Shown: in pieces, positions 1 through 52,790 of the stretch
Position numbering within the stretch: position 1 is the stretch's first letter
Layout: each line of letters starts with the position of its first letter
Notes under the pieces: generated by a model
Told to the model about the DNA's origin: nothing
The model's database searches: none
Seen by the model: the letters and a program-made list of their open reading frames with translations, nothing else
Origin: Clostridia bacterium
Lineage (GTDB): Bacteria > Bacillota > Clostridia > Oscillospirales > CAG-272
DNA length: 52,790 bases
NCBI GenBank assembly: GCA_017466445.1
Contig: JAFTUC010000019.1
Span: 24,001-76,790, forward strand
Reading direction: 5' to 3'
Program-made: the position numbers and the translations under genes

Positions 1-599
1 TGATCGCTGCGAATATATTCCATGAGTATCATTCGCTCGGAAGCTCTCTAAGATATGCATTCTTCCAGGTCTCTTCGATAATAACGACGACCGGCTATAC
101 TACTGCGGATTTCGCTCTCTGGCCTGCGCTGTCGCAATCTGTGCTGGTACTGCTGATTATGACGGGTGCGTGCGCCGGTTCTACAGCAGGAGGGCTGAAG
201 ATAAGCCGAGTCATACTTCTTTTTAAGAGTGCCAAACAAGAGATAAAAAGGCTTCTCCATCCGCGTGCGGTAACTACGGTACGGCTTGAGGGAGCGTCTG
301 TAGAAAATTCGCTGGTAAGGAATACTCTCGGATATTTTACTATATATATTTTTATAATAGTAGTATCAACGCTCCTTGTATCAGTTGACGGATTTGACTT
401 TACGACTAACATTACCGCTGAGCTCACATGCTTCAATAATGTCGGCCCCGGACTTTCGGGAGTCGGACCGATGAGTAATTTTTCTGCATTTTCACCTTTT
501 TCCAAGATGGTGCTCTCGCTGAATATGCTGCTCGGACGTCTTGAGATATTCCCGATAATAGTTCTCTTTTCGCCCAATCTTTGGAAGAAAAACGGATAA
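1..599 (+). CDS. trkH: TrkH-family potassium uptake protein, C-terminal part (5' truncated by window)
   Basis: Membrane-spanning subunit of a Trk/Ktr potassium transporter, which normally works with a cytoplasmic TrkA/KtrA regulator. The open frame runs in from position 3 without a start codon. It reads SSIITTTGYTTADFALWP, the last selectivity-filter loop of the family, with the conserved TTGYTT. GACAGSTAGGLKISR follows, another TrkH hallmark, and then two further hydrophobic segments ending in LLGRLEIFPIIVLFSP. That tail is typical of the C-terminus, so only the 5' half is missing. A strong hairpin follows the stop. The regulatory partner is not in the window. Confidence 0.93.
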   Translation, partial: IAANIFHEYHSLGSSLRYAFFQVSSIITTTGYTTADFALWPALSQSVLVLLIMTGACAGSTAGGLKISRVILLFKSAKQEIKRLLHPRAVTTVRLEGASVENSLVRNTLGYFTIYIFIIVVSTLLVSVDGFDFTTNITAELTCFNNVGPGLSGVGPMSNFSAFSPFSKMVLSLNMLLGRLEIFPIIVLFSPNLWKKNG

Positions 600-604
600 A
601 AAAT

Positions 605-637
605 ACGCCTTGCGCTGAGCGCAAGGCGTGATTTTTT
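605..637 (+). terminator. Rho-independent terminator after trkH
   Basis: ACGCCTTGCGC and its exact complement form an 11-bp stem with a TGA loop, followed by a run of six T. An A run precedes it, so it can also serve the convergent mscS gene on the minus strand. Confidence 0.9.
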
Positions 638-649
638 AGTAAGTAAATA

Positions 650-1459
650 TTACTTGCTGACGTGAACGTCGAGCTGGCTGTAAGGAATCTGGATTCCGTT
701 CTTGTCGAACTCAGCCTTGATGGTCTCGGTGATGTCGAAGTATACGTCCCAGTAATCGGAAGCGTTTGTCCAGCAACGGGAAACGAGATCGATCGAGTTC
801 TGTCCGTGAGCGGTCATACGAACCATAGCACCGGGCTCGCCGAGGACCTTTTCGTGCTTCTCAAATACATCGAGAATGATTTTCTGTGCGAGAGCAAAGT
901 CGGAATCGTAGCTGATCGAGAAGGTGAAGTCAACACGGCGGATATCCTTGCGGCTGTAGTTGATAACGTTGGAGTTAGCAAGCGCGCCGTTGGGAAGGAT
1001 AACGGTTCTGTTGTCACCGGTTCTGACGGTGGTGTGGATGATACCGATGTTTTCAACGGTACCCGAAATGCCCTGAGTCTCGATGAATTCGTCGAGCTTG
1101 AAGGGGTGGGTGAGGATGATAAGGATACCGCCCGCAAAGTTGGAGAGCGCACCCTGAACGGCAAGACCTACTGCAATACCTACAGCAGAGATAACAGCCG
1201 CGATGCTCGAGGTCTCGATACCGAGGTAACCGAGCATGCAGATAACGATAAGTCCCTTGAGACCGTAGTTGAAGAGAGCGACAAGGATCTTTGCAACCAT
1301 CTTGTCGGTGCCCTTCTTTTCGCAGGCATTTGCTATCTTTTTGCTTATCTTGCCAACGATGAAGAAGCCTACGAGGATAACGATGATCGCAAAGACAATC
1401 TTCAGACCTTCGGTGGTCAGCCAGTTAAGAAGAGAGGGGAAGAAATTTTCCCAGTTCAT
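650..1459 (-). CDS. mscS: Small-conductance mechanosensitive channel, MscS family
   Basis: Releases solutes on hypo-osmotic shock as a homoheptameric inner-membrane channel. At 269 residues it is close to the minimal MscS length. Three N-terminal hydrophobic helices lie near residues 15-37, 58-80 and 85-110. The pore-lining third helix has the Gly/Ala-rich pattern AVGIAVGLAVQGALSNFAGG. The soluble beta domain carries ILPNGALANSNVINYS, matching the family PN signature. ATG at 1459 is preceded by an AAGAAGG-type ribosome site. It stands alone with its own promoter and converges with trkH. Confidence 0.95.
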   Translation of the reverse strand: MNWENFFPSLLNWLTTEGLKIVFAIIVILVGFFIVGKISKKIANACEKKGTDKMVAKILVALFNYGLKGLIVICMLGYLGIETSSIAAVISAVGIAVGLAVQGALSNFAGGILIILTHPFKLDEFIETQGISGTVENIGIIHTTVRTGDNRTVILPNGALANSNVINYSRKDIRRVDFTFSISYDSDFALAQKIILDVFEKHEKVLGEPGAMVRMTAHGQNSIDLVSRCWTNASDYWDVYFDITETIKAEFDKNGIQIPYSQLDVHVSK

Positions 1460-1508
1460 AGTGAAAGCCTTCTTTCTTTAGTTTATTTTCGCATAATCGC
1501 GTACATCA

Positions 1509-1537
1509 ATATTAACACAAAAACACCGAAATGTCAA
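1509..1537 (-). promoter_or_regulatory. Sigma-A promoter for mscS
   Basis: On the minus strand TTGACA (1532-1537) is followed by a 17-bp spacer and TAATAT (1509-1514), giving a leader of about 45 bases. Confidence 0.75.
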
Positions 1538-1566
1538 CAGAAAAAGGAAATTTAAGCAAAAATGTC

Positions 1567-1593
1567 AAAAAGAGAGCGTTTCGCTCTCTTTTT
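1567..1593 (-). terminator. Rho-independent terminator of the CotF-like gene
   Basis: A 12-bp stem AAAAAGAGAGCG / CGCTCTCTTTTT with a three-base loop. It lies ten bases after the stop of the CotF-like gene, and its A/T arms give the U-tract. Confidence 0.85.
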
Positions 1594-1602
1594 GATCGGT
1601 CT

Positions 1603-2061
1603 TTAGGAGTACATGGAGTTTACCTTCATATAATCGTAGATCATCTTTCCGTGCTCCTGCTCTTCCTTTTGAATGTGATTTATAGTGTTTCTAACACTCT
1701 GATCACTGAATTCAAACACGCAGGTGTCGTAAAGATGTGATGCGTGCTTTTCTCCTGCGAGAAGGTCGCTGCAAAGGAAGCAGTCATCCTTCTTTTCGGG
1801 AGTATCGCCCGACTTGTAGGTCGCTGTGAAGGTAGTGGGACAGCTCGTACCTCCCGATGCGGAGGAATCTAAAGAGGATGAGCTCTCAAGCTTTGTCAGC
1901 GTGTCAAGATGACCTCTTTCGACCTGCGAGATGCAGGAGAAAAGATTTTTGAGCTGCGGATCGTGAGCCGATGCTGCGTGACGGGTGTATTTGTCGATGC
2001 AAAGCTGCTCCTCGTCCTTCATGTCCTTTAAAAGATCCTTTTCTTTTTGCGTAAACTGCAT
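1603..2061 (-). CDS. CotF-like spore coat protein (ferritin-like fold)
   Basis: 152 residues, two helical blocks separated by a Ser/Gly/Thr-rich linker near residues 58-85. Block one has DMKDEEQLCIDKYTRHAA and ends SQVERGHLDTLTKL. Block two has GEKHASHLYDTCVFEF and then KEEQEHGKMIYDYMK. Paired helices with repeated E-x-x-H positions are what Coat F family proteins show; these are made in sporulating Bacillota and often resemble rubrerythrin-type bundles. The ATG at 2061 has a GAGGTGA ribosome site. Its presence suggests an endospore-forming ancestry but does not prove that the strain sporulates. Confidence 0.85.
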   Translation of the reverse strand: MQFTQKEKDLLKDMKDEEQLCIDKYTRHAASAHDPQLKNLFSCISQVERGHLDTLTKLESSSSLDSSASGGTSCPTTFTATYKSGDTPEKKDDCFLCSDLLAGEKHASHLYDTCVFEFSDQSVRNTINHIQKEEQEHGKMIYDYMKVNSMYS

Positions 2062-2125
2062 AAAAAATCACCTCACGGATATTATCGTCACAAAATAAAC
2101 GATTTATCCGTAAGGCGGAGAATTT

Positions 2126-3291
<1,166 letters not shown>

Positions 3292-3307
3292 TCATGCGTC
3301 TTAGTTG

Positions 3308-4174
3308 TTATTTGTCCTTTTTGTGCAGAATGCTTGCTATCCTTTCGGGCATTCCGATATAAAATATGTTGCGTATTATCTCAAGTAGACCGTCATCCTC
3401 GATATTTATGAGATCAAGTGCCTTTTCAGCCTCGGAAAGCTCTAATCTGAGCGCCGTTTCTATTGCGTTCTTGAAATTTTCACACGAGGTGTCCTCACCC
3501 GAAGCAAGGAAGGGATTGTAGCTTCCCGAGTCCTTGTCCTTTTGGATGTCGTCGAGCGCATCGGCAATATAGATCCACCGACCGATACGGTATCCTACCT
3601 CGTAAAGGCAACGCCTGTCAGAGTCCTTGACAGCCGTTTTCGAAAAGACCTCGGCAAGAAGCTCTCCGAATATCGACGCTCCGTCGTACACGCTTTCCCT
3701 TTTTTCCTTTTCGCAGAGCGAAAGAGAGGATAGCTTTTCGCGTATCATTTCGTCTGTATCAAGATATCCGAGGGAAAGTATCTTTTTTCGCGCGCCTGCG
3801 GCGAAGGGAAGAGCAAGAGATGATAAAAATCTTTTTTTGAAGCTCTCGTCCTTGTCTGTTTTGTCGTCAAGAAGCTTGTAATAGACAAGCAGTATTGCCG
3901 AGTCTGCGACACGCTGCATGGCATCTCCGCCGTCAATTACCGCTTTTTTTCTTAAGGGATGGGCAATGCAGCGCTTCTTTTTAAGCACCACGTTTTCCTT
4001 TTCGGTAAAGGCGATGGCGAAAAGTGAGGGGAGAACGAAATCGTAGCTCAAAGAAAAGGTCGTGAAAAAGCTGCGCTTTTTTATGTGATGGCAAAGACCG
4101 CAGTAAACGCTTTTGTAGAACTCATAGTGCTTGACTCTGAGCTCGCTTGTCTGCGCTTTAACGTATCCGAACAT
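3308..4174 (-). CDS. DUF5685 family protein
   Basis: 288 residues opening with MFGYVKAQTSELRVKHYEFY and then VYCGLCHHI, which I recognise from memory as the N-terminus of the DUF5685 family. Conserved-looking features are the CGLCHH motif, a second Cys/His near residue 70 (RCIAHP), and an acidic DALDDIQKDKD stretch around residue 210. That stretch recalls the aspartate-rich helices of isoprenoid-synthase folds, but no activity is known to me. The protein is mostly helical without a signal peptide. First gene of a unit with the J-domain and membrane-protein genes, 40 bases apart. Confidence 0.8.
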   Translation of the reverse strand: MFGYVKAQTSELRVKHYEFYKSVYCGLCHHIKKRSFFTTFSLSYDFVLPSLFAIAFTEKENVVLKKKRCIAHPLRKKAVIDGGDAMQRVADSAILLVYYKLLDDKTDKDESFKKRFLSSLALPFAAGARKKILSLGYLDTDEMIREKLSSLSLCEKEKRESVYDGASIFGELLAEVFSKTAVKDSDRRCLYEVGYRIGRWIYIADALDDIQKDKDSGSYNPFLASGEDTSCENFKNAIETALRLELSEAEKALDLINIEDDGLLEIIRNIFYIGMPERIASILHKKDK

Positions 4175-4220
4175 AAAAGATTTCCGATCCCTTTCACCTT
4201 AGTCTGAACAATACGTAATC

Positions 4221-4249
4221 ATTATATCACAAAGCTCAGCGTTATTCAA
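4221..4249 (-). promoter_or_regulatory. Sigma-A promoter for the DUF5685 unit
   Basis: Minus strand TTGAAT (4244-4249), 17-bp spacer, TATAAT (4221-4226), with a leader of about 40 bases before the DUF5685 ATG. Confidence 0.8.
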
Positions 4250-4344
4250 TTGAATTTTTTGTAAATTTGTAAGGCTTTTTGAGTTAATATACGGTAAATA
4301 ACTTTTTATATTTCAATTAAAGCGTAAAATTAATAAAAATATTG

Positions 4345-4373
4345 TTGACAAAAAAGAGAAGAGATGCTATAAT
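4345..4373 (+). promoter_or_regulatory. Perfect sigma-A promoter for the LRR lipoprotein gene
   Basis: TTGACA (4345-4350), 17-bp spacer, TATAAT (4368-4373). Both hexamers match consensus exactly, predicting strong constitutive transcription. Confidence 0.9.
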
Positions 4374-4379
4374 CAAATA

Positions 4380-4459
4380 CAGAATGTACATTGCCGCATT
4401 TTGCTTGCGGCCACAGAAAGGAAAATTTCCCTTGCTTGGGAATATAGGTTAAGTCCGAT
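4380..4459 (+). promoter_or_regulatory. Leader of the LRR lipoprotein gene with two small hairpins
   Basis: About 80 transcribed bases before the ATG can form GCCGCA/TGCGGC (near 4394-4412) and TTCCC/GGGAA (near 4427-4443). The best Shine-Dalgarno sequence (AGAAAGGA, near 4415) lies some 40 bases upstream of the ATG, between the hairpins. Only AGG sits close to the start. No known riboswitch motif was recognised. Confidence 0.4.
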
Positions 4460-5197
4460 ATGAAAAAAATCGCTCTTCTGCTCGCGCTTGTTCTTATGCT
4501 TACAGTGACCCTCGTGTCCTGCGGAGGCAATTATGATGACGGAGCTCCCGATCTCGGAGATGATAAGATTCCCGAAAATGACGATGCTTCAAATGATGTG
4601 AAGGCTGATGTTCAGTATGACTGTAAGTATGAGGCTTATACCTACAACGTACATAACGGAAAGACCGTTGAAATAACCGCATACGATTTTGATTATGTCG
4701 GAGACGGAGCAAGCACCGCTGCGGCTAAGGACGAGGAAGAGATCGAAACGGTCGAGATCACCGTTCCCGATAAGATCGACGGACTTCCCGTGACCAAGAT
4801 AGGAAGCCGTGCTTTTGCAAGTAATAACCGTCTTGCAGCCATCACTATTCCCGAGGGAGTTACCGAGATCGCCGACGAAGCGTTCTGGTTTAACGACTCG
4901 CTCGAGTCTGTTGATCTTCCCGAGAGCCTCAAGACGCTCGGAAAGAGAGTTTTCAACTATTGCCCCGCACTCAAGACCCTTGATATACCCGAGGGCGTTA
5001 CCGAGATCCCCGCAGAGCTTTGCGACGAGTGCCTCGCTCTTGAGACTCTGACCATCGGCTCGGCAGTTACCAAGATCGCAAGCAAGGCGTTCAATAACTG
5101 TATCGCTCTTGAAACGGTCAACTTCGACGGGGACGTATCCGCTCTCACTATCGAAAACGGAAACGATGCGCTTAGCGAGATCCTTCTCGGTAAATAA
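4460..5197 (+). CDS. Cell-surface lipoprotein with BspA-type leucine-rich repeats
   Basis: 245 residues. Residues 1-22 form a type II signal peptide ending in the lipobox LVSCGG, so Cys21 should be lipidated and the protein anchored outside the membrane. An acidic linker follows (NYDDGAPDLGDDKIPENDD). From about residue 85 there are BspA-like (LRR_5) repeats with the recurring pattern SRAF..N..L..I.IPEGVTEI, four units to residue 235. Such repeats mediate protein or surface binding in gut Clostridia; no ligand can be inferred. Monocistronic, with a consensus promoter and a downstream hairpin. Confidence 0.9.
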   Translation: MKKIALLLALVLMLTVTLVSCGGNYDDGAPDLGDDKIPENDDASNDVKADVQYDCKYEAYTYNVHNGKTVEITAYDFDYVGDGASTAAAKDEEEIETVEITVPDKIDGLPVTKIGSRAFASNNRLAAITIPEGVTEIADEAFWFNDSLESVDLPESLKTLGKRVFNYCPALKTLDIPEGVTEIPAELCDECLALETLTIGSAVTKIASKAFNNCIALETVNFDGDVSALTIENGNDALSEILLGK

Positions 5198-5211
5198 TCA
5201 TATTTAAAACT

Positions 5212-5239
5212 AAAGCCGGGGTCATCCCGGCTTTACTGC
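5212..5239 (+). terminator. Rho-independent terminator after the LRR gene
   Basis: AAAGCCGGG / CCCGGCTTT stem (9 bp) with a GTCAT loop, followed by ACTGCTTTT. Confidence 0.85.
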
Positions 5240-5253
5240 TTTTGAGGTGCATA

Positions 5254-6177
5254 ATGGAAAATAAAAAAGAAAAAATAACGCTTGACAGAGAGATCCTTCT
5301 CGAAAGCGTTTGCAAGGATATTGTTTGGGGCGGCGAAAGACTTTCGAGAGAATTCGGTAAGGGAGACGGAAATATTAAGCGGATCGCCGAAACGTGGGAG
5401 CTTACCGCAAGACACGACGGAATGAACAGGGTTCTCGGCGGCGAATATTCGGGAACAGAGCTTTGCGAATTTGAGGGGATCGAAAATTTTCCTCTGCTCG
5501 TAAAGCTTATAGACGCAAAGGAATCGCTTTCTCTTCAGGTGCATCCCGATGATGAGTACGCTCTTAAAAACGGCAACGATCTCGGAAAGACCGAGATGTG
5601 GTACATAGTGGACGCGCTTCCGGGAGCGCAGCTCGTTTACGGACTTAAAAACGGGGTCACGGTAGATAGCTTTGCCGAGGCGATTTCCAAGGACTGCATA
5701 AGCGATACCCTTAACTACGTTGACGTTAAAAAAGGGGATGTCTTCTTCATTCCCGCAGGATGCGTTCACGCGATCGGCGCGGGAATACTCATAGCCGAGA
5801 TCCAGCAATCGTCGAATATAACTTACAGAGTGTACGATTTCGGACGGGGCAGAGAGCTGCATATAAAAAATGCGCTTGACGTAATAAGACCGTATACGGG
5901 CGATGAGATCGACGCTATACGCTATGAGTGTGCAGATGACGTAAGCGAAGATATTCTTGCCGATTGCAGATTTTTCAGGGTAGAGAAAAAGCTTTCGAGA
6001 GACTGCCGTGAGATCGTGTGGGATGAGGAAAGATTTATGCACGCGCTCGTTTTGTCGGGTAGCGGAAGGATCGGACGTATAGACGTCAAAGCGGGAAGCA
6101 GTGTTCTTATCCCGAAGGGAACGGAGAAATCATCGCTTTGCGGCGATTTCGAATTTCTACTTACCCTTGTAAAATGA
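5254..6177 (+). CDS. manA: Mannose-6-phosphate isomerase, class I type
   Basis: Interconverts mannose 6-phosphate and fructose 6-phosphate in the cytosol with one bound zinc. The cupin metal ligands are visible: Gln and His in SLQVHPDDEYA, Glu in KTEMWYI, and His in PAGCVHAIGAGILIAE. IQQSSNITYRVYDFGR near residue 195 is the family's conserved active-site segment. 307 residues is the short Bacillota form. ATG at 5254 was chosen because GAGGTG lies five bases upstream; the longer in-frame TTG would cover that site. Stands alone between two terminators. Confidence 0.93.
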   Translation: MENKKEKITLDREILLESVCKDIVWGGERLSREFGKGDGNIKRIAETWELTARHDGMNRVLGGEYSGTELCEFEGIENFPLLVKLIDAKESLSLQVHPDDEYALKNGNDLGKTEMWYIVDALPGAQLVYGLKNGVTVDSFAEAISKDCISDTLNYVDVKKGDVFFIPAGCVHAIGAGILIAEIQQSSNITYRVYDFGRGRELHIKNALDVIRPYTGDEIDAIRYECADDVSEDILADCRFFRVEKKLSRDCREIVWDEERFMHALVLSGSGRIGRIDVKAGSSVLIPKGTEKSSLCGDFEFLLTLVK

Positions 6178-6182
6178 AATAG

Positions 6183-6221
6183 AAGGACCCTTGGATAGAT
6201 ACCCAAGGGTCCTTGATTTTT
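6183..6221. terminator. Bidirectional terminator between manA and the GDPD gene
   Basis: A 12-bp perfect stem AAGGACCCTTGG / CCAAGGGTCCTT with an 8-base loop, followed by TTTTTA. It lies between two convergent genes. Confidence 0.9.
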
Positions 6222-6233
6222 AGTTTCAACATC

Positions 6234-7037
6234 TTATGCGTGATATCCCTTTTGACGAAGAAGCTCAATGACCTTGTCGGGCCGGTTTGTCGTAATAAGA
6301 TGGGCACCGCACTCGATCGCCGTGTCTACACTGCTTTCGTCGCATACGCACGCGCCTGCCCAAGGCTGAGGCCCAAGCTCCTCCATCATTGCAAATCCCT
6401 CGGGAGTTGCGATGTTAAGTGAGTTGAATGACCCGAACATGCAGGTACAGTAAGCGTATTCATACGGACTTACGGTGATCTTTCCTTGCATTACGGTCAT
6501 CGGATAGTAAACGTGCTGACGGTATTTCTTGCCGTAGGTCCTGTATATGTACTCGTTAAGATCGTTTGAGAAGGAGTTGATAACCACTCTGTCGGTAAAA
6601 CCGTAGCTGTCTATCACCTCAAGGACTCGGTCGCATACCTCGTATGCCTTTTCATTTTCGGAGGGATATTCCTTGAGCTCGATATCGAGAGTGAGGTTGG
6701 GATATTTTGCGAAAAGATCCATCGCTTCGGCAAGAGTTGGAATACGGACGTTCTTGAATTCTTCTCCCTTTTTGATGCCCGCATCAAGCTTTTTCAGATC
6801 CGCGAGAGTCATCTCGCAGACCTTTCCGGTTCCGTTTGTGGTGCGGTCGACCGTGCCGTCGTGGATAACTACGAGCTCGTTGTCGAGGGTAACTCTTACG
6901 TCAAACTCTATCTGATCTACGCTAAGATCGAGAGCTGCCTGAAACGCAGGAAGCGTGTTCTCCGGATAAGAGTCGGAAAATCCGCGGTGTGCCGCCACGT
7001 ATACGTTATTCTTGCTTTGCTTCCAATAATTTATCAT
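6234..7037 (-). CDS. Glycerophosphodiester phosphodiesterase
   Basis: Hydrolyses glycerophosphodiesters to glycerol 3-phosphate and an alcohol. 267 residues of the GDPD TIM barrel: AAHRGFSDSYPENTLPAF at the N-terminus (catalytic His-Arg and Glu), then EFDVRVTLDNELVVIHDGTVDRTTNG (metal-binding Glu and Asp, second catalytic His), then TLDIELK. No signal peptide, so cytosolic. Its AAGGAG ribosome site lies inside the end of the upstream GH39 gene, 7 bases away, so the two are cotranscribed. Confidence 0.93.
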   Translation of the reverse strand: MINYWKQSKNNVYVAAHRGFSDSYPENTLPAFQAALDLSVDQIEFDVRVTLDNELVVIHDGTVDRTTNGTGKVCEMTLADLKKLDAGIKKGEEFKNVRIPTLAEAMDLFAKYPNLTLDIELKEYPSENEKAYEVCDRVLEVIDSYGFTDRVVINSFSNDLNEYIYRTYGKKYRQHVYYPMTVMQGKITVSPYEYAYCTCMFGSFNSLNIATPEGFAMMEELGPQPWAGACVCDESSVDTAIECGAHLITTNRPDKVIELLRQKGYHA

Positions 7038-7044
7038 GTTTTTG

Positions 7045-8355
7045 TCAGATCTCCTTTATGAGTGCGCACGCGTGGATGGGAAGCTTTACACAGGGAGCAG
7101 AGGTCACCTCGAAAAGCTCTCCGTTGCGCTCGCTGTCAACAAGATAGATCTCGTATTTTCCTTCCTTGCCGAAATCGAGAGAGATCTCTTTTTCGGGAGC
7201 GTTGTCGTTTTCCGAATAGTTGGTCAGCATGCAGAGGATCTTGCCGTCTGCATCAACGCCGCAAAGCGAGTAGATGCTGTCGATCTCGTTTTCGCTCCTG
7301 ATCTCGGCATCCATATCGTAAAACTCACCGAACCACTTCAGCGGATAGTAAGCCTTTAGTGGCTCGTAGGTGTAGAAATCGAATATTCCGCAGAATGCCG
7401 ACGGACGGGTATCGTAGTACATGAGCATGTCTATCGGAGCGCGCTGAGAAAGAGCCATCGTCGAGAGAAGGAAGCCTGCGTTCTTGAGTCCGTGGATCAT
7501 CTTTATCGAATAAAGGAAATCGTCCGTCCATCCCTTTACGTAGTTGTACTCGTTTAAGATGCTTTCGGCATCGCCGTAGCCGTATTTGTCAAGCAGGACC
7601 TTGACCTTTTCGCCACGCTCTACGATTTTTTCGGGAGTGGTTGCGTAGATGTGCCATGAGAAAAAGTCGATCGGGACTTCTCTTTTCTGCATCTCACGAA
7701 GGAAATCCTCACCCCATTCAATATGGCCTGCAATAGCGGGACCGCCGATCATAAGCTCGGGGAAGCTTGCCTTTAAGTGCTTTGCCGCGATCTCGTACAT
7801 ATCAAAGAACTGAGCCTTGGTGCCGCCCCAGGTCCTTTTGTTAGTCGAATCGTCTCTGTCAAGATCGGGCTCGTTCCAGATCTCCCAGTATTTGATACCG
7901 AGCTCAAAGCCGTTTGCCCATCCGTAATTATAGTGCATGATGATATGCTCGCATATCTCAGCCCACTTCTGAAAATCCTTAGGAGGAAGGATTCCGTATT
8001 TCTTTATCTGATGCTCGATAGTCTGTCCGAGACGGAAGAAGGTCTCGGTTCCCGCTGCAAGACATGCAAGGATAGACTCGTCGGTGCAGGGGAATTCGTA
8101 AGACGCGGGATCGTTTACGTCCGCATCGAAGTTGGGAAATATTCTTGTTATGTCGTGACTGTACGGACCGCCGTATATTCCGAGAACACCCGAATCGTGG
8201 TTACGGGAGTAGGGAATACGCGCCGCCTTGTAGTTGTCATAGTTGCTTCTGAACTGATCGTTTGCGTGTCTTTTGTACCATGGACCGCCGTTTGTTGCGT
8301 TGAGAATTTTGAATTTTCCGAGCTTTTTTGTCGGATCAAACCTAAGAGTGTTCAT
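7045..8355 (-). CDS. Glycoside hydrolase of the GH39 type (beta-xylosidase / iduronidase-like)
   Basis: 436 residues, TIM barrel plus a C-terminal beta domain from about residue 350. The N-terminal KLGKFKILNATNGGPW is typical of GH39. The acid/base Glu is in KYWEIWNEPD and the nucleophile Glu in ESILNEYNYV, as in retaining clan GH-A enzymes. DFFSWHIYATTPE lies between them. No signal peptide, so it should act on imported oligosaccharides. ATG at 8355 was chosen because AAGGAGA lies just upstream; an earlier in-frame start adds 17 residues that look like leader sequence. Substrate is uncertain. Confidence 0.88.
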   Translation of the reverse strand: MNTLRFDPTKKLGKFKILNATNGGPWYKRHANDQFRSNYDNYKAARIPYSRNHDSGVLGIYGGPYSHDITRIFPNFDADVNDPASYEFPCTDESILACLAAGTETFFRLGQTIEHQIKKYGILPPKDFQKWAEICEHIIMHYNYGWANGFELGIKYWEIWNEPDLDRDDSTNKRTWGGTKAQFFDMYEIAAKHLKASFPELMIGGPAIAGHIEWGEDFLREMQKREVPIDFFSWHIYATTPEKIVERGEKVKVLLDKYGYGDAESILNEYNYVKGWTDDFLYSIKMIHGLKNAGFLLSTMALSQRAPIDMLMYYDTRPSAFCGIFDFYTYEPLKAYYPLKWFGEFYDMDAEIRSENEIDSIYSLCGVDADGKILCMLTNYSENDNAPEKEISLDFGKEGKYEIYLVDSERNGELFEVTSAPCVKLPIHACALIKEI

Positions 8356-8406
8356 AAACGTCTCCTTGATAAAAGTTTTTTCGGGGTCATCCTCCCCTGC
8401 ACCCAC

Positions 8407-8435
8407 ATTATATATGTCATGTCCCGAAAAGTCAA
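8407..8435 (-). promoter_or_regulatory. Sigma-A promoter for the GH39-GDPD unit
   Basis: Minus strand TTGACT (8430-8435), 17-bp spacer, TATAAT (8407-8412). A 12-bp tandem duplication places a second TTGACT 12 bases upstream. Confidence 0.85.
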
Positions 8436-8449
8436 TAGAAAAGTCAATA
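8426..8449 (-). repeat. Perfect 12-bp tandem duplication carrying the -35 box
   Basis: On the plus strand GAAAAGTCAATA occurs twice without a gap (8426-8437, 8438-8449). Only the copy nearer the gene is 17 bp from TATAAT. Confidence 0.9.
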
Positions 8450-8500
8450 TATTTTTCGGTTTTTCGGACGGTTTTCAGCTTTTTGGATAAGACCCGCCGA

Positions 8501-9343
8501 TCAGTCGATACGTACGGTCTCTCCCGACGGGATCATATAAACCCTTCCGTCAACGTCCATCCATACGTCTGTAAGCGAGGGGTTGTAGACAAGATGTCCG
8601 TCGGCACTGTGCGAAAGATTCTTGTACGCCTGAACGTACTCGTATATCTCCATGTTCGTAGCCGCCCAGATCTCGTCGCTTTTCGAGAGCTTTTCGCAGA
8701 TCGACTCTATGAGATCCCAGTTGCCGTCTCTGTCAAACTCGAAGCTGTGTCCCCAAATGTATAAAAGACGTGGCGTTCTTATAGCGTGATATACGTTTTC
8801 GGAGAGATCGAGTGCGAGGAATTTGTCGACGTATTCCATTATCTGAGGATTTTTGTGGTGTGCGCTCGGCATCCACGCGTGAAAATCGGAGGGGAGCTCG
8901 AAGGCGTCATTGTCACCGGCAAGAGTTCTCGAATATACGATGTCAAGCTCGGTGAGATAGCTTTTTATAGTCTCATAGCTTCCGAAATTGCCCATTCTGG
9001 TAATTCCCGTGTCGGGATATGCCATTCCGCGGATTATGCGTCCGCATCTCTTTTCGAGCTCAATACGGCAGTCGAGCACGTCACGTATGCCCTCGATCGG
9101 TCTCGTGTTGCCGTTTGCTCTGTGAAATGCTCCGTGGACGGCGATCTCGTGTCCCTTGGAGAGAAAATACTTCTCTATCTCCTCTGAGGAAAAGCAGGGA
9201 GTGGACGTGAAATTGAAGGTTCCCTTAAGCGAGTATCTGTCGAATATTTCGGCAAGACGCTTGTCTCCGGGTACTCCGTCATCATAACTGAACGTAACCG
9301 CTTTTGCTTTTCCGCTTGGATATCTCATAAAAATGCTTCTCAT
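8501..9343 (-). CDS. Polysaccharide deacetylase (NodB-fold) family protein
   Basis: 280 residues. Motif 1 is TFSYDDG (catalytic and metal-binding Asp), motif 2 is KGHEIAVHGAFHR (two metal His), and later YIWGHSFEFDRDGNWD stands where the C-terminal catalytic His motif lies. These make it a carbohydrate esterase 4-like metal enzyme that removes N- or O-acetyl groups from a saccharide. No signal peptide, so cytosolic. ATG at 9343 has a GAGGTGA ribosome site. It has its own promoter, so it is not strictly operonic with the GH39 gene that follows. Substrate unknown. Confidence 0.88.
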   Translation of the reverse strand: MRSIFMRYPSGKAKAVTFSYDDGVPGDKRLAEIFDRYSLKGTFNFTSTPCFSSEEIEKYFLSKGHEIAVHGAFHRANGNTRPIEGIRDVLDCRIELEKRCGRIIRGMAYPDTGITRMGNFGSYETIKSYLTELDIVYSRTLAGDNDAFELPSDFHAWMPSAHHKNPQIMEYVDKFLALDLSENVYHAIRTPRLLYIWGHSFEFDRDGNWDLIESICEKLSKSDEIWAATNMEIYEYVQAYKNLSHSADGHLVYNPSLTDVWMDVDGRVYMIPSGETVRID

Positions 9344-9392
9344 AAAATCACCTCGTGCTTCGCGGTCGATATTCCGACCTGATTTTGAGTAG

Positions 9393-9421
9393 ATTTTACC
9401 ACATCTTACCCTTTAAGTCAA
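9393..9421 (-). promoter_or_regulatory. Sigma-A promoter for the deacetylase gene
   Basis: Minus strand TTGACT (9416-9421), 17-bp spacer, TAAAAT (9393-9398). Confidence 0.8.
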
Positions 9422-9438
9422 TACTGTATTACGAGCGA

Positions 9439-10620
9439 TTACTGTAAATATCTGCTCAGGGTGAATCTCGCAAGACGGATGTGCTTTCTTGCTACGGTAT
9501 AGGACATTGCGAGCTCACCGTCTGCAAAGTACTGAACAAACGGATAAAAGCAGCTCGAATGCATCCTTGCCTGCAAAACGACCTCACTGTCTGAAATGCT
9601 TTCGGTGTCGATCCTGACTATACCGATGTGCTCGCGGTCGATAGGTGCGTGGAAGAGATAAAGCTCGCCGTTATAGAGGATAAAATCACCTCTCGATTGG
9701 CAGTCCTCTATCTCAACGGCTCTTTCCCAACTTTTTTTATTCAGATCGTAGGCGCTGAGAAATCCGCATTTGTTTGTATCCTGCTGACGTACAAAATAGT
9801 AGACCTTGTCACCGAGCACGTAGGTGGCGTTTTCCCATCTTGAATCGTTTGTAAAATCGGGCTGGGACACGTATTCCCAAGTGATCAGATCCTCGCTTTT
9901 AATGATGCAGGTGAAATCTCCGCTGTAGGTGCCCGTGTAGCAGTATTTTTTTCCGCTTTCAATGCGATAGGACATTTTTTGCATGATACCGATGTCGGAA
10001 TATGTCTTTTTGCACGGTATCCCGTTCTCGGCAAGAGCGCTCTTTATACCGCTTGTTGAAAAATCGTTTACGATATCACCGACCCTGAAGCGATTTACGC
10101 CGATTGCCCCAAGCTTTTTTTCGGAAAGAGAAAACGGACAGTAAAATCGGTAATAATTATCCTCTGTGCGCGCGGTCCACATTATATACAGCGTGTCACT
10201 GTCCTTTTGCATAAGGATGGTATCGTAAACCATGTCGATGACCTTGCCTCCGACCGTGTCGCCCGTGGTCTGAAGATCGATAAAGCTCTTATTATCGATA
10301 TCGTTTATAGGCGCGTAGACGAGCCTTGCAGTTTGATTTTTCGGATCCTCGGACGGCTCCTTCGTATTTGCGTAGTAGGTCATGTAAACGGTGTCGCCGG
10401 AGACATGGAAGGTCGATACGTGCGCCATTTTGTCGGCGGGGTCCTCAAAATCGGAAATAAAACTATCCTCGATCTCTCGCGCAAACGCATCCCCTTTTTC
10501 TATCGCCGTTTGATCCGCGTCTGCCGTTATTCTTCGCGCTACATCGCTTATCGGCGCTCCCTCGGATATTATAAGAGGCTTTTTTGTGGGATAATCGCTT
10601 GAAAATACACTGTTTTTCAT
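9439..10620 (-). CDS. Beta-propeller protein, GH43/sialidase-like, function unknown
   Basis: 393 residues with repeated beta-blade pattern (DTVYMTYYANT, DTLYIMWTARTED, KKYCYTGTYSGDFTCIIKSEDLITWEYV, KVYYFVRQQ, GELYLFHAP). The repeated S-D-L-x-x-W segments recall Asp-box propellers of GH33/GH43 relatives. I cannot assign catalytic residues. No signal peptide. ATG at 10620 was chosen because AAGGAG lies six A residues upstream; it starts inside the annotated end of ygjV, so these two genes overlap or are linked by a frameshift (see findings). Confidence 0.7.
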   Translation of the reverse strand: MKNSVFSSDYPTKKPLIISEGAPISDVARRITADADQTAIEKGDAFAREIEDSFISDFEDPADKMAHVSTFHVSGDTVYMTYYANTKEPSEDPKNQTARLVYAPINDIDNKSFIDLQTTGDTVGGKVIDMVYDTILMQKDSDTLYIMWTARTEDNYYRFYCPFSLSEKKLGAIGVNRFRVGDIVNDFSTSGIKSALAENGIPCKKTYSDIGIMQKMSYRIESGKKYCYTGTYSGDFTCIIKSEDLITWEYVSQPDFTNDSRWENATYVLGDKVYYFVRQQDTNKCGFLSAYDLNKKSWERAVEIEDCQSRGDFILYNGELYLFHAPIDREHIGIVRIDTESISDSEVVLQARMHSSCFYPFVQYFADGELAMSYTVARKHIRLARFTLSRYLQ

Positions 10621-11119
10621 TTTTTTCTCCTTCTTTTGCAAAGAAAATTATGATCGAAGCCATTGAAAGCGCTTCGTTTATAATGCCGATGTATGAGCCT
10701 ATGTAGATATCGTAGATCGCGAAGGCGAGCGATACGGGGATCGATATACACTTTGTCAGACGCGGATCGTCTATCCATAAGGAAACTGTTACGAAGGCGG
10801 ATGCCGCGATCGGTAGAATGTTAAACGGGGAGTGGAAGGTCGTTATGCCGAGCGAGAAGTTTATTAAGATAAACAGAAGCGGCCAAACGGAGAGGCTTGC
10901 CCATTTTTGGCTTTTTCTGTTTACAAAAACAAGCTCTCTGAAAATTCCGACCGCATTCGGTATCATCCCCGCAAATGCGCCGAGACATAGATAATGTGCT
11001 ACCCAGAAAAGATCGGCAGAAAGCTTTGCTATCAGCATTCCTTTTCTGCTTTTTTGCTGATATATCGTAAAAAGCGAGATCATTGCACCGATCCCGAATA
11101 TTTGTGCTACCGTGCTCAT
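10463..11119 (-). CDS. ygjV: YgjV-family inner membrane protein with abnormal C-terminal extension
   Basis: Residues 1-165 match the YgjV membrane family: about five hydrophobic helices, SADLFWVAHYLCLGAFAGMIPN early on and a family-like end at IIIFFAKEGEK. The remaining 50 or so residues are Arg/Lys-rich and merely antiphase to the downstream propeller gene. A run of seven A lies exactly at the junction; one more A would give a TGA overlapping the next ATG as ATGA. So the natural product is probably about 168 residues. Function of the family is not known to me. Confidence 0.75.
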   Translation of the reverse strand: MSTVAQIFGIGAMISLFTIYQQKSRKGMLIAKLSADLFWVAHYLCLGAFAGMIPNAVGIFRELVFVNRKSQKWASLSVWPLLFILINFSLGITTFHSPFNILPIAASAFVTVSLWIDDPRLTKCISIPVSLAFAIYDIYIGSYIGIINEALSMASIIIFFAKEGEKNEKQCIFKRLSHKKASYNIRGSADKRCSAKNNGRRGSNGDRKRGCVCARDRG

Positions 11120-11130
11120 ACGCTTACCTG

Positions 11131-11159
11131 TTGCAATTCCTGTTTCTTTGTGATATAAT
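11131..11159 (+). promoter_or_regulatory. Sigma-A promoter for the first AraC gene
   Basis: TTGCAA (11131-11136), 17-bp spacer, TATAAT (11154-11159). Its -10 box is one base from the opposing promoter's -10 box. Confidence 0.8.
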
Positions 11160-11160
11160 A

Positions 11161-11189
11161 ATTATATTGGATAAAACAAGGTATTTCAA
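11161..11189 (-). promoter_or_regulatory. Sigma-A promoter for ygjV and the propeller gene
   Basis: Minus strand TTGAAA (11184-11189), 17-bp spacer, TATAAT (11161-11166). Each promoter's transcript has to cross the other promoter. Confidence 0.8.
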
Positions 11190-11238
11190 TACATCAAATT
11201 GGATATTTCTGACACTATCTTGCATTTTGAGGTGAAAA

Positions 11239-12051
11239 ATGGATACACGCCACGAGCAATACGGAAGTCTTGTGAACGGACTTCCTTTCGTACTGCATAT
11301 CGATCTTGAAAGAAGCGGATCAATACGCAGTGAAAACAGTAATTGGCACGAAAATCTCGAGCTGCAGATCTGTACGCAGGGGAGCGGAAGCGTTATGCTT
11401 GACGGTAAGAGATATAGCTTTGAAAAAGACGATATCGTTGCGGTCAACGCAAGTGTCCTGCACTATACTGGGACCGAGACCGAGCTTAGATACACCTGCC
11501 TTATAGTGAGCAGCGATTTTTGCAGATACGTCGGACTCGATCCGACCGGTACCTTTTTCGAGCCGATATTCAGGGACGGGGACATTGCGAGGCTCTTTTA
11601 CGAGCTTGCGGAAATATATAAAAGCGATAATACCCCCTGCCGAAATATGAGGCTCAGTAAGACCTTGCTTGAGATACTTATCCGACTTTCGGAGCGCCAC
11701 ACCGTGCAGATCAAGGAGAAAGACGGAGACTCAAGGCGCTTTGATACGGTAAAGGCGGTGATTTCCTATATTCGTGAAAATTACAGACAAAGGATCACCG
11801 TAGACGAAATAGCAAAAGAGGTGCTTTACGATAAGTATGCCCTTTGTCGGGACTTCAAAAGACTCACGGGTCAGACTCTCATAGAAAATCTGAATAATTA
11901 CAGGTGTATCAAGGCACTCGACCTTCTTTGTGCGGGATACGGAGTCGCCGATGCCGCGTCTCTTTGCGGCTTCGAAAATCCTTCCTTTTTCACTCGTACC
12001 TTTAAAAGGTATATGGGCAAGCTTCCGTCCGAGTGCAAAAAGAGAAAATAA
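11239..12051 (+). CDS. AraC-family transcriptional regulator
   Basis: 270 residues. The N-terminal cupin sensor domain (about 30-110) has NWHENLELQICTQGSGSVML and DIVAVNASVLHY. The C-terminal AraC DNA-binding domain (about 170-268) has two helix-turn-helix units: ITVDEIAKEVLYDKYALCRDF, then VADAASLCGFENPSFFTRTF with the conserved GF..PSFF.R.FK. RBS GAGGTGAAAA. Divergent from ygjV and the propeller gene, which it probably regulates in response to a sugar. A hairpin follows the stop immediately. Confidence 0.93.
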   Translation: MDTRHEQYGSLVNGLPFVLHIDLERSGSIRSENSNWHENLELQICTQGSGSVMLDGKRYSFEKDDIVAVNASVLHYTGTETELRYTCLIVSSDFCRYVGLDPTGTFFEPIFRDGDIARLFYELAEIYKSDNTPCRNMRLSKTLLEILIRLSERHTVQIKEKDGDSRRFDTVKAVISYIRENYRQRITVDEIAKEVLYDKYALCRDFKRLTGQTLIENLNNYRCIKALDLLCAGYGVADAASLCGFENPSFFTRTFKRYMGKLPSECKKRK

Positions 12052-12115
12052 AAAAGCTTTATCGCAAGGTACTTCCGACAGCATGGTGTCTTCGGTATTA
12101 AACGATAAGCCTTTT
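12052..12115 (+). terminator. Hairpin after the first AraC gene, probable terminator
   Basis: AAAAGCTTTATCG pairs with CGATAAGCCTTTT across a 38-base loop that itself contains GACA/TGTC. The T-run is short (four), so termination is likely but not certain. Confidence 0.5.
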
Positions 12116-12222
12116 CGAGGAAAATTATAACATAATTCAGCCTTGTGTCAAGATAGGGGCGAAGATATTTCGATGCGGACTGCACGAAGCGTCAGATCTC
12201 GGTGATGGCTCGACTTTGGGTT

Positions 12223-13047
12223 TTATTCCCTTCGGTTCTTGTACTGTAAGGGCGTTTTGCCGAATTTGTTTTTAAAACGCGAGATGAAGTATGAGCAGCT
12301 GGAAAATCCGGAGCGCATACAAGCCTCGGTCACGCTTGCGCCGCTTAAAAGTAATTTTGAGGATAATGCCAATTTTTCCGATTCCAAAAATACGTGCGGG
12401 GATACGTGTAAATGCTTCTTAAACCATCGGTCAAGAGTTGCGTCGGAGATGAAATGGCGTGTGGCAAGAGCGCGCGTGCTTGGAATATCCGCAGCGTTTT
12501 TACGGATGTCGTTTAAGATCTCCTGCAAAGGCTGCGGGAATGCATTATTTTGCTCGACCTGCTTTTTCGTGAGCTGCAGTAATGCGAGAAATTGCAAAAA
12601 ATCCGCCGCCTGCTGTAAATGAGATCCCTTCGAATCTGTCATCGAGAGCAGCAGATTATACATTTTTTTCTGCGTTTCCGCATCAAGGGACAGTATGGGT
12701 GCGTGCAAATTTTCCAAAAAATCAAGTAGCGGCGATTGCTTACCGTCATCGATCCATATGCAAAAATATTCGTACTCCTCGGGCTTTTGAAACACTCCGA
12801 CATGCAGCTCGTTTCGCCGGGAAATAACGATATCCCCCTTTTTAAGGGAATATAGCTGTCCGCTGACCGAAAAAGAAAGTGTTCCGCCGATATGGACAAT
12901 GATCTCGGTGTAATCGTGTATGTGTATCGGATCAAGACCCGGTTCGTCGGGAGAAATGAAACGTCGGTCGTGGCGTACGGCAAAGCGGGAATCGGATAAT
13001 TGAAGGGGGAATTTTTTTAATGACGGAATAAAAGTGGGTTCGTACAT
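12223..13047 (-). CDS. AraC-family transcriptional regulator next to alpha-galactosidase
   Basis: 274 residues. Cupin-type sensor domain with DPIHIHDYTEIIVHIGGTLS and the SLKKGDIVISRRNELHV stretch. The C-terminal AraC domain (about 175-272) has STRALATRHFISDATLDRWF, then VTEACMRSGFSSCSYFISRF and KFGKTPLQY. Divergent from the GH36 gene across 118 bp that carries spaced direct repeats, so it most likely activates that gene. Codon choice here and in the GH36 gene (frequent TTG, CGT) differs from the flanks, hinting that the pair moved together. Confidence 0.93.
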   Translation of the reverse strand: MYEPTFIPSLKKFPLQLSDSRFAVRHDRRFISPDEPGLDPIHIHDYTEIIVHIGGTLSFSVSGQLYSLKKGDIVISRRNELHVGVFQKPEEYEYFCIWIDDGKQSPLLDFLENLHAPILSLDAETQKKMYNLLLSMTDSKGSHLQQAADFLQFLALLQLTKKQVEQNNAFPQPLQEILNDIRKNAADIPSTRALATRHFISDATLDRWFKKHLHVSPHVFLESEKLALSSKLLLSGASVTEACMRSGFSSCSYFISRFKNKFGKTPLQYKNRRE

Positions 13048-13065
13048 ATCATACCTGCTTTGAGC

Positions 13066-13098
13066 AATATCTTGTATTTTGTGTGAAATATCTTATAT
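13066..13098 (+). promoter_or_regulatory. Tandem direct repeats, candidate AraC-type operator
   Basis: AATATCTTGTAT (13066-13077) and AATATCTTATAT (13087-13098) are spaced exactly 21 bp, two helical turns. A third partial copy, ATATTGTATTT, begins at 13101. They lie just upstream of the alpha-galactosidase -10 box, where an AraC-type activator would bind. Confidence 0.65.
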
Positions 13099-13118
13099 AA
13101 ATATTGTATTTCCTATGA

Positions 13119-13148
13119 TATAATACAGTATAAACATAAAAAAGTCAA
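13119..13148. promoter_or_regulatory. Overlapping -10 boxes of the divergent AraC and alpha-galactosidase promoters
   Basis: Plus strand: TATAAT at 13119-13124 without a consensus -35, as expected for an activated promoter. Minus strand: TTGACT (13143-13148), 17-bp spacer, TATTAT (13120-13125) for the regulator. The two -10 boxes share five bases, so both cannot be occupied together. Confidence 0.7.
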
Positions 13149-13165
13149 GAGTCGGAGGGCAGAAT

Positions 13166-15184
13166 ATGAATTTTTTGACAGAGCAAAAACGTTTTTCCTT
13201 TAAGCTCGACGGTGAGGATTGCTGGGAGCTTCCGTACCGTAAGGAGATCAGGAAAGAAGGCAATGAGGTTATTAGTGCTTATACTTTTGAAAATGGGTTA
13301 AAGATTACGAACATTGCAAAAAAATACGAAAAATTCGGTGCGTACGAGTGGGTGAATTATTGGGAGAACACCTCTGAAAATCCCACGGGAAAAATCACCG
13401 AGCTTTTCGATTGCGATTGCTCGGTAGATTTTCCGTATGAGAAAGCAACGGCTTATCCTTGGGAAGTTGCGCTTCCCGATATGAAAAAAGCGACGAAAAT
13501 ACATGCGCCGATCGGTTCAAGCATCGGATGGCAGGAATTTTATGCGGATGCGGACGAGATCATGTATAATCTTCCGACGTATCATTTATATTCCAAGGGC
13601 TCGCTGCTTTTGGAGCATCTGGCACTTGAATTTCATAACGAGGGCGGAAGATCGAGCAACGGACACGCTCCCTTTTTCAACGTACAAAAGGAAGACTGCG
13701 GTGTGATTGCGGCGATCGGCTGGTCGGGACAATGGCTTGCACGCTTTGAACGTGATGAAACACATCTGTTTGTAAAAACGAAAATCCAGGATACTGCCTT
13801 TGTTATGCTGCCGAATGAAAAATTCCGTACCTCCTCCGTGGTGATCATGCCGTATGTCGGCGATGAAGCGGACGGACAAAATAAATGGCGTAGACTCGTT
13901 AAAGAGCATTTTAGTATCATAGGCGAAAACGGGCGTGAAAAGAACGGACCGTTTTCTATAAACTTTTGGGGCGGAGAACCGTCGGAAAGTGTTTTGCGTA
14001 AAATCGAACAGGAGAAAAAATCCAAGATCCGCGCGGACTATGTATGGATGGACGCGGGTTGGTTCGGTGCCCGTACTCGTCCCACGGATGGCGACTTTGG
14101 ACAGGAGGAGTGGGTCTGGCATAAGCAGGTCGGGGATTGGTGCGTGAGCCCGTACGTGCATCCTAACGGACTGCAAGACGTTGCAAAAGCGGTAAAGGAT
14201 GCAAATATGAAATTTTTGCTCTGGTTCGAATCGGAGCGGTGCGTGAAGACCGCGCCCATGGCACAAGCGCATCCCGAATACTTTTTGTCTGTGCAGGGAG
14301 ATAACAACCTGCTCTTGAATTTAGGAAACGAGCAGGCGTGGGAGTATATTTTTAAATCGCTTTGCGATACTATCGAGAGCTTGGATATCCGTTGCTGCAG
14401 GCAGGATTTTAATATGGATCCGCTCGTATATTGGCAAACGAACGAAGAGAAAGACCGCGTGGGTATTAACGAAATTAAATATATAAACGGTCTGTACCGC
14501 CTTTGGGATGAGCTTTTGGAGCGTTTCCCGAATATGATCATTGATAATTGTGCTTCGGGAGGCCGCAGGATTGATATTGAAACGATGCGCCGCAGTATAC
14601 CGCTTTGGAGGAGCGATTCTCAGTGCAAGCACGAGATCCCCGTGGAAATATGGCAAAATCATCATTTGCACTATAATACATGGCTTCCTTATTCGGGTAC
14701 GCATACTTGGTTTATCAGTCCGTCCGGCAAACCTGATCTGTATCTGGCACGCAGCTCATATTCTGCGGCATCTAACTTTGCAAGCGGACAGGTAAAAAAT
14801 GATGATGATGAAAGCAGTGCAGCGCAAGCGTGGCTTGATGAAAGAAAAAGAGAATATCTGTGGGTACGGGAATATTTTAGCGAGGATTTTTACCCGCTGA
14901 CACAGTCGAGCGCGAAAAAGGATACTTGGTGTGCATCGCAGTTCAATCGTCCCGAAAAAGGTGATGGGATCGTGCAGATTTTCCGCAGGGAAGATTCGCC
15001 TTACGAAAATGCCAGATTTCTGCTTCGCGGTCTGAAAGAGGATACGGAGTATGCCTTTACCGATATTGATAGCGGAGAAATAACGGTTATAAACAGCAAA
15101 GATATTAAGGAGACCGGATGGCTTGTTACCTTGCCGCAAAGGCGTAGCGCGAAAATTTATAAATATGAGGAGGTGCTCGTATGA
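13166..15184 (+). CDS. Alpha-galactosidase, GH36 type
   Basis: 672 residues, expected for GH36. Hydrolyses terminal alpha-1,6-galactose from raffinose-type sugars or galactomannan. N-terminal beta-sandwich (1-270), then a TIM barrel: YVWMDAGWFG, LWFESERC, then the nucleophile Asp in CRQDFNMDP. IIDNCASGGRRID precedes the acid/base Asp in PLWRSDSQC. These match the KxDxN-like and CSSGG signatures of clan GH-D, with Arg-Gln in place of the usual Lys. No signal peptide, so intracellular. RBS GGAGGG. Controlled by the divergent AraC gene. Confidence 0.93.
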   Translation: MNFLTEQKRFSFKLDGEDCWELPYRKEIRKEGNEVISAYTFENGLKITNIAKKYEKFGAYEWVNYWENTSENPTGKITELFDCDCSVDFPYEKATAYPWEVALPDMKKATKIHAPIGSSIGWQEFYADADEIMYNLPTYHLYSKGSLLLEHLALEFHNEGGRSSNGHAPFFNVQKEDCGVIAAIGWSGQWLARFERDETHLFVKTKIQDTAFVMLPNEKFRTSSVVIMPYVGDEADGQNKWRRLVKEHFSIIGENGREKNGPFSINFWGGEPSESVLRKIEQEKKSKIRADYVWMDAGWFGARTRPTDGDFGQEEWVWHKQVGDWCVSPYVHPNGLQDVAKAVKDANMKFLLWFESERCVKTAPMAQAHPEYFLSVQGDNNLLLNLGNEQAWEYIFKSLCDTIESLDIRCCRQDFNMDPLVYWQTNEEKDRVGINEIKYINGLYRLWDELLERFPNMIIDNCASGGRRIDIETMRRSIPLWRSDSQCKHEIPVEIWQNHHLHYNTWLPYSGTHTWFISPSGKPDLYLARSSYSAASNFASGQVKNDDDESSAAQAWLDERKREYLWVREYFSEDFYPLTQSSAKKDTWCASQFNRPEKGDGIVQIFRREDSPYENARFLLRGLKEDTEYAFTDIDSGEITVINSKDIKETGWLVTLPQRRSAKIYKYEEVLV

Positions 15185-15228
15185 TCGTTAGTATATGTGC
15201 ACCAAGGGTATATGTCAGGATTCTGTGA
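15181..15228 (+). other. 15-codon reading frame coupled to the alpha-galactosidase stop
   Basis: An ATG overlaps the alpha-galactosidase stop as ATGA and opens 15 codons (MIVSICAPRVYVRIL) ending in TGA. It could be the truncated start of a second operon gene that was deleted, since the next 150 bases are noncoding. Too short to call a gene. Confidence 0.3.
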
Positions 15229-15307
15229 TGGGTAGAAAATTGGGTATAACGCTATTTTTTGCCCTAAAAATGCCCTTTAAATGCCATTGCACAAATAATA
15301 AAAAATC

Positions 15308-15339
15308 CCGTAGTTACGGCGAAAATGCTATAACTACGG
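15308..15339. terminator. Bidirectional terminator between alpha-galactosidase and the 141-residue gene
   Basis: CCGTAGTTA / TAACTACGG (9 bp) with an AT-rich flank on each side (AAAAAAT before, AATTTTATT after), between convergent genes. Confidence 0.85.
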
Positions 15340-15381
15340 AATTTTATTGAGTGGCTAATAACTATAATTTTGATACAAGGT

Positions 15382-15807
15382 TCAATCAAAAATATGTTCT
15401 TTTATTTCTGCCAAAATCGACTTTTCAACATTGATCGTTTTTTTGAAAAGCCCTTTGACCGTAAAAGGCGTATAAAAGGAGACCTCTATTCCATTTTGTG
15501 TAAAAATATAAGTTTTCAAAGCATCCGTTTCGCCGCCTGACGCCAATCCAATTCGTGTGCTATAAGAAAACAAAGCATATGTAAAAGCCTCGTTTTTCAA
15601 TTTTCCAACGACAGCAGCGTACGCCCTATCAACATCGACGGAGCCATCTCTTGATTGTAGGCTGACAAGCTGATTTGAGTCGGGAATCATAAGCATAGGA
15701 ATTAAACAACGGTCTTGCTTCAAAATATCGGCGCTGGATGCAATATGATTGTTCAGTAAATCAATTATGCTTTCTTGTACGGCGGTATCGAGTTCTGAAA
15801 AATTCAT
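15382..15807 (-). CDS. Hypothetical protein, 141 residues
   Basis: Not recognised. A mixed alpha/beta protein without signal peptide, membrane helix or Cys cluster. It starts MNFSELDTAVQESIIDLLNN and has a strand-rich centre (LIPMLMIPDSNQLVSLQ, EAFTYALFSYSTRIGL). RBS AAAGGAGT. Isolated, between a bidirectional terminator and the tRNA-Ser gene, which is a common landing site for small inserted genes. Confidence 0.7.
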   Translation of the reverse strand: MNFSELDTAVQESIIDLLNNHIASSADILKQDRCLIPMLMIPDSNQLVSLQSRDGSVDVDRAYAAVVGKLKNEAFTYALFSYSTRIGLASGGETDALKTYIFTQNGIEVSFYTPFTVKGLFKKTINVEKSILAEIKEHIFD

Positions 15808-15856
15808 AGTGGAGACTCCTTTCGTCTGATAAGTATATTATATCATATAATTACAA

Positions 15857-15890
15857 AAACCGCAACCCCTTTGTATCAGAATTGCGGTTT
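15857..15890 (-). terminator. Terminator of the tRNA-Ser transcript
   Basis: AAACCGCAA / TTGCGGTTT, 9 bp with a 16-base loop. On the minus strand it ends in TTTTTG and lies 9 bases after the tRNA 3' end. Confidence 0.85.
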
Positions 15891-15898
15891 GTGTTTGA

Positions 15899-15987
15899 CG
15901 GAGAAGGAGGGATTTGAACCCTCGCGCCGCTATAAACGACCTACACCCTTAGCAGGGGCGCCTCTTCGGCCTCTTGAGTACTTCTCC
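15899..15987 (-). tRNA. tRNA-Ser(GCU)
   Basis: 89 nt on the minus strand. The acceptor stem GGAGAAG / CTTCTCC spans 15981-15987 and 15900-15906, with discriminator G at 15899. The anticodon loop CTGCTAA has anticodon GCU complementary to 15951-15953, on the stem CGCCC/GGGTG. A long variable arm is typical of class II tRNA-Ser, and the T-arm reads GAGGGTTCAAATCCCTC. CCA is not encoded. It reads AGC and AGT codons. Confidence 0.95.
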
Positions 15988-16002
15988 TCGGTCGCAACAA
16001 CA

Positions 16003-16031
16003 ATTTTATCACATATTAAGCCATTTTACAA
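16003..16031 (-). promoter_or_regulatory. Promoter of tRNA-Ser
   Basis: Minus strand TTGTAA (16026-16031), 17-bp spacer, TAAAAT (16003-16008), ending 15 bases before the tRNA 5' end. Confidence 0.65.
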
Positions 16032-16075
16032 TACTTTTAATTGTTAAATTTATGTGAACGCCGTTTTTTTTGGTG

Positions 16076-16104
16076 TTGCATTTTTTGTTACGTTATGGTA
16101 TAAT
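16076..16104 (+). promoter_or_regulatory. Sigma-A promoter for the BTAD regulator
   Basis: TTGCAT (16076-16081), 17-bp spacer, TATAAT (16099-16104), about 30 bases of leader. Confidence 0.8.
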
Positions 16105-16140
16105 CCTTACGTGATCCAAAGTGGCAAGGAGGCGTGAGAT

Positions 16141-17025
16141 ATGAACGGTCTGAAAATATCCTTTTTCGGAGGATTTGATATCTGTTTGGGCGAAAAATCG
16201 CTCGATATGAGAACTTCTCCGAGACAGCTTAGACTTCTTTCGCGCCTTATACTGATCGGAGAGCGCACCGTCGACAAAAGAGAGCTCGCCGATCTCTGCT
16301 TCGGTTACGGCGGATACACGGGGCGTCACGAGGCATCGCTTAATGCGTTGAATGCACTCGTTCATCGGTTAAGGGAAACTCTTTCACGGCTGCATCCCGA
16401 TCTTGCCGACTCGATAATTTACGAAAACGGCGGGTACAGGATAAAATTCCCGATAGGTGTTACCACCGACACTTGCGACTTTGAAGCTCTCGGATCGAGA
16501 GCTCTCGGATCTACAGATCTGTCCGAGGCAAAAAAATACGCCCTTGAAGCAATTTCACTCTATAGGGGAGAATTTCTTGGCGGAATGCTCTACGATGCTT
16601 ATGTCAGATCGCTTGCCGAAAAATACGCGGCAATGCACATGCGTCTCGTCGAGTTTCTCTTCAGGATTCTTCGATCGGACGGCGACCATGCGGAGATATG
16701 CAGGCTTTCCGAGCGTGCGATAGCAATATCGCCCCTTTGCGAGAGCTTCAGATATGAAAAGCTTCTCTCCCTTTGTGATATGAAAAAATACGCCGAGGCA
16801 AGAGAATTTTATGACGCTACCGCTTTGTTGTTCGCTCAAAAGCTGTCGATAGCTCCGAGCGAGCGCTTCAGAATGCTCGGTGAACGTATTCCGAGTGTTA
16901 AAGAAAACGGAGTCACCGTTATTCTTTCTCCGCAGATGTCGGAAAAGATCCCCGAGATACGAAGGGCGCTTTCGAATATAACCGGTCTCGATGAAAAGAG
17001 GATCGAAATACTGACAAAGCGGTGA
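16141..17025 (+). CDS. Transcriptional regulator, winged-helix plus BTAD domain (SARP/AfsR-like)
   Basis: 294 residues. The N-terminal OmpR/PhoB-type winged helix (1-105) begins LKISFFGGFDICLGEKSL and has the beta-hairpin ENGGYRIKF. A bacterial transcriptional activation domain follows (110-250): DTCDFEAL, SLYRGEFLGGMLYDAYVRS, FRYEKLLSLCDMKKYAEA. It lacks a receiver domain and the NB-ARC ATPase of large AfsR proteins, so it is a SARP-sized regulator. RBS AAGGAGG. It lies 92 bases upstream of htpG in the same direction; cotranscription is possible because no terminator is seen between them. Confidence 0.88.
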   Translation: MNGLKISFFGGFDICLGEKSLDMRTSPRQLRLLSRLILIGERTVDKRELADLCFGYGGYTGRHEASLNALNALVHRLRETLSRLHPDLADSIIYENGGYRIKFPIGVTTDTCDFEALGSRALGSTDLSEAKKYALEAISLYRGEFLGGMLYDAYVRSLAEKYAAMHMRLVEFLFRILRSDGDHAEICRLSERAIAISPLCESFRYEKLLSLCDMKKYAEAREFYDATALLFAQKLSIAPSERFRMLGERIPSVKENGVTVILSPQMSEKIPEIRRALSNITGLDEKRIEILTKR

Positions 17026-17117
17026 ATTTACACTTTATTATAAAAAAGTCCGATTAAAAGGCAAAAATATGTATTATCATTGATTATAAATCAGAAAAAA
17101 CAAAAGAGGTAAGAAAA

Positions 17118-18977
17118 ATGGAAGAAAATAAAAACACCTTTGAAAAAACCGAGGGAGGTATATCGGTACAGACCTCGCATATATTTCCCGTTATAAAGAA
17201 ATGGCTTTATTCCGAGAAGGAGATATTCGTGCGCGAGCTCGTTTCGAACGCATCCGATGCGGTCACAAAGCTTAAAAGACTCAGCTCTCTCGGACAGTAT
17301 TACGGCGAGGACGAGTCATACCGCATTACCGTAAAGCTTGACAGAGACGAAAAGACTATCACAGTATCGGATAACGGAATCGGAATGAACGCCGAGGAGG
17401 TAAAAAAATACATCTGCAATATCGCGCTCTCGGGAGCGCTCGAATTCGTTGAAAAATACGAGCAGGGAGACGCTTCAAACGGAATAATCGGACATTTCGG
17501 ACTCGGATTTTATTCTGCCTTCATGGTCGCGTCCACGGTCGAGGTAGTGTCCGCTTCGATAGACGGATCTGCGACTGTTAAGTGGGTCTGTACCGAGGAT
17601 GGAGACTATACTCTTGAGGCTACCGATCCGAGATCCGAGCACGGAACCGACGTTATCCTGCATCTTTCCTCCGAGGGAGACGAATACCTTTCGGGCAATT
17701 CTCTTCGCACCGTGCTCAATAAATACTGTGCGTTCATGCCTGTAGAGATCTTCTATGAGGATAGCGATGACAAGGTAGAGGATGACAAGGAGAAGGAGGA
17801 AAAGCCGATAAACGATGTTTCTCCCCTTTGGCAGAAGGCACCGAGTGCATGCACCGAGCAGGAGTATGACGATTTTTATACAAAACTTTTTGCCGATTAC
17901 AGAAAGCCTCTCTTCCAGATCCATATAAATGCGGAATATCCGCTCAATTTTAGAGGAATACTCTATTTTCCTCCGATAAGAAGCGAATACGATAATCTCG
18001 AGGGTCAGGTTAAGCTTTACTATAATCAGGTATTCGTTGCTGACAATATAAAAGAGGTCATCCCCGATTTCCTGCTTATGCTTAAGGGAGCGCTCGACTG
18101 TCCCGAGCTTCCGCTCAACGTTTCGAGATCCTACCTGCAAAACAGCGGATACGTTTCAAAGATATCCGCCCATATAGTCAAAAAGGTTGCGGATAAGATA
18201 AATTCTCTTTATAATACCGAAAGAGAAAAATTCGACGAATACTGGAAGGATATCCGTGTTTTCGTCGAATACGGATGCCTCAGAGATAAGAAATTCTATG
18301 ACAGGGTCAAGGATTCTCTCCTTCTGCGCCTCAGTGACTCGACTCTCGTCTGCGCCAAGGACTTTATAAGCGAGGCAAAGGAGTCGCGTGACGGAAAGAT
18401 CTATTACGCCACCGACGCCGTCGCTCAGGCGCAGTACGTCTCAATGTTTGAGTCGCAGGGAATAAAGGTCGCGCTTGTCGAGGGACCGCTTGATTTTCAG
18501 TTTATAAGCATGCTCGAGTCCGAATATTCGGTCAAGTTTTTGCGTATCGACGCCGATCTTGCAGACGCTCTTAAGGGCGAGGACGAGGAATTTTCCGACG
18601 GCGCGCTTGTCGAGATATTCAAAACGGTCAGCGGAGCGGACGGGCTCAAGGTCGAGTACGTCTCGCTGAAGGATAAAAATATCCCGGCGATACTGAGTAT
18701 CCCCGAGGAGCAGAGAAGAATGAGCGATATGATGCGCTATTATATGCCTGGCGGAAACGATCTTTCGGATCCTCTTGCGGGAGCTACGCTTACGCTCAAT
18801 TCGTCAAGCTCTCTTGTAAAGACTCTTTCCTCGATAGAGAACGGAGACAAAAAGACCGATGCCGCAAGACAGATATGGTCACTTGCACTGCTTGCGCAGA
18901 GAACACTCACCGCCTCGGAGCTTAAGGCATTTCTTAATCAGAGCTATGCCGTGCTCGAAGATTCGCTGAAAAAATAA
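17118..18977 (+). CDS. htpG: Molecular chaperone HtpG (Hsp90)
   Basis: Cytosolic ATP-dependent dimeric chaperone. The GHKL ATPase domain (1-215) has NASDAVTKLKRL, the nucleotide-site DNGIGM and the lid-region GHFGLGFYSAFMVA. The middle domain begins after an acidic linker (about 220-232, DDKVEDDKEKEEK). The C-terminal dimerisation domain ends in LNQSYAVLEDSLKK. 619 residues matches bacterial HtpG. RBS AGAGGTAAG. The downstream unknown gene starts 18 bases after the stop, so they are likely cotranscribed. Confidence 0.97.
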   Translation: MEENKNTFEKTEGGISVQTSHIFPVIKKWLYSEKEIFVRELVSNASDAVTKLKRLSSLGQYYGEDESYRITVKLDRDEKTITVSDNGIGMNAEEVKKYICNIALSGALEFVEKYEQGDASNGIIGHFGLGFYSAFMVASTVEVVSASIDGSATVKWVCTEDGDYTLEATDPRSEHGTDVILHLSSEGDEYLSGNSLRTVLNKYCAFMPVEIFYEDSDDKVEDDKEKEEKPINDVSPLWQKAPSACTEQEYDDFYTKLFADYRKPLFQIHINAEYPLNFRGILYFPPIRSEYDNLEGQVKLYYNQVFVADNIKEVIPDFLLMLKGALDCPELPLNVSRSYLQNSGYVSKISAHIVKKVADKINSLYNTEREKFDEYWKDIRVFVEYGCLRDKKFYDRVKDSLLLRLSDSTLVCAKDFISEAKESRDGKIYYATDAVAQAQYVSMFESQGIKVALVEGPLDFQFISMLESEYSVKFLRIDADLADALKGEDEEFSDGALVEIFKTVSGADGLKVEYVSLKDKNIPAILSIPEEQRRMSDMMRYYMPGGNDLSDPLAGATLTLNSSSSLVKTLSSIENGDKKTDAARQIWSLALLAQRTLTASELKAFLNQSYAVLEDSLKK

Positions 18978-18995
18978 CGGTGCCTGAAAGTATTT

Positions 18996-19895
18996 ATGGA
19001 AGATAACGTAGCCAAGGATATAATACTGCGCAATATGAGGGAGGCAAGAGACTCGCTTGAGCGCAGAGACCGAATGTACGACGCGCATATAAAGGAGATC
19101 GCGTATCTCCTTGTCGATGAGGCGTGCCGTGACGGAATAGACGATCTCGGTAGTCTTTGCGATCGCATGCGCGAGCAGTATCTTGAATTTCTCTCCCTTG
19201 CTTCTCCCGACGGAATGGATAAGGATTTCGGTGTCCGCTTTTGCGCATGGGCCTCTGACGAGCTTGTGAAAAGAAAGGCGGTAAGAGATTCTCTTCCGTA
19301 TTTTGGTGAGCTCTTCGGTAGGGAAAGGGTGAGAGTATCCCGACTCCCCAACCGACTTGCGGATGAGGCATACGAAAGATTTGCAGAGCGTATCGAAAAT
19401 CTTACGCCGAGCATCGCTGACAATATAGTTGATGTGTGCGAGGAGGTCGCCGACTCGCGAAGCGAGCTTTGTATGCTTCCCGTTTACGCCTCGGCGGACG
19501 GGCTTATGCATACCGTGTGCCGACACGTCATTAAAAACGGGCTCTTTCCGGTAATGTTCTGCGACGTTCCGACGGACGATGAATTCTTCGTAAGATTCGC
19601 TCTCTTTTCGCCGTCCATGTGTATGACGAAAAATGCGGACACCGCTGTCGTGACCGTTATAGGAAGCGATCCTGCCGACGTTTTTCTGCTTCCGCATGCT
19701 ATATCCGCGTACGGCGGAAGGTCGGTCGATATCATTTCTCTTGCATCCTCTCTTTACGAGGGCTCGCGCGCCTGGCAGATAATCTTCTCTGTAGACGGGG
19801 CGGATATGCTCAGGATATACGTTTTTCTCGCCATGCATTTCCCGAGATTTGAGATAAACGGTATATGTGAGATAATAAAGGAGGAAGAGTTTTGA
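18996..19895 (+). CDS. Hypothetical protein, 299 residues, between htpG and a biotin ligase
   Basis: Family not recognised. The N-terminal 150 residues are charged and helical (ILRNMREARDSLERRDRMYD, MREQYLEFLSLASPDGMDKDFG). The C-terminal half is alpha/beta with hydrophobic strands (ELCMLPVYASADGL, LFPVMFCDVPTDDEFFVRFA, TAVVTVIGSDPADVFLLP). No signal peptide, membrane helix or metal motif. Its stop overlaps the start of the biotin ligase gene by 4 bases (TTGA), so translation is coupled. Ribosome site is weak. Confidence 0.8.
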   Translation: MEDNVAKDIILRNMREARDSLERRDRMYDAHIKEIAYLLVDEACRDGIDDLGSLCDRMREQYLEFLSLASPDGMDKDFGVRFCAWASDELVKRKAVRDSLPYFGELFGRERVRVSRLPNRLADEAYERFAERIENLTPSIADNIVDVCEEVADSRSELCMLPVYASADGLMHTVCRHVIKNGLFPVMFCDVPTDDEFFVRFALFSPSMCMTKNADTAVVTVIGSDPADVFLLPHAISAYGGRSVDIISLASSLYEGSRAWQIIFSVDGADMLRIYVFLAMHFPRFEINGICEIIKEEEF

Positions 19896-20515
19896 CGTCC
19901 GATCAGCTGAAAAAATATTTCGACGTGCGCTCACGGTGTGCCGAGGTCTTTGATAGCATTCCTTCGACGAATACATATCTTAAGACAAACAGAAGGGATG
20001 CGGGAACTCTTGTCCTCGCCATCTCGCAGAGCGCGGGTCACGGTCAGTACGAAAGGGTCTTCGAGTCCCCTGCGTCCGGTCTTTATATGAGCATTTGTGT
20101 CGATTATCTTCCCGGAATACCGATGACGCTTGCTGCTGCAAACGCGGTAACGGATGCCCTTTATAGCCTTTTCGGACTTTCCTGCTCGGTAAAATGGGTC
20201 AACGATATAATCGCAAACGAAAAAAAGCTTTGCGGTATACTCTCCGAATCGGTCTTTTGCGGCGAGGAGTTTTATACCGTTATAGGATTTGGTCTGAATA
20301 TAAAAAAGGGCGTCCTTTCCGATGGGCTTTCATCTATAGCTATCTCTCTTGAGGAGCTTTTAGAGGATGCTCTTCCCGAGGATACCGTCGGAGCGCTCGC
20401 GTGCGAGATCGCTGACAATCTTGAAAGGGAACTGACACTCGGTGCCGATATCATATTTGAAAGATATAAAAGCAGATGTGTTACAGAGATACCCGAGAAC
20501 GCTCTCGTTTTGTAA
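19892..20515 (+). CDS. birA: Biotin--protein ligase, catalytic domain only
   Basis: Attaches biotin to carboxyl-carrier proteins through biotinyl-AMP. 207 residues: only the ligase domain, without the N-terminal DNA-binding domain of BirA, so it should not repress biotin genes. Motifs: SIPSTNTYLK; SQSAGHGQYERVFESP where the family has GRGRxGRxWxSP, so two Arg are replaced (His, Gln); KWVNDI for KWPNDI; and KLCGILSE. The tail after residue 200 is short compared with relatives. TTG at 19892 is taken as start because it overlaps the upstream stop as TTGA. The adenylate-binding loop changes could lower activity. Confidence 0.85.
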   Translation: MTSDQLKKYFDVRSRCAEVFDSIPSTNTYLKTNRRDAGTLVLAISQSAGHGQYERVFESPASGLYMSICVDYLPGIPMTLAAANAVTDALYSLFGLSCSVKWVNDIIANEKKLCGILSESVFCGEEFYTVIGFGLNIKKGVLSDGLSSIAISLEELLEDALPEDTVGALACEIADNLERELTLGADIIFERYKSRCVTEIPENALVL

Positions 20516-20529
20516 AACCTAAATGCACG

Positions 20530-20560
20530 AAAGCACCCGACAGACCGTCGGGTGCTTTTT
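20530..20560. terminator. Terminator after birA
   Basis: AAAGCACCCGAC / GTCGGGTGCTTT, a 12-bp stem with a 5-base loop and a T-run, between convergent genes. Confidence 0.92.
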
Positions 20561-20566
20561 GATCGA

Positions 20567-21370
20567 TTATTTTTCGAGAAGGTTTGCGATGATGTAGTCA
20601 GCGCTCTTTTTGTTGACCTCGAAGGATCTGCCCTCGGGGCATCTGTCGTCCTCGACGACGAAATACTTGACTCCGCATCTTTCGGCGGTGGGAATGATGT
20701 CCTTGAAGTTGATGTTTCCTGCGCCGATCTCGATGATCTCGGGTGCCTCGAGAGTCCATCCCGCAACGAGAGGATACTTGTGACATGCCTCCATGTCCTT
20801 GAGATGGAGAATGTCTATTCTTCCTGCGAGACGCTCGATTGTTGCGCGTACGTCAGCACCGCCGTGCTGCACCCAGTATGTGTCGAGAACGAAGGAGGTG
20901 CATACGGGATCAAGCTTTTCTACGAGATGATCGAAGATCGTCTTGCCGTCAGAGCACTTCTTAAACTCGAAGGAATGGTTGTGATATGTGAGCTTGTATC
21001 CGCGCTCGTGATAGATCTTTGCAGATGCGTTGAACTCGTCGATGAACTTGTTAAGCTCCTCAAGGCTCTCTCTGGCGGGAATGGGCATTCCGCCGATACC
21101 GATATTGGTCGTGCCAAGGGCCTTGTGATAAGCGATGGTACCCTCGACGTCATTCTTTATAGCATCGAAGCTGTAATGGGTTCCGCAGAAGCTGATGCCT
21201 GCATCGCTTGCCGCCTTTGCGAACTCATCGGGAGTCATGTAAGAATAGGCGCCTGCGGTGTGGACGTAAGAATATCCCATCTCGGCAAGAGCCTTGAAAG
21301 CCGCCTTGGTGTCCTCTGCGTTTGTAAAGTGGTCGCGTACCGAATAAAGCTGTATTCCAAACTGTTTCAT
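20567..21370 (-). CDS. Sugar phosphate isomerase/epimerase family protein (xylose isomerase-like TIM barrel)
   Basis: 267 residues of the AP endonuclease 2 fold used by IolE, IolI and hexulose epimerases. Begins QFGIQLYSVRDHF. Likely metal ligands and active-site residues lie in GYKLTYHNHSFEF, SFVLDTYWVQHGG (Asp), DILHLKDME (His, Lys) and KYFVVEDD. No signal peptide. Own promoter and terminator, so monocistronic, although it lies next to the nagB end of the large operon. Reaction unknown: isomerase, epimerase or a dehydratase of the inosose type are all possible. Confidence 0.85.
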   Translation of the reverse strand: MKQFGIQLYSVRDHFTNAEDTKAAFKALAEMGYSYVHTAGAYSYMTPDEFAKAASDAGISFCGTHYSFDAIKNDVEGTIAYHKALGTTNIGIGGMPIPARESLEELNKFIDEFNASAKIYHERGYKLTYHNHSFEFKKCSDGKTIFDHLVEKLDPVCTSFVLDTYWVQHGGADVRATIERLAGRIDILHLKDMEACHKYPLVAGWTLEAPEIIEIGAGNINFKDIIPTAERCGVKYFVVEDDRCPEGRSFEVNKKSADYIIANLLEK

Positions 21371-21400
21371 TTTTTTATCTCCTTTTTAGTGATCGTGTTT

Positions 21401-21429
21401 ATTATATCGCACAAAGATTTCTTTTTCAA
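21401..21429 (-). promoter_or_regulatory. Sigma-A promoter for the TIM-barrel gene
   Basis: Minus strand TTGAAA (21424-21429), 17-bp spacer, TATAAT (21401-21406). Confidence 0.85.
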
Positions 21430-21482
21430 TAAAATATTTGCCTAAAATTTGTACTATTTTGACATTGGGGTTAAATATGCTG

Positions 21483-21518
21483 AAAATACTCCGTATTCGG
21501 AATGTCCAAATACGGAGT
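21483..21518 (-). terminator. Terminator of the nagB operon
   Basis: ACTCCGTATT / AATACGGAGT, a 10-bp stem with an 11-base loop. The minus strand continues ATTTTC. It lies 18 bases after the extended nagB frame ends. Confidence 0.85.
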
Positions 21519-21536
21519 AAAAGTTATTTTTAAGAA

Positions 21537-21608
21537 TCACTGAGTGCTGTAAAGCTTTATATAGTCATATACTGTATTTATAAGCTCCTTGCCGTTATAG
21601 AGATCGGC
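21537..21608 (-). pseudogene. nagB: In-frame 23-codon continuation of nagB after its TAA
   Basis: Directly behind the nagB stop (21609-21611) the same frame continues for 23 sense codons, reading ADLYNGKELINTVYDYIKLY and then STQ before TGA at 21537-21539. It is amphipathic and looks like a normal C-terminal helix, so the TAA seems to interrupt an originally longer protein (about 289 residues). Confidence 0.6.
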
Positions 21609-22406
21609 TTAAAACAGACCGTCAGCTACAGATTCGTAAGCGCAGAAGGTCGTATTCCCATGATTTTGAAGGAGGGAAGCGGGAATCTGAGGGGTGGGAG
21701 TATCGCGAAGCACGTGCTTTACGATTCCGTGCTGCCAATCGCGGTTGAGGGCGATGTAGATCCTCTTGGAGCTCAGAATAGGCTTCATCCCTACGGTGAT
21801 GCACCATTTTGGCATACCGCGAAGGTCTCCGCGCTGATATCCGTAAGCGTTTATCGTCTGCGTCTCACGGGAGATGGGAAGAACTCTCGTGCCAAGATTT
21901 GCGTATTCTTCTGCGGTGATACTGTCACCTGCTTCGGCAGGCTCGTTGAAGGCGATATGTCCGTTGATTCCGAGACCTCCGAGGCAAAGATCGACGCCAC
22001 CGAGACTATCGATAAGCTCATCGTATTCCTTCTCCTTGCCGGGCTCGGGGAATTTGCGCTGAGATTCGGGCATCAGAAGCTCCTTGTCTACTCTTGAATA
22101 AAACTCGTCCTGCATGCGTTTGTGGAAGCTCATTTTGTTGTTGAAATCGATCTGAGTATCGGGAGTTATCAGATATTCGTCCATGTTAAAGAACCAAACG
22201 TTCTTAAGGGATACTCTGAGCTGATTTACGAGTCTTGCAAGTATCGGATACTGATTTGTAGGGCCGACAGGTACTATCATTACGGTCTTTTTGCCGTCGG
22301 CGTTGTTTTTCATGATTTCTTCGAGCATAACGAGAGCCATGTCGAAATATACGTCCCACTCTGTCGCTACGGTCTTGAAGGTTATGTTGTTAACTTTGGT
22401 TTCCAT
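21609..22406 (-). CDS. nagB: Glucosamine-6-phosphate deaminase / isomerase family protein
   Basis: Converts glucosamine 6-phosphate to fructose 6-phosphate and ammonia. 265 residues of the NagB/SugarP-isomerase fold: TVMIVPVGPTNQYPIL (phosphate loop), VWFFNMDEYL (catalytic Asp in the MDEY motif), and GGLGINGHIAFNEPA (active-site lid His). Last gene of the nine-gene operon, 6 bases after nagA. The frame continues for 23 plausible codons past the TAA, so the product may be cut short. The substrate could be another amino sugar phosphate. Confidence 0.88.
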   Translation of the reverse strand: METKVNNITFKTVATEWDVYFDMALVMLEEIMKNNADGKKTVMIVPVGPTNQYPILARLVNQLRVSLKNVWFFNMDEYLITPDTQIDFNNKMSFHKRMQDEFYSRVDKELLMPESQRKFPEPGKEKEYDELIDSLGGVDLCLGGLGINGHIAFNEPAEAGDSITAEEYANLGTRVLPISRETQTINAYGYQRGDLRGMPKWCITVGMKPILSSKRIYIALNRDWQHGIVKHVLRDTPTPQIPASLLQNHGNTTFCAYESVADGLF

Positions 22407-22412
22407 TTTGTT

Positions 22413-23585
22413 TTATTTTCCTTTCTGAATTATATTTCCGTCCAGTATCAGATCGATAAGCTCGAAATTTGCATTGAGAATACATATGTTTGCTCTCTTG
22501 CCGACCTCAATGCTTCCGATCTCCTTGCCTTTGCCTATGATCCTTGCGGGCGTGAGCGTTCCCGTTTTAACGGCGTCCACGATCCCGATACCCGCATCTA
22601 TAAGATTTTTCACCATCGCCCGTACGGGAGTGATGCTTCCCGCATATTTTGTACCGTCAGCGGTCACGGCAACTCCGTCGCCTATCCTGAACAGCTGTGC
22701 GTCATCGCCTGAACCGAGCTTGTAGAGTCGGTCATCCTTTTCAAAGCCGGCGCACCTGAGCGAGTCGGAAACCACAGCCACCCTGTCCGCTCCCTTTGCT
22801 CTTATTATAAGTCTTGCAAGCTCGGGCGGAATGTGTCGGTCGTCCGCGATTATTTCGGCGGTGAGACTGTCGTCTGTAAGTGCGTATTCGCGCAGACCCA
22901 CGTTTCTGCGTCCGTCCTTAAAGCGAAGCTCACTCATAGCGCAGTACAGATGGGTAAGGTGAGACATTCCCGCCCCGATTGCGGGCATAAACTCGGGATA
23001 TATTCCGTCGTCGTGACCTCCCGAGACTACGATCCCGACATCTGTCAGGGCCCTTGTCATTTTATCGGCACCCGGAAGCTCGGGAGACAGGGTAACGGTC
23101 CTTATTATGTCCGCGTAATTTAGAATATAGGAATAATCGTCCTTGTCGGGGATGGCAAGATCCTCTTCCTTTTGAGCGCCTCTGTTTCTTTTTGAGAGAT
23201 ACGGTCCTTCAAGGTGAACACCTGCGATGAGCCTTGACTCTCGCGCGCCCGATCTAAGATATTCCCTTGTAAAGTCAAGGAAGGAGATTATGCTCTCCCT
23301 CGGTGCGGTACACGAGGTCGCGACAACAGAGGTGGTACCGTTGTCAAGATGGAATCTGAGTGCGTCGGAAAATGCCTCGGGCGTGGAATCCATAAAGTCG
23401 GCACCGTATCCACCGTGGGTGTGGATGTCCACAAAGCCGGGAGTCAGATACATTCCCTTGGCGTCCAAGGTATCGGTGTCCGAAAGATCCCTGCCGATGC
23501 TTTGAATCGTTCCGCCTTCTATCAGAATATCCGCATCATCCGTTATTTTTTCGGGAGTTATGATTTTTGCGTTTTTTATAACCAT
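22413..23585 (-). CDS. nagA: N-acetylglucosamine-6-phosphate deacetylase
   Basis: Removes acetate from GlcNAc-6-phosphate to feed NagB. 390 residues, amidohydrolase fold. The short N-terminal beta domain leads into YLTPGFVDIHTHGGYGADFMD (metal HxH), then GVHLEGPYLSKRNRGAQ with the metal Glu and the family signature. GMSHLTHLYCAM carries the later metal His, and AVVSDSLRCAG the catalytic Asp. The usual length is about 380. RBS AGAGGA. 29 bases after the PfkB kinase and 6 before nagB. GalNAc-6-phosphate cannot be excluded as substrate. Confidence 0.95.
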   Translation of the reverse strand: MVIKNAKIITPEKITDDADILIEGGTIQSIGRDLSDTDTLDAKGMYLTPGFVDIHTHGGYGADFMDSTPEAFSDALRFHLDNGTTSVVATSCTAPRESIISFLDFTREYLRSGARESRLIAGVHLEGPYLSKRNRGAQKEEDLAIPDKDDYSYILNYADIIRTVTLSPELPGADKMTRALTDVGIVVSGGHDDGIYPEFMPAIGAGMSHLTHLYCAMSELRFKDGRRNVGLREYALTDDSLTAEIIADDRHIPPELARLIIRAKGADRVAVVSDSLRCAGFEKDDRLYKLGSGDDAQLFRIGDGVAVTADGTKYAGSITPVRAMVKNLIDAGIGIVDAVKTGTLTPARIIGKGKEIGSIEVGKRANICILNANFELIDLILDGNIIQKGK

Positions 23586-23614
23586 AATTATCCTCTGCTT
23601 TGCTTGTCATACGG

Positions 23615-24517
23615 TCAGCTTTTTTTATCCGAAAGCAGACCTTTTGCTATTTCCATATTCAGGTCGTATCCGCGCGCGCCAAGGTGAAGGCACTTGTATG
23701 CGGCTACGGCACTTGCAAAATCACAGCACTCGGCAATACTCATATTTTCACAGTATGCCGCTATAAACGCGCCGTGAAAGGTGTCGCCTGCGCCGTTTGT
23801 GTCGATCGCCTTGATGCTACTACTGTCGTAGTGACATACCGAGCCGTCAGCGTAATAATATCCGCCGTTTGCTCCGTCGGTCACGACGAGGATCTCGGGA
23901 AAGTAGCGCCTTTGCAGCTCGAGAAGGGCAGATGCGACATCGTCCTTTCCCGTGATCCCCTTTGCAAATTCCGCAGAGGGGATAAGGATGTCGACGAGCG
24001 GTAAAAGCTCTTCTATTCCGTTATATAGACCGCCTGCGTCCAAACTCACCTTGACGCCCGCTTCTTTTGCGTACTCGGCGGCCTTGACAGCGCATTTTAT
24101 ATAGTTTCCGTCGAGATGAAGTACCGACGCGCCGTCGATCGCTTTGTATTTTATGATCTCGGGATCGTCAGGAACGCTTCCTCTGTCGAAAAGGCAGGTT
24201 CGGGTGCCATCCCTTTCCGAGATTATCACGTGCGAGACAAACGAGGATGCACCGCTGAATGTGGTAGTATTATCAATCCCTATCCCGAACGATCTGAGCT
24301 CCGATAGGATCTTTTCTCCCGAGGAATCATCGGCAAAGCTGCCTATCATCTCGACACTGAGTCCGAGTTTTGAAAGGACCACGAGCGCGTTGCCGACCGG
24401 ACCGCCGCCGCAAACGGATATTTTGTTTACCTTCATTTTAGTGTCTTCTTTGGGAAAACTCTCACATTTTATGAGTGTGTCAAGAACGTTCGCTCCGAGT
24501 CCGACTATTTTTTTCAT
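23615..24517 (-). CDS. PfkB-family carbohydrate kinase
   Basis: ATP-dependent kinase, 300 residues, ribokinase fold. KKIVGLGANVLDTLIKCESFP opens the sheet, VCGGGPVGNALVVLSKLG is the first PfkB signature, and AIDTNGAGDTFHGAFIAAY is the second, with the catalytic Asp and anion hole. ATG at 24517 overlaps the aldolase stop (ATGA) and has AAGGGGAAGG upstream; a longer frame from 24574 would lie inside the aldolase gene. Next to a class II aldolase it probably makes the aldolase's phosphorylated substrate (tagatose 6-phosphate or 5-dehydro-2-deoxygluconate are the main options). Confidence 0.92.
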   Translation of the reverse strand: MKKIVGLGANVLDTLIKCESFPKEDTKMKVNKISVCGGGPVGNALVVLSKLGLSVEMIGSFADDSSGEKILSELRSFGIGIDNTTTFSGASSFVSHVIISERDGTRTCLFDRGSVPDDPEIIKYKAIDGASVLHLDGNYIKCAVKAAEYAKEAGVKVSLDAGGLYNGIEELLPLVDILIPSAEFAKGITGKDDVASALLELQRRYFPEILVVTDGANGGYYYADGSVCHYDSSSIKAIDTNGAGDTFHGAFIAAYCENMSIAECCDFASAVAAYKCLHLGARGYDLNMEIAKGLLSDKKS

Positions 24518-25341
24518 GCCTTCCCCTTTGCTCCGAGAAGCTCGATCTTTGAGATCGCAAAGCTCTTTACACATTCGATAGGCTCTCTCATAAAGAGATC
24601 CACCGCGTATATTTTTCTGTCTACCTCAAAAACTCCGTCAAGGAAGGAGTAGCAGATGTCGGTGCCGAAATTGATCTTGCGAATTCCCGCTTCGATAGCG
24701 AGTCTTATCTGATCGTCGGGAATACCGCTTCCTCCGTGAAGAACGAGCGGAGTGCCGACTTTCTGCTTGATCTCTCTTATCCTGTCTATTGCAAGCTTCG
24801 GAGCCTGCTTGTATCTTCCGTGAGCCGTTCCGACCGCAACGGCAAGAGCGCTGACGCCGGTAGCTTCTACGTATTTTTTTGCCTCCTCTACGGTCGTGTA
24901 ATCGGTGGGAACACCGTCTGCGGCAGAGCCGATGTGACCGATCTCACCCTCAACTCCGATGCCCATCGCTGAAAGAATCTTTACCGCCGCTGCGGTCTTT
25001 TCGATGTTTTCGTCAAGTGAAAGAGCGGAGAAATCGACCATTATACCCGATGCTCCGTTTCTCAGCGCGATAGATGCCGCCTCGTAGCCCGCACCGTGGT
25101 CAAGATGCATGCAGACCGGAACGGATGCCATTTCTGCCGCCTTGAGAATGATGGGCGCAAGATAGTCGGAAACACCGGTGGTCGCAAGCCTCGAATAGAA
25201 CTGCATTATAACGGGAGAGCGAGTCTCCTCCGCCGCTTTTATAACGCCCATTACCGTTTCCATATTGTATACGTTAAAGGCGGGGACGGCGTATCCGCCC
25301 TCGTCGGCATTTTTGAGAATAGTTTGTAAATTCACTAACAT
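24514..25341 (-). CDS. Class II (zinc) ketose-bisphosphate aldolase
   Basis: 275 residues. Cleaves a ketose phosphate to dihydroxyacetone phosphate and an aldehyde. Zinc and active-site motifs: AVPAFNVYNMET, CMHLDHGAG, GVEGEIGHIG, AVGTAHGRY, LVLHGGSGIP and KINFGTD. The family includes FBP, tagatose-1,6-bisphosphate (KbaY/GatY) and IolJ aldolases, and motifs alone do not tell them apart. ATG at 25341 was preferred because GGAG stands six bases upstream; the ATG at 25353 would place that site inside the gene. The stop overlaps the PfkB start. Confidence 0.93.
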   Translation of the reverse strand: MLVNLQTILKNADEGGYAVPAFNVYNMETVMGVIKAAEETRSPVIMQFYSRLATTGVSDYLAPIILKAAEMASVPVCMHLDHGAGYEAASIALRNGASGIMVDFSALSLDENIEKTAAAVKILSAMGIGVEGEIGHIGSAADGVPTDYTTVEEAKKYVEATGVSALAVAVGTAHGRYKQAPKLAIDRIREIKQKVGTPLVLHGGSGIPDDQIRLAIEAGIRKINFGTDICYSFLDGVFEVDRKIYAVDLFMREPIECVKSFAISKIELLGAKGKA

Positions 25342-25374
25342 CTTGATCTCCATTCTGTCGCTAAGGGCGACGTT

Positions 25375-26742
25375 TTAATTGTCTGAAAATAAATTTTTTA
25401 TATCTTCGATTATACCGTAGTCGCTGTAATCGAAAATTCTTGCGTTTTTGTCCGAATTTACGGATATTACCGTTCCCGCACCCGAGATCCCCGAGGTGTG
25501 CTGGACCGCACCGGATATTCCGAATGTCACGTAGACCCTCGGAGAGACCGTCTTTCCGGTAAGTCCTACCTGATAGGAATAGGGCATGACACCGGCGTCA
25601 CAAACGACGCGGGAGCACGCAAGAGTCGCGCCGTACACATCGGCAAGCGCACGGATCCTTTCGACGTGTCCTACAGCGCCTCTTCCAACTGCGAAGATGA
25701 TATCGCTTTCCGATGCCTTGCTGCTGCGAACGGTCGCAAAGGACATAGGCGATCTGCTTGCTATGTCGGCGGTAACGTTTCCTCCAAGAGCGGGGCGGGT
25801 CATTATAAAGGTGTCTCCGTCTCGCCGAAATGAGATGCAGTCGGCGCATATTCCGGCGCCCGTGATGACCGCTACCCGGGATGCGAGCTGCCGATGCCAT
25901 TCGGAGGCCTCGAAGAGCACCACCTCAGCACCGAGATCTGTCAGCTCCCTTGCGATCTCATATGGAGCTTTGCCGCCCGAGTCGAGCCTTATCGCTTTTT
26001 CGGAATATTTTTCGGCGATGTCCCCGATATTTCCGAAATAATATATCTTTTCCGTTTTTTTGACGGTGGCATCGTTTGAGCTCTTTTTGGGAGATGAAAG
26101 TCCTTTTTTGATCAGACAGTCAAGGCTTTCAAGCGTCTCAAAGCTGCAGCTTCGCCTTCCGACCGAGCTTTCATAGGACCGTATCACCCTCGTAGGCGAT
26201 CCGACAGTACCGCACCTGCTTTTATCAAGCGAAAGCAGAGAGTTATCCCAGATCTCGACAGTACCCTTTTTTGAAAAGATAGAAGGGAAGCGCAGAGATC
26301 TTATGCGCTCAAAGGTCACTATTGCACAGTCTGCAAGAAGGGCGCTCTCGCCGCTTCTTGTCCTGATATTGCCATCGCAAAAGTCCATAACTCCCGAGAT
26401 CACGCTTATTCCGAGATGCTCAGCGAGCATCGGAGGAACCTGACCCGTGTCTCCGTCGATGCTTTGTCTTCCTGCGAAGATAAGATCGGGAGAAAGTCTT
26501 TTTATAGCCTCGGAAAGCAGGTAGCTTGTTGCCTGAGTATCGCTTCCCGCGTATAGAGGATCGGATATAAGGATCGAGCGAACGCCGAGCCGTGTGAGGT
26601 TTTCAAGCACGGGAAGAGCAGAGCGGGGAGCCATCGACAGAGCCGTCACGTCTGCACCCCATTCAAGAGCGCATTCGAGTGCGGACTCATCGAAGGGACT
26701 TATTTCTCCGCCGGAAATTTTGATAAGTACCGTGACCTTCAT
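25375..26742 (-). CDS. Fused electron transfer flavoprotein, EtfB-EtfA in one chain
   Basis: 455 residues. Residues 1-225 are an EtfB-like domain: MKVTVLIKISGGEISPFDES, PDLIFAGRQSIDGDTGQVPP. After a Ser/Lys-rich linker, residues 235-455 are EtfA-like: GGNVTADIASRSPMSFATVR, VGRGAVGHVERI, then the FAD-binding QVGLTGKTVSPRVYVTFG and GISGAVQHTSG. Normally these are two genes; the fusion fixes 1:1 stoichiometry. It should accept electrons from the FAD dehydrogenase and Fe-S protein encoded at the head of the operon. It lies one base after the FGGY kinase. Whether the EtfB half keeps AMP or a second FAD cannot be told. Confidence 0.93.
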   Translation of the reverse strand: MKVTVLIKISGGEISPFDESALECALEWGADVTALSMAPRSALPVLENLTRLGVRSILISDPLYAGSDTQATSYLLSEAIKRLSPDLIFAGRQSIDGDTGQVPPMLAEHLGISVISGVMDFCDGNIRTRSGESALLADCAIVTFERIRSLRFPSIFSKKGTVEIWDNSLLSLDKSRCGTVGSPTRVIRSYESSVGRRSCSFETLESLDCLIKKGLSSPKKSSNDATVKKTEKIYYFGNIGDIAEKYSEKAIRLDSGGKAPYEIARELTDLGAEVVLFEASEWHRQLASRVAVITGAGICADCISFRRDGDTFIMTRPALGGNVTADIASRSPMSFATVRSSKASESDIIFAVGRGAVGHVERIRALADVYGATLACSRVVCDAGVMPYSYQVGLTGKTVSPRVYVTFGISGAVQHTSGISGAGTVISVNSDKNARIFDYSDYGIIEDIKNLFSDN

Positions 26743-26743
26743 T

Positions 26744-28198
26744 TTAATCCTTCAGATCGGAAAGGAATTTTCCGATTTTTTTGTATTTTACGAAAAGCTT
26801 TTCATATTTTAACGTGTTTTCGGGGATCGGCCGGGTCTCTCCCGTTATTTTCTGAGTGTGAGCCTTGGCATCGTCAAGATCCTTGAAGTATCCGATCGCA
26901 ACTCCCGCGCACATGCATGAGCCGAGCGAGGAATCGTTTCTTTCGGTCACGACGAGCGTGAGACCGAGAGCGTCGGCAACTATCTGACGCCAAAGATCGC
27001 TTTTTGCTCCGCCGCCGATGGCGAACGCTCTTTTTCCGAGCATAAGACCGCGTTCCTCCAGATAATTCTTGCAGTCGAGAAGGCTCATCGCCACTCCCTC
27101 CATTACCGCTCTCGCAAAATGAGCCTTGGTATGAGAGGCGCTGAATCCGATAAAGCTTGCGCGCATGCTCGGGTCCGCGTACGGAGTAAGCTCGCCCATA
27201 AGGTGGGGATTGAATACGAGTCCGTCGCATCCGATCGGTATCTTTTCGGCAAGCATATCAAATTCAGTGTAATCGCCGCCAAATGTGTCTCTGAACCATC
27301 TCAGGGATGATGCGCAGGACTTTGTTGCGGCGCCCGGATAGCAAAGTCCGTCCTTTAGGTGTGAGTAATTCACGATGTTACGGTCGGGACAAAAATCCTC
27401 CGAGATCACGCATATGCGTCCTGCGGTGGCAAGCTTCAGGGTAACGTCTCCCTTGCTTGTCGCTCCTGCCGCAAGCACCTCCATTGCGGTGTCGGTGGCT
27501 CCGCATATGACCGTAGTACCTAGTTTGAGTCCCGTGTCGCGTGCCGCATCCTTTTCCACCTTGCCGACCACGCTGAGAGGAGATACTATCTTGGGCATGA
27601 AATCTCTTGTAAGTCCGGCAAGAGAAAGCAGGGTGTCGTCCCAATCGCGTTTGTCAAGATCAAAGAGCATGCTTCCCTCTGCCTCAATGTGATCGGTGAC
27701 GAGATCTCCCGTGAATTTTCCCCGTACGAAGTCCTTTGCAAAGGTGACCCTTTTTACTCTTGAAAAAACTTCGGGATAACTGTTTTTTATGAACATTATT
27801 TCGGGAAGTGACCATATAGTGTCAACGTAGTGCTTGCACTTTTCGAATATCTCCTCACCGAATTGGGATTCCAGATATTTTTTCTCACCGACAGATCTTG
27901 TGTCCGTCCAGTATACCGAATTGCATACGGGATCGCCTTTTTCGTCAAGGAGCACCGCCGTGTGGGTCGCCGCATCAAAGCAAAGGCACTCGATAAGAGA
28001 AGGATCGATGCCGCTGATGACCTCACGGATGTTTTTAACGGCGGCAGAGTACCAATCCATCGGATCCTGCTCTGCCATTCCGCCCTCACCGTAGAAGGTC
28101 GAATATTCGGAGGTGGCAGTTCTCACGACCTCGCCGTATTTGTTCATAAGCGTCGCCTTGCTTGCGCCGCCGCCAAAATCCACGCCTAAAACGTACAT
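26744..28198 (-). CDS. FGGY-family carbohydrate kinase (xylulokinase-like)
   Basis: 484 residues, the usual FGGY length. The N-terminal actin-like domain has LGVDFGGGASKATLMNKYGE (phosphate 1) and CFDAATHTAVLLDEKGDPV. VICGATDTAMEVLAAGA carries the catalytic Asp region, and the second domain has RAFAIGGGAKSDLWRQIVAD, the ATP-binding signature. Sugar specificity is not readable. Lies 13 bases after the iolB-like gene and one base before the Etf fusion. The operon has two kinases of different folds, so two phosphorylation steps or two entry points are likely. Confidence 0.93.
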   Translation of the reverse strand: MYVLGVDFGGGASKATLMNKYGEVVRTATSEYSTFYGEGGMAEQDPMDWYSAAVKNIREVISGIDPSLIECLCFDAATHTAVLLDEKGDPVCNSVYWTDTRSVGEKKYLESQFGEEIFEKCKHYVDTIWSLPEIMFIKNSYPEVFSRVKRVTFAKDFVRGKFTGDLVTDHIEAEGSMLFDLDKRDWDDTLLSLAGLTRDFMPKIVSPLSVVGKVEKDAARDTGLKLGTTVICGATDTAMEVLAAGATSKGDVTLKLATAGRICVISEDFCPDRNIVNYSHLKDGLCYPGAATKSCASSLRWFRDTFGGDYTEFDMLAEKIPIGCDGLVFNPHLMGELTPYADPSMRASFIGFSASHTKAHFARAVMEGVAMSLLDCKNYLEERGLMLGKRAFAIGGGAKSDLWRQIVADALGLTLVVTERNDSSLGSCMCAGVAIGYFKDLDDAKAHTQKITGETRPIPENTLKYEKLFVKYKKIGKFLSDLKD

Positions 28199-28211
28199 AT
28201 TCTTCTCCCTG

Positions 28212-29000
28212 TCAGCTGACCGTCCACTTGTGGCATTCCTCGGATGAGCTGAGGAGACCGCGCTTCTTGCCTGCCATTATCCACAGACAGTAGTTTTTGT
28301 ATCCGGGAGCGACGGTGAAGGGATGATATCCCTTGGGAATAGCCACGAAATCTCCGTTTTCTACCTTGTAAACCACGTCGATGTCCTTTTCGGGTGTGTA
28401 TACAGCCTGAAAGCCAAAGCCCTGCGGCTTGTCAAATTCATAGTAATATATTTCGTCGAGCGCACCCTCTCTCGGAAGATCGTCAACATCGTGCTTGTGA
28501 GGGGGATAGCTTGCCCAGCTTCCGTCCTCTACCCAGAATTCGCCTATGTAAAGGTGGTTTGCGTCTACCGTTTCGGGAAAGGTGAAGGCGACCTCGCGCA
28601 CGAATGCGCCCTTGCCGAAGGTCTTTGTTGCGACCTCGTCCTTCTTTATCTGATAGGGAGCGTAATATTTTTCGGCGGGAGCCTTGCATACCGCTATCTT
28701 CACCTCGCCGCAGGCGGTGACGGTAAAGGGGGTGTCCTTTCCGATGTATGCGCTCTCTGCGGCACCGTCGAATACGTTTTCTCTGCATCCGACCTCGTCA
28801 AAGCAGAAGCCCTCTCCGCAGATGCGGCATTTTCCGTATAATACCACGAGAACGAATTCCTTGCCCGGCTCATCGACTATGTAGCTTTTTCCGTCCTCAA
28901 GCTTCAGCATATCCGCCTCTGCGTAGTAAAGGGAGGAATTTTTGCTTGTAACTACTCTTTCGTATCCGTATTTTTCGGTATATACTTTTTTAAGATCCAT
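28212..29000 (-). CDS. iolB: 5-deoxy-glucuronate isomerase (IolB) family protein
   Basis: 262 residues, bicupin. In myo-inositol catabolism IolB turns 5-deoxy-D-glucuronate into 5-dehydro-2-deoxy-D-gluconate. The match is clear from GSWASYPPHKHDVDDLPREG (metal His residues; IolB typically has NWSSYPPHKHD), then LDEIYYYEFDKPQGFGFQ (metal Glu) and VAIPKGYHPFTVAPGY (third His). No iolG, iolE, iolD or iolA homologue lies in this operon, so either only the lower part of the route is here or the substrate differs. RBS AGAGGTAG. Confidence 0.9.
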   Translation of the reverse strand: MDLKKVYTEKYGYERVVTSKNSSLYYAEADMLKLEDGKSYIVDEPGKEFVLVVLYGKCRICGEGFCFDEVGCRENVFDGAAESAYIGKDTPFTVTACGEVKIAVCKAPAEKYYAPYQIKKDEVATKTFGKGAFVREVAFTFPETVDANHLYIGEFWVEDGSWASYPPHKHDVDDLPREGALDEIYYYEFDKPQGFGFQAVYTPEKDIDVVYKVENGDFVAIPKGYHPFTVAPGYKNYCLWIMAGKKRGLLSSSEECHKWTVS

Positions 29001-29018
29001 TTTTTCTACCTCTTTTTA

Positions 29019-30095
29019 TCACATATTTTCGAGAAGCATTTCCTCTACGGTTATTACACGGTATCCGTCGGGGCAGCTTGCTTTGAGAGCGAGATATTCG
29101 TCGGGATTTTCGGTGACAAGAGTCTTGCAACCCATATTGATAGCATTCTGCCATCTTCCGAGGGCGACGTCTCTCATTACCTTGGGCATATATTCAGCCA
29201 TTATGAGATGACCCGCAAGATTTGCCTCCTTGCCGATGAGAAGCATTTCACGTGATACGCCTGCCGCGTTTATAAGAGCTCTGCCGCTTTCGGTATCGTC
29301 AAGCTCGCGCGCGTAAGCGTAGCTGTCCTGAAGGGTGTACTCGGTGCTTCCCTTGATTACCTTTATCTTACCACATTTTATAAGGGATAACAAGTACTCG
29401 TTAAAGGAAATAAGCTCGGCGGATATCTCGATCCCCCACTCTCTGTATTCGTGGCGGATAAACGCCAGATCGCAGGGATCGTAAACAACGATCTTTCTGT
29501 ATTTGTTTGCATGCTCCGCAAATGCCCTTGCGGCATTCTGTGTTTCCTGAGTTTTGCCACTAAGGAACCACATCTGAAGGCCCGTGTCCTGAATTTTTGT
29601 AAACGCCGCCTTTTCTCCTGCGGAGGATATGAGCGAGAGCGCGCGGGCTACACATTCGGGAGCCCTTAGTGAGGCGCTTGCTCCTGCAAGAAAGAGCAGA
29701 TCGTCGCCGTCCGAATAAAGTGCTTCAAGCTCGCTCGGCATTTCCATTCCGTATACGTTTCCGTACTGCATATATTTCTCTATAAGGGAAAGTATGTAGT
29801 CGGGAGCAAGACCCGAAAGAACTATCTCGGTCTTTGTCTCCTGAACGAAGACCTTTGGATCAAATCCGGTCATGCAGTTGTTGGTGCAGGCACCGCAAAG
29901 CGTGCATTCGTAGATGTTGTCGACCACCTCCGAAAGCTCGGTCGATCCTCTTTCTACCATCGATATGGCAAACGAACGGGCTCTTGCGGTGTTCCTCTCC
30001 TGACCGGTAGCGTTTCCTATGGGGCATATGTGTCTGCACATCCAGCAGAATCTGCAGTTGTCGATTATGTTTTTTGCATTTTTCGTTACGTTCAT
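29019..30095 (-). CDS. Iron-sulfur protein with two [4Fe-4S] sites (GlcF/HdrD-like)
   Basis: 358 residues. The N-terminal ferredoxin-like part has CRFCWMCRHICP (residues 16-27) and CTLCGACTNNCMTG (residues 64-77), each a CxxCxxCxxxC cluster site. The rest resembles the Cys-rich CCG-domain region of GlcF/LutA-type proteins but is degenerate: only YDPCDLAF recalls a CCG motif and no second one is obvious. It probably passes electrons between the FAD dehydrogenase encoded 13 bases upstream and the Etf fusion. Soluble, no membrane helix. Confidence 0.85.
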   Translation of the reverse strand: MNVTKNAKNIIDNCRFCWMCRHICPIGNATGQERNTARARSFAISMVERGSTELSEVVDNIYECTLCGACTNNCMTGFDPKVFVQETKTEIVLSGLAPDYILSLIEKYMQYGNVYGMEMPSELEALYSDGDDLLFLAGASASLRAPECVARALSLISSAGEKAAFTKIQDTGLQMWFLSGKTQETQNAARAFAEHANKYRKIVVYDPCDLAFIRHEYREWGIEISAELISFNEYLLSLIKCGKIKVIKGSTEYTLQDSYAYARELDDTESGRALINAAGVSREMLLIGKEANLAGHLIMAEYMPKVMRDVALGRWQNAINMGCKTLVTENPDEYLALKASCPDGYRVITVEEMLLENM

Positions 30096-30108
30096 TTTTT
30101 GCCTCCCA

Positions 30109-31533
30109 TTACAGACCGAGCTTGTACGGATTCATGATCCCGTTGGGGTCAAGAGACCTTTTGATCCCCTCAAAAACCTGCATAGCGGGACCGTACTGCT
30201 CCTTCATCATTCTTCCGAGCTTGATTCCCACGCCGTGATGATCGTTGACTACGCCTCCGTTAGCAAGCGCTGTCCTGATTCCGAGCGTCCAGATCTCGTT
30301 GTGAAGACGCATGGCCTCTACGGGATCCTCGGGTACGTACTCGCCATCGATTATAAATCTGTCGTACATCATGGCACCCCACTCATACCAGTGTGAGAAG
30401 TGTGCGATGAATTTTGCGTAGGGATATTTGGTCTCGATCGCTTCCTTCATTGCCCAGTATATCTTCTCGATCTTGTCGTAAGGAGCGATAGTGTCCATCG
30501 TTCCGAACATCTGAGGAATGTCCATCATATGTCCGGGATAGAAGAAGGTTATCTTTTCATTCCACCATTTTTCTCCGTATTCGCTGCCAAGATCCTCGGC
30601 TCCGTACTTAGAGAAGGTGTCAAGCAGGATCTTTTCCTCGACGTCAACGAGCTCCTTTACACCCTCGTACGCTATGTTCATAAATGCGCCCGGCTTTGAT
30701 ACGCCTACTATCTTCTTTATAAGGCTGGCGGTCTCCGCTTCGTCGTAAAGACGCATGACCGAGGGCTTGAACTTTTGAAGCACCTCGCGGGATGCGTTGA
30801 AGGCGGAGGTCATATCCTTGAAGAGGAAGCCTCTGAATCTGCGGACCTCGGGCTGCTCGAAAATACGGATCTGTGCCTTCGTGATAACGCCGAGCGTTCC
30901 CTCCGAGCCTATGAATATCTGGTTGAGGTCGGGGCCTGCGGCGTGCTTGGGGGTTGCCGAGGTGTAGATTATGTCGCCGTTTGGCAGAACTACCTCCATC
31001 TGGAGCACCATGTCGTCGATCTTGCCGTATTTTGTGGATACGACTCCTATGCCTCGGTGAGCAAGGAAGCCGCCTACAGTAGAGCAGGTGAGAGAGGAGG
31101 GGTAGTGCATGGTCGCAAAACCCTTCTCGTTTGCCGCCCACTCTATGTGCTTGTATATTGCACCCGTGCCGCACTCGATGTACATGCCCTCGGTGTTGAC
31201 CTCGTAGATCTTGTTCATTCTTTTGGTGTCGAGAATGATCCCGCCCGCTACGGGAATAGCACCGCCCTGAGAGCCTGCACCGCCGCCCCACGTTGTGACC
31301 GGTATCTTGTAATAGTTTGCTATTTTCAGTACCTTTGAGGTCTCCTGTGCGTCGGCGGGAGAAACTATAAAATCAGCCTCAGGCATTCTTCTGCCTCTGT
31401 CGACCCACATTCTGGAAAGCCAGAAAAAGTCGGCGCTGTGAGTAGCCTTGTCGATTTCCTTGACCGAACAGTTTTCTCTGCCAACGGCATCCTCAAGCTC
31501 GGTCAAAATCTGTGTAAACAAAAAGTCGTTCAT
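30109..31533 (-). CDS. FAD-linked dehydrogenase, GlcD / alkyl-DHAP-synthase-like (PCMH/VAO fold)
   Basis: 474 residues. The FAD-binding PCMH domain has EADFIVSPADAQETSKVL, VTTWGGGAGSQGGAIPV (pyrophosphate loop), TVGGFLAHRGIGVVSTKYG and QIFIGSEGTLGVITKA. The C-terminal cap has VNDHHGVGIKLGRMM and LDPNGIMNPYKLGL. This family oxidises 2-hydroxy acids (glycolate, D-lactate, D-2-hydroxyglutarate) or makes ether lipids. Linkage to Fe-S and Etf genes favours a dehydrogenase. ATG at 31533 has GCGAGGTG upstream; a GTG two codons earlier lies within that site. First gene of the nine-gene operon, under the RpiR-type regulator. Confidence 0.9.
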   Translation of the reverse strand: MNDFLFTQILTELEDAVGRENCSVKEIDKATHSADFFWLSRMWVDRGRRMPEADFIVSPADAQETSKVLKIANYYKIPVTTWGGGAGSQGGAIPVAGGIILDTKRMNKIYEVNTEGMYIECGTGAIYKHIEWAANEKGFATMHYPSSLTCSTVGGFLAHRGIGVVSTKYGKIDDMVLQMEVVLPNGDIIYTSATPKHAAGPDLNQIFIGSEGTLGVITKAQIRIFEQPEVRRFRGFLFKDMTSAFNASREVLQKFKPSVMRLYDEAETASLIKKIVGVSKPGAFMNIAYEGVKELVDVEEKILLDTFSKYGAEDLGSEYGEKWWNEKITFFYPGHMMDIPQMFGTMDTIAPYDKIEKIYWAMKEAIETKYPYAKFIAHFSHWYEWGAMMYDRFIIDGEYVPEDPVEAMRLHNEIWTLGIRTALANGGVVNDHHGVGIKLGRMMKEQYGPAMQVFEGIKRSLDPNGIMNPYKLGL

Positions 31534-31544
31534 ATGCACCTCGC

Positions 31545-31556
31545 GAAAATGGTTTT
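31545..31556. promoter_or_regulatory. Candidate RpiR operator copy 1
   Basis: GAAAATGGTTTT, identical to the core of the palindrome at 31679-31695, lies in the leader just before the dehydrogenase ribosome site. Confidence 0.6.
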
Positions 31557-31583
31557 TATTTTTCTTTGCTTTGCTTTAAATGA

Positions 31584-31612
31584 ATTATAGCACATATGAA
31601 AATTAATTTCAA
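31584..31612 (-). promoter_or_regulatory. Sigma-A promoter of the nine-gene operon
   Basis: Minus strand TTGAAA (31607-31612), 17-bp spacer, TATAAT (31584-31589). TGAAA-N5-TTTCA (31597-31611) overlaps the -35 box and may be a further repressor site. Confidence 0.85.
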
Positions 31613-31645
31613 GTACTTTTGAAAAAATATATTTAAAAGCAGAGA

Positions 31646-31674
31646 TTGACTTTTTTTATCGGATGTGCTATACT
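31646..31674 (+). promoter_or_regulatory. Sigma-A promoter of the RpiR-type regulator
   Basis: TTGACT (31646-31651), 17-bp spacer, TATACT (31669-31674). Confidence 0.85.
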
Positions 31675-31678
31675 GATT

Positions 31679-31695
31679 ATGAAAATGGTTTTCAT
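31679..31695. promoter_or_regulatory. Candidate RpiR operator copy 2 (palindrome)
   Basis: ATGAAAA-TGG-TTTTCAT, a perfect 7-bp inverted repeat at the expected transcription start of the regulator, so autoregulation is likely. Confidence 0.7.
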
Positions 31696-31726
31696 AAATT
31701 ACGTGTAAAGGTGAAAAAGTGGGAAA

Positions 31727-32599
31727 GTGGGAAAGACTATTCTTAACATAAAGGTAAATTACGATAGCCTGAGCAAGACCGAGAAAAGGATCGCGGACTT
31801 TCTTATCGAGAACCCCGATAACATTCTTCCTCTGTATATAACAGAGCTTGCGGAGAGCTGCGGAGCGAGCGAGGCGACTATCGTCCGCTTTGCTAAAAAA
31901 TTCGGATTTGAAGGATATCAGCAGTTAAAGCTCGCTATAGCGAGGGAAGAGCATACGGCGCCGGTGAACGAAAACATCACTCCGAGCGATACGCCCTACG
32001 ATATTTTTACAAAGGTCTGCGACGACATATATTGCTCGCTTGAGAAAACGAAGAAGGCACTCGATCAAGAGGCTCTGCAGAGATGCTGTGACGCTATTCT
32101 TTCATCCGACGATATCATAGTGCTCGGTCTTGGAAATTCCGCTCCGATAGCAAGCGACGCGTCGCATAAGATGCTCAGGCTCGGACTTCGTGCTCATCCC
32201 TATACCGATAACCATATGCAGGCGATCGCTACGGCGCATGCAAATGAAAGAACGGTCGTAATAGGAATATCCCATTCGGGAGCATCCGAGGATATACTTG
32301 ACGCTATGCGCATAGCAAAAAGTGGCGGAGCCTTTACCGTCGCTATAACGAATTATCAGAAATCACCGATCGAGGCGGTAAGTGACGCTGTTCTTTATAC
32401 GGTGTCGGATGAGACAAATTACCGTATCCTCGGGCTCAGCTCGAGAATATCCCAACTTTCCATAATCGATACCATATATTCATATCTTGTCTGCCATATA
32501 GATAACGCTAGGGACAGTATCGCCAAAACCGAGGCGGCACTGCAGACCAAAAAGCATAACGAGAATAAAAAGCAGATAAAAAGACGGGATCAGTTATGA
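31727..32599 (+). CDS. RpiR/MurR-family regulator with SIS domain
   Basis: 290 residues. N-terminal RpiR HTH (1-80): KTEKRIADFLIENPDNIL, ITELAESCGASEATIVRFAKKFG. C-terminal SIS sugar-phosphate domain (about 115-250): DDIIVLGLGNSAPIASDASHKMLRLG, TVVIGISHSGASEDILDAM. It probably senses a phosphosugar of the divergent operon. The GTG start at 31727 is the second copy of an 8-bp tandem repeat; the first GTG (31719) is better placed behind AAAGGTG but out of frame. The Lys/Asn-rich tail is unusual. Confidence 0.92.
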   Translation: MGKTILNIKVNYDSLSKTEKRIADFLIENPDNILPLYITELAESCGASEATIVRFAKKFGFEGYQQLKLAIAREEHTAPVNENITPSDTPYDIFTKVCDDIYCSLEKTKKALDQEALQRCCDAILSSDDIIVLGLGNSAPIASDASHKMLRLGLRAHPYTDNHMQAIATAHANERTVVIGISHSGASEDILDAMRIAKSGGAFTVAITNYQKSPIEAVSDAVLYTVSDETNYRILGLSSRISQLSIIDTIYSYLVCHIDNARDSIAKTEAALQTKKHNENKKQIKRRDQL

Positions 32600-32625
32600 A
32601 AGCAACCCGTCAATATCCGATAAGT

Positions 32626-32675
32626 AAAGCTCGGACACGTTACGGATTTTTACCGAAACGACGTGTCCGAGCTTT
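32626..32675. terminator. Terminator hairpin after the RpiR gene
   Basis: A perfect 15-bp stem AAAGCTCGGACACGT / ACGTGTCCGAGCTTT with a 20-base loop. It can end both the regulator and the relic gene on the opposite strand. Confidence 0.85.
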
Positions 32676-32678
32676 GGT

Positions 32679-32855
32679 TTACATAAATCTGATGAATGCA
32701 TAACCTCCGGAGGGAAGGGTCAATTCATATGCATCGCCGCAGGGTAGCAAACTTCCGTCACTTTCCAAAAGCTTCGGAAGTGCGCCGTTTTTAAATACGA
32801 CCTTAGACGTACGGCTGCCCTCGGGTAGCTTGATCTCCCCGTTTTCTACAGTCCG
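32679..32855 (-). pseudogene. 58-codon C-terminal relic of an unidentified gene
   Basis: The minus strand is open for 58 codons ending in TAA at 32679-32681 and reads like a folded C-terminal domain: VENGEIKLPEGSRTSKVVFK, then GDAYELTLPSGGYAFIRFM. No start codon or ribosome site is present. Upstream the frame meets TAG exactly where the promoter of the next gene begins, so the 5' part was deleted. The beta-rich, Gly/Pro-rich end suits a glycosidase accessory domain, but the family is not identified. Confidence 0.6.
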
Positions 32856-32858
32856 CTA

Positions 32859-32887
32859 TTGACAATTCAACCTAATTGCTGTATAAT
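32859..32887 (+). promoter_or_regulatory. Perfect sigma-A promoter for the propeller gene at 32930
   Basis: TTGACA (32859-32864), 17-bp spacer, TATAAT (32882-32887). Both hexamers are exact. Confidence 0.9.
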
Positions 32888-32929
32888 ACAATCAATATAA
32901 TATCACACTCACACAGAGGATATATTTTT

Positions 32930-34330
32930 ATGAAAACAATGCTTTTTTTCGATGATCACCGTCTTTTCGGCCGTGACGGACTTTCCAGACGTTACGGAGA
33001 AGTAAAGCTCGAATCATCTTTCAGCGACGGATATACGAGCACAGATCACCCTGCCGCTTGGTGCTTTAAGACGGACGACGGGACTTACAAGCTTCTTTAC
33101 ATGGCTCAAGGAACTACCTACCGACATTTGAAGCTCTTCTGCTGCGTAAGTAATGACGGTATAAATTTCACACCCGCAAATCTTGCCATAGAAGGAACGC
33201 AGTTTGATCATGAGATCCCTTTTCCGGCTCTCGATGCGCCCGGGTGCGAGATAGCCACCGTATACGAGGACAAGAACGCGAGCGATCCGTCTCTTCGTTA
33301 CCGCATGCTCTTTGCCCGCTACGACGACGCGAAGCTGAGATGCGAGGGCAACATATACTCCTCAGCCGATCTCATAAATTGGACTCTCTGTGAAGGCTCG
33401 TGGAGCGACGGAACAGAGCCTATCGCAAGCCTTTTCTACAACGAATACACAAAAAAATACACCTCCGTCCTTCGTCCCTTCTGGGGAATAAGACGTATAG
33501 GATACAAGACCTCCGAAAACATGTCCGATTTCGGAGAATTCAAAAACTGCCTGATCTCGGATGCGTGTGATGCACCGCTTGACGAGCTTTACGGAATGTA
33601 CGCCTTTGAATACGACGGAATGTTCATAGGCGCCATCCAGATCTACAGCGATCTTCACGGCGAATACAACGCAAAATTCCACAACGGAAGTATTTACACT
33701 CAGCTTGCTTATTCTTACGACGGCGAATACTGGATGAGAAGCCTGCGCACTCCCTTCATAAGCGGAAAAGACAGAAATCCCTCGCGTCCTCTTGCGTGGA
33801 CGTCCGGATCGATACGGCTTGACGACGGCGACCTTCTGATATACGGAACCTCCTCCGAGTACGAGCACGGCCCCGCATTCAGAATCTTAGGCACAGGACG
33901 CTTGGACGTTTACAGGGTAAGAAAAGACGGATTTGTAGCACTTTGCACCGAAAAAGGTGAAAGCGGATCTCTTATCCTGCGTGAGCAGCTTTGGAAGAGC
34001 GGCGAGATGCATCTGAATCTCAAAGCGGCAAAGGCTACCGTTGCCGTACGCTGCACAGATCACGATCCCGGAAACTGTCTTTCAATTTCCGAGCCGATAG
34101 AAGGATTTACGCACGAGGACTGCGTTCCCTTTTCCGGCGACAGCAAGGACTGGATCCCCACATGGAACGGCGAACGATCTATGAAGGATCTTGTGGGAAG
34201 GACTATCGTTATCGAGATACGAATCACCGATGGAGAAATCTACTCTATGCGCGGAGATTTTATCGATCTTTACAACACCGAGGCTGTTCGCTACCGTATA
34301 CTCGGCAAACTCCCGAACGACAGATCATAA
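32930..34330 (+). CDS. GH32/GH43-like beta-propeller protein with C-terminal beta-sandwich
   Basis: 466 residues. About 1-345 shows five propeller-like repeats with internal SSADLINW, YKTSENMSDFGEF, YSYDGEYWMRS and GSIRLDDGDLLIYG, as in GH32/43/68 superfamily proteins. The last 120 residues (GSLILREQLWKSGEMHLNLK...) resemble the beta-sandwich of GH32-type enzymes. Possible catalytic acids (FFDDHRLFG near residue 6, DAPGCEIATVYED) cannot be fixed. No signal peptide. ATG at 32930 has AGAGGATA upstream. Monocistronic between its own promoter and a terminator. Confidence 0.75.
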   Translation: MKTMLFFDDHRLFGRDGLSRRYGEVKLESSFSDGYTSTDHPAAWCFKTDDGTYKLLYMAQGTTYRHLKLFCCVSNDGINFTPANLAIEGTQFDHEIPFPALDAPGCEIATVYEDKNASDPSLRYRMLFARYDDAKLRCEGNIYSSADLINWTLCEGSWSDGTEPIASLFYNEYTKKYTSVLRPFWGIRRIGYKTSENMSDFGEFKNCLISDACDAPLDELYGMYAFEYDGMFIGAIQIYSDLHGEYNAKFHNGSIYTQLAYSYDGEYWMRSLRTPFISGKDRNPSRPLAWTSGSIRLDDGDLLIYGTSSEYEHGPAFRILGTGRLDVYRVRKDGFVALCTEKGESGSLILREQLWKSGEMHLNLKAAKATVAVRCTDHDPGNCLSISEPIEGFTHEDCVPFSGDSKDWIPTWNGERSMKDLVGRTIVIEIRITDGEIYSMRGDFIDLYNTEAVRYRILGKLPNDRS

Positions 34331-34402
34331 TATGAAATTTCCGCACGGTCGGCGTTTTTCTATATTTATCCATTTTCATTACCCTTCCAATTACAACAAA
34401 AA

Positions 34403-34430
34403 TCGGCAGAGAAAGCAAATTCTCTGCCGA
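34403..34430. terminator. Terminator after the propeller gene
   Basis: TCGGCAGAGA / TCTCTGCCGA, a 10-bp stem with an 8-base loop, flanked by AAAAA before and ATCTTT after. Confidence 0.85.
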
Positions 34431-34511
34431 ATCTTTATGTCCGTTATTTCTCCGCTAAGATCGCGCAGAAGATCCCGGTATTTTATTTTTAATTTATCAG
34501 ACAAGGCTCTT

Positions 34512-34600
34512 TCCGTCTCCGTCCTTAACGAGACCGCAGTCGAGCATTGCTTGCCATGTGGTGGGATGATAAGGATGGTAAAATCGGAAACGAAATGGGT
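34512..34600 (-). pseudogene. Possible 3' relic of another gene
   Basis: Next to the aldolase relic one minus-strand frame reads YHPTTWQAMLDCGLVKDGDG and then KSLV before a stop, which has the look of a real C-terminus. It carries no start and cannot be assigned. If real, a deletion joined the 5' third of the aldolase gene to the 3' end of another gene. Confidence 0.3.
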
Positions 34601-34611
34601 ATAGGAGCAAA

Positions 34612-34789
34612 CATATTTTCCGCTGCTTTCCCGTCACTCACCTTGCCGTTTGCGCTATACGTGATCTCCGGCAATCGAACGCTGCCGTCATACATAGCCT
34701 GTGCCGGAGGAATCAGCTTTTTTCTTTGTTGCCCATACGATAACGATCAGCCTTTCGTTTTTTATTTGATCAATGATCTCTTGACTCAT
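34612..34789 (-). pseudogene. Frameshifted, truncated KDPG / 2-dehydro-3-deoxy-phosphogalactonate aldolase
   Basis: ATG at 34789 (RBS AAGGAAT, three bases after the SDR stop) opens MSQEIIDQIKNERLIVIV, the normal start of Eda/DgoA-type class I aldolases. At a run of six A the frame breaks. With one A removed it continues KKKLIPPAQAMYDGSVRLPE and then ITYSANGKVSDGKAAENM, as in the family. Homology then stops after about 60 residues of roughly 210, so the Schiff-base Lys domain is gone. It was the last gene of the leftward galactonate-type operon. Confidence 0.8.
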
Positions 34790-34792
34790 ATT

Positions 34793-35575
34793 TTATTCCT
34801 TCCAAAGCTCTCTGCTAATATTTGGCGTAAGTTGAGCAAGCATTCCGCCGTCCACTACGATCTCTGCGCCCGTGGTATTGCGCGACGCATCACTTCCGAG
34901 ATACCATGCCGCATTGGCAACATCCTCGAAGGTAGCAATATCCTCGATCGGCGTATAGTTGGGCAGACAGTATTTTACATTGTTCACGTTCTGCTCCCAA
35001 CGTACCGTCTTTATCATACCCGGGAGAACACAGTTGGAGCGTATGCCGTATTTTCCCCAGTCTACGGCAAAAGATTTTGACATAGCGTTAATAGCGCTTT
35101 TGGAAGAGCAGTAAGCGCATCTGTTCTCGGTCACTCTTACCGAGGAGTGTGAGCCTATGAACACTATTGCTCCCTTGCCCTTTTCCTTCATCTGCTTTGC
35201 CGCTTCTCTTGCCATAAGGAAATTCCAGCCGATGTTGGTGGTATATACGCCCATAAATTCATTGATGTCAACATCAAGGCTTACTTGACCAATTCCTAAA
35301 TTGGCAGCATTCAAAACAAGGGTATCCAACAAATAACCGCTTGCTCTGATATCGTCGAAGATTGCCTTTACCTCATATTCGTCAAGTGTCACCGTCTGAT
35401 ATACATATCCTTTGGCAAATACACCGTATTTTTCGCATAATTTTGCCGCTGCCGAATCTGCTTTTTCTTTTTCGCGACTGCCTATAAACAGGTCGTACCC
35501 TTCTTTTGCGAAGCGCTCCGCAATGGCAAATCCGGTTCCGTCATGTGCCCCTGTTACAAAGACCGATTTTTTCAT
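34793..35575 (-). CDS. Short-chain dehydrogenase/reductase
   Basis: 260 residues, classical SDR. VTGAHDGTGFAIAERF is the NAD(P) loop, LVLNAANLG the NNAG-like motif, IVFIGSHSS carries the catalytic Ser, and YCSSKSAINAM is the YxxxK active site. GSREKEK after strand two, without a clear Asp, slightly favours NADP. In this operon it could oxidise galactose to galactonolactone or act on a keto-acid. 21 bases after the dehydratase gene, RBS AAGGAGA. Confidence 0.93.
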   Translation of the reverse strand: MKKSVFVTGAHDGTGFAIAERFAKEGYDLFIGSREKEKADSAAAKLCEKYGVFAKGYVYQTVTLDEYEVKAIFDDIRASGYLLDTLVLNAANLGIGQVSLDVDINEFMGVYTTNIGWNFLMAREAAKQMKEKGKGAIVFIGSHSSVRVTENRCAYCSSKSAINAMSKSFAVDWGKYGIRSNCVLPGMIKTVRWEQNVNNVKYCLPNYTPIEDIATFEDVANAAWYLGSDASRNTTGAEIVVDGGMLAQLTPNISRELWKE

Positions 35576-35596
35576 ATGTACCTATCTCCTTTTCAG

Positions 35597-36748
35597 TTAC
35601 CAATCCGCAACGCTGCCGTCCTCAAAATACTGACGGGGAGTTGTCCATTTACCGTTGTATATCTTTTCCTTGATTGCTTTTTCGTCAAGTTCAACACCAA
35701 GCCCCGGCTTTGTGGGAACATCGATATAGCCATCCTTGATGATAAACGGTTCCTTGATATATCCTACTCCCAAATCCCCTTTATCAGGATTACCCGGATG
35801 CTCTTGCACAAGGAAGTTTGGTGAGCATGCGTCAACCTGCAAGCAGGAAGCCAGGGAGATCGGTCCCAAAGGATTGTGAGGGGCAATGGAACCAAAATAA
35901 AGTTCCATCATAGTGGCTATCTTTCGTCCCTCAAAGATTCCTCCGCAGTGGCAGATGTCGGGCTGCACGATACTTACAGCCTGCTTTTCGATCAACTCTC
36001 TATACTGCCATTTTCCGAAAAGTCGCTCTCCCGCGGCAATCGGGATTGTTGTAGAGCGAGCGATGTTTGCCATGCAGTCTACGTTTTCGGGCAGACAGGG
36101 CTCTTCAATAAAAAACGGCATATAAGGCTTTAATTCCTCGGCAAGTCTGAGTGCCATTGCAGGACTTACTCTGCCGTGAAAATCAATAGCAAGGTCAACG
36201 TCCCAACCGATATGCTCTCTTATGCGAGCAAATCGCTCGACGTGCGCTTTGGTATTTGCAGGGGAATCCACCTGCTTGATAGGCGGAATGATAGAATACT
36301 TTAGCGCCGTATATCCGTCGGCAAGACGCTGATCTGCAATATCAAGCATTTCCTCGACCGAAAACTCGCCTACAACAGCAGTGCGCTTGATATGAGTGTA
36401 CATTCTGATCCTGTCACGGCATTTGCCGCCGAGCATTTCATATACCGGACAGTTGTAATATTTCCCCTTAATATCCCACATTGCTTGCTCGATACCGCTT
36501 ATGGCGGACAACATAAGCGGACCGCCGCGATAAAATCCACCTCGGTATAGTGCCTGCATATGATGCTCGATCATCATGGGGTCTTTGCCGATAAGATATT
36601 CCTCAAATTCCTTGAGAACAGCCTCCACCGCAGTACAATGCCCTTCAAGAACGGGCTCTCCAAGACCGTATATATCGGTATCGGTGTGCATCTTCAAAAA
36701 CATCCAACGGGGTCTTACTTTAATTACTTCAAGCTTCGTTATTTTCAT
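35597..36748 (-). CDS. dgoD: D-galactonate dehydratase-like enolase-superfamily enzyme
   Basis: 383 residues, matching DgoD over its whole length in my memory: KITKLEVIKVRPRWMFLKM, AALYRGGFYRGGPLMLSAI-type segment, DLAIDFHGRVSPAMA (metal Asp and catalytic His), PFFIEEPCLPENV and PIAAGERLF (metal Glu residues), APHNPLGPISLASCLQ (catalytic His), and the end WTTPRQYFEDGSVADW. It dehydrates galactonate to 2-dehydro-3-deoxygalactonate; other aldonates are possible. ATG overlaps the upstream stop by 4 bases. Confidence 0.9.
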   Translation of the reverse strand: MKITKLEVIKVRPRWMFLKMHTDTDIYGLGEPVLEGHCTAVEAVLKEFEEYLIGKDPMMIEHHMQALYRGGFYRGGPLMLSAISGIEQAMWDIKGKYYNCPVYEMLGGKCRDRIRMYTHIKRTAVVGEFSVEEMLDIADQRLADGYTALKYSIIPPIKQVDSPANTKAHVERFARIREHIGWDVDLAIDFHGRVSPAMALRLAEELKPYMPFFIEEPCLPENVDCMANIARSTTIPIAAGERLFGKWQYRELIEKQAVSIVQPDICHCGGIFEGRKIATMMELYFGSIAPHNPLGPISLASCLQVDACSPNFLVQEHPGNPDKGDLGVGYIKEPFIIKDGYIDVPTKPGLGVELDEKAIKEKIYNGKWTTPRQYFEDGSVADW

Positions 36749-37431
36749 ATCAGCTTTATCTCCTTGTAAAATTCGGGAACAATTTTGTTCTCATATTCAA
36801 AACAATTCATATCTTTTTCGTCAAACAAACCGCAGTGCATAGGCACGGCAAATGCTCCTATTCTTTCGCAAAAACGCTTTGCGTCTGTCATGTTCATATT
36901 GTTGCCCACACCGTTGACGGGCAGAAATACATAGTCGATATGTTCGGGAAGATCACTAAATATCCGTTCGTTATACAGGGTGTCGCCCGTCACGTAATAG
37001 GTCTTTCCCTGTGCAGCGATCAACACGCCGATGGCACAGTTATCGGAATGCTCCGCGTATACAGCCTTAAATCGAACTCCCTTTTCTGTCCACTCTGTTC
37101 CGTGATTGAACTGAACGTAGTTGTTTTTGATTCCTCCAAATGCCTTTCGCACTTTATCCCACGCATTTCCCGAGGCCAATACGCAAACCTCGGTATTTTC
37201 CCCAAGATAGTGCTTCAAGGTGTCGGGGTCGGTGTGGTCGAGATGATCGTGTGTCAGGACGATCACATCGGGTATTATCTCGAAAAAGCTTTCGTCAACA
37301 GGCACTCTTCTCCAAAAATGTGGCTGTATCGCTTCAACGCTGTCCGAAAGATAAGGGTCGATCATGATTTTGATACCGTCCGATTCAAACAGTAGTCCCG
37401 CTTGACCGAGCCAAGTGATTTTCATACTCAT
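36745..37431 (-). CDS. Metallo-beta-lactamase-fold hydrolase, UlaG-like lactonase candidate
   Basis: 228 residues. ITWLGQAGLLFESDGIKIMIDPYLSD is the N-terminal beta-beta unit, VLTHDHLDHTDPD is the HxHxDH metal site, and VTGDTLYNE (Asp) and VPMHCGLFD (His) complete the ligands. The closest family by pattern is UlaG/YtnP-like L-ascorbate-6-phosphate lactonase relatives. In this operon a sugar lactone, such as galactonolactone, is the natural substrate guess. GGAGG precedes the start, and ATGA overlaps join it to both neighbours. Confidence 0.85.
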   Translation of the reverse strand: MSMKITWLGQAGLLFESDGIKIMIDPYLSDSVEAIQPHFWRRVPVDESFFEIIPDVIVLTHDHLDHTDPDTLKHYLGENTEVCVLASGNAWDKVRKAFGGIKNNYVQFNHGTEWTEKGVRFKAVYAEHSDNCAIGVLIAAQGKTYYVTGDTLYNERIFSDLPEHIDYVFLPVNGVGNNMNMTDAKRFCERIGAFAVPMHCGLFDEKDMNCFEYENKIVPEFYKEIKLI

Positions 37432-38354
37432 AGTTCCTCCAAAAATATTCTTGAACGGTAGATCTTGCTCTCTCCTGCATTTAAAAAGTCAAATCCGCCT
37501 TCTTCTCTTGAGAAGGGCGAATTTTGACAGTTGGCAAGGCAGGTCTGTGGCTCAAGACAAATGTATCCGTCGTTACCGCCGTTGTATATAAGACGAAAAC
37601 CGTATTTTTTATCGTTTTCATAAACCATACTTAATCCGATTTTCACATCTGTAAGCGTCATTTTACCTTGCCCTCTGTAGTGGCGGCTTGTCTTTTCCTC
37701 AAAGGGCTTGTATGTACCCTCAGATAATGAAGCCGACGTAGCATCGAATTCGGGCTTTATGCCGGTAGGAAGGTAATTTATCTCCATACTACGCTCATAT
37801 TCCTCGGATATATCGGCAAAAACGCGAATATCTTCAGGGCGGCTGTTATTGGTAAAAAGAGTATTGAACGTTGTGTGAAATCCGAGAAACAGTGGCATAC
37901 TGTACTTTGACATATTGGTGACCGTTACCGTGTGGTAAAAGCTATCGTCTTTAAATTCGTATTCCATCACGATCTCAAACTCGTGTGGAAAAGTGAGATA
38001 CGGTGATTCTGACGTTGCAACGTAGCGGCATTTAATCTTGTTTTTACAAATCCCGATTGGTTCAAATTTCGTTTTGTGAAGTTCACCATGAAGATGACAA
38101 CCTGTGGAAGGCTCATTTACCGGAAATACATACCGTCTGCCTTCAAACTCAAACATGCCGTTTTCGATTCGGTTGACAGGGAATAGGATCGGCATTCCGT
38201 AAAGATACGGATTGTCAAGCTTTATATTTTCGGGAGGCTCGCGGAGCAACGCCGCGTGATATTTTTTATTCCGCAGGGAAATGCAGTTTGCCCCATGGAG
38301 CAGATCGATGACAGCACTCCAATCATCACTTGCAAGATTGATCGATCGTTTCAT
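37428..38354 (-). CDS. Aldose 1-epimerase family protein (GalM-like)
   Basis: 308 residues of the galactose mutarotase beta-supersandwich. YGMPILFPVNRIENGMFEFEG gives the N-R region, STGCHLHGELHKTKFE carries the first catalytic His, LFLGFHTTFNTLF the second His region, and ICLEPQTCLANCQNSP the catalytic Glu. ATG at 38354 was chosen for AGGCG upstream; it overlaps the GH5-like gene by 29 bases. It supplies the correct anomer to the sugar oxidation steps downstream. Confidence 0.88.
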   Translation of the reverse strand: MKRSINLASDDWSAVIDLLHGANCISLRNKKYHAALLREPPENIKLDNPYLYGMPILFPVNRIENGMFEFEGRRYVFPVNEPSTGCHLHGELHKTKFEPIGICKNKIKCRYVATSESPYLTFPHEFEIVMEYEFKDDSFYHTVTVTNMSKYSMPLFLGFHTTFNTLFTNNSRPEDIRVFADISEEYERSMEINYLPTGIKPEFDATSASLSEGTYKPFEEKTSRHYRGQGKMTLTDVKIGLSMVYENDKKYGFRLIYNGGNDGYICLEPQTCLANCQNSPFSREEGGFDFLNAGESKIYRSRIFLEEL

Positions 38355-39447
38355 TTTTTGACGCCTCATATTCTGCATCTGCCAATTCGCAAAATTCCTT
38401 GATCAACTTGATCTCTTTAGGATCATAGGGGCGATGGTTGGGACGGTATAGATCATGGAACCATTTGGTGAAATCCACATCAGTGGCAGTGCCTTTCTCA
38501 TACTGCTGCCAAGTTCCTTCCCATGGCTCGTAGGTCTGATATTTTCCCGCAACAAAGCCCCAATTATAACAACCGATCTTCTCTAAATAGAAGAGAGGGA
38601 ACAGGGAGAATACGTCATTGTGTAAGCAACGTCCAAGCCACTCGGTGTTCAAAATCGGACGACCTTCCTTTTTCAGGCGCTTGATGATCTTTATGTGCTC
38701 GTTATATTCTCCGTAAAAGTGATAGGATACGATATCCGAGTTGTCAAGCGTATATTGTTCTATCTCATTTAACGGAATATTTTCATTGCCTTTTATTTTA
38801 AATAATCCTACGGTCAAGGGCTGTGACGGATCTATCTCGCGCACGATCTCAAAAATTCTTTTTAGGTTAGGCAGCGTAATATCCTGTCTGCGGCTGTTTC
38901 CGGGTTCATTGTAAACATCCCAGGTGCAGATGCGCTTATCGTTTTTGTACTTTGTAACGATCTCCGTGACCATTTTGAAATAATCCTCGCGAGTGATCGG
39001 ATCGTCAAGGTAAAAGTGAGGTGCGGGTTCGGCGTGAGAACCGTGTTGCGAGTGCTTTTTGCCTCCGTGATAACCCCAATCATATGTCTGCTCACCGATA
39101 TATGGTTCTTTCCAAAGCTCGGTTTTGGGTGGCATACAGTCGTTGGCGAGAACGATCATACAGGAAATGCCGTATTTCGCGCAAAGTGAGAGATAACGGT
39201 CAAAGCGCTCCATAAAGCCATCGTGTTCTTCTTTCCAAACTACGTATTCGAGGATCAGACGAACGGTATTAAAGCCGGTTTCCTGCATGAGCTTTAATTC
39301 TTCCTCGGTCGTTTTGAAGCGTTCTTCAAACCCAAACTCCTGCCATTGATCCACACGGTTTGCACAGTCTGCGCTCATGTAATTACAGCCTCTGAACCAA
39401 GGACGGCTATTGTACCATTCCCATGCCTTTTCTTTGCTCCATCTCAT
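38326..39447 (-). CDS. Clan GH-A glycoside hydrolase, GH5-like
   Basis: 373 residues, single TIM barrel without signal peptide. FRGCNYMSADCANRVDQW and TGFNTVRLILEYVVWKEEHD mark strands one and two. TWDVYNEPGNS holds the acid/base Glu after strand four, DIVSYHFYGEY lies at strand six, and ILNTEWLGR holds the nucleophile Glu at strand seven. It could be a beta-galactosidase, mannanase or glucosidase acting inside the cell. ATG at 39447 is nine bases after GGAGG. First gene of the AraC-linked operon. Confidence 0.87.
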   Translation of the reverse strand: MRWSKEKAWEWYNSRPWFRGCNYMSADCANRVDQWQEFGFEERFKTTEEELKLMQETGFNTVRLILEYVVWKEEHDGFMERFDRYLSLCAKYGISCMIVLANDCMPPKTELWKEPYIGEQTYDWGYHGGKKHSQHGSHAEPAPHFYLDDPITREDYFKMVTEIVTKYKNDKRICTWDVYNEPGNSRRQDITLPNLKRIFEIVREIDPSQPLTVGLFKIKGNENIPLNEIEQYTLDNSDIVSYHFYGEYNEHIKIIKRLKKEGRPILNTEWLGRCLHNDVFSLFPLFYLEKIGCYNWGFVAGKYQTYEPWEGTWQQYEKGTATDVDFTKWFHDLYRPNHRPYDPKEIKLIKEFCELADAEYEASKNETIDQSCK

Positions 39448-39499
39448 GAAGATATCCTCCATCTTTTAATGTGAATTTTAATATACCTGCTTTACCGTA

Positions 39500-39505
39500 A
39501 TTATA
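39500..39505 (-). promoter_or_regulatory. -10 box of the galactonate-type operon, activator-dependent by look
   Basis: Minus strand TATAAT without a recognisable -35 at 16-18 bp. This suggests that it needs the AraC-type regulator encoded divergently. Confidence 0.5.
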
Positions 39506-39517
39506 ACAGATATATAG

Positions 39518-39546
39518 TTGACAAAAATGCCAAAACATGATAAAAT
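39518..39546 (+). promoter_or_regulatory. Sigma-A promoter of the third AraC gene
   Basis: TTGACA (39518-39523), 17-bp spacer, TAAAAT (39541-39546). Confidence 0.85.
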
Positions 39547-39571
39547 TATTCCAAAAGGTTAGGTGGAGCAT

Positions 39572-40348
39572 ATGAAATATCATAACGAGAACTTTAACGG
39601 AACTCTTGACTTTAGAAGCAAATTTCATAAGAATTGGTGGGTAGAGCTGCATCTTCACGAATATAGTGAGATCCTATATTGCAAAAAGGGCGAAGGGGAT
39701 ATCTTGATAAACGGACGGGATATCAGGCTTAAATCCAATGAATTTATCTGGATCCCGCCAAATTACGTTCACCAATACTCGTTTCAAAACGCAGAGCTTG
39801 TCTGCGCCGTGTTTTCTAACGATTTTATTCCCCTGTTTTTCTCCGCAACAGACGGAAAAAGGTTGGTCGTTTCAGCGATCCCCGCCGATGAATTATCCTC
39901 TGTCTTAGAGGACTTGTATTTATTAAAAAAAGATCAACGTCTGAAGGTCTGCGGAATTTTGAATCTGATTGCCGCAAAAGTAATTGATCATTCTCAATTG
40001 GAGGAAACCAACTGTATGGATGGGGTCCTGTTTCAAAAGGTTGTGACATATCTGTCCACTCATTATACAGAGGAGATCAAGCTTTGTCAGCTCGCAAAAT
40101 TATTTGGGTACAACGAAAAATATCTGTCTCACGCATTGCATTCTTTGACCGGGGTGCATTTTTCACAGCTACTGACATTCTATCGCATTGAACACGCCAA
40201 AAAGCTGCTCTCACAGCAACCGCAAAAAAGCATAACGACCGTTGCAATGGAAAGCGGTTTTTCTGCAATCAATACCTTTCACAGAGTTTTTTTAAAGCAT
40301 ATGGGAATGACTCCTCTGCAATATCAACATATGTTTAAAGAAAAATAA
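39572..40348 (+). CDS. AraC-family transcriptional regulator of the galactonate-type operon
   Basis: 258 residues. Cupin sensor domain (about 15-95): WWVELHLHEYSEILYCKKGEG, NEFIWIPPNYVHQY. C-terminal double HTH (about 160-256): IKLCQLAKLFGYNEKYLSHAL, TTVAMESGFSAINTFHRVFL, GMTPLQYQ. ATG at 39572 has AGGTGG five bases upstream. Divergent from the GH5-GalM-lactonase-DgoD-SDR operon, whose promoter lacks a -35 box, so it is probably the activator. No terminator is obvious before the island debris begins. Confidence 0.93.
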   Translation: MKYHNENFNGTLDFRSKFHKNWWVELHLHEYSEILYCKKGEGDILINGRDIRLKSNEFIWIPPNYVHQYSFQNAELVCAVFSNDFIPLFFSATDGKRLVVSAIPADELSSVLEDLYLLKKDQRLKVCGILNLIAAKVIDHSQLEETNCMDGVLFQKVVTYLSTHYTEEIKLCQLAKLFGYNEKYLSHALHSLTGVHFSQLLTFYRIEHAKKLLSQQPQKSITTVAMESGFSAINTFHRVFLKHMGMTPLQYQHMFKEK

Positions 40349-40406
40349 AGACGGAAAATATGCAAAAAAGCGCCCACGGTCGGGAGATACATCCCTTTTG
40401 TGGGTC

Positions 40407-40487
40407 TTGCCGACAATTCTCCAAATACTTGTTGCAGCCCTCCTCAAATGTGAGCGTTACACCTCGCGCCATTTTTAGCTTTTTCAC
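40407..40487 (-). pseudogene. N-terminal relic of a tyrosine recombinase / integrase
   Basis: Minus strand GTG at 40487 behind GGAGG opens KKLKMARGVTLTFEEGCNKY and then LENCRQ, the usual first residues of Clostridia phage/ICE integrases (arm-binding domain). After CRQ the frame loses similarity and stops. About 27 of some 300-400 codons survive, with no catalytic residues. Confidence 0.6.
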
Positions 40488-40529
40488 CTTGGAAATCCTC
40501 CGTTGTGATTTAATCAGAAATTTATTTAC

Positions 40530-40558
40530 TTGACAAATTAAAACTTTAGTGATATAAT
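40530..40558 (+). promoter_or_regulatory. Perfect sigma-A promoter of the orphan RNA
   Basis: TTGACA (40530-40535), 17-bp spacer, TATAAT (40553-40558), with no protein gene downstream. Confidence 0.85.
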
Positions 40559-40564
40559 AACTTC

Positions 40565-40838
40565 ACAGAGTCGTATTTGCAGAACCGATTTAGGACGTTG
40601 CATCAAGGCACTGGCATTGATGAGCTGTGAAACGTCTCTGTCAAAACTCGAATCGCCTCCCTCTAAAGGGACTAGTATCCCACAGACCTGGAGTCGATGG
40701 CAAGTTCAATGAGATATCGTTTTCTAGAGCGTATCCCTCGTTTGGTTTGGGGTGCTCAACATTGTTAACTCAGTGGGCGGTATCTCAAAAACCTCTTGAG
40801 CCCCTGTCGTAAGCAGGTAATCTTGGGAGGTCTTTTTT
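40565..40838 (+). ncRNA. Candidate structured non-coding RNA, about 275 nt
   Basis: Bounded by a consensus promoter and a terminator (ACCTCTTGAG pairing with CTTGGGAGGT, inner CCTG/CAGG, then TCTTTTTT). Inside are nested hairpins: ACAGAG/CTCTGT closing GACGTT/AACGTC and CATCAA/TTGATG; and TGAGATATCG/CGGTATCTCA closing GAGC..CCC/GGG..GCTC and CATTG/CAGTG. No coding potential was found: the only frame of note is 61 codons without a ribosome site. It does not match tmRNA, RNase P, SRP RNA or a riboswitch I know. Confidence 0.6.
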
Positions 40839-40862
40839 ATTTCAAAAATCCTCCTTAAAAAC

Positions 40863-40920
40863 AAAAAAATATTGGACACATCACGCACGAAAATACGTTT
40901 ACGATGTGTCCAATTTTTTT
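40863..40920. terminator. Hairpin with A/T flanks, bidirectional terminator type
   Basis: ATTGGACACATC / GATGTGTCCAAT, a 12-bp stem (40871-40882, 40903-40914) with AAAAAAAT before and TTTTTT after. Confidence 0.8.
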
Positions 40921-40926
40921 TATTTT

Positions 40927-40976
40927 GTAGGGGGCATTCACGAATGCCCCGCGGTCGATTCGTGAATCGACCCTAC
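40927..40976. repeat. REP-like palindromic element
   Basis: GTAGGG and CCCTAC close the element. Inside are two hairpins, GGGGCATT-CACG-AATGCCCC and TCGATTC-GT-GAATCGA, joined by CGCGG. Such clover-shaped palindromes recur in intergenic DNA of many Clostridia; only this copy was seen here. Confidence 0.7.
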
Positions 40977-40997
40977 GAAGCCTTATAAATCAAGCAA

Positions 40998-41103
40998 TTA
41001 CTTGCTTGCTTCTTCAACTGCAACTGCAACGCAAGCGGTCATACCGACCATCGGGTTGTTACCTGCGCCGATGAGTCCCATCATCTCATTGCAGTAGGCA
41101 ACT
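40998..41103 (-). pseudogene. C-terminal relic, probably of a GGGtGRT-family protein
   Basis: A minus-strand frame of about 34 codons without a start ends NEMMGLIGAGNNPMVGMTAC and then VAVAVEEASK. From memory this resembles the C-terminus of GGGtGRT proteins, which lie next to Fe-S scaffold genes; the assignment is tentative. The 5' part is replaced by an unrelated palindromic sequence at about 41104. Confidence 0.45.
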
Positions 41104-41136
41104 TTTAAAGGCTTCAGAGCGGAGAGGCTTTGCAAA

Positions 41137-41157
41137 AAGTCTTATTATATAAGACTT
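41137..41157. repeat. 9-bp inverted repeat at the junction of gene relic and small frame
   Basis: AAGTCTTAT-TAT-ATAAGACTT, immediately before AGGAGG and a small reading frame. Confidence 0.6.
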
Positions 41158-41166
41158 AGGAGGCTT

Positions 41167-41310
41167 TTGAACCATAAAATCATATTCGACGAACACATCG
41201 TTTGCGTATTTCCTGAAAACATTATATCGCGTTTTGATGTTGCCGTAAATGATGTGGTCGAAGAGTTTGCGGAAAAGTTGCAATCTAAGTATGAAACGGA
41301 AAATTTATGA
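41167..41310 (+). CDS. Small hypothetical protein or gene tail, 47 residues
   Basis: TTG at 41167 follows AGGAGG by four bases and opens NHKIIFDEHIVCVFPENIIS and then RFDVAVNDVVEEFAEKLQ before SKYETENL. Codon periodicity looks genuine and the end is amphipathic. It may be a real small protein or the tail of a deleted gene. An opposite-strand frame over the same bases looks worse. Confidence 0.4.
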   Translation: MNHKIIFDEHIVCVFPENIISRFDVAVNDVVEEFAEKLQSKYETENL

Positions 41311-41401
41311 ACTTGCGTCCTCTACCACTCCAAGGGCGACTTGAACATTTTTCCGGTCATTTTATCTTTTTTCAGACCTTTCCCCTATGGCAAAAATGAC
41401 C

Positions 41402-41630
41402 TTTCGCGCTCTCGTGGCATCTTTTCTCCAGGTGCTCCAATCGTGTCTATGGTCGCATATGTGGTCGTGAGATTAATAGTGCTTTTATTGATTTTCTAAA
41501 AGCTTTTGAAGAAAACCTCTTGGTTCTTCAAGGGCTTTTCTACGTTTTGCGTATTATAACTCTTGTTTGCCTTTTTGTCAAGCGGTTTTGGGGATGAATA
41601 GTTGCACCGCAATAGACAAAGAAAAAGGTC
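41402..41630. repeat. Boundary module A (left end of cassette 1)
   Basis: Shares its layout and parts of its sequence with 46298-46700. It has TTTCGCGCTCTCGTG (41402-41416), ATGGTC and TGTGGTC (41449-41466), the hairpin AAAAGC...GCTTTT (41498-41539), a minus-strand promoter TTGACA-N17-TATAAT (41553-41581), and the motif GCAATAGACAAAGAAAAAGG (41609-41628). Confidence 0.65.
41553..41581 (-). promoter_or_regulatory. Leftward sigma-A promoter in boundary module A
   Basis: Minus strand TTGACA (41576-41581), 17-bp spacer, TATAAT (41553-41558). Its transcript meets a hairpin and then only decayed coding sequence. Confidence 0.8.
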
Positions 41631-41663
41631 GACGAAAAAATGGAGATAATTTAATAGAATCTA

Positions 41664-41692
41664 TTGACAGTAACGCTAATAACTGATATAAT
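41664..41692 (+). promoter_or_regulatory. Promoter of cassette 1
   Basis: TTGACA (41664-41669), 17-bp spacer, TATAAT (41687-41692), both exact. Confidence 0.9.
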
Positions 41693-41714
41693 ATCGTTAG
41701 TAACCGTTAGTAAC
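41674..41714 (+). promoter_or_regulatory. Three phased decamer repeats, candidate operator
   Basis: CGCTAATAAC (41674-41683), CGTTAGTAAC (41695-41704) and CGTTAGTAAC (41705-41714), spaced 21 and 10 bp. The first lies inside the promoter spacer and the others just downstream of the -10 box. The winged-helix end of the first gene's product is the likely ligand. Confidence 0.65.
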
Positions 41715-41731
41715 GGAATTGGAGGTAAAAT

Positions 41732-43018
41732 ATGTTGGAAGATAAGAATACCGAGTTTAAAAGGGAATATGTTGAGGATATAAAAAAGACGCTTGTTGCT
41801 TTTGCAAATACCGATGGTGGTAATCTTTATATCGGAATTGACGATGACGGCAATGCTGTTGAGGTCAATAATATTGACGGAGTTATGCTACAGGTGTCAA
41901 ACGTGATCCGAGATGCGATTAAGCCGGATCTTGCAATGTTTTGTGATATTACTGTAGAAACCGTTCAAGATAAGAAGGTTGTAAAAATCACCGTTAATCG
42001 CGGTACTGCCCGTCCTTACTATTTGTCAGCTAAAGGTATTCGTCCGGAAGGTGTATATGTGAGACAGGGGGCCTCATCCGTTCCTGCTTCTGAGAGCGCA
42101 ATTCTTTCTATGATACGCGAGACCGCCGGAGATAGCTACGAGGAGGCGCGCTCGCTTATTCAGGAATTAACCTTCAATGAAGCAGATTTTGTTTTTGAAA
42201 ATAAGCAAATTCCTTTCGGTGAAGCACAGAAGAGAAGTCTTGGCTTGATTGGCGAGGACGGAACGTATACCAATCTTGCATTGTTACTTTCCGATCAGTG
42301 CACCCATACTGTAAAAATTGCAGTTTTTGAAGGCGAGCAAAAGACGGTATTTAAGGATAGACGGGAATTTTGCGGTTCGTTGTTAAAGCAGCTTAACGAT
42401 GCGTATCAGTTTATAGATCAGTTTAATCATACACACGCACATACGGAAGGTCTGTACCGTGTTGATAAAAGAGCATATCCTACGGAAGCAATCAGGGAGG
42501 CATTGTTGAATGCCATCGTTCACAGAGAATATAGCTTTTCCGCAAGCACACTTATCAGCATTTTTGATAACAGAATAGAATTTGTATCCATCGGTGGCTT
42601 AGCGCGCGGTATTTCACAAAGTGATATTTTGCTTGGTATTTCAATTGCTAGAAATAAAAAGCTCGCAGATGTGTTCTATCATTTGCATTTGATTGAAGCA
42701 TATGGTACAGGTATGCCCAAAATTATAGAAGCATACAGAGAATATGGTCTTGAGCCTCATATAGAAATATCCGATAACGCATTTAAGATTACGTTACCTA
42801 ATACAAACGCGGCTGTGAAGGAAACAAAGGTTGAGTTGACCGAAAACGAGCAAGGAGTGTTATCTGTGCTGAAAGAGGGAATTAAGTCTCGCCCGGAGAT
42901 TCAAAAGGCTCTCGGATTTTCGCAGACAACTACAATTGTTGCGATTGCAGCATTGATCGATAAAGGATTGATCGTAAAAGTCGGGAATGGAAATAAGACG
43001 AAGTATAAAGTAATATAA
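41732..43018 (+). CDS. AlbA_2 / RecG-like ATP-binding regulator with winged helix
   Basis: 428 residues. AlbA_2 (Schlafen-like) domain (1-125): LEDKNTEFKREYVEDIKKTL, FANTDGGNLYIGIDDDG, GVYVRQGASSVPAS. The central region has an HATPase_c_4-type GHKL module (REALLNAIVHREYS, ISIFDNRIEFVSIGG, AYGTGMPKIIEAY). The C-terminal winged helix (about 370-428) has NEQGVLSVLKEGIKSRPEIQ and TTTIVAIAALIDKGLI. This COG2865-like build often accompanies restriction and conflict systems as regulator. RBS GGAGG. 14 bases before the primase-helicase gene. Confidence 0.9.
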   Translation: MLEDKNTEFKREYVEDIKKTLVAFANTDGGNLYIGIDDDGNAVEVNNIDGVMLQVSNVIRDAIKPDLAMFCDITVETVQDKKVVKITVNRGTARPYYLSAKGIRPEGVYVRQGASSVPASESAILSMIRETAGDSYEEARSLIQELTFNEADFVFENKQIPFGEAQKRSLGLIGEDGTYTNLALLLSDQCTHTVKIAVFEGEQKTVFKDRREFCGSLLKQLNDAYQFIDQFNHTHAHTEGLYRVDKRAYPTEAIREALLNAIVHREYSFSASTLISIFDNRIEFVSIGGLARGISQSDILLGISIARNKKLADVFYHLHLIEAYGTGMPKIIEAYREYGLEPHIEISDNAFKITLPNTNAAVKETKVELTENEQGVLSVLKEGIKSRPEIQKALGFSQTTTIVAIAALIDKGLIVKVGNGNKTKYKVI

Positions 43019-43032
43019 AATGAGGCTGTAAA

Positions 43033-45906
43033 ATGTACGAAAAGCTATATCGTGAGCTTTTGCTGCGTTACAATGAATTAGAGAGTGAAAATAAGCGGCT
43101 CACGGAGGAAAATGCGCGGCTACGACTGCAATTTGGCTTGACGAATGTCTCTAATGAAAATGTTGAGATGCCCGTAATTGAAGTTGCTACTGTCAACAAA
43201 TACAGCTCTTCAAAGGAAAAGATCGAGTTGTTTCGTTCACTGTTTCGCGGCAGGGAAGATGTGTTTGCAAAATGTTGGCAAAGTACAACGAGCGGAAAGA
43301 GCGGTTATCAGCCCGTGTGTGAAAATGAATGGGCAGAGGGCTTATGCGACAAAAGGAAGTACAAGTGCGCCAATTGTCCCAATCGGGTGTTAAAATCCTT
43401 AACTGATGAAGACATTTATAAACATCTTGAGGGCAAGGATGGATTAGCACGTGATGTGATAGGAATCTATCCAATGCTCCAGGATGAGACTTGTCATTTT
43501 CTATGTGCCGACTTTGATGATGACTCGTTTGAAAAAGATGTTACTGCTTTTAGAGAGGTCTGTGAAGAATTAAATGTTCCTATATGCGTGGAACGATCCC
43601 GTTCGGGAAACGGAGCTCATGCTTGGATATTCTTCGAGTCGCCTGTTCCTGCCGCTACCGCACGCAAATTGGGAAGCGGTATTTTGACTAAGGCGATGGA
43701 GAGGCGCGGTGAGCTGTCTTTTAAGTCATATGACAGATTATTTCCAAACCAAGATACCATGCCTGACGGTGGATTTGGAAATCTTGTGGCGTTACCTTTG
43801 CAAGGCTTGGCAAGGAAAAGCGGAAACAGCGTATTTGTGGACGATAATCTTAATCCATACGAGGATCAGTGGGCATATCTTTCTACTGTAAAAAAACTGA
43901 GTGCAGATTCGGTTGAAGCATTGGTTGTGTCCTTTGGCAGGGATGGCGAGCTTGGTAAGCTCGTCAGCGAATCCGATAGTAAGCCTTGGGAAACGAAGAA
44001 GAAAAGTAAAATTACGCATAGTGATTTTCCTATGGTACTGAACATCGTCCGTGCAAGCATGTTGTATATTCCTACTGCAGATTTGTCTGCAAACGCAAAA
44101 AATCAGATCAAACGCTTGGCGGCATTCAAAAACCCCGATTTTTACCGTGCACAAGCAATGCGATTGCCAATATACGATAAGCCGCGGATCATATGCACAG
44201 CGGATATCACGGAAGATTATATCGCCATTCCGCGCGGTTGTGAGGATGCACTTTGCAATCTGCTCGAAGAAGTAGGCGTATCATATGCAATCGAAGATAA
44301 AACTAATTCAGGAGAGATTATACCCGTTACTTTTAACGGTGAGTTGCGTGAAGAACAGCGGCCTGCGGCAGACGCACTATTGGAACAAAATACGGGTGTT
44401 CTATCTGCAACAACGGCGTTCGGTAAGACTGTCATTGCCTCGTATATGATCGGGCAAAGAAAAACGAACACCTTGATTCTCGTACATACACAAGCTTTGA
44501 TGACACAATGGAAAAAGTCTCTTGAAAACTTTTTGAAGTTTGACATAACACCTCCCGAAGAAAAGAAGGGAAGAGGCCGCAAGAAGGTGTGGTCTCCCGT
44601 TGGTGTTCTCGGTGCCGGAAAGGATACCGTGCACGGTATTGTGGATGTTGCCGTCATGCAGTCTCTTGTTAGCGGTGACGAAGTGAAAGAGATTGTGCGA
44701 AACTATGGGATGATCATTGTTGACGAATGTCACCATGTTTCTGCGGTCAACTTTGAAACGATTCTCAAATATGCAAACGCGAAATATGTGTATGGCCTGA
44801 CCGCAACACCAACAAGACAGGATGGTCATCATCCGATAATATTCATGCAGTGCGGTGCGATTCGATATCGTGTTGATGCGAAGGAACAAGCTGAAAAGCG
44901 CAACTTTGAGCATTATCTTGTACCGAGATTTACCAATACGCGCTATCACAGCGAAGGCAAGCCGAGCATTACGGATATTTATAAAAAATTATCCGAGAAT
45001 GAAATGCGAAATAATACGATCGTTTCTGATGTTGCTGAAGCCCTAAAAGGTGGGCGAAATCCAATTGTATTGACAGAACGGCGCGAGCACGTTGCGTTGC
45101 TTGCTGAACGGCTTTCCTGTTCTTGCAAAAACGTTATTCAACTCGTAGGAACAGCTTCCGCAAAGGAGCGCAGAGAAACATTGGAAAGACTTGAAGCAAT
45201 TCCAGCCAACGAATCTGTTGTAATTATAGCGACGGGCAAATATGTTGGAGAGGGCTTTGACTATCCTCGGCTTGATACGTTATTCCTTGCATTACCGATT
45301 GCATGGAAGGGAAAAGTCGCACAATATGCCGGCAGACTCCACAGAAATTATGAAGGCAAAACCGAAGTTCAAGTGTACGATTACGTGGATATTCATATTC
45401 CCGTGCTTGAAAGAATGTATCAAAAACGAGTGAAAAGTTATTCCGCTATTGGGTATAAAACGAAGCTGTTGTCAAATATCAATGCGGCTCCCGATCTGAT
45501 CTATGACGGTAAATCATTCTACCACGGATTTTGCAATGATTTGCAAAACGCTCAAAGCGAGATTTTGATCGTCAGTCCGTTTATGAGAAAGAGCAGGATC
45601 ACAAGTCTTATGAAAATCCTTGATCCAATTATTGAAAGCGGCGTTAAAGTAACGGTAGTTACGCGACCTCCCGAGGATTTCAAGGAGAGAGATCGAGATA
45701 CGGTTAACGGTTGCGCGGAGAAGTTACAAGAAAACAGTGTGATTGTTAGTTATAAATCCGATTTTCATCAGAAATTTACTGTTATCGATCAGTCCGTCGT
45801 TTGGTACGGAAGTGTTAATTTCCTTAGCTTCGGTACACACGAGGAAAGTATTATGCGCTTCGAAAATGCCGATATCGCAGGGCAACTTACGGATACTGTT
45901 TTATAG
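43033..45906 (+). CDS. Primase-helicase-PLD nuclease protein, TOTE-type conflict system effector
   Basis: 957 residues. An N-terminal coiled coil (1-35) is followed by a Cys-rich insert (CDKRKYKCANCPNRV). The archaeo-eukaryotic primase domain (about 55-300) has HFLCADFDDDSF (DxD-type metal site) and ERSRSGNGAHAWIFFESPVP. The SF2 helicase (about 430-780) has Walker A TTAFGKTVIA, motif II VDECHH, motif III GLTATPTR, and GEGFDYPRLDTLFL with motif VI QYAGRLHR. The C-terminal phospholipase D-like nuclease (about 820-957) has FHQKFTVIDQSVVWYGSVNF, a single HxK site. The domain order matches proteins known as TOTE conflict systems, predicted antiviral effectors. Confidence 0.9.
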   Translation: MYEKLYRELLLRYNELESENKRLTEENARLRLQFGLTNVSNENVEMPVIEVATVNKYSSSKEKIELFRSLFRGREDVFAKCWQSTTSGKSGYQPVCENEWAEGLCDKRKYKCANCPNRVLKSLTDEDIYKHLEGKDGLARDVIGIYPMLQDETCHFLCADFDDDSFEKDVTAFREVCEELNVPICVERSRSGNGAHAWIFFESPVPAATARKLGSGILTKAMERRGELSFKSYDRLFPNQDTMPDGGFGNLVALPLQGLARKSGNSVFVDDNLNPYEDQWAYLSTVKKLSADSVEALVVSFGRDGELGKLVSESDSKPWETKKKSKITHSDFPMVLNIVRASMLYIPTADLSANAKNQIKRLAAFKNPDFYRAQAMRLPIYDKPRIICTADITEDYIAIPRGCEDALCNLLEEVGVSYAIEDKTNSGEIIPVTFNGELREEQRPAADALLEQNTGVLSATTAFGKTVIASYMIGQRKTNTLILVHTQALMTQWKKSLENFLKFDITPPEEKKGRGRKKVWSPVGVLGAGKDTVHGIVDVAVMQSLVSGDEVKEIVRNYGMIIVDECHHVSAVNFETILKYANAKYVYGLTATPTRQDGHHPIIFMQCGAIRYRVDAKEQAEKRNFEHYLVPRFTNTRYHSEGKPSITDIYKKLSENEMRNNTIVSDVAEALKGGRNPIVLTERREHVALLAERLSCSCKNVIQLVGTASAKERRETLERLEAIPANESVVIIATGKYVGEGFDYPRLDTLFLALPIAWKGKVAQYAGRLHRNYEGKTEVQVYDYVDIHIPVLERMYQKRVKSYSAIGYKTKLLSNINAAPDLIYDGKSFYHGFCNDLQNAQSEILIVSPFMRKSRITSLMKILDPIIESGVKVTVVTRPPEDFKERDRDTVNGCAEKLQENSVIVSYKSDFHQKFTVIDQSVVWYGSVNFLSFGTHEESIMRFENADIAGQLTDTVL

Positions 45907-45931
45907 ACTTATCACGTTGACAAATGACACT

Positions 45932-45991
45932 AAAGGAGACTTGAACTATTTGACTCTATCTCTTTGAGAAGAATTTTCAAAAGTCTCCTTT
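45932..45991. terminator. Inverted repeat after cassette 1, possible terminator
   Basis: AAAGGAGACTT / AAGTCTCCTTT, an 11-bp stem enclosing 38 bases. The T-run is weak (CCTTTCCTTT). Confidence 0.45.
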
Positions 45992-46071
45992 CCTTTGAAA
46001 GTTCTAATGATAAAATATTAGAAAAAGATTTAGAAAATGCTAAAGTTCGCCGAAAATCAAGCAAAAAATGA
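45934..46071 (+). pseudogene. 45-codon orphan C-terminal frame
   Basis: Directly after a TAA the plus strand is open for 45 codons without ATG or ribosome site, reading LELFDSISLRRIFKSLLSFE and ending DLENAKVRRKSSKK. Lys/Arg-rich and codon-like, it looks like the tail of a lost gene. Family unknown. Confidence 0.35.
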
Positions 46072-46131
46072 GAAGACTTTGACAACAAACCTCTATAATC
46101 GAGCGGTTTTGGCACGATTTTTCGTGTCATT

Positions 46132-46174
46132 TAGTCTTTTTAGTACTATTTAGTATCATTTAGTGATAACTAGT
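46132..46174. repeat. Five TAGT motifs at 9-10-bp spacing
   Basis: TAGT begins at 46132, 46141, 46151, 46161 and 46171, each followed by AT-rich sequence, so the motif recurs on one face of the helix. The region is noncoding. Confidence 0.7.
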
Positions 46175-46247
46175 ACATTCTTTCGCCTTTGGTTTTCAAA
46201 GAATTTGCAATTTGGGCTTTACCCCAAGACCGATTTTTATGTTTTTC

Positions 46248-46271
46248 TAGTGCTATCTAGTGCTTTTTAGT
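46248..46271. repeat. Three further TAGT motifs at 10-bp spacing
   Basis: TAGT at 46248, 46258 and 46268 within near-identical decamers CTAGTGCTAT, CTAGTGCTTT and TTAGTGCTAT. Confidence 0.7.
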
Positions 46272-46344
46272 GCTATTCTTTCAACCAAAGCATACATTTT
46301 CGTGCTCTCGTGTACTACTGTTTCCATGTAGTCCACTCCGCACT

Positions 46345-46543
46345 ATGGTCAAGAATGTGGTCAAAACGCGCACCTCTAAAAAGCACAAGTGGTCACCTAA
46401 AAATCGGTCAAAGAAACAGGTGGGCGGTAGCAGCCGCAAGCAGAAAACAGGCAGAGAAAAAACACAATGTGGTCAGCCCGAAAGCAGCCGACCGAAATAT
46501 GTGGTCATGAAGAACCGAAACCGCGTGGTCAAGCCATGTGGTC
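46345..46543. repeat. Seven irregularly spaced TGTGGTC-like heptamers
   Basis: ATGGTC at 46345, TGTGGTC at 46356, AGTGGTC at 46388, TGTGGTC at 46468 and 46500, CGTGGTC at 46524, and TGTGGTC at 46537. Read leftward they are GACCACA repeats in the leader of the transcript from the module's minus-strand promoter. Confidence 0.6.
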
Positions 46544-46609
46544 GAAAGCCTTTGAGAGCAGGGAAGTGAACTCCCATCTCAAGGGCTTTTCTTCTTCCGC
46601 CGGTGTCGT

Positions 46610-46638
46610 ATTGTAACTTAGAATCGGAATTTTGTCAA
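46610..46638 (-). promoter_or_regulatory. Leftward sigma-A promoter in boundary module B
   Basis: Minus strand TTGACA (46633-46638), 17-bp spacer, TACAAT (46610-46615). Confidence 0.75.
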
Positions 46639-46747
46639 GGCCTTGAATGCATCTTTCCGCTCCCCAAATATTTGGGAGCAATAAACAAAGAAAAAAGGCT
46701 CAACGAGAAATTTGCTCGTGTCAGGGCAGATTTTTGTTTGCAAAGCA

Positions 46748-46776
46748 TTGACATATACACCAAAAGTGTATATAAT
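46748..46776 (+). promoter_or_regulatory. Promoter of cassette 2
   Basis: TTGACA (46748-46753), 17-bp spacer, TATAAT (46771-46776). The inverted repeat TACAC-CAAAA-GTGTA fills the spacer. The decamer TATACAAATA occurs twice downstream (46809, 46824). Both are candidate repressor sites. Confidence 0.85.
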
Positions 46777-46875
46777 TGTATGTGTAAAAATTATGTATGC
46801 TTTTCGTGTATACAAATACTAGATATACAAATAAAACGATCTGTGATATACTTTTGGTACAAGGAGTTGAGTGGC

Positions 46876-48111
46876 ATGTTTGAACTTAAAACCAATGAAG
46901 AAATAGGGGCTTACTTAAAGAAACTGATCTTATCAAAATATCCTTCATGCAGACAGTTTTGCGTGGCGTATATTGATCTCACAATGGATTTTTCAGACGA
47001 TCCGCAAGACCAACGCAGCGAAGAGATACGTAAACTTACGAATAGGCTTTCCCAAATCTTAAAAGGTAAGAAAAGTATTCAAACCTACGACTTACCCATT
47101 TTCTCTGAACTGTTAGGCGTATCGTGCGAACAAATGCTTTCTGCAGGAGCAGTTGCGAAACCGATTACTAACAGAAGAACCAATTACAATATTGCTTTTT
47201 CGACCGATGAACGAGATTGGATCGAGTACATTAATCGTGAGGATTGTATTGCTTCTTACGCAGATGAATTTGGTAAAACGGTCGTGGATTATGCCATCGA
47301 ATTTAAAAACTATGGTTTTATCAGGTTTTTAATTGAGAACGGCTATATCACCTTGATCTCTGATGATAAGGGATATGTTGATTTCAACTTCGGTGCAAGC
47401 ACAACTCTTAAGGAAAGACCTTATGAAGCAAGAACTTTTGAAAACGAACTCTACGAGAACAAGATTCTGAGAACCCAAATTATCTCTCTCGCACTTGAAA
47501 GCAATGACTATGATGTCTTGTATGAAATGAGAGCAAGAGAGTTTCCGCCGCAGCTAGCAATGACTACCACATCACTTACAAGTATAAAGTTCAGTGAATA
47601 TTATGATGAAAACTTTATCGAGACGATTCTGCGTTCCAAGTCGAAGGCGGTTCAATATTTTTGCGAAGAATATTACGTAGAGTCAAAGTGGCAAAAGGAA
47701 GAGTTCTTATGGATGTTTCCTTTCCTCGACAAGCTTATAGTTGCGGCGATAAAGAAAAATAGCAGTAAAGCTAATATGCTATTGGATGCGGCTATCAAGC
47801 ATAACGAAGATACTTACAACGCTTTGAAAAAAGCGATTCTCCAAGTTGCTAAGCAAATGAAAGAGAACCTTTATAGAAATCAAGGTTTTCAGGAGGTTAT
47901 TGCTAATGTACTTCGTGATTATCATATATCCGAGGAAAAAAACGTAATTAGTTTTTATTGTTATTTTCTTAGAGATAGTGCGAGAGTTACCACCAACATT
48001 ATATGTGCTGACGTAAAATCAAAAAAACCGGAAATACAGAGCAAAGTTGATAGGCTCAATGAACTGTATTCTCAAATTATAAACATAGAAAACCATTTGA
48101 TTAAAAAATAA
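46876..48111 (+). CDS. HTH-type protein with ankyrin-like helical repeats
   Basis: 411 residues. The N-terminal part (about 40-95) resembles a Cro/C1-type HTH: LTNRLSQILKGKKSIQTYDL, PIFSELLGVSCEQML. From about 115 there are ankyrin-like units (WIEYINREDCIASYADEFGK, TVVDYAIEFKNYGFIRFLIE). The rest is helical and unassigned. ATG at 46876 is nine bases after AAGGAG; a longer in-frame extension would cover the promoter. First gene of cassette 2, followed by an HNH nuclease gene. It may sense a protein partner and control or gate the cassette. Confidence 0.7.
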   Translation: MFELKTNEEIGAYLKKLILSKYPSCRQFCVAYIDLTMDFSDDPQDQRSEEIRKLTNRLSQILKGKKSIQTYDLPIFSELLGVSCEQMLSAGAVAKPITNRRTNYNIAFSTDERDWIEYINREDCIASYADEFGKTVVDYAIEFKNYGFIRFLIENGYITLISDDKGYVDFNFGASTTLKERPYEARTFENELYENKILRTQIISLALESNDYDVLYEMRAREFPPQLAMTTTSLTSIKFSEYYDENFIETILRSKSKAVQYFCEEYYVESKWQKEEFLWMFPFLDKLIVAAIKKNSSKANMLLDAAIKHNEDTYNALKKAILQVAKQMKENLYRNQGFQEVIANVLRDYHISEEKNVISFYCYFLRDSARVTTNIICADVKSKKPEIQSKVDRLNELYSQIINIENHLIKK

Positions 48112-48142
48112 TGCTCCTTGAATACTAAAGGAGGTAATCAAA

Positions 48143-48457
48143 ATGTCAAAGTACAATACCGTTGAGGTATGGAATCGCGTTTTTGGAAACAAAACGGAGG
48201 TGTATGATTATGCAGGTAGGCTCATGAAAAAGTCTGCATGCGGAAATCCTAGAAGCAGTTTTTATCCAACGATTGACCATATCCGACCGCTTTCTAAAGG
48301 TGGATGCGATATCTTGGAAAACATTATAATTTGCCATCGTGATACCAATGAAGAAAAAGCAGACTCATTTCCTCATTGGAAGGCAAATGGAACAAGATAT
48401 ATTGCCATTCGTGTAAAAGGTTCAAGAAATGAATATGAAATATACAAACAAAATTGA
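48143..48457 (+). CDS. Small HNH endonuclease
   Basis: 104 residues. The HNH motif is complete: FYPTIDHIRPLSKGGCDILE (first His in the DH pair), NIIICHRDTNEEKAD (Asn and final His). No zinc-ribbon CxxC pairs, DNA-recognition domain or fusion partner, so cutting specificity must come from elsewhere. RBS AAAGGAGG. It overlaps nothing, but the next small gene starts 14 bases later; all three genes of cassette 2 are probably one transcript. Confidence 0.88.
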   Translation: MSKYNTVEVWNRVFGNKTEVYDYAGRLMKKSACGNPRSSFYPTIDHIRPLSKGGCDILENIIICHRDTNEEKADSFPHWKANGTRYIAIRVKGSRNEYEIYKQN

Positions 48458-48471
48458 AGGAGGTTGTACTA

Positions 48472-48648
48472 ATGGGAAAAGGACACGGAGTATCAGGACA
48501 TACGCACACACAAGCGCAGCTTGATCATTATGCAAATCAAAACAACCCCAATAACGATGCTTATTGGGCGAACCAAGACAACCATGCAAACCAATGCAAT
48601 CCGAACAACGATGAGTATTGGCATAGCAGGGAAGAAGATGATGACTAA
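48472..48648 (+). CDS. Small Asn/His-rich repeat protein
   Basis: 58 residues: MGKGHGVSGHTHTQAQLDHY, then two copies of a N-P-N-N-D-x-Y-W unit (ANQNNPNNDAYW, ANQCNPNNDEYW) and an acidic end. I have seen similar NPNN-repeat small proteins beside nucleases in mobile elements, but no function is known to me. Partner or inhibitor of the HNH protein is a guess. RBS AAGGAGG. Confidence 0.75.
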   Translation: MGKGHGVSGHTHTQAQLDHYANQNNPNNDAYWANQDNHANQCNPNNDEYWHSREEDDD

Positions 48649-48657
48649 ATAAGAAAA

Positions 48658-48691
48658 AGCCTCTGAGAAATCTTTCGACTTCTCAGAGGCT
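48658..48691. terminator. Bidirectional terminator between cassette 2 and the GNAT gene
   Basis: AGCCTCTGAGAA / TTCTCAGAGGCT, a 12-bp stem with AAAAA before and AATTTT after, between convergent genes. Confidence 0.92.
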
Positions 48692-48701
48692 AATTTTACG
48701 T

Positions 48702-49355
48702 TTAGCGAACTACCGAAGAATGACTATAGATATAGAACTCCTCTTGGCTTGGCATCCACTTCTTCTCCTTTGGAGGAAATGTTGCGTCAAAGGCTTCAAC
48801 AGCAGCGGTGTCTTCACAGCAGTCGGCGGCGGTGGAAGGAATGTACATCCACTTTCTGCCGTCAAGCGCGCCCGGAACAAGCTCTGCAACGAGCAGGGCG
48901 GTAGGGAAGTTGCCTGGGGCAACAAAGCTGACATTCTTCTTTTTACAGCTCACAAATCCACGGCTTACGTAGTTGCCCGGATTTCCGAAATTGATGTTCA
49001 CATCGTAGCCCATTTTGCGTGCTACCTCAAAGGAATGCTCGATCAGTATCTTGCCGAGCTTCTGTCTTTGATATTCGGGTGCGACGCAAAGCGGCCCGAA
49101 GGAAAGTATCTCCTTGCGCTCACCGTTCTCGTCCTCAAGCCAAGCCTTCGTGTACATAATGTTGCCGACGATCTCGCCGTCCTTCTCAAGCACGAATGCA
49201 AGCTCGGGAATAAAGTCGGGATGCGAGCGCATCGTATGGACGAAATAATGTTCGTCTGCGCCTGGCTTGTAGACATTCCAAAACGCCTCACGGGTGAGCT
49301 CTTCTACTGCTCTATAATCTTTTTCGGTTTCTAAACGTATCGTCAAATTATTCAT
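48702..49355 (-). CDS. GNAT-family N-acetyltransferase
   Basis: 217 residues. NLTIRLETEKDYRAVEELTR opens the fold. LSFGPLCVAPEYQRQKLGKI is motif A with the acetyl-CoA QRQKLG loop, and GYDVNINFGNPGNYVSRGFV follows as motif B. It transfers acetyl groups to an unknown amine; such genes on islands are sometimes antibiotic- or toxin-modifying. It is transcribed leftward from a promoter at the left edge of cassette 3. Confidence 0.92.
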   Translation of the reverse strand: MNNLTIRLETEKDYRAVEELTREAFWNVYKPGADEHYFVHTMRSHPDFIPELAFVLEKDGEIVGNIMYTKAWLEDENGERKEILSFGPLCVAPEYQRQKLGKILIEHSFEVARKMGYDVNINFGNPGNYVSRGFVSCKKKNVSFVAPGNFPTALLVAELVPGALDGRKWMYIPSTAADCCEDTAAVEAFDATFPPKEKKWMPSQEEFYIYSHSSVVR

Positions 49356-49508
49356 TTTTTAATCCTTTCATATCTGTTGACGCTCAGGCACGAGAGGAAT
49401 GCTGAGAATGTATTTGCAAACCTCTCGTTTACAATACAATCTCCAATGTGTTGGTGTTTTTCAAAAAGCACACTCCGATAAAATATTCAAGCCGAGGCTT
49501 GTAGATAC
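49356..49508 (-). promoter_or_regulatory. Long structured leader of the GNAT gene
   Basis: About 150 transcribed bases with hairpins CAAGCC/GGCTTG, AGTGTG.TTTTT/AAAAA...CACATT and ACGAGAGG/CCTCTCGT before an AAAGGAT ribosome site. Whether it regulates translation is unknown. Confidence 0.4.
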
Positions 49509-49537
49509 ATTATACCACAAAAATGTGAATAGTTCAA
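49509..49537 (-). promoter_or_regulatory. Sigma-A promoter of the GNAT gene
   Basis: Minus strand TTGAAC (49532-49537), 17-bp spacer, TATAAT (49509-49514). Confidence 0.8.
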
Positions 49538-49550
49538 GCAAAAAGCATAT

Positions 49551-49622
49551 ATTCGAACCCCCAAGGCGGTTTTGACAATCGGATTTCAAGACCGCCTCGT
49601 TTACATAGAGGTGAGTTCGAAT
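49551..49622. repeat. Cruciform-like inverted repeat resembling a tRNA relic
   Basis: ATTCGAAC (49551-49558) and GTTCGAAT (49615-49622) close two inner hairpins, AGGCGGTTTTGA / TCAAGACCGCCT and CCTC / GAGG. The TTTCAAG loop and GTTCGAAT recall anticodon and T loops of tRNA-Leu(CAA), but the stems do not complete a tRNA. Confidence 0.5.
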
Positions 49623-49636
49623 TACCGCTCACAAAT

Positions 49637-49666
49637 TATTTGGGAGCAATAAACAAAGAAAAAGGC
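49637..49666. repeat. Boundary motif C (left end of cassette 3)
   Basis: TTATTTGGGAGC followed by AATAAACAAAGAAAAAGGC; nearly identical to 46667-46699 and related to 41609-41628. Confidence 0.75.
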
Positions 49667-49676
49667 TTTCCGAAAA

Positions 49677-49692
49677 CGGAACAAAAGTTCCG
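49677..49692. promoter_or_regulatory. SOS box (LexA operator)
   Basis: CGGAAC-AAAA-GTTCCG, a perfect palindrome with the Bacillota GAAC-N4-GTTC core, 8 bases before the -35 box. A degenerate second copy (GGAAC-AACAA-GTTTC) lies at 49730-49744. Confidence 0.85.
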
Positions 49693-49700
49693 AAAAGGTA

Positions 49701-49729
49701 TTGACAAACTATCATAAAAATGTTATAAT
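49701..49729 (+). promoter_or_regulatory. Promoter of cassette 3
   Basis: TTGACA (49701-49706), 17-bp spacer, TATAAT (49724-49729), flanked by LexA-type operators. Confidence 0.9.
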
Positions 49730-49768
49730 GGAACAACAAGTTTCGAAAAGGAAAAAGAGGTGCTTTTT

Positions 49769-50380
49769 ATGAGAGTTATGGACGAGAAAAAACTGCAAGA
49801 AATTGCGGAGTTCATCAAGCAGTATGCGAGAGAGAACAACGGCGATGCTCCCGGACTTGCGGATATCATGGACTATATGAGCATGGCGAAAACAACGGCG
49901 TACCGTTACGTGCTTGAACTGAAAAAGCGCGGAATTGTTTCTTACAACGGAAAGAAAACCTTGGAGATTCCATTGCAGCGTAAGATGCGTTGCGAGTTCC
50001 ATCGTGTACCGATTCTCGGTAGTGTCGTTTGCGGATCTCCCGACGAGCAAGAGGAGCATATTCGAGGATATCTCGCAATCCCGGAGGATTGGATTGACGG
50101 CGAGTGCTTTTTGCTTGAAGCTTACGGAGATTCGATGGTGGATATCGGCATCGAGGAAGGTGATCTCGTGCTCGTAAAGAAAGCAGAAACAGCCAACAGC
50201 GGCGACGTTATTGTAGCCTTGACCGATAAAGGCAACACCTTGAAACGCCTGTTTTGGGAAGGAAACAAGCCAAGATTACACGCAGAGAACAAAACGTACT
50301 CAGAGGATAGAATTGATATCTATCCGTCAGAACTTATCATTCAGGGAATCGCCTTGAAAGTCATAAAAGATATACATTAA
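49769..50380 (+). CDS. LexA-like SOS repressor (S24 peptidase)
   Basis: 203 residues. N-terminal winged HTH (1-70): LQEIAEFIKQYARENNGDAP, GLADIMDYMSMAKTTAYRYV. The S24 autoprotease part has cleavage loop ILGSVVCGSP, with Cys-Gly where chromosomal LexA has Ala-Gly. The catalytic Ser is in LEAYGDSMVDIGIEEGD and the Lys in NTLKRLFW. After RecA-stimulated cleavage it should release its own promoter. ATG at 49769 is seven bases after GAGGTG. It probably is the element's own damage sensor rather than the host LexA. Confidence 0.92.
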   Translation: MRVMDEKKLQEIAEFIKQYARENNGDAPGLADIMDYMSMAKTTAYRYVLELKKRGIVSYNGKKTLEIPLQRKMRCEFHRVPILGSVVCGSPDEQEEHIRGYLAIPEDWIDGECFLLEAYGDSMVDIGIEEGDLVLVKKAETANSGDVIVALTDKGNTLKRLFWEGNKPRLHAENKTYSEDRIDIYPSELIIQGIALKVIKDIH

Positions 50381-50393
50381 GAAAGGAGTAGAG

Positions 50394-50618
50394 ATGAATA
50401 CATTTTACAATCAAATGTTTAATCCGCAATATGTCAACCCGGATTATTATCATGAAATGCAAAGACAGCAACACGAGTTCGAACAGCAGAAGGAAATTGT
50501 TAATGCAGTGAAAGCAATTCACGATTTGTGTGAAGCTGTTAAGAAGATAGATGCCAACCATCAGCAGCAAGCATTCAACGCTTGTCTTTTTGAGTTAGCA
50601 AAGGAAATGAATTGGTAA
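50394..50618 (+). CDS. Small conserved mobile-element protein, 74 residues
   Basis: MNTFYNQMFNPQYVNPDYYH followed by a Gln/Glu-rich helix and a C-terminal helical part (NAVKAIHDLCEAVKKID). I recognise the layout from Clostridia conjugative and integrative elements, where it follows a LexA-like gene, but know no function. RBS AAAGGAG, 13 bases after lexA. Confidence 0.75.
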   Translation: MNTFYNQMFNPQYVNPDYYHEMQRQQHEFEQQKEIVNAVKAIHDLCEAVKKIDANHQQQAFNACLFELAKEMNW

Positions 50619-50630
50619 AGGGGGATTTTG

Positions 50631-50873
50631 ATGGAGAATAAAATTAAACGCATCCCCATAGCAAGATGTCCAAACTCGGATTGCAGTCGAACTCTTTTGT
50701 TCAGTTGTGATCCGAAGGACAAGCTTCGCATTACGACCAAGATAGCCGACGAAAGCTATCAGGGAAAAACGATGATATGTTCGCGGTGCAAAACCACCGT
50801 AGCTATCATTGAAAAGCCGAAGGTAGCGCGTGGATATGTAGCGATACCAATTTATGATTCAGTAGGTAGGTGA
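50631..50873 (+). CDS. Small zinc-ribb­on-like protein
   Basis: 80 residues. Four Cys in two knuckles (ARCPNSDCSRTL near residue 10 and MICSRCKTTVAI near residue 50) suggest one zinc site. No other domain. ATG at 50631 follows AGGGGGA. Operonic with the preceding small gene (12 bases) and the HD gene (4 bases). Confidence 0.7.
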   Translation: MENKIKRIPIARCPNSDCSRTLLFSCDPKDKLRITTKIADESYQGKTMICSRCKTTVAIIEKPKVARGYVAIPIYDSVGR

Positions 50874-50877
50874 AGAT

Positions 50878-51666
50878 ATGAACTATTACGAACGGTTAAA
50901 AAATATCATTTCGAATCCGAACTGGAATCGTTGGGATTACTATCATTGCCATGATAGAGAAACCATAGAAAGTATTTTTAAAGATCCCTCTGAATTTATA
51001 GATTGGACTTTTTTGCATGCGAAAAAACACATGCTAACATCTTACGTTGTTGACGGCAATGATAGGTTTGATGCGAGGAAAATATCTTCTCCCAGAGCGG
51101 CACATTCCGTTTCGTCGTTCTTTTTAGGCTTTATATTGATGGATGGTTTGATGAATGGTAAGTTGAATCGATTTTGTTCATTCGAAAACATTCGAGTAGA
51201 GTATCCATTCACGTATGTTTGGAATCTTACTAGTTTGTATCATGATTTTGGATATCAATATGAACAGGACGATTCGCTTAAGGAAAGAATTGTTAATAAG
51301 TTAGGCAACACTTCGCAAACATCAATTAGATACCATCTCGCGTCCATTGATGCACTTAGAAAAGAATTGGATGTAAAGCATTCAGTCTGGACTCCGAGTT
51401 TTTACTATCGAAAAAGGTATAACCGAAATCGCATATATGATAATCATCATTTGATTGAAGCTGAGGTCGAATTATCTGATAAGGCTGCGATAGAAAAATA
51501 TATCTGCGATAATTCGAAGTATTTTAGATGTAACGATAGAAAGGTTCGCATTCCTTCCATCAGTAGCGGTAAAACATCTAAATATTTGCACTATCGTTTA
51601 TGCGGTTGCCCATATAATCAATGCGTTGATCATGGTATCGCAGGTGGAGTGATTTTTTATATTTGA
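50878..51666 (+). CDS. HD-domain protein, N-terminal part (frame broken at 51653-51658)
   Basis: 262 residues as written. TSLYHDFGYQYE carries an HD-type metal motif, and CVDHGIAGGVIFY near the end is the start of a second metal-binding helix. The frame ends in TGA right after a run of six T. The next frame continues the same kind of protein without a gap, so this and the following entry are almost certainly one gene of about 443 residues. HD proteins cut phosphoester bonds of nucleotides; no substrate is indicated. Confidence 0.7.
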   Translation: MNYYERLKNIISNPNWNRWDYYHCHDRETIESIFKDPSEFIDWTFLHAKKHMLTSYVVDGNDRFDARKISSPRAAHSVSSFFLGFILMDGLMNGKLNRFCSFENIRVEYPFTYVWNLTSLYHDFGYQYEQDDSLKERIVNKLGNTSQTSIRYHLASIDALRKELDVKHSVWTPSFYYRKRYNRNRIYDNHHLIEAEVELSDKAAIEKYICDNSKYFRCNDRKVRIPSISSGKTSKYLHYRLCGCPYNQCVDHGIAGGVIFYI

Positions 51667-52208
51667 TTATAAAAAACTACTTGCATGAATTTAGAGATAA
51701 GAAAAGATACGACAGAAATGTCAATATCGAAGAATTTACTATCCGAAATATTCTTGATAATAATCTGAGAGTTGGCTTGGATCAAACAGTCATGTTTTCC
51801 TATGTTGCGGATTGTATAATCAAGCATAATATTTGGAAAGCGGACAGCGGCACCGAAGAAATCTATCGACAATATGGATTGGATTATCTAATCGGAGATG
51901 CATATGAAAAAATTAATTTTCATAAGAATCCACTGCTATTTATTCTTTGTATGTCCGACACGTTAGAACCTTATAAAATTTTCCATAGAAATATGTTTGG
52001 TTCGAGCATGGATGAATTCGGATACCATAAAGATAATGCGAAACAGATTTTTGAAAAATATGATATTGCTGTAGAAAAAGACCGTATTATCGTGACCGTT
52101 CCGTTGGATTGGATTAATTCGTTCAAAGGAAAGCTTGATGACATGATGAAATGGTTGGATATAAGGTATACAGATAACGGACAAGAATTTGTAATAGAAA
52201 TATTGTAA
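51663..52208 (+). CDS. HD-domain protein, C-terminal part of the same broken gene
   Basis: 181 residues in the frame one base back, beginning at TTG overlapping the upstream stop. KNYLHEFRDKKRYDRN, FSYVADCIIKHNIWKAD and PLLFILCMSDTLEPYKIF are what one expects downstream of DHGIAGGVIFY in this HD family. One extra T in the run at 51653-51658 would join both. No ribosome site stands before the TTG, so separate translation would rest on coupling. Confidence 0.65.
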   Translation: MIIKNYLHEFRDKKRYDRNVNIEEFTIRNILDNNLRVGLDQTVMFSYVADCIIKHNIWKADSGTEEIYRQYGLDYLIGDAYEKINFHKNPLLFILCMSDTLEPYKIFHRNMFGSSMDEFGYHKDNAKQIFEKYDIAVEKDRIIVTVPLDWINSFKGKLDDMMKWLDIRYTDNGQEFVIEIL

Positions 52209-52255
52209 AATCGAAAGTGATCTATCCTCCCATCGGTGAACATGGGAAGCAAGGG

Positions 52256-52313
52256 TGAGCATCAGAAGATCTCGCAGAGCATAGCTCTGCCTTCTTCGGG
52301 TGCTCATTTTTCT
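52256..52313 (+). terminator. Terminator of cassette 3
   Basis: TGAGCA / TGCTCA closes a long stem with AGAAGA/TCTTC and GCAGAGC/GCTCTGC inside, then TTTTTC. Confidence 0.85.
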
Positions 52314-52432
52314 TTTCTCTGCCGTGGGGGTAGATATAAATTCTTATTCAAATCGTTCATTCAAAACCGAATATGACACACCGAGGTTGCGTTACATACA
52401 TGAACCTAAATTCTAAAAAGGAAGGTAAAAAC

Positions 52433-52648
52433 ATGAAGCAACCACTTATTAAAAACTACGATGAGCTACCAATGTTCATCAACGCAGCAACTCTGGCGCA
52501 ACTGTTCGGTGTGTCGCGCGCATCGGCTTACGAGCTGATGAGTGAAAAAGATTTTCCGTCGTTTAGAATCGGCAAACGAATTCTTGTGACGAAGGAAAAA
52601 CTAGTAGAGTGGATCGAAGGTCACTCGAAAAAGGGAGGTAATCGATGA
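52433..52648 (+). CDS. Excisionase-like helix-turn-helix protein (Xis/AlpA type)
   Basis: 71 residues. MFINAATLAQLFGVSRASAY, then FPSFRIGKRILVTKEKLVEW, is the winged-helix pattern of MerR-like excisionase DNA-binding proteins that pair with a tyrosine integrase or act in element gene control. ATG at 52433 has AGGAAGG upstream. The stop overlaps the next gene as ATGA. No integrase is adjacent within the window. Confidence 0.88.
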   Translation: MKQPLIKNYDELPMFINAATLAQLFGVSRASAYELMSEKDFPSFRIGKRILVTKEKLVEWIEGHSKKGGNR

Positions 52649-52790
52649 TGGAGAATAGTCGATACAGCCTTCACGACGACAAAAGATTCGAGGATGAGCT
52701 TGACGAATGTTACTTTCATCCGTCAAGGAAATACGCGAGCGAGGAAATAAAATTCATTGCTCGCAACGCAATGCTGTTGCTTTGGGATAT
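52645..52790 (+). CDS. Hypothetical mobile-element protein, N-terminal 48 residues (cut by window end)
   Basis: ATG at 52645 behind AAGGGAGG opens MMENSRYSLHDDKRFEDELD, then ECYFHPSRKYASEEIKFIAR. No domain recognised. Translationally coupled to the excisionase-like gene, so it belongs to the element that continues beyond the window. Confidence 0.7.
   Translation, partial: MMENSRYSLHDDKRFEDELDECYFHPSRKYASEEIKFIARNAMLLLWD

Follow-up and report, generated by a model that had tools for sequence, protein, structure and literature searches.

Which substrate is degraded by an operon in which a flavoprotein, an iron-sulfur protein and an electron transfer flavoprotein (Etf) are encoded among sugar kinases, an aldolase and amino-sugar genes? 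The question is raised by a locus on contig JAFTUC010000019.1 of a Clostridia bacterium, from which a stretch of 52,790 nucleotides, hereafter the window, was analyzed. The compact seven-gene set at its core recurs with few changes in bacteria from the guts of grazing animals and seems to encode a route, so far undescribed, by which an acidic sugar is broken down. As a first-pass annotation had stated, no described pathway matches the gene set, according to searches confined to the open-licence literature. The nine genes it listed exist where it placed them: in the ORF list of the window all nine lie on the minus strand between 21609 and 31539, packed almost without gaps (Table 1), and the family assignment of each is backed by Pfam and NCBIfam, the FGGY kinase scoring under all the curated NCBIfam cut-offs listed. 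The earlier end point, 31533, corresponds to an ATG in frame with the FADdh ORF, which is listed from a GTG at 31539; this internal ATG is the probable translation start. The PfkB kinase probably starts at its own residue 20 (24517), where its homologues begin. A gap of 238 bases separates nagB from the isomerase/epimerase-like gene at 20567..21370. Two copies of GAAAATGGTTTTYA were observed against 0.14 expected in the whole window, and the pair represents possible operators.

Table 1. Features of the operon and its immediate surroundings (positions in the window).
Feature	Position	Strand	Basis or remark
FADdh, AGPS-like FAD protein	30109..31539	-	FAD_binding_4 + FAD-oxidase_C
FeS, dicluster Fe-S protein	29019..30095	-	Fer4_8 dicluster
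IolB-type cupin isomerase	28212..29000	-	KduI/IolB; above TIGR04378 cut-off
FGGY kinase, XylB/gluconate-kinase-like	26744..28198	-	FGGY
Fused EtfB-EtfA (EtfBA), 455 aa	25375..26742	-	ETF + ETF_alpha in a single chain
Class II ketose-phosphate aldolase	24514..25353	-	Pfam family; invariant QxYxRL
PfkB kinase	23615..24574	-	Pfam; closest solved structure is sulfofructose kinase
NagA-type deacetylase, optional module	22413..23585	-	Above TIGR00221 cut-off
NagB-like isomerase/deaminase, optional module	21609..22406	-	Without 6-phosphate residues
TIM-barrel sugar-phosphate isomerase/epimerase-like gene	20567..21370	-	Operon membership uncertain
RpiR-type regulator, divergent	31727..32599	+	HTH_6 + SIS
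Two GAAAATGGTTTTYA sites	31545-31558, 31681-31694	.	Intergenic, FADdh/regulator; candidate operators

A genome scan returned 169 sites encoding FADdh relatives, the best 80 of which were retained as loci. Of these 80 loci, 26 extend less than 9 kb downstream and were left out; gene content was counted in the other 54, of which 48 entered the comparison of front ends. Genes were matched across loci using TBLASTN at 1e-12, so that genes that are short or divergent may be undercounted and their numbers are minima; residue alignments were restricted to complete copies devoid of stops. The core comprises FADdh, FeS, the class II aldolase, PfkB, the IolB-type cupin, the FGGY kinase and the fused EtfB-EtfA. 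Each of the six other genes adjoins FADdh in 53-54 of the 54 loci, a co-occurrence by which the gene association exceeds chance, and the loci with the seven-gene core belong mainly to Firmicutes MAGs from the herbivore gut. The nine genes are therefore a single unit, though a modular one. The division into two unrelated operons that the first-pass annotation had considered was not seen for the core; nagA and nagB do vary, with matches in 9/54 loci (a TBLASTN lower bound), and are an optional front end. An arabinose/fucose-isomerase-like gene was found in 33/54 loci, mostly where nagA/nagB are missing, and neither front end was detected in 12/48. A relative of the RpiR-type regulator was matched in 30/54.

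The isomerase-like protein gave no match in a sequence search of solved structures and its fold was consequently modelled; the base of its tree is poorly supported (0.18). The search for it in the window's own genome was empty, an absence that carries no weight by that search alone. EtfBA was unmatched in two of three divergent clusters (L174/L182 and L175/L181), within the stretches that were read; the L175 cluster is also missing PfkB and possesses an aldolase without QxYxRL. Etf and the C6 residues discussed below are therefore not universal. EtfBA relatives were looked for in viral contigs and none were found. When the flanking genes around the best 80 of 169 sites were clustered, transporters and glycosidases each recurred in 4/80 loci at most.

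The closest solved relative of FADdh is alkyl-DHAP synthase (AGPS, 1.8e-43), ahead of a D-lactate dehydrogenase (1.6e-32) and LctD (6.1e-28) in the same comparison to PDB sequences. AGPS binds a DHAP-type phosphate and displaces a fatty acid. Among the best 80 of 169 copies, the GDGNxH and GEHG pieces, which we take to be the metal-site motif (GHxGDGNxH/GEHG) of 2-hydroxyacid dehydrogenases, occur in 0/80. The segments AHFSHWY and NDHHGVG are carried by 80/80, as are the AGPS motifs HHGVG and SHxYxxG, which extend to distant relatives. FADdh is thus AGPS-like rather than LctD-like on sequence grounds, and the 2-hydroxy-acid oxidation proposed in the first-pass annotation, taken as the work of an LctD-like enzyme, found no support. 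AGPS shares with FADdh the AH-SH-Y--G and HHGVG motifs; unlike AGPS, FADdh is bacterial, 476 aa in length and operon-linked to the genes for an Fe-S protein and Etf. Within the FADdh cluster no gene for ether-lipid synthesis was seen, and the structure model of FADdh was of unusable quality (pLDDT 44). In a distant FADdh-FeS pair, a glycerol kinase gene comes next, which, like the AGPS resemblance, was counted in favor of the reaction scheme given below. All eight cluster cysteines of FeS are retained in 74/74 copies. A GRQxxxGDTxQ-type stretch is present in 53/55 EtfBA, presumably corresponding to the GRxxxDGDTxQ motif of the EtfB of bifurcating Etf; its Asp is retained in 26 and substituted in 27.

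The nature of the group at C6 of the substrate was approached through individual residues. In the NagB-like protein, the position of E. coli R172 is Tyr or Phe in 12/12 copies and that of K208 is Gln or Asn in 11/11, compared with Arg/Lys in B. subtilis NagB and Lys/Lys in another NagB paralogue of the window genome (the own-genome NagB of L183, represented by a wrong fragment, was left out). Since both phosphate-binding residues are lacking in the tested copies, the C6 group is probably not a phosphate. Ordinary GlcNAc-6-phosphate catabolism is made less likely by these replacements. The NagB-like protein scores well below the TIGR00502 cut-off (102 vs 237 bits) and NagA lies above that of TIGR00221 (235 vs 226 bits). 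GlcNAc/GalNAc catabolism (nagA, nagB, agaI, kbaY) likewise feeds a kinase and an aldolase from deacetylase and deaminase-isomerase homologues; it differs from the operon, whose NagB-like protein is devoid of 6-phosphate residues and whose module is optional. Lys46 of PfkB, found in 56/56 copies, aligns with Lys27 of YihV, whose substrate residues we take to be Lys27, Asn109 and Arg138; the position of Arg138 is Asn in PfkB and Asn109 is unaligned. The uncharacterised kinase 2rbc also displays a Lys at the Lys46 position. In the aldolase, QxYxRL and Arg55 are both invariant (69/69 copies), the residue of 8q58 aligned with Arg55 being Lys; by profile comparison, the neutral-residue aldolase YdjI ties with 8q58 for the window aldolase. 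The residue loss in the NagB-like protein, together with the invariant Lys of PfkB and Arg of the aldolase at positions occupied by Lys in sulfosugar enzymes, points to a pathway of EMP type whose sugar substrate bears an anionic group at C6.

Gene set, conservation, modularity and residues were established directly, and from them we infer the reaction steps leading from the front end to 3-phosphoglycerate. A C6-anionic ketose would be produced by NagA and the NagB-like protein in the window and by the arabinose/fucose-isomerase-like protein elsewhere. PfkB would phosphorylate this ketose at C1 and the class II aldolase would cleave the product, releasing DHAP together with tartronate semialdehyde, an acid aldehyde of three carbons; the entry of carbon into glycolysis via the aldolase, proposed earlier, is supported by family membership. 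IolB may then convert tartronate semialdehyde to hydroxypyruvate, to be phosphorylated to phosphohydroxypyruvate by the FGGY kinase and reduced to 3-phosphoglycerate by FADdh, with electrons supplied via FeS and the fused Etf. Such a scheme would give a role to all the genes and render the conversion of a hexuronate to two pyruvates redox-neutral. In its general form, where IolB, FGGY and FADdh work on the C3 product of a C6-anionic sugar, the scheme has slightly less than an even chance of being correct; the carboxylate version (uronate or hexosaminuronate), taken whole, is rather doubtful. A uronic acid is the most likely substrate; for the form of the operon found in the window, it would be an N-acetylhexosaminuronic acid. 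Genes putatively involved in acid transport were counted in favor of an acidic substrate: three operons contain an AEC-type carrier gene, and one divergent cluster encodes a TRAP system of the DctP type. An N-acylglucosamine-2-epimerase relative in L093 (372 of 600 bits) would fit mannosaminuronate. UxaC is the usual uronate isomerase family. In the carrier genomes, taken as those of 50 of the 80 loci, UxaC was found in 37/50 vs 170/295 genomes of the order, and the window genome has it as well; the gene set is therefore no substitute for the usual uronate route.

As the enzyme of the last step, the bacterial AGPS-like flavoprotein with FeS and fused Etf may be new in type, operating in an anaerobic sugar-acid pathway common in herbivore guts. 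Its substrate there would be a C3 phosphate that resembles DHAP and is substituted at position 1, converted either by bifurcating reduction of phosphohydroxypyruvate or by C-S/C-O-sulfate cleavage; this proposal is tentative. If true, a catabolic route of many uncultured herbivore-gut Firmicutes, absent from the literature searched, would be at hand, a function linked to Etf electron transfer would be provided for bacterial AGPS-like proteins, and the use of amino-uronic or sulfated sugars by the carriers might be accounted for.

The main rival is a sulfo-EMP-like pathway, which we consider unlikely. Here a C6-sulfonated or C6-sulfated sugar would be split into DHAP and either sulfolactaldehyde or glyceraldehyde sulfate. 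This second C3 product would be converted by IolB and FGGY to a 1-substituted DHAP, from which FADdh, reduced via FeS/Etf, would displace sulfite or sulfate as AGPS does a fatty acid. Isomerase, ketose 1-kinase and DHAP-forming aldolase are common to the operon loci and to sulfo-EMP/sulfo-EMP2 (YihV, SqiA, SqvD/SftI, SqvB), as are DUF4867 and an aldose epimerase among the extras; the operon adds IolB, FGGY, the AGPS-like FADdh, FeS and the fused Etf. The closest solved relatives are sulfofructose kinase for PfkB and, for the window aldolase, 8q58/8q57, presumably sulfofructose-1-phosphate aldolases. In NCBIfam the isomerase matches SftI alone (99.8 of 700 bits), for which isomerases from two sulfoglycolytic-looking clusters score 391 and 205, both under the 700-bit cut-off as well; an Ldh_2 gene of L048 best matches sulfolactate dehydrogenase (245 of 500 bits). 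However, all the sulfo matches fall under their cut-offs and PfkB has Asn in place of YihV Arg138. DUF4867 occurs in 21/54 loci and is known from sulfoglycolytic clusters (PMC11968277, PMC9594981), but it is also frequent next to other isomerase-FGGY sets (PMC11968277). No sulfolactaldehyde reductase or exporter was seen to recur in the clusters. Relatives of a gene above the cut-off of PRK10426, which we take to be the sulfoquinovosidase YihQ, were found in 1/50 carriers vs 31/295 genomes of the order, these 31 including none of the order's 14 FADdh carriers; unlike sulfo-EMP systems, 49/50 carriers thus have no sulfoquinovosidase, which lowers sulfoquinovose as the substrate. As for the nagAB variant, we know of no abundant C6-sulfonated N-acetylhexosamine as a source. 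A search of the open-licence literature for GlcNAc-6-sulfate catabolism returned no paper.

Two further explanations were considered. FADdh, FeS and Etf could oxidise a sugar-derived 2-hydroxy acid (D-lactate, glycolate) and pass electrons to Etf, perhaps with confurcation. This is improbable given the AGPS relationship and motif distribution described above, even though the Pfam pair of FADdh is identical to that of GlcD and LctD, its top NCBIfam match is GlcD (195 of 568 bits) and the Etf gene adjoins the dehydrogenase set. The MurQ family releases D-lactate, and MurQ-like genes lie in the operons of L027 (129 of 168 bits) and L093 (136 of 168 bits), but in only these 2 of the best 80 loci. 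The Etf-linked lactate dehydrogenase LctBCD also has a FAD_binding_4/FAD-oxidase_C protein adjoining EtfB and EtfA; the present locus departs from it by the AGPS-like FAD protein, the fused Etf, the constant separate dicluster Fe-S protein and the sugar operon. Alternatively, IolB, PfkB and the aldolase could form a genuine lower inositol pathway that takes 5-deoxyglucuronate as far as DHAP and malonate semialdehyde, the remaining genes being unrelated to it. The myo-inositol lower pathway (IolB, IolC, IolJ) does combine an IolB equivalog, a PfkB kinase and a class II aldolase, and IolB exceeds the TIGR04378 equivalog cut-off in the window (238 vs 205 bits) and in L079. PfkB nevertheless remains far under the IolC cut-off (77.8 of 300 bits), the operon has no upper iol genes, no upper iol or malonate-semialdehyde gene was seen to recur in the clusters and the core holds together with FADdh and FGGY, which makes this explanation very improbable.

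Returning to the proposed acidic-sugar route, FADdh is its most conserved component, with a median identity of 91% vs 55-77% for its operon partners. Recent horizontal spread is countered as an explanation by the four-fold synonymous sites of FADdh, which have diverged almost as much as those of the partners. Such conservation would suit a marker gene and merits explanation.

The nine open reading frames of the operon were assigned by the first-pass annotation to families with which Pfam and NCBIfam concur for every gene. The IolB protein exceeds its NCBIfam equivalog cut-off (238 vs 205 bits) and the NagB-like protein falls below that of NagB (102 vs 237 bits). Strict peptide patterns, run against one genome per species, returned 169 places encoding relatives of the AGPS-like FAD protein (FADdh), of which the best 80 (83-96% identity) were used as loci. 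The window genes were mapped onto the 54 of these 80 loci having at least 9 kb of downstream sequence. The dicluster Fe-S protein (FeS), the IolB-type cupin and the FGGY kinase accompany FADdh in 54/54 loci, and the class II aldolase, the PfkB kinase and the fused EtfB-EtfA (EtfBA) in 53/54 each. Optional genes in the same loci encode an arabinose/fucose-isomerase-like protein (33), DUF4867 (21), an aldose epimerase (15), NagA (9) and NagB (9). The core is therefore composed of seven genes, to which nagA and nagB are accessory: the single operon proposed earlier holds for this core, with nagA/nagB joining it in some loci.

Coordinates of the features in the window and in the scanned loci (L0xx)
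Sequence	Coordinates	Strand	Feature	Remarks
Window	21609-31539	minus	Nine ORFs, nearly end to end	ORF calling
Window	31727-32599	faces operon	Divergent regulator, HTH_6 + SIS	Domain search
Window	32876-34330	plus	484-aa ORF adjoining regulator	No Pfam match at 1e-5
Window	34793-37431	minus	Short-chain dehydrogenase, mandelate-racemase/enolase-type and beta-lactamase-fold proteins	Consecutive
Window	41732-43018	plus	Schlafen AlbA_2 / RecG-type protein	Adjoins TOTE protein
Window	43033-45906	plus	TOTE conflict-system protein	Domains: AEP-TOTE primase, helicase, PLD-like
L027	17852-19588		MurNAc-6-phosphate-etherase-like SIS protein	Within nagB-bearing operon; 129 bits vs cut-off 168
L093	16127-17809		MurNAc-6-phosphate-etherase-like SIS protein	Within nagB-bearing operon; 136 bits vs cut-off 168
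L031	13340-15355		671/672-aa protein	No Pfam family above cut-off; gene lies between IolB and DUF4867
L040	13334-15352		671/672-aa protein	Between IolB and DUF4867
L033	19876-21420		GH20-type beta-hexosaminidase	Immediately 3' of nagB
L048	15075-16196		Ldh_2-family 2-keto-acid reductase	After EtfBA; top match L-sulfolactate dehydrogenase, 245 bits vs cut-off 500; similar genes in L046, L054, L055

That the cassette is a real and widespread unit is well supported. Its carriers are mainly MAGs deposited as Clostridia, Lachnospiraceae, Oscillospiraceae, Bacilli and Erysipelotrichaceae, many of them named for gut samples of sheep, goat, cattle, deer, horse or buffalo. The FAD protein is carried by 14/295 genomes in the order of the window, and the protein or a distant relative by 8/398 across the phylum. 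Among the 48 of the 54 loci with upstream sequence as well, the front end consists of the isomerase only in 29, nagAB only in 6, both in 1 and neither in 12 (Fisher p 0.008, kinship of the loci being ignored). In the phylogeny built from the concatenated core genes of 43 members, the eight nagAB carriers fall, on topology alone, in at least four places. This scatter suggests that the front end was probably swapped several times on a constant back end.

The cassette is apparently undescribed so far. Searches of the open-licence literature returned no paper on a set of IolB, Etf and FGGY (one hit concerns inositol use by Anaerostipes), and nothing for a fused Etf with AGPS in the rumen, for fructuronate or tagaturonate 1-phosphate, or for Etf-linked sulfoquinovose desulfonation. 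No such cluster is mentioned in the accessible portions of a review on how sulfoquinovose is broken down, published in 2026 (PMC12890257), and of a cow-rumen study (PMC13219744).

A profile built from three FADdh copies matched, among solved structures, alkyl-DHAP synthase (AGPS) best (2uuu, 1.8e-43; 4bby, 2.7e-40), followed by D-lactate dehydrogenase (1.6e-32) and LctD (7qh2, 6.1e-28); the top NCBIfam match is GlcD, at 195 bits against a cut-off of 568. In the best 80 of the 169 relatives, AHFSHWY and NDHHGVG, motifs of a type also featured by AGPS, are present in 80/80, and GDGNxH and GEHG, which we take to contribute to metal binding in 2-hydroxyacid dehydrogenases, in 0/80. The lactate-dehydrogenase-like oxidation of a 2-hydroxy acid is thus the worst-fitting part of the initial reading. 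The predicted structure model of FADdh was unusable (pLDDT 44). Median identity over 903 pairs from 43 members is 90.9% for FADdh and 55-77% for its six partners, with differences at four-fold degenerate sites of 0.60 and 0.64-0.68, respectively. As the protein is conserved while its four-fold sites diverged, purifying selection accounts for the pattern better than recent transfer. Five distant relatives (L176, L177, L178, L179 and L180; 33-34% identity) retain AGPS-type motifs and lie outside the cassette, each adjoining an Fe-S gene; in L179 the pair is followed by a glycerol kinase gene (616 bits vs cut-off 498).

The positions of E. coli NagB R172 and K208, presumably phosphate-binding, are occupied in the NagB-like copies by Tyr/Phe (12/12) and Gln/Asn (11/11), compared with Arg/Lys in B. 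subtilis NagB and Lys/Lys in another paralogue of the window's genome. A further NagB in this genome does pass the cut-off (259 bits), though its gene has one internal TGA. The nearest solved structure to PfkB is sulfofructose kinase (1.8e-32; runner-up 5.1e-24). Lys46 of PfkB, invariant in 56/56 copies, aligns with YihV Lys27, which we assume to bind the sulfonate; this position is Lys in the uncharacterised kinase 2rbc and Glu in ketohexokinase, and that of YihV Arg138 is Asn in PfkB. The window aldolase is nearest to 8q58 and 8q57, presumably sulfofructose-1-phosphate aldolases, with which YdjI is level when a 14-sequence profile is used; the Arg of its QxYxRL motif (69/69) aligns with Lys of 8q58 and Gly of YdjI. 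The isomerase of other genomes has an arabinose/fucose isomerase fold (predicted model pLDDT 91, TM ~0.8) and a single NCBIfam match, sulfoquinovose isomerase SftI (99.8 bits vs cut-off 700); on the same model, isomerases from two clusters that are probably sulfoglycolytic reach 391 and 205. Taken together, these four proteins point to a ketose whose C6 would bear an anion other than phosphate.

The residues cannot settle whether this anion is a carboxylate, in a sugar acid or amino sugar acid, or a sulfonate or sulfate. A carboxylate would give every gene a job, with 3-phosphoglycerate as end product, and the aromatic residue partly filling the NagB phosphate pocket would fit a small group. 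An AEC-type carrier gene lies within three operons (Pfam-checked in one), and an N-acylglucosamine-2-epimerase relative in L093 would suit mannosaminuronate. The divergent cluster L175 (FADdh 56%) combines a DctP-type TRAP system with FADdh, FeS, aldolase, IolB and FGGY, but has no PfkB or EtfBA match in 35 kb and its aldolase lacks QxYxRL; in L174 (divergent, FADdh 70%) nagA, nagB and the core are present, with no EtfBA match in 34 kb. It speaks against a carboxylate that UxaC occurs in 37/50 carriers and in 170/295 genomes of the order; the cassette thus does not replace the ordinary uronate route.

A sulfonate or sulfate is favoured by the sulfosugar relatives of PfkB, the window aldolase and the isomerase, and would suit AGPS chemistry, the displacement of a group at C1 of DHAP. 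A sulfoquinovosidase-type gene was however found in 1/50 carriers, and a match of this type in 31/295 genomes of the order but in 0/14 of those carrying FADdh. DUF4867, found in 21/54 loci, is known from sulfoglycolytic clusters (accessible parts of PMC11968277 and PMC9594981), yet is common beside other isomerase-FGGY sets (PMC11968277).

From the observed gene content, order, conservation and residues, we infer the following reaction steps. A sugar acid or amino sugar acid would be converted to the C6-anionic ketose by NagA and the NagB-like protein, or by the isomerase, and phosphorylated to the 1-phosphate by PfkB. The aldolase would release DHAP and a C3 aldehyde, which IolB would isomerize to a C3 ketone and FGGY phosphorylate to a DHAP-like product, on which FADdh, FeS and Etf would perform the last step. 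The eight cluster cysteines of FeS are conserved in 74/74 copies. A GRQxxxGDTxQ-type stretch is found in 53/55 EtfBA; the Asp of the pattern that we take to mark bifurcating EtfB is present in 26 of these 53 stretches and replaced in 27.

Between the operon and its divergent regulator, GAAAATGGTTTTYA occurs twice, 0.14 occurrences being expected for the whole window. The row at 34793-37431 is perhaps a further sugar-acid gene set.
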